Part shown: piece after piece, positions 1 to 64,000 of the stretch | Layout: each line of letters starts with the position of its first letter | Position numbering within the stretch: position 1 is the stretch's first letter | The notes under the pieces: generated by a model | Database searches by the model: none | Told to the model about the DNA's origin: nothing | What the model saw: only the letters and a program-made list of their open reading frames with translations | Origin: Litoditis marina | Lineage: Eukaryota > Nematoda > Chromadorea > Rhabditida > Rhabditidae | NCBI GenBank assembly: GCA_964036275.1 | Contig: OZ038435.1 | Coordinates: 20,252,793 to 20,316,792 of the forward strand | Direction of reading: 5' to 3' | Length of the DNA stretch: 64,000 bases | Made by a program: the position numbers and the translations under genes

Positions 1-84
1 TTTAAGGCCAGCAGCCAGAACATCCCCACCCGCAACATGCCCAGTTTTCTGCATTGGGTCAACAACGGCACATGAATCGGCCCA
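1..84 (+). CDS. C-terminal coding exon of an unidentified gene
   Basis: Frame 1 is open from the left edge to a TGA at 82-84 and encodes 27 residues ending in HWVNNGT. The tail is rich in Asn, Ser and aromatic residues and is not a family I recognise. A 3' UTR-like AT-rich stretch with an AATAAA at 491-496 follows, which fits the end of a + strand gene entering from the left. No acceptor is visible because the exon starts outside the window, so another frame is possible. The stop and the downstream poly(A) signal are the only support. Confidence 0.4.
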
Positions 85-720
85 TTGGCCCCTGCCAATA
101 ATGAAGGCGTGCGTCGAGTGTGCCGCCCCGCGTGAGCAGTCAACCGGGATCCCAACTACTGTACGCCAGTTTTTGCTGTGTTTCATTGTGTGTGTCTGTG
201 CATTCCTATCCTTGACAATACCTCTACGTGAACGTGATGTGTATTGATTTTTCTCCAAATGTTCTTTCTCTGCCTTTCTCTCACCGCATTTACTCATCTG
301 TTACAGGGAAATTGTTACAGTTATTTTATTCTCTCTTTTGTTTCTTCTGAAGTTTATTGTTGGTAGAAGTGTAGTTTTAGCTTAGCAAAGTCAAAATTTG
401 GTTCAAAACTCCAAAGTATTTATGTCATATGCGTTGCGCTACTTGTGGATATTTTCTCTGTTGAATTATGTGAAAAGTATATTTTTGAATAATAAAATGT
501 TATAATGAAGTTTATCTTATTTATCTGCTGGTTTGTCCGTTACAGCTTATAGTATTCTTATGTTTCGCTTACATTTGAATTTTACATAGTGAAAACTGTT
601 AATTACTGTATGTAGTCGTTTAAACTCCCATGTGGACTCTTACAGTATCAATTGAAAACAAATTAATTTTTGATAGGTAAAATTGTGGGAAAACTTTGTA
701 TCGCAGTTTCAACTACTATA
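85..720 (+). other. Probable 3' UTR and intergenic spacer
   Basis: AT-rich sequence with no coding frame. The AATAAA at 491-496 is a plausible poly(A) signal for the gene ending at 84. I see nothing else in this stretch. Confidence 0.35.
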
Positions 721-854
721 GTATGAATTAAAATTTATTCCTGGAAGAGTATGTTTTCTTTGGCAAACAAGTACTACCTATAAAGCGAATGCATACGGTA
801 GGAGTCCGTATATGAATGGAAAGAAGAAGAAAAACAACTTCAAAATTGCTACCT

Positions 855-978
855 TTAAAGAAGGACGATAATGTGGACCGATCTCGCGTCAACGGTCCTT
901 CAAACTGCAATTGAAAAATGTATTGCAGTTTAAAGGACTGAACCGTTGCGATTGGACCACATAATCGTCCTTCTTTAA
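855..978. mobile_element. TTAA-flanked palindromic MITE, copy 1
   Basis: A 124-bp element with TTAA at both ends and two long inverted arms (AGAAGGACGATAATGTGG and its complement). The centre is a hairpin, CAATTGAAAAATGTATTG. It has no coding capacity. The architecture resembles the palindromic TTAA-target repeats catalogued in C. elegans (PALTTAA type); that link is from memory. Fourteen further copies are in the window. Confidence 0.8.
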
Positions 979-1258
979 ACAGTGAGGTGGTCTTGTCAAT
1001 TTGCCTAGGTGGTCTTGTCAATTTGCCTGAGGCCAATAATCATTAACGGAGTAGTTATGAGGATAATGTGCGAGGTCAATTTGTTCAATCAATAATTCAA
1101 ACTGAGAAGGTTTTATTGATTTATTTGAATACGTCATTTGCGAGTTCAATCCAGTCAGGGTTTTTGAGTAGAACACCCGAAAATCCGAGTCGCTTCAGAC
1201 CGCGGAATTCCGTTTCCATGCTGGAAAAATCAATAATACAAAAAATCAGTAATAAAAA

Positions 1259-1490
1259 CTAACTTAGTAACCTGTTTTTCAGGTTACCTCAGTAGGTAAC
1301 CCGATGGTAACCTAAAATGAAGAACCGGTTACCTGTTTTTCTAACGCAAAATGTGGTTTTTACCGTTAGTTTTACCGGTAACCGGATTTCAGTTTTAGGT
1401 TACTTCCAGGTTACTTTCCAAGGTAACCTCAAAAAAAAGGTTACCAAAAAAGGATTAGGTTACCTAAAAACTGGGTTAGTTGTAGAATTG
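1259..1490. repeat. GGTAACC-rich palindromic repeat, copy 1
   Basis: Dense direct and inverted GGTAACC / GGTTACC motifs around a core with CCGGTTACCTG and GGTAACCGGATTT. The same arrangement recurs at 5051-5281 and, more diverged, at 12802-13072. It could fold as a long imperfect hairpin. No coding potential. Confidence 0.6.
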
Positions 1491-1617
1491 GTGTAGTTTG
1501 CCCCATCCCGATGTGATTGTAGTTTGATCGCGCCTTTTTCGGTTGGAATTCGTAAACCATATTGGGTTGATCGAGTTCAAACTACAACGCAGATTCGATC
1601 CCTCCTTTTTTGGTTAC

Positions 1618-1636
1618 GGGGGGGGGGGGGGGGGGG
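1618..1636 (+). repeat. Poly-G tract (G19)
   Basis: Nineteen consecutive G residues just 5' of MITE copy 2. Confidence 0.9.
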
Positions 1637-1685
1637 TATTGTTCGAAATCCCATTTCTAATGGTAGGGAACACTCAAATTTGAAT

Positions 1686-1807
1686 CTAAAGAAGGACGAT
1701 TATGTGGTCCAATCGCAACGCTTCAGTCCTTTAAACTGCAATACATTTTCTCATTGCAGTTTAAAGGACCGTTGACACGGGATTGGTCCACATAATCGGC
1801 CTGCTTT
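1686..1807. mobile_element. TTAA MITE, copy 2
   Basis: Same palindrome family as 855-978, with slightly degenerate ends (CTAAAG on the left, CTTTGA on the right). Confidence 0.7.
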
Positions 1808-1883
1808 GATTGCGTCTTCTCTCTCGTCGATGAGCGAGTGCTACATTGTTCGAATGTAAGTATGTGAATAAATAAACCTAATT

Positions 1884-4800
1884 TCAAACTGACTCTTGGT
1901 GCTTGTCCAATTTCGTGGCCCTAGATGCCAATGAAAGTACCCCTGCCTTCCGAGCACATTCAACCATTTCGAGCAACTTCTGGTTTTGGGTTGGACGCGC
2001 CGTTTCCTGCAAAATTATTACAATTAATCGATATTCAATAGTAGATCAATAGTATAAAGTCGATAAATCAATGATTTTGGTAGGACGGGCTGTTTCCTGC
2101 AAAATGAGTTTGATCACAATGAAATTGATAAATCAATTATAACCAATTACTTATTAGCAAGTATCCATATGTGAATAGAACTAACCAAATCAAAACCGAT
2201 TTTGATTCAGAAAAATGCATTTCGGTCTCATCCCGGTTCTCAGAAATCAAAATGCGTTTTCAGGCACTAGGCACACATGTGATGGGTTAGACATTGAATT
2301 TAGGGCAGATCTGTTTAGATGCTGAACATTACTGGGATTACTCAAAAATGCGTTTCTGGTTAGTATTGATATTTTGATCTCAAAAATGACGTTCTGGCCA
2401 TACTGGGGGAATGAGCTAAGAAAATTGTACTGACTCCAGAATTGTAGTATTTGATGATGACGTAGGGGATCAGCTTCTGTTCGACGTCCACGATAATCGA
2501 AGATTTGACGGGAAGAGGCAGCGAGGGGAACACTGGAAAGAGAGGTATAGTGTACAGTTCCTCCAACAAAACCAGCGAAGGGCTGGCGAGCATTGGCTTT
2601 CTACCCCCCACCTTTCTGACATTGTGTTGCGTCTGGGGAATTGTAGTTTGACCCCCCCCACCGGGGGTGATAATTCAATTTATCTCCTGCAATACAAAAG
2701 TTCGAAGGTGGGGGGGGGGGGGGGGGTAAAAAGTAAACATTTCCGGTATTGAAGTTCAGCCCCCCACTCGTTGAAGTTTGACCCCCCACCATTGAAGTTC
2801 TACCCGCCGCCGACCCAGGTGGGGGGTAAATAGTAAATGTCGATGTTGAATTTTGACCCCCTCCCCCTCTCTTAGATTTTCAGGTTTTAGCTTGGGTGGG
2901 GGGGGGTTGAAGTACTACGGGGGGGGGGACTCAACTAAAGTGGGGGGCGATACTTCAATTTCCCAAGGACTGGACACCTACTGGAGTGGTGCGGGGCGAG
3001 TCAGTGGGGCCACCTGCGTATATCTGCACACTATCTCGTCGAGGCCGTTACAAAATTGTTTTGCTAGTTGGCAGGAAATGGTCTGAGGGCGAGAGCTCAG
3101 AACGATTGGCGCCAATTTTCTTCGATTGGCCAGCTACAAAAGCGAGAGAGTGTGGGGGTCAACGAGGTCGCAGACATCTGGGTCTCTCTGACCTGCACAC
3201 TCTCTCGTCGAGGCCGTTACAAAATTGTTTTGCTAGTTGGCAGGAAATGGTCTGAGGGCGAGAGCTCAGAACGATTGGCGCCAATTTTCTTCGATTGGCC
3301 AGCTACAAAAGCGAGAGAGTGTGGGGGTCAATGAGGTCGCAGACATCTGGGTCTCTCTGACCTGCACACTCTCTCGTCGAGGCCGTTACAAAATTGTTTT
3401 GCTAGTTGGCAGGAAATGGTCTGAGGGCGAGAGCTCAGAACGATTGGCGCCAATTTTCTTCGATTGGCCAGCTACAAAAGCGAGAGAGTGTGGGGGTCAA
3501 TGAGGTCGCAGACATCTGGGTCTCTCTGACCTGCACACTCTCTCGTCGAGGCCGTTACAAAATTGTTTTGCTAGTTGGCAGGGAATGGTCTGAGGGCGAG
3601 GAAGATACACAGAAGAACGGGCTGCTTGCCATACCCGCCCCCTACCAAAACGACCGTACACTATACACAACAGCTCGTTGGATCCTATAGGTAGGGAAGG
3701 GGGGGGAGATAAGATAGTATAACCGACTGTCATTGTCCAATCTGCACTTGGGTCTGGTGTTTGGCCGTCCCGTAGAGGAATTAATCAATTCGAAGGCCTC
3801 TCCCATGGCCTCACTGTCTTTGGCACGGATTAGAAAACCTGCGAATTAGAAAATTAGAATTGTAGTTTGTAGTTGTAGCCTTTTTGTAGTTTTCACTTAT
3901 TCGCAGTAGTCGCCTGGCTGTGATTTGAACCTGTTCTTAGTAATGCCCGAAACTATCTTCACCACGGATTAGAAAGCCCGAGAATGATATTTGTAGTCTT
4001 ATTCTAGTTTTAACTCATTCCCAGTAGTGCCTGATTGCTATTTAAACCCATTCTGATCAACTGGTGTTTGTTTGTAATTTGATGCCGTTGCTTATTTTTG
4101 ATGCCGTTGCTTACCGGTCCATTTTTTATGACATTTGTCGAGATAAAACTACAAACACGATTCGGTCACTGTCTTTTAATTGATCTTTGTAGTCTGACCG
4201 TGTAGTTTGTCGTGAGCACACGTGATGATATCCCGTATTACATTGAACAACTCATGGTAGAGAAATTTATTCTTTTTCAATTTTACAAACTTAACAATTT
4301 AAACTTACAAATATATTCTTATTCAAACTTCCTCAAAATTATTCTGACCATGTAGTTTGTCGTGGGCGCATGTGATGATATCCCTTCTCCAAATATCCGG
4401 ATTCTGATATCGACACGTGGGTTCCACGTAGATGCGGGAACGGTACGGGGCTCTGTAAACTTCAATAAATGAAAAAGAATACATCAAGTTAATTCAGAAT
4501 AACTTTATTACATAAATTACATTAATAAACGTATTCACGTAGATGCGGGAATGGTACGGGGCTCTGGAAGAAGGAAATGTTGAGTCTTAAAGAAGGACGA
4601 TTACGTGGTCCAATCGCAACGCTTCAGTCCTTCAAACTGCAATACATTTTTCAATTGCAGTTTAAAGGAACGTTGACACGAATTGGTCCACACAATCGTC
4701 CTACTTTACAATAAAATGACCAAAATACAATTCAATTGATAATCTAGTCGACGCAAGTGTAGCTATCACCAGTTCTCAGAACGATTAGCGCCAATTTTCG

Positions 4801-7070
4801 GTCATTGGCCAGCTACAAAAGCGAGAGCATGCAGATCATTGAGGCTGCAGACAGGGTGAGACACTCTGCGTCTGTCTGACCTGCACACTCTCTCGTCGAG
4901 GGCGCTACAAAAGTGGCTGGCCAATTGCCTGGGAAATGTCTGAGTACGACCACTTATTTAGTTCAATAGTGATAATAAGTCAATGTTCATTTAAGCGACA
5001 ACCAATTCATCAATCTACTAAATCAGGCCAATCACGTGAATTCTATATCTAACCGGGTTTTTAGGTAACCTAACCCTTTTTTGGTAACCTAATTTTCAGG
5101 TTACCTCAGTAGGTAACCGGATGGTAACCTAAAATGATAATACGGTTACCTGTTTTTCTAACGCAAAATATGGTTTTTACCGTTAATTTGAACGGTAACC
5201 GGATTTTACTTTCAGGTTACCTACCAAGGTAACCTCAAAAGTAGGTTACCAAAAAAGGGGCAGGTTACCTAAAGATCCGGTTAGCTGTAGAGTTGGCCAC
5301 TAAATCACTACTCAATAAGTCTATGAACATAATCGATAGATAACCAATCGATAATCAATCGATACCTCTCGAGTGCTCTCAGAAGAATGAGTCTTTTCCA
5401 TTCGGCCTCGTCCTCATTCTCATTTTCCCCTGTACGAATATCGACCAAAAGACCGTCCGCCCTCGAAAATCGATTCCAGATGAAAACATTCGGATCAAAG
5501 TATCTGGAAGATATCGATTTATTGACTTATTCTATTTGTAGCTTATACTCTAAGTTTTAAAATTCGGTATTGTGGTTTTTACATTGTTTACAATAGAATA
5601 GAATAGAATAGAAGGAATTATTGAAACTTACAACTTAATGTTGATGATAGTGAACAAAAGGAAGGTGGGGGCTTAAAGAATGACGATCATGTGGTCCAAT
5701 CGCAACGGTTCAGTCCTTTAGGCTGTCTTCAGACTTTTTGTGCGATACAATTGATACACGATACATGCGCGCTCTAATCATGTGTATCGATTGCATTTTT
5801 GTAGCGGCGACAGATACATGCGTCACGCGATGTATCTATCGTGTTCATACTTTTTCTACAGTATCTCGGCGTCAGATACATCATTTTGAATCGACGATAC
5901 ACTTTTTTTGAAGATTGCGGCCGGCATTCTACACTTCACTCATATTGTGGATACATCTAGGTTTTCGGATAATAACCTAAAAAAAGTGATTTTTGTGAAA
6001 TTTTTCCAATTGATAGAATGTTCCCCCACACAAAACAGATTGGTATTCGCAAAAAAATTTCATTTTCGCGCGCGACGCACGCACGCGACGCGTAAAAATG
6101 AGAAAATATGCAGATTTGGGTCAAATTTGTGAACTGTGATTATCGATCATGGAGATTGCGAATGTGGATATCAATTTTATATCACGCACGCGACGCGTGC
6201 ACGCGCCGCGACAAAAATTCAAAAACCCGTAGAATTCAAAAAAACTTGGGAACCTGAGGAAATCGATCATTCTGAAGTCAGATGTGAGCTTGGTACGAAC
6301 TTGGGGTCAAGCGCGCGCGCAGCACGCGACGCGACAAAAAATTTCAACTCTTGTGCATGAAGATAAATTTTTGGGATTGGGAGTGGTCGGCACGCGGATA
6401 GGAGGTATTACGAGTTTCGGATATATATTCATAACCAGCATGATCGAATACCCCACCCATCCCAATTTCATATGAATCGACTCATTTTAATATTTCTGCC
6501 GCGTCGCGTGCACGCGCTTCGTATGAGTGAAATTGAGTATATGGCATGGGGATTGGTAACAATGATCATCAGCGTTTTTGTTTTTCACGACGTCCAAAGT
6601 TTATCGAAATTCATTCATTTTCACATTTTGTCGCGGCGCGTCGCGTGCGATGAGATAGACGTCAATTTGAAGAATACCTATAAATATCTATGAAATAAAG
6701 AATTTAAAATTGTTAAAAGTTACTTTTGAATTTGAAACTAACAAAATCGAAAAAAATGTATCCTGGAACGTTCATACTTTTCTGATACGTTGGCGCCAAG
6801 ATACGGATACAAAGTGAGACGATACGAATAATTCGAAAATGAATCGTGTATCTGTATCTTGTATCGCACAAAAAGTCTGAAGACAGCCTTAAAACTGCAT
6901 TACATTTTCAATTGCAGTTTAAAGGACCGTTGACACGAGATTAGTCCTTATAATCGTCCTTCTTCAAGTATAACTCTCCTAAGATGAACAACGGACCTTG
7001 GCAGAGTGAGCTTGACTAGGGAACGGATCCGCGGAATTTTCTTGAGAATTAGTATGGAGGAGGCAGACAT
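1884..7070 (-). CDS. Unidentified 160-residue protein, possible mitochondrial import signal
   Basis: I do not recognise this protein; the gene model rests on splice sites and phase. Minus-strand exons are 7070-6997 (ATG at 7070-7068), 5503-5366, 2582-2435 and 2006-1884 (TGA at 1886-1884). Joins are AG|A, AG|C and phase 0. Donors are gtccgt, gtatcg and gtcagt; acceptors are cttccag, cgccag and tttgcag. Total 483 nt, 160 residues. The N-terminus (MSASSILILKKIPRIRSLVK) is basic and amphipathic with no acidic residue in about 25 positions, like a mitochondrial presequence. An acidic stretch (residues about 50-60, GENENEDEAEW) follows, then a hydrophobic Pro/Leu segment (about 72-94) and a charged tail. 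Its 5' end is divergent from nth-1. Introns 1 and 2 are filled with transposons and satellite. The weakest joint is exon 3, whose acceptor sits at the edge of a G/C-rich repeat. Confidence 0.55.
2590..2990. repeat. G/C-homopolymer-rich dispersed repeat, copy 1
   Basis: Alternating runs of 5-17 G or C separated by motifs such as TTGAAGTTCAGC and GGTAAATAGTAAATGTCGA. It includes G17 at 2710-2726. A second copy at 14145-14515 keeps the same order of motifs. It lies in intron 2 of the 1884-7070 gene. Confidence 0.7.
3021..3590. repeat. 169-bp tandem satellite, about 3.4 units
   Basis: The unit recurs at exact 169-bp steps (equivalent points 3068, 3237, 3406) with near identity. Each unit holds CTCTCTCGTCGAGGCCG, GGCGCCAATTTTCTTCGATT and GCTACAAAAGCGAGAGAG. 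The overlapping short reading frames here are by-products of the repeat. Single diverged relatives occur at 4763-4945 and 49395-49655. Confidence 0.9.
3600..4586. other. Intronic sequence, no gene seen
   Basis: Part of intron 2 of the minus-strand gene. It contains short direct repeats (TGTAGTTTGTCGTG near 4200 and 4350; CACGTAGATGCGGGAA near 4425 and 4537). No coding frame with splice support on either strand. Confidence 0.5.
4587..4709. mobile_element. TTAA MITE, copy 3
   Basis: Full palindrome; the right end is slightly mutated (CTTTACA). Confidence 0.75.
4763..4945. repeat. Diverged single unit of the 169-bp satellite family
   Basis: Shares GGCCAGCTACAAAAGCGAGAG and ACCTGCACACTCTCTCGTCG with the satellite at 3021-3590, but stands alone with an extra internal segment. 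Confidence 0.65.
5051..5281. repeat. GGTAACC-rich palindromic repeat, copy 2
   Basis: Close relative of 1259-1490: same order of CAGGTTACCTCAGTAGGTAA and CGGTAACCGGATTT motifs. Ends are roughly inverted (AACCGGGTTTTTAGG and AAAGATCCGGTT). Confidence 0.65.
5673..6968. mobile_element. TTAA MITE, copy 4, interrupted by another transposon
   Basis: The left part is 5673-5720 and the right part resumes at 6889. Removing 5721-6891 restores a normal family member. So the inner element inserted later. Confidence 0.8.
5721..6888. mobile_element. 1168-bp TIR transposon, non-autonomous, Harbinger-like target site
   Basis: Perfect terminal inverted repeats of about 30 bp begin GGCTGTCTTCAGACTTTTTG, flanked by a TTA duplication (5718-5720 and 6889-6891). 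A 3-bp TTA/TAA target is characteristic of PIF/Harbinger elements, so the assignment is by target site only. The interior has repeated GC-rich hairpin motifs (CACGCGACGCG) and only short frames with no transposase signature. It lies in intron 1 of the 1884-7070 gene. Confidence 0.75.
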
Positions 7071-7738
7071 TGGGTTAGTACGACCAGTCAGTGGGGGAGG
7101 AGAAAAAAGAATAAAAGGAATACCGGCTTAGAAATGGGCTTTCACTTGTTTTCACGTGTACACGTGTTTTCTGCACTTTCCGTATGCCGGGAAAATACCA
7201 CATGTCAAGGTTGACCAGTATGTGAGAGGCGAAAACGGAATACGGTAATGGAATCGGGCAACTTTTCACTGGTACACGTATATTTCTGCACTTATTGTTT
7301 ATCACGGAAATTGAAAACTTTAAGGTAGACCGATTTGGGTGCGTTAGGGTACGAGATGAGTAGGGGAGGAGAAAGATAAGACCGGCTCATAAATGGGTTC
7401 TCACTTGTTTTCACGTGTACACGTGACTTCTGGACTTTCCGTATGCCACGAAAGTGTGCAACGTTAAGGTTGACCGGTGTAGGCACCGCCAGTAGTTGAG
7501 TTGTACTTTGATTGCCACGCACGCGATATTTGACTAACTTGAACCTAAAAGCAACGGGTCCAAACTATACCTTACAATCTCTGGTTTCAACATGACATTT
7601 TTATTACAAATCTTTTAATAATTGTATATTGGTGAGTTTTCCTGCCGTGTTTTGTCAAAGTATCGTCCTTTATGCTTGTATTCCAGGTAATCTTTCACAA
7701 TTTGGCCACCCAGCTTTGTTTCATTCTCGAAATTCGCC
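7071..7738. promoter_or_regulatory. Divergent promoter region with three CACGTG-bearing repeats
   Basis: The interval between the start codon of the minus-strand gene (7070) and that of nth-1 (7739). It contains about three imperfect direct repeats (around 7135-7225, 7255-7335 and 7390-7480). Two of them carry TTTTCACGTGTACACGTG, a pair of E-box-like CACGTG palindromes. The third has a degenerate CACTGGTACACGTA. No coding frame. Confidence 0.45.
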
Positions 7739-10700
7739 ATGAAACGCGGAGGAACCACTTCTTCTGTTGGCTGTGGCAAGAAATCGACGGACATTGAGGA
7801 TATTTGGAAGATGCAGGTATACTCTGTTTCACCAAGCAATGTCCTTCTACCGTAATCCGTCAAACATTCGGAAGGCTTTTTCTGATTTAGTTCATTATTT
7901 CGGTTTCAAACTTCAATAGATTGTTGTAATGTAGGTGCAAACGACATGTCCAAACCTTCGAGAAAATCTAAAAACGACAACATATCAACCCTTGACCTGG
8001 AAACTTGAGCTGTAGAGGGTTATAAGTGGGTAAATAATCTTTTTTTGCTACTGAGGCATCGTTCCAAAATTTTCGGATAACTACTTTTTTGTGTTTTCGT
8101 GAAGCTAAACAACTGCTGACATAGATTTGCAGTTTCCTGAAATCTCCAAACAGGCGAAAAACAACTGAAAACGCATTCACATTCTTGACGAATTCCGGAG
8201 TTTATTTTTCAGAAACTTACAGTTTCTCCAAACAAATCTACTAAGTTTGCACTGTAAATCTCGGACAATTGAGTTCGTAACAAATTTGACAATTATCTCT
8301 TGCCAAATTCTCACGATCTTAAAATAACATCTCGAATCTAATCTTATTTTTCTAAAACTCTTGGATTATTAGAATCATTTAAATGAAATAGATTTTTCTC
8401 AGAATCGTAGAACTTCGATTGAATCTTAGTTCTAGAGAGTTTACAGGATTCAATATTTCAAAATGAGTTTTAGATCAATTGATTGATTATAATAAAAACG
8501 AATATTTTTTTTGTGCTAAATGAATCAGTTCCACAATAAATAAGTTTATACTTGTCTTATAGTAGTATATGAATAATCTATAATTTTTAAATACTCCTTT
8601 CGTCGCTTTGAGTTTAGTAATTACTTATTTTCAAGTTTAATTTGTTATCAATTAGAGATGTACACAGCACAATTGAATACAAAAACACATAGGAATGGAA
8701 TTCAATGCTTTTCCTTTTCTCTCTTCACGCTATTTAAAGATATTTACTAAAATACAAAACATTGCTCCCGGTGAGGCTCGAACTCACGACCTTCAGATTA
8801 TGAGACTGACGCGCTGCCGACTGCGCTACGGAAGCATGTTAGCGAGAGATAATGAAGGGTAGTCCCAACCGGTTGTCGCAGGATCAAGAGCATAGTTGCG
8901 CGGCAGACATAACACAGTAGCGAGCTTTGCGGAATTGAAATAACGCTGTTTTTCATGCGAAATATTTACGTTAAGCTTGCACTGACCATTAATACATGTT
9001 TTGGATAAATTCCTGATATTTGTTTCAGAAAGTTGCAGTCTCTCCAAAAAACATCATAATTTAATCGTTTTTCACCTATATTCGGGGTTGGGGGGGGGGG
9101 TGGAAGTATAATACTTCTTTTTCCGGATAGTCTATACCATAACATGTTCCAGGTAGATCGTATCCGCCAGATGAGGAAAGAGGAGAATGCTCCTGTTGAT
9201 ACCATGGGATGCCACAAACTGGCGGATCCATTGGCGCCGCCCGAGGTAGATCAAATAATATAATACTCATACAACTATAGGAAATAGAGATTATTTGATC
9301 AGTACAGTAGCACAACAAATCTCTAGTATTGTGGGCGGTGACAGAGTAAGACCGTTGTAGAAATAATTCCATTTGCTTTTCCGACACTCTGTACGTACCA
9401 CTTCTCTTTCATTTTAAATATTAAGAATAAGAATAATAATATTTATTGAATCGTGATTCAATTTTAGGAAAAGTATTAGACAAAAATGTGAAGGCGAGAG
9501 AATCAAAAGGGGAGCTCAGAGGAGTATTGTTATTGTTTGACGGTATGTAGATTGACATCGGGAGACAGATTCGTCCAGGGTGCATTATTAGTGTATAGTC
9601 GTCGCCCACGGAAAGGCAGGAGGGTACTGTATATCTCACTTTCCGCTGTGTACGCACACGTGTCTTCGATTCCATAGCTTGCCTGTTAGGTGCTCTAATA
9701 GCGTAGTGGTTAGCGCCGTGCTACAAAACTTTTGCTCGCAGGTTCGATCCCGGCCAGAGACAGAAATTTATAGATTTGGCACCCACTATATTAGTGTAAT
9801 TCAAGCTTTCCATTTATTGCCAGGTGCACCGTTTCCAAATCCTGCTCTCGCTGATGTTGTCCAGTCAGACCAAAGACCAGGTCACCTCAGCCGCTATGAT
9901 GGTTCGTTTTCTATTAAATCTTATTAAAGAAGGACGATTATGTGCTCCAATCTCGGCGTGTCAGTCCTTTAAACTGCAACTGAAAAATGTATTGCAGTTT
10001 AAAGGACTAAAGCGTTGCGATTGGAGCACATAATCGTCATTCTTTAAAACGTGTTTTCGCTTTTTCGTTATTGGTATTTTCAACGTCAGTTCAACAATTC
10101 GCTCCAAAGTTACACAATGTAAATCTTAATTTTTACTCACATTGATTGTTTGATTCAAATAAATGTAAGCAAAGTACATGTACATGTACAAATGTAATGT
10201 ACATGTACATGTAAATGTACATGTGCAAAGCAAATGTACATGTAAATTATGGCGTACATCAAACTACAATATGTATTTCTCTTCAAATTCGGTAATTTAA
10301 AGATCAAACTCCAAATTGGTAAAAGATCAGATTACAATTTTTAGTAATTCAACTACACTCTCTGCTCTCTCAAGATCAAACTATAATCCGGTAATTTAGA
10401 TAGCAAACTAAAGTTGGTAAAATACTGAACTACAATTTTCGTGATTCAAAGATCAAACTACAAATTCTCAATCCCCCTTATTTCAGCGTCTTCGCGCGCA
10501 CGGCTGTACGGTTGACTCGATTATTTCCACTCCGACCAGTCAGCTGGAACAGTTGTTGGTTCCAGTCGGGTTCTATAAGGTTGGATCTGTTTCTATCATT
10601 CTCTCTTTCTCTCTTTCTCCCTTTCTCTCTTTCTCTCTTTCTCTCTTTCTCTCTTTCTCTCTTTCTCTCTTTTCCTCTCACCTCTCTTCTCTCCCTTTCT

Positions 10701-13700
10701 CACTCTTCCATCTTCCTATCTCCATCTCCTCTCTCTCTTTCTCTCTCTCTCTTTCTCTCCTTTTCTCTGCTCCCCTCTTTTCTCAATCCCGTTCTTTCTC
10801 CCATTTTGACCTTGTCGTCTCTTCCTCTATCTACTCTCTCCCACCTTCCCATCTTATTCTTTTTCTAACCTCTCTCTCTCCATCTTGCTCTTTCTCTCTC
10901 TTTCACTCTCTCTCTCTCTCACTCTCTCTTTCTCTTTTCTCTTCTCTCTCAGTTTTTCTATTATTTACTCGAATGTTTTCAGAAAAAGGCGATTCACATC
11001 CAGAAAGCGTGTGCCATTCTGAAGGAAAAGTACAATGGAGATATTCCTGAAACCATCGAAGGTTCGTTTGCAAAATCGATCGATTCTCGATTTATAGACA
11101 GCTGGTAGATCAAAAATCTATAAGAATAAGAAGATTTAGTGAACCGTGGTTCAAGGTAGAGCGGAAAAGTAATAAGAAAACTAAGGTATCAAAAACCGCA
11201 AATGAAAACCGAAAAAAATCGATGACGCGAAAGCAAATGAAGGCGAAAATTTCAAAAGGTGTTGGTGTAAATTAGAAAACACAGAAGAAAAAGAGATACA
11301 CAGTACGACTTTTCGTTTTCAGGAGACTACAGCTTTCTAACCTTTGTTGTAACCAGTCAGAATGTACAATTTCGTATTGAAAATGTTTCATCACCCTACT
11401 TTTTATTCGATAACAACTATCTTCGTTGTTTAACAGTTCACTCAATTTCGCATGAAAATCCGGAAACCCTATGCTTAAATTTTCTTCTTTTTTTCAAGTT
11501 TTTTTCATTTCTTCTTTTACTCAATTGTGAATATCTGTGTTCTGAGTTGCGAAACGAGTCAAAGACAAATATGTTGTTGCCACGTGTAATATCAGTTATA
11601 CAAATCATGGATATCGATTGAAATGATTATGACGTCACGGTTTCGCCGACTCTTTTATCGATTTTTCCTTCGCGGGGGTCACCGCCTGGGTCGCTACTTC
11701 TTCCATTTCTTTCTGGTCCTAAAAATGAAAAAAAAATGAAAAAAAAAAACAATTTTGAAATTTCAAATTTATAACTTTTGCTTCAACTATAAATTCATAA
11801 CTTTTACATAGTCCATAATTTTTTTGAATCCTTTTACTCAGGTCGTCAACAATAATTTCGAGAACTCCTAACCAACTCTTGTGATGGTTGAATAAAGAAA
11901 CCCGAAATAATTAGTTCATTCATTTTGAGCAGAATTTGGGTCGAAAACTTCGCTTAAAATATTGAATTTTGGCGGATAAACGAATTATTGATTGAAATTG
12001 TTTTAATTTAAGCTCACCTTCTCATCACCGTCTTTCTTTTTCTTTTCTTCCCTTTCCTGAAATCAATTGAGTTTGCAAGAAATATTATCATTATGTTTTC
12101 TTCTAATAGTGTTGTAAAAATAAAAAGAATGCCATTCTGATATTTAGAAAAAAAAAACCGTAAAAAAGCGCGAGCATCGTAGATTGTTGTCAATTCTTTT
12201 TTATGGTGTGTACGAGTTATTAACTGTGTACAAATACAAAGTTCAAAGTATAAAGGCTAAAGTATAAATCTACAAACTCATTTAAACTAACTCTGTTCTC
12301 AAATCTCCGGAGAGGGGGGGGGCTAGAGTGCAAATCATCTACAAAATCGTATAAAAACTTGATATAAGAGGCGTCCATTTAAATAGTTTTTCAAAATTCA
12401 AATATTATGCAAATCTCGTCATTTTTTCTTGGAGCATGTTTCGATTAAATTTTACACAATTCTGACCAGATCTTCGGTTTCTAGTCAGAAAATTTACTGA
12501 CAACTGTCAGAAGTGAAAACGGGGTTTTTGACGCCGGTCAATTAATATTCTTGTTTTTTGGCATTCGTCAACGAATTACCTCCTTCATTCTGTGTAATTC
12601 TGACCACTGTCAGAATGTTCGCGGGATCGAACCTGCGGGCGCCAGGGCAAAAGGCAGACACACTGCCACTGCGCTACTGGGTCAGTAGTTTGGCTAGCGA
12701 CTGTCGCGGATATAACCTGCGCGAGCCGAATTGTACTGATCGCTCATATAACGAGACAGATTTAAATAATGAACTTTAATGAGAACTATGAATTAAATAA
12801 GTAACCGGGTTTATTTGGTACCGTTACCAGTTTTTAGTAAAATAACCTTTTGATTACCTCAGTAGGTAACCGCGTGGTAACCTGAAATGAGAAACCGGTT
12901 ACCCCTTATTTGTTGATTGTAGTTTTACCATTTATTTGTACGGTAACCAAAATAAAGTTTCTGCTTACCAACCGGTTACCTATGGGGTAACCTGGAAGAT
13001 TACCAAAAACCGGTATGGTTATCAAGAAACCCGGTTACTTAGGAAATTACCCTGAAAACTTGATCGCGCTCCCGGCATGACTCACAGAAACGCGCGCACC
13101 TAATCAGTAGCCGCTGTCGTGTAGTGGTTAGCGCTCGTGATTTTGAACTGACGGGGTCAGGTTCGAGTCCCGGCTGAGACAGGTGGTTTGCAAATACAGT
13201 TTTGACAATGGTCAGTTTCAGTATGCAAGTAACTGACGAATGTCAAAAGTAATGTGTAAAATAATGACCGTTGTCAGACTTCAAGAAAATAATTGACCCT
13301 CGTCATTTATTTGGACGATAAAGTCTGCGAAACGAAACCATAAACTGACCATATTCCAGGTTTCTCGGCAATAAATAAAAAATTGACCAGATTTGCAAAA
13401 TATTTGAATTTTGAAAAACTATTTAAATGGATGCCTCTTATATGGTTTCGCTGACCTTTTTCTTCATGTAAAAGCGGCAGGGCCATAAGTTACTGTATAC
13501 ATTCTATTCTGCTGTGTACCAGTTACAATCTAGGATCTTCGAACTTCGAACCTTATAGTAGCAGGGGGGGGGCTAAAATATAAATATACAAAATCGTATA
13601 AAATACAAATTTGATACCTTTTTCTCCTTGTCGCTCCAGTCGCTCTTGATGTCTTCTAGGGTGGGGTAGGCCTTGTTACCCGCCACGAGACCCTGCTTGA

Positions 13701-16700
13701 TCAACGCCTACAAAATATCTCTGTTACTTTGAGTCTTTTCTCTCTTTCCTCTCTGTTATTGTATTTCTATTATTCAATTTCCTCCCATCTTTTCTCTTTC
13801 ACTGCTTTCTCTCTTCAGCTGCTTGCCTCGCTCCCTCCCCAACCCCGCCCTCTCTCTATCTCTCTTCCTCCCTACCACCTAACTCTCTCCCTCTCCCTCC
13901 CCCTCCCCTTTCTTCTCCTCTCTTTCTCCCTCCCCCTCTCTCGCTCTCTCTATCCCTCTTCCTCTTTCTCTCTTTCACCTCTTTCTCGTTCAATTCCATC
14001 TTCTTTGGTTGAATGTCCGAGTTTCTTCTCGGCGGTTCAATTGGTCTATTCGACAGCGAAGTGCCTGACTTTTGGGCTTCCGATCGATTCTCGAAAAATA
14101 TTCAGTCGATAAATAGAAGATACAATTTAAATCTGGAACATTGGGCGGGAACATTGACTTTTTACCCCCCACCTTTCTGAATTTGTATTGCGTTTGGGGA
14201 ATTGTAGTTTGACCCCCCCCACCGGGGGGTTATAATTCAATTTATCACCTGCAATACAAAAGTTTGAGGGTGGGGGGTAAAAAGTAAACATTTCCGGTAT
14301 TGAAGTTCAGCCCCCCACTCGTTGAAGTTTGACCCCCCACCATTGAAGTTCTTCCCCCCGCCGACCCAAGTGGGGGGTAAATAGTAAATGTCGAAGTTGA
14401 ATTTTGACCCCCCCCCACTCTCCTAGATTTTCAGGTTTTAGCTTGAGTGGGGGGTTGAAGTGCTACGGGGGAGGGGGACTCAACTAAAGTGGGGGGCGAT
14501 ACTTCAATTTCCCCTATTGTGCAAAATATTATGAATGTTTGCAGTAAAACTTGAAAATATGTTCGAGAAACTGTCAGAGCCCCGCCACAACCCAATCTAA
14601 ACGATAAAACTATAATTTAAATAATGAACAAATACAATTAACAACTGAAATAAACAAATAAACAAATAAATAAACAAACCGGTGGGGGCGGGGGTTTGCT
14701 GCAGCTGACTATCACCCATGACACGATTACTGGTACACAAAAGGTGAGCCATATCAAGCACAACATTGGACCTGGAAAGAGAGAATATATAGTCGTCGCC
14801 AACGGAGATGCGGGAGGGTACTGTATATCTCACTTTCCGCTGTGTACGCACACACGTATTCGATTCTAAAGCTTGGCCGTCATTTGCTCTAATAGCGTAG
14901 TTGTTAGCGCCCTGCTACGGATCGTTTGCTCGCAGGTTCGATTCCGACGAAAGACAGAAACTTATAATTCTAGCACCCACTATAGTACTGTTTCAGACGG
15001 TTTCAGAGAGTTGAGTAGTTTTTTTTAAGAGCGGTTAGGGGTTGAAGAAGGACGATTATGTGATACAGTCCCAACGCTTCAGTCGTCTAAACTGCAATAC
15101 ATTTTTCAATTGCAGTTTAAAGGACCGTTGACACGGGATTGGTCCACTAAATGGTCTTACTTTAAGAGGTTTTTCAAGAGGGGGTGGGAGTTAGGTAAAA
15201 CTTTTTTAGTTCACGCACAACATTCGACCTAGAAAGAGAGAATTTAGTACTGTTTTAGACGGTTTTAGATGGTTAAGAGGATTTTTAAGAGTGGTTAGGG
15301 GTTAAAGTAAAACTTGTTCAGTATGAGCACAAGATTGAGGCTGATAGACAACGTTTTGCTCTGAGTTGGTTTGTTTTGGTTTGTTCATACTATAAATTGA
15401 GAAAGAGTTTAGTTCTTTAATGCAACTAATGTGAACTCTCAGAAAAGTATATTTTCAGTAAAAAAATTTATACCTAGAAAATATTTTTCTAGTTCAGGAA
15501 ACTGAATTGAGAAAACTGTCGAAGTCAATAGAATATATTAAAGATTACGATTTATCAATCTACTAATTTTACTACTATTTTCAAAACTTTGAAATAATTT
15601 CGAAAAGTTCGGAAACCAACTTTCGGTGCAGCCTTTGGAGTCGACCACCTATAATGGAGGATTTGATAGAAATGATGGAAGTTTATTGAATTTCACGTGA
15701 ATCTGAGGAAAATTTCTGAGGAAACAGGAAAACCGAGTGGAAAAGGACATTTTCGAGTGCAGAATAAGGCCGTTTTCACGATTTTTGGGAAAAACACGCG
15801 AAAGAAATTTTGTTCTGAGTAAAGAGTCTGAAATATGAAGAGAGGTTCTCTCTAGCCTTTTGAACTTGAAAAAGTAGAGAGATAAAAAGTCAATCAAGTA
15901 GTGAAACAGTCGAGTGTGTTTTATTGATGCAACAGTTCAAACTACAATTATACTATTGGCCCCGCTCCCCAACATACCTCTTTTTCTGATATCATAACTA
16001 ATAATGATAAATTGAATAAGAATAATATTAATATTAATAAGAATAATGATGATCATTATTTATTCCAGACCTGTGTTCTCTACCGGGCGTCGGCCCTAAG
16101 ATGTCTCATCTGGTCCTCCAAATTGCCTGGGGCAAAACGGAGGGAATCGCCGTGGACACCCATGTTCACAGGATCGCCAATCGATTGGGTCAGTCGATGG
16201 GATGCGTATCGATTTATTGATTTTCAATTTGATTTATAGCTAATCGGGACGAGATTCGAACGTGTACGTTGTATTTATTGAGCCCGATCACCCACATCGA
16301 TCAATATTCATGTAATGCGTGCGAGCTTCTCTCTTTTTGTCCGAGGTCAGAACGTTGAGCTCAGCTCCAGATAACTAGATTGACGCCGTAATTCACGAAT
16401 TTCGACCAAAAAGCAACGGGTTCGAACTACAAACATGGGGATACAAACACAGTCAACTATGGTCACTCCTTTATGTTGTTAATCAAATTTATAAAAATAC
16501 ATGCAATTCTTAAATTAAATTATTACAATACTAGTATGTTACTGCTGTGTTTCCAAATTACAACTCGTGATTTCAGGTTGGATGAAAACAAAGAACCCGG
16601 AAGAAACGCGACTTCAATTGCAGAAAATGTTGCCAAAGTTCGTTTCTAATTTAGTTTTTGTTTGTAATTTTGGTTCGTGACTTCATTGAAGATAGGCGGA

Positions 16701-18486
16701 CTGAGTTGAACCATATGGGCATCTGGTGAAAAAAGTTTCAAGTTTCATTCAAGAGTACGTAGGCGAAAATGTTTTTCAAACGCGAAGTTGAACAAAACTT
16801 TGACCAGCGCAGTAAAATGTATCAGTTGAACATTCGAACAACTTTTGGTCACCAAAAACGTGTTATACTACCACAGTTTTCTATATGAATACCTTACCCC
16901 TTACGTGTAATTTGATGCATATTCGTAATTACAATGTTTACTAATAAGGTAACATTCACAGAAATAGACACATCAGAAAAGGTCGCATTTCTGGAATCAT
17001 GACGCGTTTCCCATGTTTAAGTGTCCCATTCCACCAGCATAATCCATCGCATGTTTCAGTATTGATTGATATTATCGATTGACCTCCACCTAGTCATGTC
17101 AACGTTGCATGTCAAGAAACATAAAATTGTAGCAACTGAATTGGTTTGATTATGTCATCATTCACCATTATACATACGGGTACTATCACAACTGAAATTC
17201 ACAATATTGATTGCTCATATCGATTGATTGTAGATCAGAATGGTCCTCAATCAATCCGCTTCTCGTGGGTTTCGGTCAACAAGTGTGTCTCCCCGTGAAA
17301 CCGCGCTGCTCCGACTGCCTTCTCAGTTCAATTTGCCCTTCTTCTACTAAAAAGGAGGAAAAATCGATAATTTCTCCGAAAAAGGTAGACTTACTTAAAA
17401 TTATGGTTTCTGATTGAAATGTGACTGAAGAAAGGGGAAAAGTCGATAATTTCTCCCAAATAAGTAGATTTCCGGATCTGCATTTATGTAAAAACTTATT
17501 GATTTGGTGAAATCGTGTTTCTTTGACTAAAATAGAAATAAGTCGATAATTTCTCCGAAAAAAGTGAAGTCTGTAAAAACAGTTTATTCACTTGTTGTTC
17601 ACTATTCTCGAAAAAAGAAAAGTCTTTAATTTCTCCGAAAAAAGAAACTAATTGTTAATCGATGGACTTTGTGTAAATGTGTTTACTTGTTTCCTCTGAT
17701 TAAAAATTGAGGAGATATCGATAAGTTCTCCCAATGAGGTGGGTTTTTGGTCTTTCTTAGGTAGATCTCATATCAAATTGAGAAAACAAGTGGCACGTGT
17801 AAAACACTCAGGAATTGTGGAACTATAGTTCTCGCCATGCCCACTGAGACTTTGGCAGCTTGCCAATGAAACTTCGAATGAATATAATTCAGAGAAATAA
17901 TGGGTTTTATGAGAATCGTTTCTACCTACGTACTATAACAAGAGTGAACTGCCGCTCAGAAAAGTGTCTGGTGTTTTGAAAATCATTAAAGGGGAAAAGT
18001 AAGGAAAGTTAATATGAAAGAGCTTATCAGGAGAAACTTTTACATATAATTCCTAATTCAAACTAACGAACCTAATTTGCAAACGGTTGACACGTGTTTG
18101 CCTGTTTTGGCGCGCGCAACGTTACATTTAGGTACCCCGGGGTACCTAAACTAGCTTTCCTTTCTTCTCCCTTTAACATGGTGAAAAGCCGCCTTGAAAT
18201 TTTGTTGGCACGCTGCCGAGATCTTAGTGGAAATGATTGGAACTATAACAATTTAAATATCGCATTTTCTTTTGATTAGGGTTCTCACAGATTCTTCTAA
18301 GTATTCAGTTTACTTGGTGTTGAATTGAAAGTTTGATCAAGAAAAAAACAGAGAGGAAGACTTTAAAAAGAGGAACTTTGACTGATTTCAATTTAGGAAA
18401 CTGTGGAGAAGCATCATGACGAGTTGGTCGAAAATCAACAGAAAACGGAGAGAAAACCGAGAAAGGGAAAGAATGATAAGAAGTAA
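7739..18486 (+). CDS. nth-1: Endonuclease III homolog (DNA glycosylase/AP lyase)
   Basis: Nuclear/mitochondrial base excision repair enzyme that removes oxidised pyrimidines and nicks the abasic site. Nine exons: 7739-7816, 9153-9245, 9824-9901, 10487-10579, 10983-11061, 16069-16188, 16577-16637, 17234-17384, 18397-18486. All phases agree; 843 nt, 280 residues. Family landmarks in order: the NAPVD and [14 protein letters not shown] motifs; the helix-hairpin-helix [11 protein letters not shown] with the catalytic lysine at about residue 151; VDTHVHR with the catalytic aspartate at about 170; and the iron-sulfur loop C-X6-C-X2-C-X5-C ([10 protein letters not shown]) in exon 8. Exon 9 encodes a basic Lys/Arg tail ending NDKK. 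The start was chosen as the ATG that puts W and the following helix in register with NTHL1 homologs; an upstream exon is not excluded. Intron 5 (5 kb) hosts an antisense gene and transposons. Exons 8 and 9 are duplicated at 24981-25429. Confidence 0.93.
8763..8835 (-). tRNA. tRNA-Met (CAU), elongator type
   Basis: A 73-nt cloverleaf read on the minus strand from GCTTCCGTAGCGCAG to the discriminator A. Anticodon loop CTCATAA (CAU), T-arm GTGAGTTCGAGCCTCAC. Acceptor GCTTCCG pairs with CGGGAGC, with one wobble. It has the elongator-type anticodon arm GTCAGTCTCATAATCTGA. A TTTT terminator follows. It lies antisense in nth-1 intron 1. Confidence 0.95.
9596..9800 (+). repeat. tRNA-like SINE-type repeat, copy 1
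   Basis: The 3' half resembles a tRNA: box A-like TAGCGTAGTGGTTAGCGC and box B GGTTCGATCCC, but the anticodon arm is degenerate. The 5' half is a module, TAGTCGTCGCCCACGGAAAG, with a CGGAAAG/CTTTCCG hairpin. The whole arrangement recurs at 14790-15000. The 5' module alone recurs at about 22515-22562 and 26207-26245. It sits just before nth-1 exon 3. Confidence 0.55.
9924..10047. mobile_element. TTAA MITE, copy 5
   Basis: Complete 124-bp element starting 23 bp after the splice donor of nth-1 exon 3. Confidence 0.85.
10160..10250. repeat. GTACATGTAC-type simple repeat
   Basis: Repeated self-complementary TACATGTACATG units in nth-1 intron 3. Confidence 0.8.
10590..10965. repeat. Pyrimidine (TTTCTC)n tract
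   Basis: About 375 bp of nearly pure C/T on this strand, mostly CTCTTT units, in nth-1 intron 4. The Ser/Leu/Phe-rich frames over it are low-complexity artefacts. Confidence 0.9.
11635..13707 (-). CDS. 3' exons of an unidentified gene, nested antisense in nth-1 intron 5
   Basis: Three minus-strand exons: 13707-13618, 12056-12018, 11718-11635 (TGA at 11637-11635). All joins are phase 0, with acceptors ttgtag, tttcag and ttttag and donors gtatca and gtgagc. The 70-residue stretch begins [15 protein letters not shown], passes through [10 protein letters not shown] and a Lys/Glu-rich run ([13 protein letters not shown]), and ends KESAKP. I do not recognise the family. The 5' exons were not found. 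They may be in 13.7-16 kb, hidden among repeats, or beyond nth-1 exon 6. The charged tail may be disordered or coiled. Confidence 0.6.
12612..12690 (-). pseudogene. tRNA-like sequence (degenerate)
   Basis: The minus strand shows box A-like CAGTAGCGCAGTGG and box B CAGGTTCGATCCC. The acceptor ends do not pair well and the anticodon arm is irregular. Probably a SINE head or tRNA relic inside the TIR element. Confidence 0.4.
12802..13072. repeat. GGTAACC-rich repeat, copy 3 (diverged)
   Basis: Same motif vocabulary as 1259-1490 and 5051-5281 with more substitutions, nested in the TIR element. Confidence 0.5.
13108..13182 (+). pseudogene. tRNA-like sequence (degenerate)
   Basis: Box A-like TGTAGTGGTTAGCGC and a good box B, GGTTCGAGTCCC. 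The anticodon stem is poorly formed. Orientation is opposite to 12612-12690. Confidence 0.45.
13735..13985. repeat. Pyrimidine-rich tract
   Basis: CTCTTTCC/CCCTCC-rich low complexity. Frames across it are not genes. Confidence 0.85.
14145..14515. repeat. G/C-homopolymer-rich dispersed repeat, copy 2
   Basis: Collinear with 2590-2990, including GTATTGAAGTTCAGCCCCCC and the GTTGAAGT...GGACTCAACTAAAG end. Confidence 0.7.
14790..15000 (+). repeat. tRNA-like SINE-type repeat, copy 2
   Basis: Matches 9596-9800 throughout: TAGTCGTCGCCAACGGAGA, TCACTTTCCGCTGTGTACGC, CTAATAGCGTAGTTGTTAGC, GCTCGCAGGTTCGATTCC and AGCACCCACTATA. Confidence 0.6.
15042..15165. mobile_element. TTAA MITE, copy 6
   Basis: Full palindrome with a mutated left terminus (TTGAAGAAGGAC). 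Confidence 0.75.
15170..16068. other. Rest of nth-1 intron 5, no gene seen
   Basis: AT-rich. A minus-strand open frame at 15649-15897 has no splice or family support. A duplicated AAAGAGAGAAT...TAGTACTGTT motif near 15235 echoes 14778. Confidence 0.4.
17355..17745 (+). repeat. About 85-bp tandem repeat derived from the nth-1 exon 8 end
   Basis: The exon 8 end (TCGATAATTTCTCCGAAAAA then a donor) recurs about four more times in intron 8, near 17445, 17535, 17620 and 17715, with decreasing similarity. Several copies keep a GTAGA/GTGAA-like donor. Confidence 0.65.
17835..18235. mobile_element. Diverged TIR element in nth-1 intron 8
   Basis: Ends resemble those of 24357-24806: CCCACTGAGACTTTGGCAG on the left and CTGCCGAGATCTTAGTGG on the right. 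Confidence 0.45.
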
Positions 18487-18844
18487 TATCGTTGTTTGTT
18501 GTTGTGTTGTTGATTGGTTATTGATTTGTTGGTATGAGCTATGAAGTTTTTCCGAATCGATTTGAGACAAATAAGTATATCGCGGTAACTGGATGAAATC
18601 ATGATTTACTACACTTCATCAACAGTTCTTACACTATTTTCAAGTATGAATGAAACAATGTTTTTTCGTTCTTCATGACTGGGGTGTTTCATTTCAGTAC
18701 TATAGGTTTTAAATAGAAGTAACTCACAGAAAATCTGACTGAAAACAATGCAAATTGTTGGTTTTGTTGAGCCGACTGAGTTTTGGCCGTACTGTAATAA
18801 TACTGTAGTATATAAAGCTCACACCAAACTATATTTATAATTTT

Positions 18845-19207
18845 AAAAAGTGGGGGAACCAACAAATGTGTGAGTTGTGTTTGGTTCGACCTCGATATCA
18901 GCAAAAAGTGAACGATACGAATTGCTGTGATACTGTAGCAGAAGTATTCTGCAAAAATAGAACAATACAAATGTTGCACAATGGTTCACGAAGCCCGCAT
19001 GATATTTCAGAAATTGCCGAAGGGTATTTCATGTGTGCTTTGACGACATGCGTGCGTTGTGTGTGAACCATTGTGCAACATTTGTATTGTTCTATTTTTG
19101 CAGAATACTTCTGCTACAGTATCACAGCAATTCGTATCGTTCATTTTTTGCTGATATCGAGGTCGAACCAAACACAACTCACACATTTGTTGGTTCCCCC
19201 ACTTTTT
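18845..19207. repeat. Near-perfect 145-bp inverted repeat (long hairpin)
   Basis: Arms 18845-18989 and 19063-19207 are complementary over 145 positions with one mismatch by my reading, separated by a 73-nt loop. Arms start AAAAAGTGGGGGAACC. The same peptide can be read from both arms only because they are inverted copies. No gene assigned. Confidence 0.9.
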
Positions 19208-19209
19208 AC

Positions 19210-19856
19210 TAATTGTCCTTTTTTTGCTAGTTGTACTCCTACAACTTCATATGTTGCCTATTTACAGAGTGAATCTTGTGAACTCATTATATTATTATGG
19301 AAATCTCAGTTTTGTGTGTGCACGAAGCCGAATGCAGACCATAAAATTGCTGATGTTGTAATATAACGCAGGTTACTGGCTCTGTGACTAACAACAACTG
19401 AACAAAAACGCTAAACGTTCCGATTGACATGTACACCGCTTTTAGCGGCGATAAGCGATGGGGATTGGCGCCATTGACAAATCTACAATTAGAGACACCA
19501 ACTCACTTACAATATAGCCATTATTTCCAATACCACATCAAAAACCTTCGTTGAAATTTTTTTTCATTCCTGTGTCAATTGACACACGCGTCTGGCGCCA
19601 GAACGAAACGAAATTTTCTAGGTTTGTGAGCTACCAGTACACACTACATGTGTCAATTACTGATTGGAGCAATATTCAAACTATTCAATTGTCAGTTTCG
19701 TGTGTTTTTGTTTTGGCGCCATTTGGCGTCTGTTCCGAGCCAGACGATAAATTTCGCGCCAGAAGAAAAATTTCAGTTTTGGAAAAAGACTTTCACACTT
19801 TCCAACAAATTATTCAATTTCTATTAGTGTTCAACATTTTAGTTGATGATAAATAG
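19210..19856. other. Intergenic spacer, no gene seen
   Basis: No coding frame with splice support. Contains scattered TTTGGCGCCA motifs leading into the adjacent GGCGCC repeat. Confidence 0.4.
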
Positions 19857-20260
19857 TGTTTTGCCGTTTTTGGCGCCTATTGGCGCCAGCACCGGGCGCC
19901 GATGGTGATGTATTTATCTCAGATTTGGCGCGACGGGCTAACTTTTGCATTATAACTCATGTTTCAAATTTCAGCTAAATCGGTTCGGTAGTTTTTCCGA
20001 TAGTGGTTTTTGGCGCCTATTGGCGCCCGCGCCCGGCGCCAATGAGGAGCTATACATCTCATATTTGGCGCGACATGCTAAATTTTGCATTAGAACTCAT
20101 GTTTCAAATTTCAGCTAAATCGGTTCGATAGTTTTTCCAATAGTCGTTTTTGGCGCCTATTGGCGCCCGCGCCCGGCGCCAGAGATTACATATACATTTC
20201 ATACTTGGCGCGACGAGCTAACTTTTGCCATAGAATAGATGTTTCAAAATTGGTTCAGTA
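19857..20260 (+). repeat. About 130-bp GGCGCC-rich tandem repeat, three units
   Basis: Units start near 19865, 19998 and 20143 with TTTTTGGCGCCTATTGGCGC. Each then has ATTTGGCGCGAC, ACTCATGTTTCAAATTTCAG and CTAAATCGGTTCG. Confidence 0.8.
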
Positions 20261-20289
20261 GTTTTTCCACTACGATGCGGACAGAATTC

Positions 20290-20342
20290 CGTGAGGGAGG
20301 AGGGACGAGGGAGGAGGGAGGAGGGAGGAGGGACGAGGGACG
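20290..20342 (+). repeat. GGGAGGA purine repeat with quadruplex potential
   Basis: More than eight GGG runs spaced by 2-4 bases. Confidence 0.7.
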
Positions 20343-20646
20343 AATTACGGCGGAACTTTTCAACAACGACACGAAACCATAACTCAGGCGAAAATAATCC
20401 GATTTGGCTGAAATTTTCACACAATGTTCAATTCGTGATTCTCTAACGTTCTCTCTTTTTAGTTTTCAAAAAAAGAATATGTTTGAAGATTTTTGTTAAT
20501 TAAAAGGAAAAAACGAGTCCGCAATGGCCAAACCAAAGACAACTCACGCAGAGCGCTTCGCGCTCCGCGCGATATAGCGACTAGTCTCGTTCTATAATAT
20601 ATTCTAATCGACTTTTCAATAACCAGCTGTTTGGTGCACTGATAGG

Positions 20647-20816
20647 CAACCCGTACTAGATACGGCACAGCCAGGGGCGCGCTTATATAAACAAGGTCTT
20701 TCCAAACAGCTGTTGTTCCCTTGAGTAAGGTTGTCAGTGGTAGGTTGCCGCGGCGATTATAACTGGGGATACAGTACTCTTACGTGGCCTATGGCATGCG
20801 TTCCCGACGGGTGTCT
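20647..20816 (+). promoter_or_regulatory. Promoter-like repeat element E1
   Basis: Order of conserved parts: palindrome CCGTACTAGATACGG, GC box CAGGGGCGCGC, TATATAAACAAGG, then GTCAGTGGTAGGTTGCCG with CGGCGA about 50 nt later, and finally CATGCGTTCCCGACGGGTGT. The TATA-like box at constant distance suggests a transcribed unit of roughly 100 nt. No reading frame is kept among copies. Confidence 0.5.
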
Positions 20817-21235
20817 CATGACGTGAAGAACATTTTTGTAGTTTGAACTCCCTGCGATAAGAAGGAAAGTGAAGTCTTGGAAGTGAAGAACAATGTAGTT
20901 TGAACTTCCTGATATAAGGATTGAAGAGTTTTGACGGGAAGAACATTTTTGTAGTTTGAACTCAGTGTGATCAGGAGGATAATTTAGTTCACCCTGCCAC
21001 ACTCTGAAATTTGGAACAGATTGTTCCCGACTGTTTTTTTGTGAATTACATGTTTTTTTCCATATATTTTACAACAGAATCAGCAATGAAACATGAACTT
21101 CTAGAAGAATGAAAAATCTGGTTCTCATTTATCGACAATGTTCCTGAGGGATATCAGGTCAAATATTTTCAACGAAAACTCGCGAATTCGCTAGTGAGTA
21201 AGAGATTTAGCCGTTATTTCTCTGCCGCAAAGTGA

Positions 21236-21410
21236 CAACCCGTACTAGATACGACGCAGCTCGGGGCGCGCCTATATAGGCGAGATCTTTCTCTACGCAG
21301 TTAATGAGGTTCCCTGTCAAAACATCGTCAGTGGTATGTTGCCGCGGCGACAACCTACAGTGGATACAAAAGTTTCTTCGTCACCATGCATGCGTTCCCG
21401 ACGGGTGTAC
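21236..21410 (+). promoter_or_regulatory. Promoter-like repeat element E2
   Basis: Same parts as E1 with TATATAGGCGAG as the TATA-like box and a one-base change in the palindrome (TACGACG). Confidence 0.5.
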
Positions 21411-21530
21411 TTAAGGTGAAGAACATTTTGTAGTTTGAACTGAGTTTTTCAAACAAATCGCTTTCGACCGTTTCCATGTTTCACGTGAATACGCTGTATA
21501 CTGATACCGCTATTTTTCTGCCGCATTTAG

Positions 21531-21702
21531 GCAACCCGTAATAGGTACGGCGCAGCCAGGGGCGCGCTTATATAAACAAGGTCTTTCCCACCAGCTGTTG
21601 TTCCCTTGAGTAAGGTTGTCAGTGGTAGGTTGCCGCGGCGATTATAACTGGGGATACAGTACTCTTACGTGGCCTATGACATGCGTTCCCGACGGGTGTC
21701 TC
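21531..21702 (+). promoter_or_regulatory. Promoter-like repeat element E3
   Basis: Nearly identical to E1 downstream of the TATA-like box; palindrome altered to CCGTAATAGGTACGG. Confidence 0.5.
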
Positions 21703-22076
21703 ATGACGTGAAGAACATGTTTTGTTGTTTGAACTCCCTGCGATAAGAAGGAAAGTGTAGTTGGCAATGCCACTTATTACAATTTCATATTTCATAACGG
21801 GAAGAACATGTTCTGTAGTTTGAACTCAGTGTGATCAGGATGAAAATGTAGTTCGCCCTGCCACTCCACCACCACCTAACGGAACAATTAGTTTTCGACT
21901 GTTTCTACGTGAATATGCTTTATTTATCTATTTTTCCAAGCAACAAATTTTAAAGAAAAACTCGAAAACGAAACTATAAATGGTGTGTTCTTCTTTATTT
22001 CTCATCTTTCTAGGAGAGAACTGTGAGTTAATTGCCCTAGTGAAGAATGATGCTGATAGTTCGCTGCCGCAGATGG

Positions 22077-22248
22077 GCCACCCGTACTAGATACGGCGCA
22101 GCCAGGGGCGCGCCTATATAGGCGAGATGTTTCAAGCACCCGCTGTTCCCTTGAGGTATGTTGTCAGTGGTATCTTGCCGCGGCGATCACAAATAGGGAT
22201 ACAGTACCCTTCTAACGTGGCCTTTAACATGCGTTCCCGACGGGTGTA
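22077..22248 (+). promoter_or_regulatory. Promoter-like repeat element E4
   Basis: Intact palindrome, GC box, TATATAGGCGAG and both downstream boxes. It lies directly before the pre-array sequence of block 1. Confidence 0.5.
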
Positions 22249-22261
22249 AGAACGTGCAGTA

Positions 22262-22700
22262 CATTTTTAAGTATTATTATTATTGATAATTGATTGAAAT
22301 GTTATTAACTATTTTGAAGCTTTAGGAGATTAATGTCCTGGACTTTATTTCCCTTTCCGTTGAAATTGAATCAAAACAGACTGATGGTTTTGCTTACTTT
22401 ACATACTGTAGCAGTCTCAGTTTGGATGAAAAAAAAAACCCAAAAAGTATTTAAACGACGCAGAATCAAGTTTTTGGAAGAGTTACAGTTCTTTCTACGC
22501 TGTTAGAAAGTTAACTGTACATTCGTCGCCAACGGAAAGGTGGGAGGGTACTGTATATCTTATTTGGAATGTGAAGTCTAAAATGAAACTCTTACGTAGG
22601 AAACGTTTTGGGACTATTATACTTAATCTTCAATGAGTTATTTGGTTATTAAAGTTTAAAATCTTTAGTTGTATTATTATGGTGTGGTGTGTAAATTTGG
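22262..22700. repeat. Pre-array flank, block 1
   Basis: Matches 25955-26395 almost base for base (GATTAATGTCCTGGACTTTA, TACATACTGTAGCAGTC, CGTCGCCAACGGAAAGGTGG), then merges into the tail of a tRNA repeat unit. Confidence 0.8.
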
Positions 22701-22752
22701 TTGACCCGAACGAGCGCTGCGATACCAGGCTGGTTTGAGGATTCAGTGACAG

Positions 22753-22835
22753 GCCTGGGTAGCCAAGTGGTCAACGGCATGCGACTTATGATCGCACGGA
22801 GAAATCCTTCGCGGGTTCGAATCCCGCCTCAGGCA
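22753..22835 (+). tRNA. Class II tRNA, anticodon UAU (nev-tRNA-Ile-like), copy 1
   Basis: 83 nt with discriminator. Acceptor GCCTGGG/CTCAGGC; box A TAGCCAAGTGG; anticodon stem TGCGA/TCGCA with loop CTTATGA (anticodon UAU, G37). Variable arm CGGAGAAATCCTTC folds GGA/TCC. T-arm GCGGG TTCGAAT CCCGC holds a perfect box B. Discriminator A, no intron, TTTT terminator 5 nt downstream. The long variable arm with A73 and G37 is a leucine-type body, while UAU reads the isoleucine codon AUA. This matches the nematode V-arm tRNAs described as leucine-accepting. Confidence 0.93.
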
Positions 22836-23216
22836 AAAGTTTTGCATTTAACCGTCTGGAAGATATTTTGGGTCATATGATCTATTTTTTTCTGAAATAA
22901 CATCAGGAAGAGTTGAATATTTATCTTACATGCATTAAAAGCCATTCGAATCGATTTGAAATTGTTCCGACATATGACGTGAAAATTTGCTGCAACCAAA
23001 CGTCTTATTTAGAGTATGAAGATGTTTTTGAAAGCGAACTCTTACGCAGAAAACTCCACAAAACGTTTTTGGACTATTATACTTCATCTGCAATGAGTCA
23101 TTTGGTTATTGAAGTTTAAAATAACCCTTTAGTTGTATTATTATGGTGCGGTGTATAAATTTGGTTGACCCGAACGAGCGCTGCCATACCAGGCTGGTTT
23201 GAAGATTCAGTGACAG

Positions 23217-23299
23217 GCCTGGGTAGCCAAGTGGTCAACGGCATGCGACTTATGATCGCACGGAGAAATCCTTCGCGGGTTCGAATCCCGCCTCAGGCA
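23217..23299 (+). tRNA. Class II tRNA (UAU), copy 2
   Basis: Same 83-nt sequence as copy 1. It is followed by AAGTTCTGC, so the T-run terminator is broken (TTCT), unlike other copies. Confidence 0.9.
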
Positions 23300-23339
23300 A
23301 AAGTTCTGCATTTAACCGTCTGGAAGATATTTTGGGTCA

Positions 23340-23960
23340 TATGATCTATTTTTTTTGAAAATAACATCAGGAAGTGTGAAATAATCATAAAATAAAAGTG
23401 ATTCCAATCAGTTTTAATCCTACTTACGACGTGGAAAAACGTGTATTTTTGCTGCGTCGTGTTGGTATTGTTTTAAATACCATTGGGAAGAGGTGAATTT
23501 GAAACGCTAGAATGCGATAATATAGCCTGTTTTCATTATAAGGTTATTATGAACTACCTGGTTTCTTTTTATAGTTCTCAAAGCGGTTCAACTTATGATG
23601 ACCCAACTCTCTGAGAACAGAACTAAAATCGTTTTGAATCAGGGTCGAATCGATTTTGAGTACATCTATTACGGAGAACATTAATTTAACTATGACAATT
23701 ATATTTTGTTCAAATGAACTGACCTATTATCTGTTTCCTGTTCAAAGCGGTACGTATAAAGTCAATTGACCAGCAGATGTGGCCATATGCTAATTGCGAA
23801 TCTGTTATATAGAAACTATATTCAAGGGATAGCGCTACTCAAGTGCCCTTGTTCTACTTGGTACTGGGGTTACCGAGCTATTGGGGATAATCATCGCTGA
23901 ACGTGCCAACAAAATTTCCAACTGAGCTTGTCACGATGTTAACGTTTCCCAAAACATTAC
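23340..23960. repeat. Post-array flank, block 1
   Basis: Shares TATTTTTGCTGCGTCGTGT, AATACCATTGGGAAGAGG, GCAGATGTGGCCATATG and other segments, in the same order, with 39150-39460 after the main array. An extra segment is present here. Confidence 0.75.
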
Positions 23961-24004
23961 GAAAAATTCCGAGGTATTGCCAGAAGGCTTGCCAATCGGT
24001 AAAA

Positions 24005-24069
24005 ATTTTTCAATTGCAGTTTAAAGGACCGTTGACACGAAATTGGTCTACATAATCGTCCTTCTTTAA
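24005..24069. mobile_element. TTAA MITE, copy 7 (right half only)
   Basis: Only the distal arm remains (CAATTGCAGTTTAAAGGACC to CGTCCTTCTTTAA). It sits at the junction between blocks 1 and 2. Confidence 0.8.
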
Positions 24070-24356
24070 TGAGAGGTATACCGAGTCCGGCTAATGGCAG
24101 CCGTGCAAAAAGTTCTAATCAAGAGTGCGAAGGCGAAAAATATTCATAAACGCAATGTTGAACGAAACGTCGACCTGTTCAAAAGAATTTATGAGTTACA
24201 GATTTAAAGAATTTGCTTTAATCACCGAAAACGTTTTGTAATCTCACAGTTTCATATATGTGTACCTTAGATGTAAATTGATGCGTGTTCGATATTATAA
24301 GACTCCAGAATAAGGTAATGTAAAATTTTCGGAGATTGTGAAGGTAAACTCCCGGT

Positions 24357-24806
24357 CATTCCCACTGAGACTTGGCAGACAGCCAATGAATTTCCAAATG
24401 ACTTTAAACCACTTTAAAGTTGTCCAATAGATTACGAATCGCTGTTAGAGATTGTTCAGTTTCATAAGAACAAGTCGAAAAAAAGTCTTCAGAACACAGT
24501 CTGAGAAATAGCCATTCAAAAATCTCGGCTAGTTGCCAATGGGTCTCAGTGGGAATGAAACGAACTATACTGTGTTTCATCTGTCAAAAAGATCATATAT
24601 AGTTCGTTTCATTCCTACTGAGACCTCTTGGCATCAATAGCCTTTTTCTTAGAGAAAACTTGAGTGTTCTAAAGACATTTTTGTACACGTGTTCTTATGA
24701 AACTGAACAACCACTAGCAGAGATTTGGAGTGTTTTTGATGAACTGAAAGTGGTGAAAAACTGCCTTGATTATTGATTGGCACGCTGCCAGGTCTCAGTA
24801 GGAATG
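24357..24806. mobile_element. TIR element with internal palindrome
   Basis: Ends CATTCCCACTGAGACTTGGC and CTGCCAGGTCTCAGTAGGAA are inverted. A second inverted pair (GGTCTCAGTGGGAATGAAAC / GTTTCATTCCTACTGAGACC) lies in the middle. No transposase frame. Confidence 0.55.
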
Positions 24807-24980
24807 ACAGGAACTATATTTGATTTTGTTGATTGACCTCCACCTGTTCATATAAATCATCACATGGCAAAAAAAGATGAATCGAAACTGCTTCGATTAT
24901 GTCATCATTCGCCATTATACAGGCGGGTACTAACACAACTGTAATTCACAATATTGATTACTTATATCGATTGATTGTAG

Positions 24981-25429
24981 ATCAGAATGGTCATCGATCA
25001 ATCCGCTTCTCGTGGGTTTCGGTCAACAAGTATGTCTCCCCGTGAAACCGCGCTGCTCCGACTGCCTTTGCAGTTCAATTTGCCCTTCCTCGACTAAAAA
25101 GGAGGAAAAATCGATAATTTCTCCGAAAAAGGTAGATTTACGTGATCTTCTAGACGGTCGGAATATATTTACGTGTATGATCAAAAAAATCACTAGAATT
25201 CTCATTAAAGTATAAATTTGCGCGATAAGTGAAACATAAATACAGTGAAACGCGATTTTTTTAGCTCATGTTGTACAAAACGGTATTTCTCAGTTGAGTT
25301 TGAAATATAATGGCGGATCCTCAACTAATTTCAATTCAGGAAACAGTGGAGGAGCATCGTGAAGAGTTGGTCGAGAATCAACAGAAAACTGCGAGAAAAC
25401 CGAGAAGGGGAAAGACAGAGAAGAAGTAA
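24981..25429 (+). CDS. Duplicated nth-1 terminal exons 8' and 9'
   Basis: Exon 8' is 24981-25131 (151 nt, same length and phase as exon 8). Exon 9' is 25340-25429 (90 nt including TAA). All four iron-sulfur cysteines, the acceptor (gattgtag), donor (gtagat), second acceptor (ttcag) and the stop are intact. In exon 8' most differences from exon 8 are third-position synonymous; one residue changes (CLL to CLC). Exon 9' differs at several residues but keeps length and basic charge. No copy of exons 1-7 lies beside it. It is therefore either an alternative 3' end for nth-1 (spliced from exon 7 at 16637) or a recent non-functional duplicate. Confidence 0.6.
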
Positions 25430-25642
25430 TATTGTTTTGCTTGGTTAATGATTTGTTTGTATGGAGTATGAAGTTTTGCTGTGTCCATTAGAGAAAAAAA
25501 AACATTTTCGGGAAATACGATATTTTGCAGTAGCTTCAATCAGGAATAAAACTAAGTGCATGGAAAATAGTTTGTTCTTGTTCGAGGTTCTGTATTTTAT
25601 GCCATTCGACTTTCAATAACCAGCTGTCCGGTGCACTGATGT

Positions 25643-25815
25643 GCAACCCGTACTAGATACGGCGCAGCCAGGGGCGCGCCTATATAAACAAGGTCTTACC
25701 CACCCCCCCTGTTGTTCCCTTGACGAAAGTTGTCAGTGGTAGGTTGCCGCGGCGATCCAACTGGGATACAATACTCTGATCACGTAAATTACAGGCATGC
25801 GTTCCCGACGGGTGT
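25643..25815 (+). promoter_or_regulatory. Promoter-like repeat element E5
   Basis: Intact CCGTACTAGATACGG, GGGGCGCGCC, TATATAAACAAGG and both downstream boxes. Homology with E1 extends about 35 bp further upstream (AATAACCAGCTG). It precedes the main array flank. Confidence 0.5.
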
Positions 25816-25954
25816 CAGTCACGTGCACTACATTTACTTTTGTACATTTAGTATATTTACGGGGAAAATTGTACTATCACCCCCCCCCCCCTCCCAACAC
25901 GATTCCCTATAGAGAGGGGCGATATTGTAAATGGGGGGTGATTGTAAAATGTCG

Positions 25955-26395
25955 ACGTATCATTATTATTGATAATTGATTGAAATGCTATTAACTATTT
26001 TGAAGCTTTAGGAGATTAATGTCCTGGACTTTATTTCCCTTTCCGTTGAAATTGAATCAGAACAGACTGAAGGTTTTGCTTACTTTACATACTGTAGCAG
26101 TCCCAGTTTGGATGAGAAAAAAAAACCCAAAAAGTATTTAAACTACGCAGAATCAAGTTTTTGAAAGAGTTACAGTTCTTTCTACGCTGGTAGAAAGTTA
26201 ACTGTATAGTCGTCGCCAACGGAAAGGTGGGAGGGTACTGTATCTTATTTGGAGTGTGAAGATGTTTCTGAAATGAAACTCTTACGTAGGAAACGTTTTG
26301 GGACTATTATACTTAATCTTCAATGAGTTATTTGATTATTAAAAGTCAAAATAATCCTTTAGTTGTATTATTATGGTGTGGTGTGTAAATTTGGT
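25955..26395. repeat. Pre-array flank, block 2
   Basis: Counterpart of 22262-22700. Confidence 0.8.
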
Positions 26396-26446
26396 TGACC
26401 TGAACGAGCGCTGCCATACCAGGCTGGTTTGAGGATTCAGTGACAG

Positions 26447-26529
26447 GCCTGGGTAGCCAAGTGGTCAACGGCATGCGACTTATGATCGCACGGAGAAATC
26501 CTTCGCGGGTTCGAATCCCGCCTCAGGCA
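26447..26529 (+). tRNA. Class II tRNA (UAU), copy 3
   Basis: Canonical sequence; first unit of the main array. Confidence 0.93.
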
Positions 26530-26909
26530 AAAGTTTTGCATTTAACCGACTGGAAGATATATTGGGTCATATGATCTACTTTTTCTAAAATGACATCAGG
26601 AAGAGTTGAATATTCATCTTACATGCATTAAAAGCCATTCGAATCGATTTGAAACTCTTCCGACATGTGACGTGAAAATTTGCTGCAACCAAACGTCTTA
26701 TTTAGAGTATGAAGATGTTTTTGAAAGCGAACTCTTACGCAGAAAACTCAACAAAACGTTTTTGGACTATTATACTTCATCTGCAGTTAGTTATTTGGTT
26801 AGTAAAAGTCAAAATAATCCTTTAGTTGTATTATTATGGTGTGGTGTGTAAATTTGGTTGACCTGAACGAGCGCTGCCATACCAGGCTGGTTTGAGGATT
26901 CAGGGACAG

Positions 26910-26992
26910 GCCTGGGTAGCCAAGTGGTCAACGGCATGCGACTTATGATCGCACGGAGAAATCCTTCGCGGGTTCGAATCCCGCCCCAGGCA
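26910..26992 (+). tRNA. Class II tRNA (UAU), copy 4
   Basis: 3' acceptor strand CCCAGGC gives a full Watson-Crick acceptor stem. Upstream CAGGGACAG variant. Confidence 0.93.
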
Positions 26993-27372
26993 AAAGTTTT
27001 GCATTTAACCGACTGGAAGATATATTGGGTCATATGATCTACTTTTTCTAAAATGACATCAGGAAGAGTTGAATATTCATCTTACATGCATTAAAAGCCA
27101 TTCGAATCGATTTGAAACTCTTCCGACATGTGACGTGAAAATTTGCTGCAACCAAACGTCTTATTTAGAGAATGAAGATGTTTTTGAAAGCGAACTCTTA
27201 CGCAGAAAACTCAACAAAACGTTTTTGGACTATTATACTTCATCTGCAGTTAGTTATTTGGTTAGTAAAAGTCAAAATAATCCTTTAGTTGTATTATTAT
27301 GGTGTGGTGTGTAAATTTGGTTGACCTGAACGAGCGCTGCCATACCAGGCTGGTTTGAGGATTCAGTGACAG

Positions 27373-27455
27373 GCCTGGGTAGCCAAGTGGTCAACGGCAT
27401 GCGACTTATGATCGCACGGAGAAATCCTTCGCGGGTTCGAATCCCGCCCCAGGCA
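27373..27455 (+). tRNA. Class II tRNA (UAU), copy 5
   Basis: CCCAGGC acceptor variant as in copy 4. Confidence 0.93.
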
Positions 27456-27835
27456 AAAGTTTTGCATTTAACCGACTGGAAGATATATTGGGTCATATGA
27501 TCTACTTTTTCTAAAATGACATCAGGAAGAGTTGAATATTCATCTTACATGCATTAAAAGCCATTCGAATCGATTTGAAACTCTTCCGACATGTGACGTG
27601 AAAATTTGCTGCAACCAAACGTCTTATTTAGAGTATGAAGATGTTTTTGAAAGCGAACTCTTACGCAGAAAACTCAACAAAACGTTTTGGGACTATTATA
27701 CTTAATCTTCAATGAGTTATTTGGTTATTAAAGTTTAAAATAACCCTTTAGTTGTATTATTATGGTGTGGTGTGTAAATTTGGTTGACCTGAACGAGCGC
27801 TGCCATACCAGGCTGGTTTGAGGATTCAGTGACAG

Positions 27836-27918
27836 GTCTGGGTAGCCAAGTGGTCAACGGCATGCGACTTATGATCGCACGGAGAAATCCTTCGCGGGTT
27901 CGAATCCCGCCTCAGGCA
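27836..27918 (+). tRNA. Class II tRNA (UAU), copy 6
   Basis: Acceptor begins GTCTGGG, turning pair 2:71 into U-G. Confidence 0.9.
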
Positions 27919-28298
27919 AAAGTTTTGCATTTAACCGACTGGAAGATATATTGGGTCATATGATCTACTTTTTCTAAAATGACATCAGGAAGAGTTGAAT
28001 ATTCATCTTACATGCATTAAAAGCCATTCGAATCAATTTGAAACTCTTCCGACATGTGACGTGAAAATTTGCTGCAACCAAACGTCTTATTTAGAGTATG
28101 AAGATGTTTTTGAAAGCGAACTCTTACGCAGAAAACTCAACAAAACGTTTTTGGACTATTATACTTCATCTGCAGTTAGTTATTTGGTTAGTAAAATTCA
28201 AAATAATCCTTTAGTTGTATTATTATGGTGTGGTGTGTAAATTTGGTTGACCTGAACGAGCGCTGCCATACCAGGCTGGTTTGAGGATTCAGTGACAG

Positions 28299-28381
28299 GC
28301 CTGGGTAGCCAAGTGGTCAACGGCATGCGACTTATGATCGCACGGAGAAATCCTTCGCGGGTTCGAATCCCGCCTCAGGCA
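28299..28381 (+). tRNA. Class II tRNA (UAU), copy 7
   Basis: Canonical sequence. Confidence 0.93.
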
Positions 28382-28761
28382 AAAGTTTTGCATTTAACCG
28401 ACTGGAAGATATTTTGGGTCATATGATCTACTTTTTCTAAAATGACATCAGGAAGAGTTGAATATTCATCTTACATGCATTAAAAGCCATTCGAATCGAT
28501 TTGAAACTCTTCCGACATGTGACGTGAAAATTTGCTGCAACCAAACGTCTTATTTAGAGTATGAAGATGTTTTTGAAAGCGAACTCTTACGCAGAAAACT
28601 CAACAAAACGTTTTTGGACTATTATACTTCATCTGCAATTAGTTATTTGATTATTAAAAGTCAAAATAATCCTTTAGTTGTATTATTATGGTGTGGTGTG
28701 TAAATTTGGTTGACCTGAACGAGCGCTGCCATACCAGGCTGGTTTGAGGATTCAGTGACAG

Positions 28762-28844
28762 GCCTGGGTAGCCAAGTGGTCAACGGCATGCGACTTATGA
28801 TCGCACGGAGAAATCCTTCGCGGGTTCGAATCCCGCCTCAGGCA
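28762..28844 (+). tRNA. Class II tRNA (UAU), copy 8
   Basis: Canonical sequence. Confidence 0.93.
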
Positions 28845-29220
28845 AAAGTTTTGCATTTAACCGACTGGAAGATATATTGGGTCATATGATCTACTTTTTC
28901 TAAAATGACATCAGGAAGAGTTGAATATTCATCTTACATGCATTAAAAGCCATTCGAATCGATTTGAAACTCTTCCGACATGTGACGTGAAAATTTGCTG
29001 CAACCAAACGTCTTATTTAGAGTATGAAGATGTTTTTGAAAGCGAACTCTTACGCAGAAAACTCAACAAAACGTTTTTGGACTATTATACTTCATCTTCA
29101 ATGAGTTATTTGGTTATTAAAGTTTAAAATCTTTAGTTGTATTATTATGGTGTGGTGTGTAAATTTGGTTGACCTGAACGAGCGCTGCCATACCAGGCTG
29201 GTTTGAGGATTCAGTGACAG

Positions 29221-29303
29221 GCCTGGGTAGCCAAGTGGTCAACGGCATGCGACTTATGATCGCACGGAGAAATCCTTCGCGGGTTCGAATCCCGCCTCAG
29301 GCA
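29221..29303 (+). tRNA. Class II tRNA (UAU), copy 9
   Basis: Canonical; preceded by a 459-bp step. Confidence 0.93.
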
Positions 29304-29683
29304 AAAGTTTTGCATTTAACCGACTGGAAGATATATTGGGTCATATGATCTACTTTTTCTAAAATGACATCAGGAAGAGTTGAATATTCATCTTACATGC
29401 ATTAAAAGCCATTCGAATCGATTTGAAACTCTTCCGACATGTGACGTGAAAATTTGCTGCAACCAAACGTCTTATTTAGAGTATGAAGATGTTTTTGAAA
29501 GCGAACTCTTACGCAGAAAACTCAACAAAACGTTTTTGGACTATTATACTTCATCTGCAATTAGTTATTTGGTTAGTAAAATTCAAAATAATCCTTTAGT
29601 TGTATTATTATGGTGTGGTGTGTAAATTTGGTTGACCTGAACGAGCGCTGCCATACCAGGCTGGTTTGAGGATTCAGTGACAG

Positions 29684-29766
29684 GCCTGGGTAGCCAAGTG
29701 GTCAACGGCATGCGACTTATGATCGCACGGAGAAATCCTTCGCGGGTTCGAATCCCGCCTCAGGCA
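29684..29766 (+). tRNA. Class II tRNA (UAU), copy 10
   Basis: Canonical sequence. Confidence 0.93.
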
Positions 29767-30146
29767 AAAGTTTTGCATTTAACCGACTGGAAGATATTTT
29801 GGGTCATATGATCTACTTTTTCTAAAATGACATCAGGAAGAGTTGAATATTCATCTTACATGCATTAAAAGCCATTCGAATCGATTTGAAACTCTTCCGA
29901 CATGTGACGTGAAAATTTGCTGCAACCAAACGTCTTATTTAGAGTATGAAGATGTTTTTGAAAGCGAACTCTTACGCAGAAAACTCAACAAAACGTTTTT
30001 GGACTATTATACTTCATCTGCAATTAGTTATTTGATTATTAAAAGTCAAAATAATCCTTTAGTTGTATTATTATGGTGTGGTGTGTAAATTTGGTTGACC
30101 TGAACGAGCGCTGCCATACCAGGCTGGTTTGAGGATTCAGTGACAG

Positions 30147-30229
30147 GTCTGGGTAGCCAAGTGGTCAACGGCATGCGACTTATGATCGCACGGAGAAATC
30201 CTTCGCGGGTTCGAATCCCGCCTCAGGCA
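30147..30229 (+). tRNA. Class II tRNA (UAU), copy 11
   Basis: GTCTGGG acceptor variant, as in copy 6 five units earlier. Confidence 0.9.
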
Positions 30230-30609
30230 AAAGTTTTGCATTTAACCGACTGGAAGATATATTGGGTCATATGATCTACTTTTTCTAAAATGACATCAGG
30301 AAGAGTTGAATATTCATCTTACATGCATTAAAAGCCATTCGAATCAATTTGAAACTCTTCCGACATGTGACGTGAAAATTTGCTGCAACCAAACGTCTTA
30401 TTTAGAGTATGAAGATGTTTTTGAAAGCGAACTCTTACGCAGAAAACTCAACAAAACGTTTTTGGACTATTATACTTCATCTGCAGTTAGTTATTTGGTT
30501 AGTAAAATTCAAAATAATCCTTTAGTTGTATTATTATGGTGTGGTGTGTAAATTTGGTTGACCTGAACGAGCGCTGCCATACCAGGCTGGTTTGAGGATT
30601 CAGTGACAG

Positions 30610-30692
30610 GCCTGGGTAGCCAAGTGGTCAACGGCATGCGACTTATGATCGCACGGAGAAATCCTTCGCGGGTTCGAATCCCGCCTCAGGCA
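30610..30692 (+). tRNA. Class II tRNA (UAU), copy 12
   Basis: Canonical sequence. Confidence 0.93.
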
Positions 30693-31072
30693 AAAGTTTT
30701 GCATTTAACCGACTGGAAGATATTTTGGGTCATATGATCTACTTTTTCTAAAATGACATCAGGAAGAGTTGAATATTCATCTTACATGCATTAAAAGCCA
30801 TTCGAATCAATTTGAAACTCTTCCGACATGTGACGTGAAAATTTGCTGCAACCAAACGTCTTATTTAGAGTATGAAGATGTTTTTGAAAGCGAACTCTTA
30901 CGCAGAAAACTCAACAAAACGTTTTTGGACTATTATACTTCATCTGCAGTTAGTTATTTGGTTAGTAAAATTCAAAATAATCCTTTAGTTGTATTATTAT
31001 GGTGTGGTGTGTAAATTTGGTTGACCTGAACGAGCGCTGCCATACCAGGCTGGTTTGAGGATTCAGTGACAG

Positions 31073-31155
31073 GCATGGGTAGCCAAGTGGTCAACGGCAT
31101 GCGACTTATGATCGCACGGAGAAATCCTTCGCGGGTTCGAATCCCGCCTCAGGCA
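31073..31155 (+). tRNA. Class II tRNA (UAU), copy 13
   Basis: Acceptor begins GCATGGG: an A-G mismatch at pair 3:70 may impair it. Confidence 0.85.
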
Positions 31156-31535
31156 AAAGTTTTGCATTTAACCGACTGGAAGATATTTTGGGTCATATGA
31201 TCTACTTTTTCTAAAATGACATCAGGAAGAGTTGAATATTCATCTTACATGCATTAAAAGCCATTCGAATCGATTTGAAACTCTTCCGACATGTGACGTG
31301 AAAATTTGCTGCAACCAAACGTCTTATTTAGAGTATGAAGATGTTTTTGAAAGCGAACTCTTACGCAGAAAACTCAACAAAACGTTTTTGGACTATTATA
31401 CTTCATCTGCAATTAGTTATTTGATTATTAAAAGTCAAAATAATCCTTTAGTTGTATTATTATGGTGTGGTGTGTAAATTTGGTTGACCTGAACGAGCGC
31501 TGCCATACCAGGCTGGTTTGAGGATTCAGTGACAG

Positions 31536-31618
31536 GCCTGGGTAGCCAAGTGGTCAACGGCATGCGACTTATGATCGCACGGAGAAATCCTTCGCGGGTT
31601 CGAATCCCGCCTCAGGCA
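31536..31618 (+). tRNA. Class II tRNA (UAU), copy 14
   Basis: Canonical sequence. Confidence 0.93.
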
Positions 31619-31998
31619 AAAGTTTTGCATTTAACCGACTGGAAGATATATTGGGTCATATGATCTACTTTTTCTAAAATGACATCAGGAAGAGTTGAAT
31701 ATTCATCTTACATGCATTAAAAGCCATTCGAATCGATTTGAAACTCTTCCGACATGTGACGTGAAAATTTGCTGCAACCAAACGTCTTATTTAGAGTATG
31801 AAGATGTTTTTGAAAGCGAACTCTTACGCAGAAAACTCAACAAAACGTTTTTGGACTATTATACTTCATCTGCAGTTAGTTATTTGGTTAGTAAAAGTCA
31901 AAATAATCCTTTAGTTGTATTATTATGGTGTGGTGTGTAAATTTGGTTGACCTGAACGAGCGCTGCCATACCAGGCTGGTTTGAGGATTCAGTGACAG

Positions 31999-32081
31999 GC
32001 CTGGGTAGCCAAGTGGTCAACGGCATGCGACTTATGATCGCACGGAGAAATCCTTCGCGGGTTCGAATCCCGCCTCAGGCA
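31999..32081 (+). tRNA. Class II tRNA (UAU), copy 15
   Basis: Canonical sequence. Confidence 0.93.
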
Positions 32082-32461
32082 AAAGTTTTGCATTTAACCG
32101 ACTGGAAGATATATTGGGTCATATGATCTACTTTTTCTAAAATGACATCAGGAAGAGTTTAATATTCATCTTACATGCATTAAAAGCCATTCGAATCGAT
32201 TTGAAACTCTTCCGACATGTGACGTGAAAATTTGCTGCAACCAAACGTCTTATTTAGAGTATGAAGATGTTTTTGAAAGCGAACTCTTACGCAGAAAACT
32301 CAACAAAACGTTTTTGGACTATTATACTTCATCTGCAATTAGTTATTTGGTTAGTAAAAGTCAAAATAATCCTTTAGTTGTATTATTATGGTGTGGTGTG
32401 TAAATTTGGTTGACCTGAACGAGCGCTGCCATACCAGGCTGGTTTGAGGATTCAGTGACAG

Positions 32462-32544
32462 GCATGGGTAGCCAAGTGGTCAACGGCATGCGACTTATGA
32501 TCGCACGGAGAAATCCTTCGCGGGTTCGAATCCCGCCTCAGGCA
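32462..32544 (+). tRNA. Class II tRNA (UAU), copy 16
   Basis: GCATGGG acceptor mismatch, as in copy 13. Confidence 0.85.
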
Positions 32545-32924
32545 AAAGTTTTGCATTTAACCGACTGGAAGATATATTGGGTCATATGATCTACTTTTTC
32601 TAAAATGACATCAGGAAGAGTTTAATATTCATCTTACATGCATTAAAAGCCATTCGAATCGATTTGAAACTCTTCCGACATGTGACGTGAAAATTTGCTG
32701 CAACCAAACGTCTTATTTAGAGTATGAAGATGTTTTTGAAAGCGAACTCTTACGCAGAAAACTCAACAAAACGTTTTTGGACTATTATACTTCATCTTCA
32801 ATGAGTTATTTGGTTATTAAAAGTCAAAATAATCCTTTAGTTGTATTATTATGGTGTGGTGTGTAAATTTGGTTGACCTGAACGAGCGCTGCCATACCAG
32901 GCTGGTTTGAGGATTCAGTGACAG

Positions 32925-33007
32925 GCCTGGGTAGCCAAGTGGTCAACGGCATGCGACTTATGATCGCACGGAGAAATCCTTCGCGGGTTCGAATCCCGCC
33001 TCAGGCA
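32925..33007 (+). tRNA. Class II tRNA (UAU), copy 17
   Basis: Canonical sequence. Confidence 0.93.
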
Positions 33008-33383
33008 AAAGTTTTGCATTTAACCGACTGGAAGATATATTGGGTCATATGATCTACTTTTTCTAAAATGACATTAGGAAGAGTTGAATATTCATCTTAC
33101 ATGCATTAAAAGCCATTCGAATCGATTTGAAACTCTTCCGACATGTGACGTGAAAATTTGCTGCAACCAAACGTCTTATTTAGAGTATGAAGATGTTTTT
33201 GAAAGCGAACTCTTACGCAGAAAACTCAACAAAACGTTTTTGGACTATTATACTTCATCTTCAATTAGTTATTTGATTATTAAAGTTTAAAATCTTTAGT
33301 TGTATTATTATGGTGTGGTGTGTAAATTTGGTTGACCTGAACGAGCGCTGCCATACCAGGCTGGTTTGAGGATTCAGTGACAG

Positions 33384-33466
33384 GCCTGGGTAGCCAAGTG
33401 GTCAACGGCATGCGACTTATGATCGCACGGAGAAATCCTTCGCGGGTTCGAATCCCGCCTCAGGCA
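33384..33466 (+). tRNA. Class II tRNA (UAU), copy 18
   Basis: Canonical; 459-bp step before it. Confidence 0.93.
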
Positions 33467-33846
33467 AAAGTTTTGCATTTAACCGACTGGAAGATATATT
33501 GGGTCATATGATCTACTTTTTCTAAAATGACATTAGGAAGAGTTGAATATTCATCTTACATGCATTAAAAGCCATTCGAATCGATTTGAAACTCTTCCGA
33601 CATGTGACGTGAAAATTTGCTGCAACCAAACGTCTTATTTAGAGTATGAAGATGTTTTTGAAAGCGAACTCTTACGCAGAAAACTCAACAAAACGTTTTT
33701 GGACTATTATACTTCATCTTCAATTAGTTATTTGATTATTAAAAGTCAAAATAATCCTTTAGTTGTATTATTATGGTGTGGTGTGTAAATTTGGTTGACC
33801 TGAACGAGCGCTGCCATACCAGGCTGGTTTGAGGATTCAGTGACAG

Positions 33847-33929
33847 GCCTGGGTAGCCAAGTGGTCAACGGCATGCGACTTATGATCGCACGGAGAAATC
33901 CTTCGCGGGTTCGAATCCCGCCTCAGGCA
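33847..33929 (+). tRNA. Class II tRNA (UAU), copy 19
   Basis: Canonical sequence. Confidence 0.93.
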
Positions 33930-34309
33930 AAAGTTTTGCATTTAACCGACTGGAAGATATATTGGGTCATATGATCTACTTTTTCTAAAATGACATTAGG
34001 AAGAGTTGAATATTCATCTTACATGCATTAAAAGCCATTCGAATCGATTTGAAACTCTTCCGACATGTGACGTGAAAATTTGCTGCAACCAAACGTCTTA
34101 TTTAGAGTATGAAGATGTTTTTGAAAGCGAACTCTTACGCAGAAAACTCAACAAAACGTTTTTGGACTATTATACTTCATCTTCAATTAGTTATTTGATT
34201 ATTAAAAGTCAAAATAATCCTTTAGTTGTATTATTATGGTGTGGTGTGTAAATTTGGTTGACCTGAACGAGCGCTGCCATACCAGGCTGGTTTGAGGATT
34301 CAGTGACAG

Positions 34310-34392
34310 GCCTGGGTAGCCAAGTGGTCAACGGCATGCGACTTATGATCGCACGGAGAAATCCTTCGCGGGTTCGAATCCCGCCTCAGGCA
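34310..34392 (+). tRNA. Class II tRNA (UAU), copy 20
   Basis: Canonical sequence. Confidence 0.93.
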
Positions 34393-34772
34393 AAAGTTTT
34401 GCATTTAACCGACTGGAAGATATATTGGGTCATATGATCTACTTTTTCTAAAATGACATTAGGAAGAGTTGAATATTCATCTTACATGCATTAAAAGCCA
34501 TTCGAATCGATTTGAAACTCTTCCGACATGTGACGTGAAAATTTGCTGCAACCAAACGTCTTATTTAGAGTATGAAGATGTTTTTGAAAGCGAACTCTTA
34601 CGCAGAAAACTCAACAAAACGTTTTTGGACTATTATACTTCATCTTCAATTAGTTATTTGATTATTAAAAGTCAAAATAATCCTTTAGTTGTATTATTAT
34701 GGTGTGGTGTGTAAATTTGGTTGACCTGAACGAGCGCTGCCATACCAGGCTGGTTTGAGGATTCAGTGACAG

Positions 34773-34855
34773 GCCTGGGTAGCCAAGTGGTCAACGGCAT
34801 GCGACTTATGATCGCACGGAGAAATCCTTCGCGGGTTCGAATCCCGCCTCAGGCA
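34773..34855 (+). tRNA. Class II tRNA (UAU), copy 21
   Basis: Canonical sequence. Confidence 0.93.
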
Positions 34856-35235
34856 AAAGTTTTGCATTTAACCGACTGGAAGATATATTGGGTCATATGA
34901 TCTACTTTTTCTAAAATGACATTAGGAAGAGTTGAATATTCATCTTACATGCATTAAAAGCCATTCGAATCGATTTGAAACTCTTCCGACATGTGACGTG
35001 AAAATTTGCTGCAACCAAACGTCTTATTTAGAGTATGAAGATGTTTTTGAAAGCGAACTCTTACGCAGAAAACTCAACAAAACGTTTTTGGACTATTATA
35101 CTTCATCTGCAATTAGTTATTTGATTATTAAAAGTCAAAATAATCCTTTAGTTGTATTATTATGGTGTGGTGTGTAAATTTGGTTGACCTGAACGAGCGC
35201 TGCCATACCAGGCTGGTTTGAGGATTCAGTGACAG

Positions 35236-35318
35236 GCCTGGGTAGCCAAGTGGTCAACGGCATGCGACTTATGATCGCACGGAGAAATCCTTCGCGGGTT
35301 CGAATCCCGCCTCAGGCA
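35236..35318 (+). tRNA. Class II tRNA (UAU), copy 22
   Basis: Canonical sequence. Confidence 0.93.
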
Positions 35319-35698
35319 AAAGTTTTGCATTTAACCGACTGGAAGATATATTGGGTCATATGATCTACTTTTTCTAAAATGACATCAGGAAGAGTTGAAT
35401 ATTCATCTTACATGCATTAAAAGCCATTCGAATCGATTTGAAACTCTTCCGACATGTGACGTGAAAATTTGCTGCAACCAAACGTCTTATTTAGAGTATG
35501 AAGATGTTTTTGAAAGCGAACTCTTACGCAGAAAACTCAACAAAACGTTTTTGGACTATTATACTTCATCTTCAATTAGTTATTTGATTATTAAAAGTCA
35601 AAATAATCCTTTAGTTGTATTATTATGGTGTGGTGTGTAAATTTGGTTGACCTGAACGAGCGCTGCCATACCAGGCTGGTTTGAGGATTCAGTGACAG

Positions 35699-35781
35699 GC
35701 CTGGGTAGCCAAGTGGTCAACGGCATGCGACTTATGATCGCTCGGAGAAATCCTTCGCGGGTTCGAATCCCGCCTCAGGCA
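35699..35781 (+). tRNA. Class II tRNA (UAU), copy 23
   Basis: TCGCT instead of TCGCA opens the outer pair of the anticodon stem. Confidence 0.87.
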
Positions 35782-36161
35782 AAAGTTTTGCATTTAACCG
35801 ACTGGAAGATATATTGGGTCATATGATCTACTTTTTCTAAAATGACATCAGGAAGAGTTGAATATTCATCTTACATGCATTAAAAGCCATTCGAATCGAT
35901 TTGAAACTCTTCCGACATGTGACGTGAAAATTTGCTGCAACCAAACGTCTTATTTAGAGTATGAAGATGTTTTTGAAAGCGAACTCTTACGCAGAAAACT
36001 CAACAAAACGTTTTTGGACTATTATACTTCATCTTCAATTAGTTATTTGATTATTAAAAGTCAAAATAATCCTTTAGTTGTATTATTATGGTGTGGTGTG
36101 TAAATTTGGTTGACCTGAACGAGCGCTGCCATACCAGGCTGGTTTGAGGATTCAGTGACAG

Positions 36162-36244
36162 GCCTGGGTAGCCAAGTGGTCAAAGGCATGCGACTTATGA
36201 TCGCACGGAGAAATCCTTCGCGGGTTCGAATCCCGCCTCAGGCA
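36162..36244 (+). tRNA. Class II tRNA (UAU), copy 24
   Basis: D-arm GTCAAAGGC (C to A beside the D-stem). Confidence 0.9.
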
Positions 36245-36624
36245 AAAGTTTTGCATTTAACCGACTGGAAGATATATTGGGTCATATGATCTACTTTTTC
36301 TAAAATGACATCAGGAAGAGTTGAATATTCATCTTACATGCATTAAAAGCCATTCGAATCGATTTGAAACTCTTCCGACATGTGACGTGAAAATTTGCTG
36401 CAACCAAACGTCTTATTTAGAGTATGAAGATGTTTTTGAAAGCGAACTCTTACGCAGAAAACTCAACAAAACGTTTTTTGACTATTATACTTCATCTTCA
36501 ATTAGTTATTTGATTATTAAAAGTCAAAATAATCCTTTAGTTGTATTATTATGGTGTGGTGTGTAAATTTGGTTGACCTGAACGAGCGCTGCCATACCAG
36601 GCTGGTTTGAGGATTCAGTGACAG

Positions 36625-36707
36625 GCCTGGGTAGCCAAGTGGTCAACGGCATGCGACTTATGATCGCTCGGAGAAATCCTTCGCGGGTTCGAATCCCGCC
36701 TCAGGCA
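36625..36707 (+). tRNA. Class II tRNA (UAU), copy 25
   Basis: TCGCT anticodon-stem variant. Confidence 0.87.
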
Positions 36708-37087
36708 AAAGTTTTGCATTTAACCGACTGGAAGATATATTGGGTCATATGATCTACTTTTTCTAAAATGACATCAGGAAGAGTTGAATATTCATCTTAC
36801 ATGCATTAAAAGCCATTCGAATCGATTTGAAACTCTTCCGACATGTGACGTGAAAATTTGCTGCAACCAAACGTCTTATTTAGAGTATGAAGATGTTTTT
36901 GAAAGCGAACTCTTACGCAGAAAACTCAACAAAACGTTTTTGGACTATTATACTTCATCTTCAATTAGTTATTTGATTATTAAAAGTCAAAATAATCCTT
37001 TAGTTGTATTATTATGGTGTGGTGTGTAAATTTGGTTGACCTGAACGAGCGCTGCCATACCAGGCTGGTTTGAGGATTCAGTGACAG

Positions 37088-37170
37088 GCCTGGGTAGCCA
37101 AGTGGTCAACGGCATGCGACTTATGATCGCACGGAGAAATCCTTCGCGGGTTCGAATCCCGCCTCAGGCA
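37088..37170 (+). tRNA. Class II tRNA (UAU), copy 26
   Basis: Canonical sequence. Confidence 0.93.
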
Positions 37171-37546
37171 AAAGTTTTGCATTTAACCGACTGGAAGATA
37201 TATTGGGTCATATGATCTACTTTTTCTAAAATGACATCAGGAAGAGTTGAATATTCATCTTACATGCATTAAAAGCCATTCGAATCGATTTGAAACTCTT
37301 CCGACATGTGACGTGAAAATTTGCTGCAACCAAACGTCTTATTTAGAGTATGAAGATGTTTTTGAAAGCGAACTCTTACGCAGAAAACTCAACAAAACGT
37401 TTTTGGACTATTATACTTAATCTTCAATGAGTTATTTGGTTATTAAAGTTTAAAATCTTTAGTTGTATTATTATGGTGTGGTGTGTAAATTTGGTTGACC
37501 TGAACGAGCGCTGCCATACCAGGCTGGTTTGAGGATTCAGTGACAG

Positions 37547-37629
37547 GCCTGGGTAGCCAAGTGGTCAAAGGCATGCGACTTATGATCGCACGGAGAAATC
37601 CTTCGCGGGTTCGAATCCCGCCTCAGGCA
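37547..37629 (+). tRNA. Class II tRNA (UAU), copy 27
   Basis: GTCAAAGGC D-arm variant; 459-bp step before it. Confidence 0.9.
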
Positions 37630-38005
37630 AAAGTTTTGCATTTAACCGACTGGAAGATATATTGGGTCATATGATCTACTTTTTCTAAAATGACATCAGG
37701 AAGAGTTGAATATTCATCTTACATGCATTAAAAGCCATTCGAATCGATTTGAAACTCTTCCGACATGTGACGTGAAAATTTGCTGCAACCAAACGTCTTA
37801 TTTAGAGTATGAAGATGTTTTTGAAAGCGAACTCTTACGCAGAAAACTCAACAAAACGTTTTTGGACTATTATACTTAATCTTCAATGAGTTATTTGGTT
37901 ATTAAAGTTTAAAATCTTTAGTTGTATTATTATGGTGTGGTGTGTAAATTTGGTTGACCTGAACGAGCGCTGCCATACCAGGCTGGTTTGAGGATTCAGT
38001 GACAG

Positions 38006-38088
38006 GCCTGGGTAGCCAAGTGGTCAAAGGCATGCGACTTATGATCGCACGGAGAAATCCTTCGCGGGTTCGAATCCCGCCTCAGGCA
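38006..38088 (+). tRNA. Class II tRNA (UAU), copy 28
   Basis: GTCAAAGGC variant; its unit is a near copy of the preceding one. Confidence 0.9.
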
Positions 38089-38468
38089 AAAGTTTTGCAT
38101 TTAACCGACTGGAAGATATATTGGGTCATATGATCTACTTTTTCTAAAATGACATCAGGAAGAGTTGAATATTCATCTTACATGCATTAAAAGCCATTCG
38201 AATCGATTTGAAACTCTTCCGACATGTGACGTGAAAATTTGCTGCAACCAAACGTCTTATTTAGAGTATGAAGATGTTTTTGAAAGCGAACTCTTACGCA
38301 GAAAACTCAACAAAACGTTTTTGGACTATTATACTTCATCTTCAATTAGTTATTTGATTATTAAAAGTCAAAATAATCCTTTAGTTGTATTATTATGGTG
38401 TGGTGTGTAAATTTGGTTGACCTGAACGAGCGCTGCCATACCAGGCTGGTTTGAGGATTCAGTGACAG

Positions 38469-38551
38469 GCCTGGGTAGCCAAGTGGTCAACGGCATGCGA
38501 CTTATGATCGCTCGGAGAAATCCTTCGCGGGTTCGAATCCCGCCTCAGGCA
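38469..38551 (+). tRNA. Class II tRNA (UAU), copy 29
   Basis: TCGCT anticodon-stem variant. Confidence 0.87.
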
Positions 38552-38931
38552 AAAGTTTTGCATTTAACCGACTGGAAGATATATTGGGTCATATGATCTA
38601 CTTTTTCTAAAATGACATCAGGAAGAGTTGAATATTCATCTTACATGCATTAAAAGCCATTCGAATCGATTTGAAACTCTTCCGACATGTGACGTGAAAA
38701 TTTGCTGCAACCAAACGTCTTATTTAGAGTATGAAGATGTTTTTGAAAGCGAACTCTTACGCAGAAAACTCAACAAAACGTTTTTGGACTATTATACTTC
38801 ATCTTCAATTAGTTATTTGATTATTAAAAGTCAAAATAATCCTTTAGTTGTATTATTATGGTGTGGTGTGTAAATTTGGTTGACCTGAACGAGCGCTGCC
38901 ATACCAGGCTGGTTTGAGGATTCAGTGACAG

Positions 38932-39014
38932 GCCTGGGTAGCCAAGTGGTCAACGGCATGCGACTTATGATCGCACGGAGAAATCCTTCGCGGGTTCGAA
39001 TCCCGCCTCAGGCA
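38932..39014 (+). tRNA. Class II tRNA (UAU), copy 30
   Basis: Canonical tRNA, last in the array. The flank after it diverges (ACAAGTTTTGCATTGAACC) but keeps the TTTT terminator. Confidence 0.93.
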
Positions 39015-39129
39015 CAAGTTTTGCATTGAACCGATTAGTGTATAGTTTGGGTCCTATGATCTACTTTTTCTAAAATAACATCAGGAAGAGTTGAATATTC
39101 ATCTTACATGCATTAAAAGCCATTCGAAT

Positions 39130-39470
39130 CGATTTGAAACTGTTCCGACTTTTGACGTGGAAAAACATGTATTTTTGCTGCGTCGTGTCGGTATTTTTTT
39201 AAATACCATTGGGAAGAGGTTTGAAACGCTACAATGCGATATTGTACCCTATTATTATTATAAGGTCGTTGTTATTATATTATTATTTTCGGTATATTAT
39301 GTGGTTATCATAAACTTTCTGTTTTCTGTTCAAAGTGGTACGTTTATGAAGTCAATTGGGTATTATCTAGCAGATGTGGCCATATGGTAATTGCGAATCT
39401 GTTGTACAGAAGCTATATTCAAGAGATGGCGCAACTGAAGTGCTCTTGTACAACTTAGGGCCAATTCCAC
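39130..39470. repeat. Post-array flank, block 2
   Basis: Counterpart of 23340-23960. The reading frame across 39091-39390 is not supported as a gene. Confidence 0.75.
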
Positions 39471-40975
39471 AAGTAACCGGGTTAGCCACTTTTTAACATC
39501 TTTTAACAACCCGTTTTATGAGAATAATGCGATTAAAAAGTAGCTAACAAAGGGTTTAATATTAGCCAGTTGAACGGCTAAGTGATACGGTTAACTCAGT
39601 ACTTCATTAAAAGAGTTATAGGAGATGACCATCGCTGAATTCTAATTTGATCGCGATACACGCCATAATTTACAAAACCCATCCTATTCAGTTGAGAAGG
39701 TTCTGAGACAAATGGAAAAGAGGAAACAGTGGAGTTCAGAAGATTACCGAAACTGGTAGTTTGACAGGTCTCGCCTGTCTATAGAATCTTCCATTTTATA
39801 CTCCCAAGGTGTCGAAATGACTGTCTATTTATGAGTCCACTGATTTATATGTTTGTTCTCTTCGCTACTTATAATCTCATTACCAAACCATATCTGATCA
39901 ATATGGGGACTTGGCTTACTTCGATCTTTTGTAGAAGTCAGCCCCATTGATATCTACGTCGAAGTTTTTCAAGATACGTGCACGAAGTTCCACCAACAAA
40001 TAACGGAATCAAAGTACACGAACAGCGGACTAGAGGTGTTCCCAAGAAAAGTTTTTCTGAGTGATCTACTTCGGCATGTTTTGTAACGTGAATCAATGGA
40101 AATTCATTCGTTATATTTCTTGTGTTTTCTGATCTCTCCGCTTCTCTCGCGAAAGCGCGCAAGAGGGATATGGGGGCATGTCCCTCCCCCTCCTCCTTTC
40201 CAAGGGGCCTGTCGAAATAGAAATAGCATCTCGGTCATAAAAGTTAGTCTCTCCTTTAAGAGGTCGGTGTGTCATAAATACACACCAGAAAACATTCGCT
40301 GGACAACTGTCATCAAGTTATTTCCACAATTTGAGCAAAACAAAAACGTGAGTTTTTTGTTTTTTTCTTCACACTTTTGTCCCAACTTCATTTTCTCAGT
40401 TTCCATCCCACTCTTCTATTCTATATTTTCTTATTAGTAATGTATTCAGAACTAAACCTCACTTTATCATAACTTTCCCCCTTTAGTCATCATGCATTTC
40501 CAAAGGCAAATTTCTTCCCGAACCAGTTGATTCACTTTCGTAATCAAACGGACATGAACCGAACCAAAACCTGATAAACGCTACACAGTTGGTCAATTTC
40601 AGCCTCATCTACTTGAAATGGTTTGGTTCCACCTTTGTTGGCTTAAATTTGGTTCGGTTCTAGAACGAACCAACTGGCTCGGGAAGAATCGTTTCGGGAA
40701 GAAGTTCACCATTTTGGCATGACGTTTCATCACATCGTTCATTCGATGACGTGCACGATACAGTTCCAGATAAGCGACGACCTATAAGAGAGGAGAGGAA
40801 CAACAAGAGAGATATCACGGTGACAGTGCACGCTCCCTTCCTTCCGTACCCACCAGCCTCTCCTACTGTTTCACACTTCTTCGATAGTTTTCGTTACTTC
40901 CTTTCGCAGTGAACACATTTCTTTCAACTGTGTTCTGTTGTTGTAAACTATTCCAACCTACACACTCCTCTGTCA
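39470..40975. other. Intergenic, no supported gene
   Basis: AT-rich with scattered inverted motifs near 39480-39600. A plus-strand open frame at 40096-40437 and a minus frame at 39938-40162 have no family similarity I can see and no splice support. Confidence 0.4.
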
Positions 40976-40977
40976 TT

Positions 40978-41072
40978 TAACTATCGTTTACCGAGACTCC
41001 ACCTCCTCGAGATAGCGAGTCATTCAACTATCGTTTACCGAGACTCCGCCTCCTCGAGATAGCGAGGCGGCA
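40978..41072 (+). repeat. About 45-bp direct repeat
   Basis: Two copies of AACTATCGTTTACCGAGACT followed by CCTCCTCGAGATAGCGAG. Confidence 0.75.
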
Positions 41073-41144
41073 GTCGCTCTGTATGTGAGATTCAAATATA
41101 CCATCTATATTCAAACTGTTCTGTTCTATCTTAAAAGCCCTTTA

Positions 41145-41240
41145 GGAAGTGATCCCTAAGGCCCTCCCGAGACTTGAACTGAAGACCCTATGAGTAGGGC
41201 GCTCTGAATACAAAGACCTTTCCGTGGGCGCACTAAACCA
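41145..41240 (-). pseudogene. Degenerate tRNA-like sequence
   Basis: The minus strand shows box A-like TGGTTTAGTGCGCC and box B-like CAGTTCAAGTCTC with a CTCATAG loop. Spacing and acceptor pairing are wrong for a working tRNA. Confidence 0.35.
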
Positions 41241-41499
41241 CAAACAAACCCCGACACTACGGGTCAAAGACCGTACTACAAAGGCTACATTCGATAAGGG
41301 GAAACCGGCGCCAAATCTGTTATCATTTCCCATGAAACACTATTATTTCCCGGAAATGTCATGAACATAGTTGAGTAAATTTGCAGTGTCTCGCGAACGA
41401 TGTTCTACAGAGTTCAATCAACTCTTTACCGACAGGCTATTCTCTACTCTGTCAATAAAGACAGTAATATTCATGTATCTTTCCAAAAGAAACCTTTCA

Positions 41500-42095
41500 G
41501 TTGAAACCATTGTACATTCTAATACTGCTCATCGAAAAGAGCGAAAATTTTCACCCGGAAAACATGTTTCTTTAAAACATGTGAAAAATGTCCACCTGTT
41601 TCATTTATTTCTGCTGTGCGCCCGTGGGACTCATGCGCCTTCCGTGAAAAAAGGGGCGGGGCTTATCCGTGGATGTTACCATACATCTCTCATTAGAAAT
41701 GTTGTTAACTCTTTTGTAAACTTTCATGGCAGCAATGTTAATTTACAAATACATTTATTGTTTGTACAGATTTTTAACCTTTGTGTCCTTTCAGTTTTTG
41801 TTCACTTATTATCGTGTGTGTTACAGCTCAATATAAATATGAGCGACAAAAAAATGTTTGACTTCAAGTACCTTCATATATATTTTGAACATTCATGACG
41901 ATTACTTCGGGATTAACATTTTTGTCCATCAGTTGAAACCACTGTACTCTTCTGACAATGCTCGCTGAAAAGAGCAAAAAATTTAACTCCAAAAACATGT
42001 TTCTCTGAAAAATATGAAAAATTCGACTTAGTGTCTTTTATTCTGCTGTGTCTCCCTCCCTTGTGACTCCTCCCCGAAAGGGGGCGGGGCCAGAT
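41500..42095. repeat. Diverged direct repeat pair
   Basis: About 160 bp at 41500-41660 recurs at 41930-42090 (AAAAGAGCGAAAATTTTC / AAAAGAGCAAAAAATTTA; AAAACATGTTTCT; GGGGCGGGGC). Confidence 0.55.
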
Positions 42096-42481
42096 CACAC
42101 TACAGATAAGACTACAACTCCCGAAGTCATCTTTCAAAAGCACTTCGCAGACTCAAATGTTCAAGAAATTTACAAATTAGTGAAGGTATTCAGTTTTGTA
42201 ACGGAGCCCAATACTGAATAATGTGTTAGTTATACAAATGTTCTACTATCCACCTGAACCTATCAAGTCAGACTACATATCAGAGGATCAGACTACAGTT
42301 CAAAGCTGCTCCAATTTACCCTCTCACACAGTCTCACCAATGTTGAACCGTTTTCTTAAACCTAACAGATCAAACTACAAACTATAGTTCACTAAATTGT
42401 CTGAAACATGTCTGAAATATCAGTTTTTTCGTTTCATTGCTTCACGATCAGCTGTGCTCCCTTATACCGCCGCAACTGAGA

Positions 42482-42656
42482 AACCCGTACTAAATACGGC
42501 GCAGCCAGGGTGGCGCCTATATAAGCAAAGCCCATCCTGCCAGCGGTTGTTCCCTAGAAGTGTGTTGTCAGTGGTATGTTGCCGCGGCGATCTAAATAGG
42601 GATACAGTATACCCGACTGTTTGATCTACCGTTGGCATGCGTTCCCGACGGGTGTC
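42482..42656 (+). promoter_or_regulatory. Promoter-like repeat element E6
   Basis: CCGTACTAAATACGG palindrome, GCGCAGCCAGG, CCTATATAAGC, GTCAGTGGTATGTTGCCG and CATGCGTTCCCGACGGGTGT. It lies far from the tRNA array, so the element is dispersed. Confidence 0.5.
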
Positions 42657-42855
42657 TACCAATCAACAGTACAATTTAAGCTTATTTTAGACCCTTCTTA
42701 GTTAATTTTAAAAGTGACGTAACTACATGCAAAACCTATAATTGGAAAGGTTTCACAGCATTTCACATGATACATTCCGGAAGTGCCCTAGCCTGCTTCT
42801 CGAATACTCGGAAAATATGAGAAAAATGAATGTTGGATGCATTTTATTAATATTC

Positions 42856-43022
42856 ACCCGTCAGGAACGCATGACCGTCTACTACATCACTTTGCTCTCT
42901 CCCTAGGAGACAATCGCCGCGGCAACGTACCACTGACAATGACCAGAAAGGGATTTATTCTGGTCTGAGAGTCCTGGCCTATATAGGCGGCTCCCTGCCT
43001 GCGCCGTATCTAGTACGGGTTT
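42856..43022 (-). promoter_or_regulatory. Promoter-like repeat element E7
   Basis: Inverted copy facing E6 with the same parts on the minus strand (CCGTACTAGATACGG, GCCTATATAGGC, GTCAGTGGTACGTTGCCG, CATGCGTTCCTGACGGGTG). A fragment of another (CTAGTACGGGTTGCC) follows at 43088-43102. Confidence 0.5.
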
Positions 43023-43109
43023 CCATTATGCGGCGCAGACGGAGTCATATGAAATTCTTCCAATACCAGTTGACAAAAAGCGAAAATCTAGTACGGGTTG
43101 CCACACTTT

Positions 43110-43727
43110 CGCGCAGGCGAATAAAACTGTCTGATATATAACCAATTTCTTCACTAAATCAGAGAAAACTTTCCTATCATATCCAAAATATACATCTATT
43201 TTCACCAAAATCAACATTTGTATTTACATCCACCAATTTCATTGAAACAAAACATTACTAAAAACAGTTTATTGATCCCGTCTCGAACTTTGTTTTCCAT
43301 CAAATGTCAAATATAGGATAATCATGGAAATATAATGAACACTTTAAAATAAAACACAGAAACAACAAAAGATCACCGACTTGTAATGGGAATAACACTC
43401 AGATTGCTAACACGACCCTATCTGAACCCACTCTATAATTAACCCTAGTTGAATCTGTGAAACCTCGCTTATTATTATTCATAAAATTATTATTCAAACT
43501 ATTTCAAGGTTTAACTAGGTTCAAATAGTTAGAGCAGATGGACTAAAATCAACAAATAACAATTAGAAGAGGGAGGGAGCAACTGTAATTAGATCTTAGA
43601 ATTTCCTTTCAAAATAAAATCATAGAGCAAGAGAACAATAAATAATATACAAAACACGTAAACAACCATGACAACAGACAATTCAATGGACAGGGTCAAT
43701 GAGAAGGGAAGCAAAGGTCGTTATTGA
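43110..43727. other. Spacer downstream of emb-5, no gene seen
   Basis: AT-rich with no coding frame of note. Probably includes the end of the emb-5 transcript. Confidence 0.4.
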
Positions 43728-43733
43728 TTTATT
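43728..43733 (-). terminator. Poly(A) signal AATAAA for emb-5
   Basis: AATAAA on the minus strand about 75 nt after the emb-5 stop codon. Confidence 0.6.
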
Positions 43734-43805
43734 GATCGGGAAGGATTGAGAGATGAACCTCGAGAGACCGGTAACGGGAGAGAATGCAGGCAGGCAGAGA
43801 AGAAA

Positions 43806-46800
43806 TCAGCGATAGGCTGGAAATACAAAATTATTTGGATTCAAAAAGTATCAAAACCAAAAAATTGAACCTTGTTCTGTGTACCTTTTTGATAGCTTTG
43901 TATGAGCTTTGAGCAGTTCATTCTAAACAGTCAGTTGCGTATTGTCACTCATTCGACATTCAATGAATTTGGTCCACTTTACATCTATTAAAACTTGTAA
44001 CATACCAGCTTGTTGTCGCTGTCCCCTCTGATCATAGGAATGCCCCATGGCCATTCCTCCCCCCATGCCCGGGGGCGGCTCGCGGTAGTGGATCTTGAAC
44101 CAATCGATAAGACGATGCAACGAGGAGAACACCTGCTTACGGAAACGGATCCCGTACGCCGTCGCTGAAATGGAATCAATCGATAATTGTGCATTAATGT
44201 GGAAACCTGTTTCTAACTTTCCTATGGTGAATACCCGATAACCGTTCCAACTCAATAATGAAAGGAATCCATCGATACATGTCCAACACTTGATAACTGA
44301 GTAAATAAGAGAGTTTAAATTCTTATTTTCCCAATTTCCTATGACAAATAGCATTGCTAAATGTAGTCAGTGGCTGAAAACATCAATTGTACGAAAAAAA
44401 TAGCACTTTCCAAACTTTGCAATTTTTCGAGTTGAGCAAAACAAATGTTTGACGAGTGCTAATCTGATCTTCACGTGCTTACTGTAGTAGTCTACGTGAG
44501 AATGCATTCTAGTATAATAACTCACGTGTGAGATACTCGTGGCGCACCCTCGAGCCCAACTGGTAGGAGATGACGAATTTACCGGCAAACTGATTGGTGC
44601 ACGGCGTGAAGTAGTATCTGCAACCGAGCGGTAATAATAACTGTAATTATAATTGATAATAAAACACTTTATAAGTTTAAAGTTGAATACACAAGTCACT
44701 TTTTTTCTAAAATGAACCAGTTATCGAAATACCCAAGTTTTATGATTTCGTGTCGAAAAACCAACAATGTTTTCATGACAGAGCATGCAAAAAGCAGAAA
44801 TGCGTTAAATTTTAGCGACATATACTGAAAACGTAAAAAGTAGTGAAAGAAGTGAGAGAAACGTACAAAAGCCTCTTCTTCCATGCCTAAAAACCAGAGA
44901 AATGAACATGTTTCGTTGAATTTTCGCAAAATAGTCTGAAAACGACAGAATAGAGTGCTAAAATGAGAGAAACGTACGGTGTTCGTAGTGGCGCCTTCTC
45001 TCGTTCCTGCATCAATCTGTGCTCAATTTGCTCGCGGTCTTCGGCCACAACTCCATTCAGGTAGTACTAGAATACATTACTAATATTACTATCATTAATG
45101 ATGATCATATTTTCATTTCGATCGGTTCCAACCAATTCGCCCAGATTTATATAGCTGTACTTTGTAATTGGGCATCAAATTTTTCAGTTTCCATTCGAGA
45201 ATACCAACATTGTATTATATTATTTTTCAAATAGGGGCTGTTGAAAACAGCATCCTTCCATGAAACAGACCATCCCTTAAACTGAAAATAATAACTGAGT
45301 TCAAACATTAGTACAGGCCAATAGACTAAAAACGGTCAGTGACCCGCTATTCAAAATCTCGAAACTTGACAGGTTTAAACTCTAGTTGCTTTAATATTCA
45401 TTTGACGCTAGAAATATAGAAACCGCACCTTGTGCTGTATGATATCGCGAGCGTTGGCGGCCATCGGTTGAATACAACGGGCGAGAATTTCAGTCAAATC
45501 CTCAAACTCCTCATCTCTGCAAGATGACAATTTAATGACAATAATATATACAAGGTTATTTCTTACTGAAAACGAATCAAGACTCAGTGAATGTTAATAT
45601 TTTCTCAAAAAAAAAACCCTCTCGAAAGACAACCTTTCTAGCGAAATAATGTGCAATAATAATTAAATTAAAACCTCCTAAATGGCCGACAATCCTCAAA
45701 TAGTAAATATCTCCTTATTAATCGATAATCCACTCAAATAATCAATAAATCAATACGCACTCGATGAACAGTCTCTTTCCGAGTGTAAACGACTGTTCCT
45801 TGTCCTCCTCCTTCACATCAACATTGACGAATATGCCCTCGGCCACCTTCCAGGTGACTGTCAGATGGTCCTCCTTCTTAGACGAGGGACGAATCACCGC
45901 GTCGCCCTGCAACCGAGGAATGATCAGCACCATACACCGCCAAGGCCCCTCATAAAAGGGGGAGTCGCGAACAAATACTTGTAAAAAGTAGGGGTCGCGA
46001 GCTGTTAACTAACGCATTTCATGCGAAACCACCTATAATCTTACGTAAAATGGTTGAATGTCGCCGTTTCGGGGGGTCGCGCCACGAGAAAACACGGAGG
46101 GTCAGCGAGAATTTTGAAGGAATAAGAGGCCCTTGGCGGTGTATGAGCAGCACACTACAAACTACGATGTTTTGGGCAAACTAAAACTGAAACCACAAAG
46201 ATTTTTCAAACGATCACTGTTCACACGATTTTCACGTGATCTTTACTTCGTTCTTCTAAGGTAACGGTCTGATGCGTTTCAGGAGTGGGCGACGATTCAG
46301 CTAGAAACTGTTTAGCTACAAACCATAACTCAAGTGAGAGCTACAACTGCCAAATCGAACGGTCACCAAAGTTAGTCTATACGGTTAGAATGAGTTTGCA
46401 CACGTTTGGGGAAGAACCATTGAAACATATATTGATAAGAGACATCGGCCAAATGTTTCAGCTGAATTGTCGCCCACTCGTTTTGATAGTTTAGTTTCCA
46501 TTTCCATAACCAAGCGTTTTCAGAGAACAAAAACCTGTTTCAAATAGTTGCTCAACAAGATCGATAAAACTCAATCGATAACTCTGTCCGCGTACCTGTT
46601 CCAACTTATTCAGCTGTCTGACGGCATCTGAGTAGGAGACATTGTAGAAGTTCGGGTGTTGGATAACTCGCTTCAATTGACCTCCCTCGCTGTTCTGAAT
46701 GAACATACATTATTACAGTGAAACATGTTAGATAAGTTCTCACATCACTTTAAAGAAGGACGATCATGTGGTCCAATCGCAACGCTTCAGTCCTTTAAAC

Positions 46801-49800
46801 TGCAATACATTTTTCAATCGCAGTTCAAAGAGCCGTTGACACGGGATGGATCCACTCAATCGTCCTACTTTAAGCGTGATCAACACGTCAGGAACGGGAA
46901 AACTTTATTTTACAAAACAATGTTATTGTAGCTTACTCGATTTACGTTTGACCGAGACTCGGGCTGAAACTATTGGATCGACGAGAAACAATACGTATCG
47001 TGCGTGTGCTGTGTCGGTATAGTAGACACTATACGCCATGTAAATAATATGGGCCGATGACGTCATCATTCAATACCAAATGGAAAAACGAACCGCGGCC
47101 GCCTTCTTCTTTTCCTTCAAATCCTTGTCTATTTCAGCGTCTTCTATCTCGGCATTGAAGTCCCAGGATCTGGAAGAGACGAGAGATGTAGAGGGGAGAG
47201 AGAAAGAGCGGAAGAGAAAGAGAGAGGGGGAGATAGAGAGGGAAAGAGAAAGAGAGAGAGAGAGAGAAAAGTGATAAAGACAAAAAGAGAGAGATATAGA
47301 GAAATTTGGAAATAAAGAAGAGGAGTATGACAGTTTTGTTTCCCACAAGTGCTCTGTGCACAGATCAAGAGCAGTTTGGAGAATTCGGAAACAATCAATA
47401 AATCGATATCATCTCCGTTTCCCAAGAGCCGCTCACCTGTCCTTCTCCGTCTCGTCTTCCCGTGTCAAATCCGAGGTTCGAGTCGACAGAAGACACGAGA
47501 ACTTCTCCGGGTCGAACTTGATGATTCGACAGTACAGCGGCTGGTTGATCTGAAGAGAAGAGGCTGTCAGTAAAGTCATAGGTGAAATAGCCCGGTTAAC
47601 TGACCGGGGATCCTTAAAAAATGACGATTATGTGCTCCGATCTCAACGCTTCAGTCCTTTAAACAGCAATACATTTTTCAATTGCAGTTTAGAGGACTGA
47701 CGCGCCGAGATTGGAGCACATAATCGTCCTACTTTAAGCTTTCTTACAATTGCGCGAGGAACCCATAACCAACATTTCTGGTTTGATCGGATAATTACCT
47801 AGGGGAAAAACTTAGTTGGTACCAAATGTGGTACCAACCAGGTGGGCAGTCAACGGTTGGTTTTAATGACAACCATGCGGCGTAGCAACTCATATGAGTT
47901 TCCTATGAGAAGCTCACGAACAGCTACTATCTCGTGAGAAGTTCGTGAGATATAAGATATTGCTCATGAGCTAGCTCATGAGATTTTCGAGAGATTTCTA
48001 CGGCGCCATGAACCTAAAACTCGGCCTCAGTCCCTGATTTTCGTGTAGAAAACAGGGCAGGTAAAGTGAAATGTCACGCTAGCGTTTCAATAAAAGTATG
48101 AAAGTCACAAAGCAAGTTAACGAACCGGAGCAACGAACCGGTTTACCAATTACTCACAGACTATTCTGTCTGTCTAGTCATATATTGATTCGTTGGCTGC
48201 CCGTTAAAGAAGGACGATGAAGTGGATCAATCCCAACGCTTTGGTCCTTTAAACTGCAATAATACTTTCAATTGCAGTTTAGAGGACCGATGCGTCGGAA
48301 TCGGTCCACATAATCGTCCTACTTTAATAGGTGACAGTTCAAAGTTCAAAGATCGCCCGTACCAACCTTGACTCTCTCGAGAGGATTCTTGAACGTTTCC
48401 GGCCTGTCGCTGAGCATTTTATTCGGCACGAAGCCGGTTATTCCGTTGTCCAACCGGACGCGGATTCCCACCGGAATTCCCGGACAACCACCTGCTCGCG
48501 TGTCCTGCAAAACACATATGAAATACACGAACTATCAACCAATTCTAAAAAAAATAACGTCAACTGACGTCAAGTCAGCCCCAAGACCCCAAAGAAATGT
48601 TTGATATACAATAAGGAAGACAACAAAACAAATCAAGGTGTAAACAACAACAACAACAACAACAACTGTGCCCACCTGGCTATTCACGTGTTCCCACAAA
48701 TCGGAGGCCCCGTTGAACGACGTGTGACAGAAGCCACACTTCCACATGTTCGAGCCGTCTCGCCCTTCCTGAAAAAAAAAACCAATTACAAATATTACCA
48801 AAAATAGATAATAAATGAATTCATCGATAAGAAGATGTCTCGAAACTTGAAAAGATTTCGTAGAGATTGGGAACAGTAACAGCCTGTTAGCTATGTAGTT
48901 CATACTACTACTTGTTCAATGATTTATGAAAGTAAACTTTATATTATTTCAAATAAAGTGAATTTGACCTACCGCCTCGTGCTTGTTTCTGTCTTCATCG
49001 GACAACTTCTTGTACTGGACTCCGATAACAATACCGGGCATCCGTTTTCCGACGGCGAAATCTTTGGCCGACTTGGAAACCAGGGCAAACAGCTCCTAAA
49101 AAGTTTGATAATTAGCTGAGCGATACTTCTGTATAGCCCTGAAAAAAATAAAGCAGGACTATTATGTTGACCAATCCCGTGTCAACGGTCCTTTAAACTG
49201 CAAATAAAAAATGTATTGCAGTTTAGGACTGAAGCGTTACGATTGGACCACATAATCGTCCTTTTTTTCAAGAAGATTCGCATACATAACCACAAACCAC
49301 CATGGTCCTCATATACCTTAACAAAGTCCCAGAACAAGTACAATTCTCTGCAATTAGCCAGAAGCAACAGCAAAAGAACACGGCAAGCTGCAGACATTAT
49401 CAGAAAATCTGCGTCTCTCTGATCCGTGTACTCTCTCGTCGAGGCCGCTCTACAAGTGGTATGCTAAATGGCTGAAAATTGTCGGAGACACTCAGACAAT
49501 TCCCGGCCAATTGGCCAGCTACTTTTGTAGCGGCCTCGACGAGAGAGTGCGCTGATCAGAGAGACGCAGACTGTTTCAGCCTGCTTGCGTTCTCATTGAC
49601 CTGCGTGCTCTTTCGCTTTTGTAGCTGGTCAATCGAGGAGAATTGGCCTGAAATTGTGTGGGACAAACCTCGCTGGACAGTTGACAGAAGGCCTTTCGCT
49701 GGTCCCTATATCGCTTGTTCAACTCGGCCGAAATGTCATACAGAGTGTCCTTCTTGTCACCGAAACCCTAGAAGACAGAAAAACTTCATATTATTACTAA

Positions 49801-52800
49801 AAAAAAACAGTCGTAAGAAATGAACTGATAGGATTAGGAAGATAAGAATAAGAAGATTACTGATGATAATACATACTATCAATACATGTATGATAAATGT
49901 CTTGTGTAACTGAATGAAGGACCACCTGTTTTTGGTTGAAGAACAAAAACTTTTCCATCACCATCTTACACAAACAACTTTCTTATTTTGGTATGAATAC
50001 CACGATACGAGAGAATCATCAAGGAAAGAGAAACGAGAATATCGTCAATGGTGTGAATAAACAACTAACATGCGTACACTAGTAACCAGTAAGGTACGAC
50101 TAGTCGACAAAAAATGGCTCGTTTTTTGATTTAACGATTTTGCATTAAAAACCGCCCAATCTCCTCCTTTTTTGGCAAAAAAAGTAGCCCTTTCTTCGAT
50201 TTTTCGGGCTACTTGGACCACTTTACTGGGGTATAAAGGAATTACTTCTAGTACTACTATTCTAATCTACTTCTCCTATCTCCTATACTATTCCATTTAG
50301 TTGTGGTATAATCAATATTCCCCACTTGTCTCTTCAATTCGTCGGCAAATGCGTCCAAATCGAGATCTTTCAGTCGATCGGGTGCCTGTAGAATCTCCTC
50401 CAGAGCCGCTGTTTGGTCCGCGTTGTCGTCCACCTACAAACACAATAAAATACATTTAAAACAAATATACTTACTTTACAGAGAAACAAATTGACACAAA
50501 CTATTGAATACTTGTCTTATTGATTTGGAGCGTATAACGAACGAATAATGATTTAACGAGACGTACAATCTCTGAACCAATGGGACCTCCATGTACCTAT
50601 CGGACAACCCCCCCCCCCCCCCACCCACAATAACTCTTGGTCTTTAACGAAATAATCCCTGAATTTGCATCAAAAATCGACGAATACCCCGACACAAGCT
50701 GGAAACGGGTAGTTTTTCGACTATATCGTAGTATGCCTCTAATTCCCCCCAAACACCCGTAAACCCGTACCTCGAGTGCGTCGACGGCCATTTTCCTGGC
50801 CCATTCGTAGGTCTCCGGATGAACCCTGGAACCGTCCAATACCTCCACGTAGGCATCGGTGCGGTCGGCCACCTGAAATCAATCACAAAATTAGAAGTTT
50901 CACACAATTAGCAGGAGCGAAATGGTCAAGAATATCAGAAAACCCTCAAAAGAAAAAAGGAAAAGCTCACATTGGAAGTTTCAACTTCGCCGGCGGCGCA
51001 ACTACGAAAATGACGCTAAAACTAGTGTAGTTCGAGTGCACGTGGGAACACGCCACCAACCTTTTCGGTGTCGATTTTGATGAATCCGGCGCAGTTCATG
51101 AACACCTTCGGTCCCATATGACAGACGGTAACCAGTTTGGTCCTGCTCTCCAGGAGGTTGTCATGTTGTTTTATCGTCTTCAGCAGATGGGCAGACTTAC
51201 GGGGACCCAGGCCGGCCACGAATTGCAGCTGGTTGGCGGTGTTTGAATGCTCCAGACATCTGGAAATAACATAAATGTTCATTTAGGATAGAAAAAAAGG
51301 AGTTTATAAATATCGTTGCCTAACTGACCCAACTGACCGTTAAGCTAAGAACGGGCCCGAACTCTCCAAACTTACCAATCGAGCAGGTGGCTTCTCCAGC
51401 TTCAAAAATTAGACACACTCGAATACTACAGCAATCTTGACTAAATGATCGGTTAATCTCAAAATTACGTCATTTTTATCGGACAAACGCGCTATTTTTC
51501 TCAAGATCAGAACCAAGTTTGACACATTTGCACGTACTTATTCACATCGACCCCACACTCGTTGACCCGGTTGATCAGCTCGCGGGCCAGAGCAAGACTT
51601 AGGTCCTCCTGGAAATAAACAGAATAGAATAGTACAGAATAATTAGAGAACTAAAGGTTTAGATCATACACCAGTAAGGTTCGACTAAGCGACAAAAAGT
51701 AATCCGTTTTCAGATGTAAACACGTGCAAATTTAGAATGTTTCATAAAAGGTAGACCGATTTTCATCGTTTCGGCTAAAAAAAGTAGTCCGTTTTTTGAC
51801 TATTCGGACAACCTTGCGGGTGTATGGTTTCAATAGATAAACTAAAGGTTGCACAGCGAAACCAAATAATGTTCCAATACGGGTACTATGAAACTAATTA
51901 AAATAAGATACATGTATGCAAATACATGTATTTGCTCTTCAGTAGCACACCACTTCCAGATCGTAAAACATGTTTTCTTGAGACAGTTAACAGAAATCGA
52001 CCGCCAGAAACCATTAGAGAGCAGAGAAATAGTGAGAATGAACACTTTCAACCTTCAAACCACACATTATCCCTAATAACTTCTAGAAAAGAGAGAAAAA
52101 ATACCAAATTAGAAACTACAAACCTTGGGTGCCTCGCTCTTGAGCGGATGTAGGGCCAGACAGAATATGTCCTCGTCAAAGTTCCATAGATGAGCGTATT
52201 CCATGAGGGGATCCAGCAGGAATCTGGCGAGGGAGACTGCCTGGCGGAGGGTCGGCGGGTAGTCGGGGAACTCCAACTGGAAAGGCAGATGACGATAATT
52301 GGTGTTTTATTCATTTGAAACGAAAAGAATAAGCAAAAAATCAATAATAACAAATGTTACGTTTAAAATTAATTTCAATAATAATGGAGTTACGTTGAAA
52401 ATTAATTCCCAACTACAATCCCGTGTTTTCAAGTATCTCCACGAGATCCGCCAATATTCCGATAATTTGCTCGAAATTTGAAAATTCCTTTAGTTGTGCT
52501 CTCCTGCAGGGTAATGACCCATATCGATTGATTACCCCTCTTGACCTACCAATGCCTGTTTCGAGTGCATGTAGACCTTGGCGGCCTCATTGTCCATGAT
52601 ATAGACCTGGGGGGAACGGTTCAATATTCCGTCTGTCACCAAATCCATCAACGCATCCTGAAATCCATGCATATTGATTAAATTGATCAGAGATTGAAAA
52701 CAAAAACAACAAAATCGGTACTCGATCTGAAACTTGTATGTTTGTTTTATATCAGTGAACTATTTCTCCATTCTCCAATTTTTTTCGCCAAGACTGCGAA

Positions 52801-55800
52801 AATATGGTGACAGAAGCTTCAAAATTAATATTCAATCCTATATGTAACCAGGTATAACCATAAAAAAAGTAGAAACGAGAAAAGGCGGCACCTCGATATC
52901 TCGTTTGAGCCGTATCGCATCCATATTCTCAGCTGCCAGTGCAATTGCGTGCGGTCGCTTCCTCTCGATCATACTCTTGAACATACGCATCGAGTCTTGC
53001 TGAAATACGATTACAATTATTATAAGTTACCCATTAAAAGTTGGCGAGAGAAAATTCAGCACTTACAGCTTGCCAAAATCTGAAATGTCCAGTTCCACTT
53101 GGAAATATAGTCAAAACATGTCTTAAAAAAAGTTTTTCGCATCTCGCAAAAATCTGGCATGGGTATGAGTTTTATTCTTGGATTTCGGTTTAGGACTGTC
53201 ACTTGTAATCTAATTCAACCCTCCACACAAATATCTGAACTAAGCTCCGCCCCTCTAACTGACCTTTAACCTCTGCTGGGGACCTTCTCCCTGAGACCTC
53301 TTCATGAAATGGACCAGCCGGACATAGTCCAGCACGGATCCATCCTGATCCACGATTGCCCCAAAAGAGGCTTCGTCGAACTCCGTCGAATAGGCGATGG
53401 CCATCAGACGAACCTCACCCTGAAGGAGCAAAGTACAAAGTACAGGGTACAAACTACAACTCAATACAAACATTTGGTTTAAAGAAGGACGATTATGTGG
53501 TCCAATCGCAACGGTTCCGTCCTTTAAACTGCAATACATTTTTCAATTGCAGTTTAAAGGACCGTTGACATGGGATTGGTCCACATAATCGTCCTTCTTT
53601 AAATTACAGTTCGACAAACCTCAATGGTACAGAATGCAAACTTCACGTCAATTCAGCACAACAATTATGCTAGAAGAAAAACACATTTTTTTCAATATTA
53701 AGAGTACTACGAATATTTCTACAAACTGGGACCCCTTACAAACAGTGATTATTGGGGACACGCCTCAAGGCTACAAAACGACATCTGATCATCTAAAAAA
53801 TCAATATCTAACAATCTAACCGACGAAATCGATAATTGGATACATAACTGACCCAAAGACCAGTAAGGTGCGACTAAGCATCAATAAGTAAGCCGTTGTT
53901 TGATGTAAACACGGTAACATTTAGGATTTAACCTCAAAAGTAGACCGATTTTCTTGATTTCGGCTAAGAAGTAGTCCGTTTCCCGAATTTTTCTGACTAT
54001 TCGGACAACTTTACTGGTGTATGAACTGACCATTCGGGTGAACTCCTCATCGTCGTCTTCCAACTCCTCTTCGGTGGGGCGGTAGGCGGCCGTCTCCAGG
54101 CGTTTCGCCAACTCTTTTGCACATTTCTGCAAATTAAAGGACTAACTTTGCATGAGATAAGACATGTTTTTCTCAAAAAAAAATAGTTCCAATTTCACTT
54201 GATCGAAAATCTCGTTCAATCGAGCATAATACGTCCTCAACATGAAGAAAAACATTAAACATCACTGACTCAATTCCTCTAGAAAAACATCTTGTTACAT
54301 GCCAAACATCAACTACTAGCATTTCATGGTTCCAAGTAAAAACAGTTTGGCCTATTTTGAAATGTTCTTGATATACCGTAAACATGCGCTATATCCTAGT
54401 GAAAAACAGCAAAAAAACCACCCACAAACAGTGATTATTAGCGACACGCCTCAAGGCTACAAAACGACATCTAATCTTCTAGAAAAAAATCGATATCTGA
54501 CAGAAACCAGCCAAACACACAAAAACAGTCGAAATGAAACTATGAAACGGACCGCAACGACGCAAGCCTTGGCCTCCTCCAGCAGTCTCTGATGGAGTTC
54601 CTGCTCGAAGTAGGGCACCAACATGTCCTCGACGGCGGTGCGAACAGCCTTCTCACGCACCTCGTTCCAACCCTCTACCAGGTCACTGAACTCGTCCTGA
54701 AAGAGGGATACTAATGGTTATACTTAAAGCAGGACGATAATGTGGACCAATCCCGTGTCAACGGTCCTTTAAACTGCAATTGGAAAATGTATTGCAGTTT
54801 AAAGGACTGGAGCGTTGCGATTGGACCACATAATTGTCCTACTTCAAGCCGACTAAATTAGAGAGATTCGGAGAAAACTGTCCTAATGTGAGAAGATGAA
54901 TGCTTGTTGCGCAACACAAGTTCTTGATTCGTGAAACGAAAATGCACTTTAGATCCATACAACAGTAAAGTTGTCCGAATAGTCAGAAAAATTCGAAAAA
55001 CCGACTACTTTTCAGCCGAAAAGAAGACAATCGGTCTACTTTTGATGAAAAGTCTTTATTTTCACGTGTTTACATCCGAAAACGGCCTACTTTTTGTAGC
55101 TTAGTCAGACCTTACTGGGGTATGTTTAGATCTCGAAAGTAGCGCAAACGTCTTAATCTCTAAAAAAAAAACATTGATAACAAGCGTACCCTCTTGAACG
55201 GGTCCTCCTTGAGAATACTGGCGATCAACGTGTCATTGCTCTGTTTCTCGTCCTCCTTATCACATGTGATACTGATCTGAAATACAAATGGTCAGAGCGT
55301 GCTCAGCTACTGGAAGAAAGATGGAACCATGGAACCATAGATAAAATTCGTGTCAGTCAACCAAAAGTTAGTGATGCAGAAACATCGGACTGCACAGAAA
55401 ATTCTACAATTTTGAAATCTATAGACAATTTTGACTCAGAGGTGTCCTTAGTCAAGCTTTGGTTTGATAGGGCGATTCCTCTATAACTACTGTAAAGTAA
55501 ACCAACTTTCTTTACTCTGCTACATTACAACCTCTCCCCAATCAGCATGTCAATCACGATTGCAAAATCCGAGCAAACAAGAAAAAAATCAATATTCTGG
55601 TTACCTGCATGGTCTTGGCTGCCTTCATTTGCATAAAGTAGAGGTACTCCTCGTCCTCCAACTGGCAGACTTCCTTCTCCTTGATGTATCTACAGAACAC
55701 AGAATATATACCATAGGTAAAATAGTTCAATGCCAGTGCAATTGAAATGAACGTGTGTAACTTTAAAAATGGGCATGATACTTCTGCAAAAATGAGTATT

Positions 55801-58800
55801 TCCCTCGTTTGTCGTGTTTCAAACAATTTTCGCTTTTAAAAATGAGCGTCGGTTCTAGAAATACGGCGAAAATGAGCATGGGTCTACACCATTTTGACAG
55901 GTTATTTCACCTATGATATATACGTGAGGCGACTTTGTTGCCCACAAGAAAATATGATTGAAAATGTGGTGTTTCATCTGGGTAACCATACTACAAAACA
56001 GGGTGGCAGACCATGTTTTCACTAGTAAAGGGGGACTATTGTTGAAATTTGGGTAGTTTAAAAGTTGGATTGAAAGGAAAACGGGTGATTCAATGGAGCA
56101 CCCAACAAAGTTGCCATACGTTTGACATAATCAATGACGTACAGATGTAACGAAATCGTGAAGAAACGGCACGAAAAACACGTTTATCACTACATTTGTT
56201 TATGATTAATTTTCTGAACCGCAAAGAATGCACAGAGAGGAGTCCATTTTACATTCACTCGAAGATAAGGTGAGTATAGTATAGTATCACTTCACTTTGT
56301 AATCTCGTTTTTATTTAAACCACTTTCCCACCAAATGATGGTACCAGGAACAAGTCTTTCGAAATTGAAAATCATCAAAGTAACAGTCTCACTTTTAGCC
56401 AGGATTTTGAACAGGAAAAAGACGATAACCCCTAAATTCACCTCTTTTTCCACAGCGGATGCGAGTCGTCCATCTGTTCTCTGCCCAATTTCGTGGGTCT
56501 GGCTGAAATGGTCACACGACGACGATACAGCTTACGGATTCGCTCGCGCACCTGAAATCACGTCAATAGAGCTGGTTGTAACTTCATGAATATCATGCAA
56601 AACAGTTGGAAAAACTTAGCAACGTTCTCAAGCTTACATTATCGAATCGTTCTCAACCCATTTCCACCCAAAAGATGTATTTTCGTACAATAACCGTATA
56701 CCGTACTCTTCTTCTTAAACGAGTAAAATACTGCTCAAAACGTTCCCAATCCCTCACACGACCCAAATCCACCTATATTATCAACATATATTAAGGAAAA
56801 TTCGATAAACGTACCAATGGCTGCCTGCTGATCTCCTTGGCCATCATGAAAATCGAACCGGCGATTACGGATTCGGGATCCGGGAACGAGGTACTGATGT
56901 ACTCCTCGGCGGCCTGCATCACGGGCACCTGCAAGATAATTATTAATAAAAAATAAATACATCTGAATTACTCCACGAAAACGAGATATACCATTTTGTA
57001 ACAGAAAATCTCTGAAAATTGCCGTTTTTCAAGTGTAAAACGGGTCAGTTTGTGAAACATAAGCAAGAAGTATAGGGCTCAAGACTATGTGATGGTGGAG
57101 AAAAAGAATGTAGAAACGAACGGAATCCTGCTCAATCTCGTTCTTTTTCCAGTCCAGATTCTCGGCGAATTGTCGCGACGTTAGACCGAATCGAGAAACC
57201 ATCTCACCGATTCCACACTCCACACACAACTGGAAACAACGTTATTAACCACCACCAAATACAGGTAGAAAACCAGCACAACCAAAGATCAGTAAGGTCC
57301 GACTAAGCGACAGAAAGTAGTCCGTTTTAGACGTGAACACGTGAAAATTCATGATTTTTCCATCAAAAGTAGACCGATTTTCTTATTTTCGCCGAAAAAG
57401 TAGTCCGTTTTTTGAATTTTTCTGACTATTCGGACAACTTTACTGGTGTATAAACACAACACGAACTTGAAATGCCACTTCCCTTCCATATTTGGAAAAT
57501 TTTAAAAACTTCTACGAACATCACATATATGAACTGCCACACGAGTAGGAAATCAAAAACGATTCAAAACCTGATATAAAAGCGTACTTTAGACATAAAT
57601 CTGCGGAAAAAAACCCAATTTTCATGCTCAACTGGTATGCGCAAATACATACGAAGTTTTCCGAACTGCCTTCATAACTTCAATTATTCGACTGATGTCC
57701 TCCCACATTTGTATTCTCCCAATCCCAAAACCGTGTCCCCATCTTGCACCTTGTTTATATTGCTTCCGCTACAAATTTTGTGTTTAAATCAAAACAATGA
57801 AGCCACCTGATATTTGTCACTGCGGGAGCACTGCTTGAAATGGGTCCCCGGGCCGGCTGCCTCGTCATCGTCAGCCTGAATTCAATGTCTGTTCACTTCA
57901 ATGTTGACTTTAAAGTTAAAGTAGGACGATTATGTGGACCAATCTCGTGTCAACGGTCTTTTAAACTGCAATTGAAATATATATATTGCAGTTTAAAGGA
58001 CTGAAGCATTCCGATTGGACCACATAATCGTCCTTCTTTAAAGTCGAATTTTAGTTCAAAAAAACGTACATAACACAAAAGTTTTCGACTATCCATTCAG
58101 TTGAAACTATGAAAAGTAGTTAGATATAACTGCATAATTAATCTGCAATACTTCCATAGTACCAGATTCGATCATACAAGCTAATCGGATTACGATTTGA
58201 TCTTCAAGTCTCCAGCTTTCTACTAGTAAAATACTCCCGACTACTAACCGCCCTGATTCTCTCCCACTCCTGCATCTTGGCCACGTCTCCTCCATAAAAC
58301 AGTTGGAATTGGGCTGACATATCGGCCAGTTGTTCGGCCGTGTCCACACCATACACACTGGAAACAGACAACTTCTTTTTGAATGGAAATGGAAGTATGA
58401 TGCCCCTTACAAACACCAGTAAGGTCCGACTAAGCGACAGAAAGTAGTCCGTTTTCAGATGTAAACACGTGAAAATCATGGAATTTCCATCAGAAATAGG
58501 CAAATTTTCTGGTTTTTAGCGAAAATGTAGTCCGTTTTTCGAATCTTTCTGACTATTCGGACAACTTTACTGGCATATGATAACACCTAAAAGTAAAACT
58601 GACTCATTGATGTCAACCTCGGTGAGGGGGCGTCGTGGGGTGGAATCTCCTTCTACCTGGTACGTCTGCATGCGCTTCATCAGCTCAATCAACTGAAAAA
58701 AAAACATAAAAATGAACTTTAACTCACTTTTCAAACAGGTTTATCATTTCCAAGATTCCAAGGCAAGCCAATACTGTGTGTATTGCCCCATTCCGTAGTG

Positions 58801-61800
58801 CTTGTACTTTGGTCTTTGGTCCCGTAATTTTTTGGTCGAAACGCATATCAAGATCAAACATCAAACTACAGCGAGGAACATGGTCCCTGCCTATACTCCG
58901 ACCATAGCCTGTTAATTACAAAGTCGCGTTTGGTCAAAACTGTATTGCAACAAATCTAGAGATATAGTGTGCCCCAAAAAGACGTCAGACAACGAGAGGG
59001 GAAAATCAATATGTATGACAGCCACGCTGTATAAACAGTAATTTACTGTTTGGCAACGACGCTTGTTCTGAGTAGGGCAGTTACAGAGTTACAGTGCACT
59101 CCATTCTGACCTTGGTCTTTCTCTTCTGCAGATGACACCACTTTTCGTCGTACTCGTAGACCTTCCACAACTCGGAGATGCTCAACACGTGGGCCACCGC
59201 CTCCTTTCGGTAGAACGCTATGAACGGGACCTGAAATGGAGCGAAATGGTAGATCAAACGAGAAAATCGTTCGCCAGTTCCTTTAAAAAAATGAAATTGC
59301 ATCCTTGCATGTATTTATGTTTTTGTTTAATAGAACAACTATCGCGTGTTCCTATGATTTCGCAAAACTCTAAAAACAAAATCAGGAAACTATAAAACAA
59401 CACCTTATTCAACATTTGACCTACCTCGAACAACTGATTTCTCATGAAGTTTAGTGCTTCTTTGATGGTGTCGCAGACCTCCGTCTCCAGGGCTCCACGC
59501 TCATTTTCGGGAACAGACGAGAGGAAGGGCAGCAGATTGGAAGCCTGGATAGAGCGAATGATAAAGAAGATATGTCATAATCTGATGATCAACGTTGTAT
59601 TATCGAATTATCATCTGTACAGCACACTATAACTAGAACTGAGTTTGAGCAAGTTCAAGGTGCAAAATACAAAGAGAGAAGAGCGGAGTCAAGTGCTTCA
59701 TTGGTGAGAGCGACCACAACCAAACAAGGTGGTAAAAACGTCCTTTTGCCCAACTTTCCTTGTTGGTACCATTGCAACTTTCTACTTTCCATAGAAAATC
59801 AACAAATACTTGAGCTTTATTCTCGAAAAACTCTAGGATTTTGAAATTTTCTTTACCATGATGATGTGATAACCGACCACCCTTTGGCCGTATTTTGTAA
59901 GCTCAAATAGCCGGGTAAGCTATTTGAGCAAAATTCAAATAGGGTACTACACACTACCACTCACTCACTTGTTTTGATTTCTATCTTGCATATGTAAAAC
60001 TGACAATCCTCCGCTTAATTAGCAGAAAATATAATGAAACTTGAATTAGAGTTCGGTCATTGAAGTTTTGCTCAAATAGCTTACCCGGCTATTTGAGGTT
60101 ACAAAATACGGCCACTTCACACCATTGAGGCATTAAAGAAGGACGATTATGTGGACCAATCCCGTGACATCGGTCCTTTAAACTGCAATTGAAAAATGTA
60201 TTGCGGTTTAAAGGACTGAAGCGTTGCGATTGGACCACATAATGGTCCTTCTTTAGGTCCTTCTTTAATACTATGGACCCCCCCCCACAAACTGCCTATT
60301 CTATTGTAATTCCCCCCTCACCTGTGAGGAAACACTGTTATTGCCGAACGCGTGTCGATAGATCCACCGCGACTCGATCTCCAGTTCTTCTTGTTCCGCC
60401 TCTGTCACAGGGGTTCGACGTAGTTGGAAACTACAAGAGAAAATCAATACCTATCTGAACTATACCGGTAACACCTTCAGGTCACTTGTCATACACAAAT
60501 ACAACCTATGAAACTTATTCGTGGAAAACGGGCAATCAGGTTGTACATTTTGACACTACTATCAGAATCCCCGTTATATAGCTTTTCACTTGTTACAACA
60601 CACTACGAACGAAAAGACAGATTTTTTTTCAAGATTGAAACTGGAGAAGAATTCGTACCGTTCCGGTCTGTCCTCCAACTGAATTTTCTTATCCGCGGGT
60701 GCGAGGAATCCCCGGTCCAATTCACTCGGTTCCATTGTGTCCAGAAGGGTACTCTTCTTCTCTTTCGCCGGTCGCACGCGGCGCACCTACAAAAGTGAGT
60801 ATTGAATCAAAGTAATCAAGATACATTTGAAACATTAACTTTTCTGTTTTTGTAAAACGTTACCCAAATCACCAACTTGCAATGTTATGTGATGAAGGTC
60901 ACGTGAAATAAAATTCTATTTGCCTCCGAGAAAGAGCCAAAATGTTCCGCTTACTACAAACACTTCCTAATCAAAAATGACTTCAACATGTGATTTACAT
61001 GTTCCTACGTTCTACAACATCCTGCCGATCGTGCCTAAACTGCAAAACGCCTGATTTTCGATTTCGATTAGAAAAACTATTATTCTCCTCTTATACTATT
61101 ACCCCCCCCCCCCCACTATTCACTATTTATACAACCTACCCTCTCTCCGCCCTCCTCTCCGTCATCTTCCATGATATCGTCTTCTTCATCCTCTACTGGC
61201 TCCTCATCTTCGTCATAGAAATCATCCAGATTGAAGTCCTCCACCCCGAAAATGTCGCGAGCCTCGTCCAGAGCTCTGCAAGTCATTGGTAAACACGTGA
61301 AAACATGTGAATCAAAATTAACCACACGCCAGTCGCCAGCAAGGTGACCATCCCACAAAAAAATATCCCGTTTGTCGATATATATCATGAAAGGTCGAAC
61401 AAGGTCGCTTACAGCACTTCAGTGGCCTTATTCACAACAAGCACTGGAGCTCAATAATGCTGCTCAAACTTCCCGCGGAAGGTTTCTGAGGTGTTGTGAA
61501 TACTATTGATCTGTTTCGCTAATGAACTGAACGAATGAATCGAAAAGTTGAATTCGCGTACCCCTCGGGCATGTTCATATCCTTTCTTCGGTGTTTCTTG
61601 TGTGACGGGCGGTGACCATCTTCGTTCACAATGAAGTTATCTTCTGAAATGAGACTCCTTTTAGAAGAAATCTAGGTGAATGAAACAAAGTCCTCTCACT
61701 CTCTAACCTTTCCTCCAACTTCCAGCGCCCTTTTGACGCGAAACCTAACCTTTTTGAATAGTCGGAACGTACTGATGTATAAGTGTACTATGAAACAATG

Positions 61801-61980
61801 TATAATTTCTGTATGGTATTGTATAACAACGTATAAACATACCGCTGCCAGAGTCTGAGAAGTCCCTTCTATCGTCATCCAAATCGTCTCCCCTGTCCCT
61901 GTCTCTGCTCGGACCCTCACCATCATCGTCTGACTGAAAACACCACAAAACTAGAGACCGAAAGAAAGAGGAACTAATAC

Positions 61981-62047
<67 letters not shown>

Positions 62048-63697
62048 GAAAATAGTCAAGACAGACGGTAACATATCAGCTGTTCGAAGATATGCTAGAA
62101 AACCGATAGTTGCCAAAAAAATCTCCGGCTATTTCTCTAAAACATCCAAAAAGTCTCGGAGTCTAGGAAACATAGCCGTTCCGCTCAGACCCCCCGTCAG
62201 TGCACAGTCTTCATCTACTAACCCACGAACACCCCCCATATGCGTACCCAGCAAATACTTCTCCTTCCCACAAAGTAGATAGGTGTGATCACTGTCTTGA
62301 TCGTTAGTTGTATGAGGTATGCCCAAAGGTCCGACTAAGCGAAAAATGGTAATCAGTTTTTAGATGTGAATACGTGAAAATTTATGATACTTCCATCAAA
62401 AGTGGACCGATTTTCTTCTTTTCGGCGAAAAGGTAATCAGGTTTTCTGACTTGTCTTTACAACTTTATTGGTATATAAATTTTATAGGGTATAACACACA
62501 TGACCGAAATGGTTGCCATGAAAGATTGATAAAAAGACTATTTACTTACCCCAGCAAACAGTTTCTGTCCGATCCTCTGTCGGTCGTCCGCTTCTTCGTC
62601 TTCAGAATCCGAGACGTGCACTCGTGTCGGCCGCTTCTGCTGTCGAATGTCCATGTTCTCCTGCAAACACAAACAAATGTGTATTTCATTATTTCATATT
62701 CCGAAACACACTTCGTAGTTAGTGTTCCATAGTTCCACACACGTTTCCATCAAACACATCACATTAACTGAACTATTTCCGAAGAAAATCTTTTTTCTAG
62801 GTATCAGTAAGGTGTGACTATTCAACAAAAAGTAGTCGTTTTCAGATTAATTCACATGAAAATTAATGATTTTACGTATACTATAGACCGATTTTCCTGT
62901 TTTAGGTGAAAAAAACGGGCCGTTTAGCCAATTTTTCCGGCTATTCGGACAACGTTAGCGGGGTATGTAGATAACTGCTTGAGAATTAACGAAAAGGAAG
63001 AGAAGGGAACCAAAGTACCTCGATGAGGTCCATGTCATCATCATCTAGCTCATCCAGCTCCTCCTCATCTCCCTTGTCCGACTTCTCTGATTTATTATCG
63101 TCGTTCTGAAACAGAAAGAAATATAACAATTGGAAAACGAAGGCGGTAAGCAACCTGGTTGCTTTTCAGATGCAACCGGGTCGCTTTTCAAATGCAACCA
63201 AATTTACCTTTTTGGTTATGTTAAGTGATTTTGATTGCATTTTGGTTGCATGAAACCCGATTGCATGTGTAAATGGCCGATAACGAACTACAATCAAAAC
63301 CACATGATAAAATCATAATGTACGAAAGATAACTGAAAGAACAAGTCAACTTTCATAAATCTCAAAAGTTGTCACAACATTACATCGAAATATATACATC
63401 TATTACATCTCGAATGTTAGAAATCTTAAAGTCACTTCTCCGATGGAAATTCTGGTTTTCTGGCTAGATACCTCTCCGTCAAAATAAGTGTAATAAACGT
63501 TACAACTAAATGTGAAAAGCTTGGTTTTCTTCACATAATCCTTAAATTAGGACTTTACACACTATTTTGATCTACTCACATCCTCGCCTTCTTCTTCCTC
63601 CTCGTCCGCGATGAATCCCTTCATTTCGAGACGCGCCTTTTCCTCATCATCATCTTCATCCTCGTCGTCATCACTGGAAAGGAGAGAGGGTAGAGAA

Positions 63698-63757
<60 letters not shown>

Positions 63758-64000
63758 AGAGAGAATAGAGAGAGGGAGCGGGAGAGGGAGAAAGAAGGGA
63801 GAGAGAAAGAGAGAGATGGAGAAACGGAAAAAAAGTAAACATCCGTCGAATCAAACCTAGAAGATAGTGCTACACTGAGAAAAAGCCCACTGAAATGAAA
63901 CTCCCAACTATTAGAGGTAAAATAATGAAAAATAGAAAAATATATGTGATATGCAAATTTCCACAGCTATAAAAATCCAATCAATAAGACCAACCTGCTC
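43806..64000 (-). CDS. emb-5: SPT6 transcription elongation factor / histone chaperone (5' end outside window)
   Basis: Nuclear factor that travels with RNA polymerase II and reassembles nucleosomes. Exons (minus): 63673-63580, 63105-63019, 62660-62550, 61933-61843, 61643-61562, 61275-61140, 60786-60659, 60430-60322, 59544-59425, 59230-59111, 58692-58604, 58357-58249, 57875-57807, 57229-57122, 56928-56815, 56551-56442, 55689-55605, 55276-55190, 54696-54553, 54126-54031, 53419-53264, 52999-52892, 52657-52550, 52276-52124, 51608-51538, 51259-51061, 50872-50771, 50433-50326, 49767-49669, 49095-48973, 48768-48676, 48504-48367, 47549-47437, 47169-47094, 46694-46596, 45906-45761, 45516-45429, 45066-44978, 44617-44526, 44164-44006, 43816-43806 (TGA). 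All phases close; 1472 residues here. Order: acidic N-terminus (1-200), helical core, YqgF-like domain (about 700-870), helix-hairpin-helix [11 protein letters not shown] (about 910), conserved [20 protein letters not shown]1 domain (about 1140-1220), tandem SH2 (about 1265-1460; VIRPSSK holds the pocket Arg). It ends ...QQAAYR, without the long Ser/Thr tail of vertebrate SPT6. A possible upstream exon edge is at about 63995. Confidence 0.96.
45930..46146. mobile_element. About 217-bp MITE in an emb-5 intron
   Basis: Inverted ends CATACACCGCCAAGG and CCTTGGCGGTGTATG with GGGGTCGCG motifs inside. It follows directly upstream of exon 45906-45761. Confidence 0.65.
46749..46872. mobile_element. 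TTAA MITE, copy 8
   Basis: 124 bp, in the emb-5 intron upstream of exon 46694-46596. Confidence 0.85.
47171..47300. repeat. GA-rich purine tract
   Basis: GAGAAAGA low complexity immediately 5' (minus strand) of exon 47169-47094; on the coding strand it is the pyrimidine tract before the acceptor. Confidence 0.85.
47614..47737. mobile_element. TTAA MITE, copy 9
   Basis: 124 bp in an emb-5 intron; both arms are the GTGCTCC/GGAGCAC subtype also seen at 9924. Confidence 0.85.
48204..48327. mobile_element. TTAA MITE, copy 10
   Basis: 124 bp in an emb-5 intron, 39 bp from exon 48504-48367. Confidence 0.85.
49147..49269. mobile_element. TTAA MITE, copy 11
   Basis: Full palindrome with degenerate TTAA at both ends. 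Confidence 0.75.
49395..49655. repeat. Diverged inverted relatives of the 169-bp satellite
   Basis: Contains GCGTCTCTCTGATCC, TCTCGTCGAGGCCGCT and its complement AGCGGCCTCGACGAGAGAGT, so two satellite-like segments face each other next to exon 49767-49669. Confidence 0.65.
50086..50234. mobile_element. CCAGTAA MITE, copy 1
   Basis: Starts ACCAGTAAGGTACGAC and ends TTTACTGGGGTATA. A diverged member of the roughly 160-bp family found only in emb-5 introns here. Confidence 0.55.
50608..50622 (-). repeat. Poly-G tract (C15 on this strand)
   Basis: Fifteen consecutive C in an emb-5 intron. Confidence 0.9.
51666..51826. mobile_element. CCAGTAA MITE, copy 2
   Basis: ACACCAGTAAGGTTCGACTA on the left; right end GACAACCTTGCGGGTGTAT. 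Confidence 0.65.
53479..53602. mobile_element. TTAA MITE, copy 12
   Basis: Complete 124-bp element with TTTAAA at both ends. Confidence 0.85.
53860..54024. mobile_element. CCAGTAA MITE, copy 3
   Basis: CCAGTAAGGTGCGACTAAGC to GGACAACTTTACTGGTGTAT. It ends 7 bp from the donor of exon 54126-54031. Confidence 0.7.
54724..54847. mobile_element. TTAA MITE, copy 13
   Basis: Full palindrome; right end CTTCAAG. Confidence 0.8.
54957..55123. mobile_element. CCAGTAA MITE, copy 4 (opposite orientation)
   Basis: Begins CAACAGTAAAGTTGTCCGAA and ends GTCAGACCTTACTGGGGTAT, the reverse of the other copies. Confidence 0.7.
57288..57452. mobile_element. CCAGTAA MITE, copy 5
   Basis: ATCAGTAAGGTCCGACTAAG to ACAACTTTACTGGTGTATAA. 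Confidence 0.7.
57916..58041. mobile_element. TTAA MITE, copy 14
   Basis: 126 bp, central loop expanded to ATATATAT. Confidence 0.85.
58413..58579. mobile_element. CCAGTAA MITE, copy 6
   Basis: ACACCAGTAAGGTCCGACTA to CAACTTTACTGGCATATGA, between exons 58692-58604 and 58357-58249. Confidence 0.7.
59880..60110. repeat. Inverted repeat with AGCCGGGTAAGC ends
   Basis: GGCCGTATTTTGTAAGCTCAAATAGCCGGGTAAGCTATTTGAGCAAA is mirrored by its complement near 60070-60112. Probable small foldback element in an emb-5 intron. Confidence 0.6.
60133..60268. mobile_element. TTAA MITE, copy 15, with duplicated right end
   Basis: The terminal GGTCCTTCTTTA is repeated in tandem (60245-60268), extending the element to about 136 bp. 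Confidence 0.8.
61983..62046. repeat. (TA)n microsatellite, about 32 repeats
   Basis: Uninterrupted TA dinucleotides in an emb-5 intron. Confidence 0.95.
62318..62478. mobile_element. CCAGTAA MITE, copy 7 (degenerate)
   Basis: AAAGGTCCGACTAAGCGAAA to ACAACTTTATTGGTATATAA; ends eroded. Confidence 0.6.
62800..62967. mobile_element. CCAGTAA MITE, copy 8
   Basis: TATCAGTAAGGTGTGACTAT to GGACAACGTTAGCGGGGTAT. Confidence 0.65.
63676..63835. repeat. GA-rich purine tract
   Basis: (GA)n and GAGAAAGA upstream (minus strand) of exon 63673-63580. Glu/Arg-rich frames over it are artefacts. Confidence 0.9.

Follow-up and report, generated by a model that had tools for sequence, protein, structure and literature searches.

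The window analysed here, a 64-kb stretch of DNA taken as a whole, holds 30 tRNA genes with anticodon TAT on the + strand, the first at position 22753 as called by ARAGORN, and the locus that they form (22753-39014) consists of 83-nt class II tRNAs with a UAU anticodon, grouped 2 + 28. All 30 also match Rfam RF00005, scoring 52.4-60.9 bits where 29 is the cut-off, and copy number and covariance scores exclude a chance origin of the calls. Six ORFs of the window gave no match in Pfam. The features of the locus are:

22271..22752, no strand: flank to the left of the mini-array, with a second copy at 25957-26446 (93.9% over 492 bp)
22729..22752, + strand: 24-bp upstream element adjoining copy 1, with one mismatch
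22753..22835, + strand: nev-type tRNA-Ile(UAU) copy 1 (ARAGORN, Rfam), equal to the consensus
23217..23299, + strand: nev-type tRNA-Ile(UAU) copy 2 (ARAGORN), terminator TTTT changed to TTCT
23300..26290, no strand: 3-kb stretch from mini-array to main array, its start resembling the main-array right flank and its end the left flank
26291..39164, + strand: tandem array of ~463-bp units (some of 459 bp), copies 3-30 (TRF), with tRNA starts from 26447 to 38932
38932..39014, + strand: nev-type tRNA copy 30, the last, with the consensus sequence and a diverged 3' flank
39165..39456, no strand: main-array right flank, similar in parts to 23439-23544 and 23730-23859

A first-pass annotation of this DNA had described thirty 83-nt class II tRNAs with UAU in the loop CTTATGA, eighteen of them identical and all but copy 2 with an intact terminator, and these observations were borne out: the loop is found in 30/30 copies, 18/30 are identical while the other 12 make up five single-substitution haplotypes, and TTTT lies directly downstream in 29/30. 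One stem pair is broken in 5/30, namely 3:70 in copies 13 and 16 and the first anticodon-stem pair in copies 23, 25 and 29. The predicted class II fold has a 3-bp V-arm (-32.9 kcal/mol, z -2.35). The same annotation had placed all 30 copies in one tandem array, which holds for the 28 copies of a head-to-tail, same-orientation 463-bp repeat (27.8 copies, 98% matches); copies 1-2 are set off from these by ~3.1 kb, and there is thus no single uniform array. Because the left flanks of the two groups match and their right flanks do so in part (82-87%), the locus has the look of a mini-array that was duplicated and grew in one of its two halves, where unequal crossing-over may have multiplied the units. 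Among copies 3-29, 5/83 positions vary within the tRNA, as do 20/336 spacer positions (those lying more than 30 bp 5' or more than 20 bp 3' of the tRNA). Within the array the tRNA is therefore no more constrained than the spacer, which favours neutral expansion; between selection for dosage and a neutral or selfish expansion, both of which the annotation had allowed, it is the neutral course that gains support.

The genome holds 765 exact SL1 22-mers (control 0), which marks it as that of a nematode, and the SPT6 gene adjoining the locus has nematode proteins as its best matches (61-62%). In this setting the initial identification as a nematode nev-type tRNA, Leu-like and class II with an Ile(UAU) anticodon, is supported, the likeness being one of features and not of a comparison with the described sequences. 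The nev-tRNA class combines its variable arm with an anticodon that belongs to neither Leu nor Ser, either Gly(CCC) or Ile(UAU). The nev-tRNA-Ile(UAU) known from Caenorhabditis and other nematodes shares with the present tRNA a nuclear location, a long variable arm, UAU as anticodon, a cloverleaf that is good in most copies, and coexistence with a separate canonical tRNA-Ile(UAU) (PMC4300185, PMC4033280). The V-arm region measures 14 nt from anticodon stem to T stem, a figure that varies with the point chosen as the start of the arm, as compared to the 15-20 nt given in PMC4300185. One class II CCC pattern for nev-tRNA-Gly(CCC) had 0 matches, though a gene with a different D-arm could escape it, and no sister tRNA combining the same body with a Leu anticodon was found within 3 mismatches.

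Aligned to the nev-type tRNA, Leu(UAG) agrees in 51/90 columns and canonical Ile(UAU) in 47/85. From the list of eukaryotic Leu determinants in PMC9976931 the nev-type tRNA carries A73, C3-G70, G5-C68, a large variable arm, U8 and A14, and it also has G37, which according to the same source matters for Leu identity in yeast; it departs from the list in having U4-A69 for A4-U69, and from in vivo data on yeast, which point to G2, in having C2. The eukaryotic Ile determinants given there are N34, A35 and U36, of which A35 and U36 are likewise present, and because of these two bases and the departures at 4:69 and 2, charging with Ile is conceivable.

The first-pass annotation had proposed to check the class II fold and the copy number in the whole genome. 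The fold was confirmed, and a 35-base pattern tolerating up to 3 mismatches, with which degenerate relatives may be undercounted, found 61 copies on four contigs (control 0), 30 of them in the window and 49/61 exact in the 35-mer. With the anticodon left free in the pattern, 60/61 matches read TAT and one TTT. Fifty-nine complete copies were scored, comprising the 30 of the window and 29/31 outside it (a 3'-truncated copy, C2:6635136, and copy C4:37172135 were left out); anticodon TAT and discriminator A occur in 59/59 and no newly broken pair in 50/59. Bases 10-12 and 24-26 are invariant across the 28 distinct sequence rows. Gene conversion instead of selection could keep dispersed copies alike.

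A 24-bp element private to the family lies immediately 5' of the tRNA in 60/61 copies and abuts 30/30 of those in the window; two such elements lack a matching tRNA copy beside them. Unlike nev-tRNA-Ile(UAU) as portrayed in the published accounts cited above, the present family thus combines 61 copies, 28 of them in one tandem array, with a private upstream element. The conserved core extends from about -45 to +17 within otherwise unlike flanks, and over 31 loci (29 outside and 2 from the window) mean identity to the consensus is 0.988 in the tRNA, 0.969 at -27..-1, 0.939 at +1..+10 and 0.49 at -75..-61. Among 16 locus pairs on contig C2, to which the flank comparison was limited since elsewhere some alignments took in a neighbouring tandem copy, flank pieces of 46-323 bp align at 67-87% (one at 96%) while the tRNA differs at 0-3/83 sites. 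Dispersed copies hold on to UAU, G37 and A73 while their flanks diverge, and judged by these sequences the family looks to be under constraint. Just upstream of the tRNA a conserved CCAGGC is the complement of tRNA bases 1-6. In the 28 distinct rows one two-sided change was seen (A-28 with U6), another row has U6 without a partner change, and others break pairs; a longer precursor folds with this pairing in silico at a z of -1.04, which is not notable. A precursor switch formed by CCAGGC and the tRNA 5' end might be considered as a lead only.

The amplification is not peculiar to the nev-type tRNA. Canonical intron-containing class I tRNA-Ile(UAU) gave 176 matches to a 29-place pattern (control 1) and, among the matches listed, lies in a tandem array, as do, again among the matches listed, Thr(UGU), Arg(UCG), Leu(CAA), Leu(UAG) and Met(CAU), each in arrays of a single isoacceptor. 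Six ordinary tRNA families thus have tandem arrays and two Ser-like places have none, in a sample of seven families; Thr and Arg entered it as chance finds, and most of its canonical array copies are known as pattern matches only. The units of this genome's arrays are of near-fixed length (149-463 bp), with one isoacceptor per unit. Genes were assigned by their anticodon loops: ARAGORN mistakes many of the canonical Ile(UAU) genes for Tyr or Ala genes interrupted by spuriously long introns, and calls Thr(CGT) with a 31-base intron what we take, from their likeness to the human gene, to be Leu(CAA) genes. Because canonical Ile(UAU) and other ordinary families are arrayed too, tRNA amplification is, on this reading of the genome sequence, a habit of the genome and no special dosage signal. 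The idea that the array marks a special amplification of a Leu-for-Ile decoder is not supported by the same figures (176 canonical Ile(UAU) matches vs 61; six ordinary families arrayed). In one nematode, then, no fewer than seven tRNA families are arranged in tandem arrays specific to an isoacceptor, which means that codon demand is not simply to be read from the number of tRNA genes there.

A search of the open-licence literature showed no paper on nematode tRNA tandem arrays among those listed, and PMC3923123 and PMC8961926 contributed nothing on arrays. In Entamoeba, tRNA genes likewise form nuclear tandem arrays, in units of up to five tRNA genes, as opposed to one isoacceptor per unit, and an animal host, here (PMC2652664). 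Among animals, Nematostella and teleosts have tRNA genes clustered in groups of fifty or more, with local duplication the suggested cause; pairs in Nematostella and zebrafish are mostly heterogeneous, in contrast to the homogeneous arrays of the present genome, and mostly homogeneous pairs are recorded for Tetrahymena, Monosiga and drosophilids (PMC2888827).

Codon usage bears on whether AUA might be read as leucine. Codons of SPT6 were counted only with at least 10 aligned homologs, for which 8/20 AUA codons qualify, and the majority residue at these eight is Ile at 4, Leu at 2, Val at 1 and Glu at 1. Two of the Ile sites are near-invariant (Ile in 79/80 and 109/117 homologs), as is one of the Leu sites (Leu in 105/112), the other having Leu in 38/59. 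The share of Leu-majority sites is 2/8 for AUA vs 5/47 for AUC plus AUU (Fisher p 0.27, not significant), and vs 61/98 for Leu codons (p 0.06). An AUA of adenylate cyclase falls at an Ile site in the 5 alignments listed of 25 matches, four of them AC9. PRP8 has no AUA among the 838 codons read, which has no bearing on Ile vs Leu. Full reassignment would be expected to place AUA at Leu-conserved and not at Ile-conserved sites; its occurrence at the latter speaks against such a change, in a small sample with which low-level ambiguity would be compatible. With AUA standing at near-invariant Ile sites and missing from the 838 PRP8 codons, full reassignment fails to explain the copies, and so does codon demand.

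We consider it likely that a conserved nev-type tRNA of minor rank, contributing little to AUA decoding, has grown in dosage locally and for the most part neutrally in this array, with no AUA reassignment; a change of the genetic code is improbable. The family would be held by selection, RNA polymerase III would transcribe the tRNA from internal A and B boxes, and the matured tRNA would be charged with leucine by LeuRS. Two things would keep its part in AUA decoding small: a G at position 37 is no substrate for t6A, and the canonical tRNA-Ile(UAU) genes outnumber those of the family. Alternatively, amplification might have been selected, the array raising the dose of a leucine-charged tRNA by which AUA is partly read as leucine, constantly or under stress. 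Such a decoder could account for the anticodon and Leu-type features kept across dispersed loci, would agree with the C. elegans nev-tRNA-Ile that takes only Leu in vitro in the charging experiments of PMC4300185, and would allow the two Leu-majority sites among eight well-aligned SPT6 AUA codons. We think it unlikely, given canonical Ile(UAU) matches that outnumber the family about three to one (by different patterns), the arraying of six ordinary families, the lack of extra tRNA constraint within the array, AUA at near-invariant Ile sites, and a Leu excess at AUA that is not significant, AUA sites also being Leu-majority less often than Leu codons are. The part of PMC4300185 on the C. elegans proteome also reports no mistranslation at GGG, in a search that did not cover Ile-to-Leu at AUA.

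An ordinary extra AUA reader would result if IleRS recognized A35 and U36 despite the V-arm and charged the tRNA with isoleucine. N34, A35 and U36 are all compatible with this, and G37 need not block a worm IleRS because, as the section of PMC9976931 on IleRS identity has it, t6A37 is no determinant for eukaryal-type IleRSs except those of human and related mammals; the V-arm, A73 and G37 nevertheless fit Leu (PMC9976931), and with the Leu-only charging of the C. elegans counterpart in vitro (PMC4300185) they make this accessory role quite improbable. Still less probable is a selfish or mobile Pol III unit of ~145 bp (upstream element, tRNA and terminator) that spreads by copying, like tRNA-derived SINEs, and has no cellular role: a conserved core in unlike flanks, two upstream elements without a matching tRNA and one 3'-truncated copy are what such a unit might leave behind, but the flanks of the 16 C2 pairs, diverged yet alignable, fit old duplication, and 49/61 matches are exact although 3 mismatches were allowed.

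The nev-tRNAs are a standing puzzle, in that they should mistranslate and yet are retained. The many dispersed copies of this family, with their kept anticodon, discriminator and private upstream element, argue that it does something, and alongside the mainly neutral growth of the array favoured above we may speculate, while regarding it as rather unlikely, that selection maintains the family as a component of translation with a regulation of its own. The upstream element would then drive tissue or stress expression and Leu-charged copies would read AUA as leucine at a low level, sensitive genes such as PRP8 avoiding AUA and others tolerating Ile/Leu ambiguity; array size would set the dose, and CCAGGC may add a precursor switch. 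If variable between strains, the 28-copy array would represent a natural dosage series for leucine at AUA. A variable-copy tRNA tandem repeat is described for human 1q23.3 in the corresponding part of PMC4041453, with 9-43 units of 7.3 kb as compared to the short single-tRNA unit found here.

Both ARAGORN and Rfam recover all thirty of the claimed nev-tRNAs (nematode V-arm, leucine-like tRNAs) in position, and the first-pass annotation's account of their anatomy holds: each is an 83-nt class II tRNA with a UAU anticodon in a CTTATGA loop, and eighteen of the thirty are identical. The remainder carry one of five single changes each. By eye the internal boxes are intact (B box GGTTCGAATCC, judged against what we take to be the consensus), and copy 2 is indeed the sole one without an immediate TTTT. 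Copies 1 and 2 form a mini-array 3.1 kb upstream of the main array, whose flanks they share in diverged form.

26291..39164, main tandem array, 463-bp unit (TRF)

Among copies 3-29, the tRNA has 5 variable columns out of 83, the upstream spacer beyond -30 has 15 of 126 and the downstream spacer beyond +20 has 5 of 210; the stretches adjoining the tRNA have 1/30 and 0/20. Taken separately the upstream spacer is more variable than the tRNA and the downstream spacer less so; the tRNA and both outer spacers pooled (20/336) are equally variable (Fisher p = 1.0), and therefore the array looks like the product of recent unit duplication and homogenisation, with no extra selection on each copy.

Arrays of this sort are common in the genome, and the significance implied by the reading of this one as an amplified Leu-for-Ile decoder of AUA is much reduced. 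Seven tRNA families, the nev family included, lie in arrays; the six ordinary ones are isoacceptor-specific, with units of 149 to ~450 bp and tens to >100 matches each (the Thr and Arg families were encountered because they scored best, the remaining families were chosen). On contig C4 of the same assembly, the canonical class I tRNA-Ile(UAU) gene, interrupted by an 11-base intron, is arrayed in ~299-bp units; its 5'-half pattern finds 176 matches at up to 2 mismatches as compared to 1 in the control. For tRNA-Thr(UGU) there are 61 rows on C17 at a spacing of mostly 149 bp, and 27 tRNA-Arg(UCG) genes are called within 10 kb on C1, 26 labelled Arg and one Pro with a false intron. Intron-bearing tRNA-Leu(CAA) lies in ~300-bp units on C3, the contig of the window (pattern count 204; among the matches listed all are of Leu(CAA) type except two Ser-like ones, solitary and not called as tRNA genes), and tRNA-Leu(UAG) in ~314-bp units on C16 (pattern count 247, every match listed being of Leu(UAG) type). 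tRNA-Met(CAU) has 106 matches; most of those listed recur every ~450 bp within C3:16.32-16.43 Mb, and the window holds a single one.

8762-8836, tRNA-Met(CAU), lone copy

Large tDNA clusters are known in Nematostella and teleosts, according to the available part of PMC2888827; no description of nematode tRNA tandem arrays was found among the open-licence papers listed in the searches.

More interesting than the array are the conservation of the family and a private upstream element. A pattern of 35 tRNA bases, allowing up to 3 mismatches, found 61 copies in the 261.8-Mb assembly (49 exact; 30 in the window), on C2, C3, C4 and C16. The anticodon, left free in the pattern, is TAT in 60 of the 61 and TTT in one (C4:37172135); a 3'-truncated copy lies at C2:6635136. 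Across 31 loci (29 copies outside the window and two from it) the tRNA matches the consensus at a mean identity of 0.988; the figure is 0.969 for the 27 bases before it and 0.939 for the 10 bases after it, and drops to 0.49 at -75..-61. For 16 pairs of C2 loci the flanks can still be aligned in pieces, at 67-87% (96% for one piece), and between the two tRNAs of a pair 0 to 3 of the 83 positions differ. Every one of the 59 complete copies read has the TAT anticodon and A73. Perfect copies number 31, and 50 are free of newly broken pairs; 57 copies have the loop CTTATGA and 2 have ATTATGA. The nev-type family is real and conserved, with one array expanded 28-fold.

22729-22752, 24-bp upstream element; also abutting each copy, genome-wide

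Searched genome-wide with up to 3 mismatches, these 24 bases give 62 matches as compared to 1 in the control; 60 of the 62 lie directly against a tRNA copy, and the element is present at 60 of the 61 copies; it is private to the family. It contains a B-box-like GGTTYGAARATTC, and ahead of the element stands CCAGGC, which is complementary to bases 1-6 of the tRNA. Elements with no matching tRNA copy alongside lie at C4:37205780 and C4:37211862.

The available part of PMC4300185 reports that nev copy numbers increased during nematode evolution, and that in C. elegans the nev-tRNAs show weak expression, carry a CCA tail, are exported and, in vitro, are charged with leucine as the only amino acid; in its proteomics a Gly-to-Leu change at GGG was not found, and Ile-to-Leu at AUA was left out because the masses are equal. 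In the available part of a review of tRNA identity (PMC9976931), the eukaryotic leucine determinants are A73, C3-G70, A4-U69, G5-C68, a large variable region and U8:A14, and those in yeast in vivo are G18, m1G37, Psi55 and A73 (strong) and G2, G30, C61 and C62 (moderate); according to the same review, only IleRS enzymes of the bacterial and human types use t6A37 as a determinant. The nev-tRNA has A73, C3-G70, G5-C68, the large arm, U8, A14 and G37, departing at U4-A69 and C2; the isoleucine determinants A35 and U36 are likewise present, and G37 excludes t6A37. On these determinants leucine would be the better prediction for charging. Given what is generally known of position-37 modification, G37 beside U36 would weaken AUA reading.

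Codon use in three protein-coding genes bears on how AUA is read. SPT6, with many small exons, lies right of the array.

43923-63640, minus strand, SPT6
51174, minus strand, SPT6 AUA codon at a Leu site

Its best matches, among candidates confined to one protein length band in which other nematodes may be missed, are from Parelaphostrongylus tenuis and Heligmosomoides polygyrus (61-62% identity). Eight AUA codons have >=10 aligned homologs. Isoleucine is the majority at four (79/80, 109/117, 45/72 and 11/16 homologs), leucine at two (105/112, at 51174, and 38/59), Val at one (44/89) and Glu at one (9/11). Ile-majority sites make up 4/8 for AUA as compared to 23/47 for AUC plus AUU (p 1.0), and Leu-majority sites 2/8 as compared to 5/47 (p 0.27) and to 61/98 for Leu codons (p 0.06). 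In adenylate cyclase, one AUA stands at Ile in 5 alignments, the best 5 of 25 (four AC9, one AC5). PRP8, whose exons, also on C3, give an 837-residue alignment with the PRP8 homolog chain 8ro0_A (presumably C. elegans), has no AUA in 838 codons, 48 of them Ile; AUA makes up 0/48 of Ile codons there as compared to 8/55 in SPT6 (p 0.007). The Ile sites in SPT6 and adenylate cyclase argue that AUA is read as isoleucine at conserved places. AUA is missing from the stretch read of PRP8, a constrained gene, and its use does not explain the tRNA numbers. The AUA at the near-invariant SPT6 Leu site leaves room for low-level Ile/Leu ambiguity.

GGG accounts for 1 of 39 PRP8 Gly codons, and an adenylate cyclase gene lies further right of SPT6. 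The SL1 22-mer, the nematode spliced leader in what we take to be its sequence, has 765 exact genome matches as compared to 0 in the reversed control; among the matches listed, those at C1:64508-90920 are mostly regularly spaced at ~1367 bp, an SL1 array, perhaps with 5S. The genome is probably that of a clade V nematode. A ~200-bp repeat family (ccgtactagatacggcgcagccagg...; 20640-22270, 25640-25840 and 42450-43030) adjoins the starts of the mini-array and main array and is inverted near 42.5-43.0 kb. A ~65-bp dispersed repeat occurs at about 24005-24070 and in many other places in the window (>12 copies, both strands), which also holds two short tandem repeats.

3024-3600, short tandem repeat, 169-bp unit, 3.4 copies
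19865-20248, short tandem repeat, 140-bp unit, 2.7 copies
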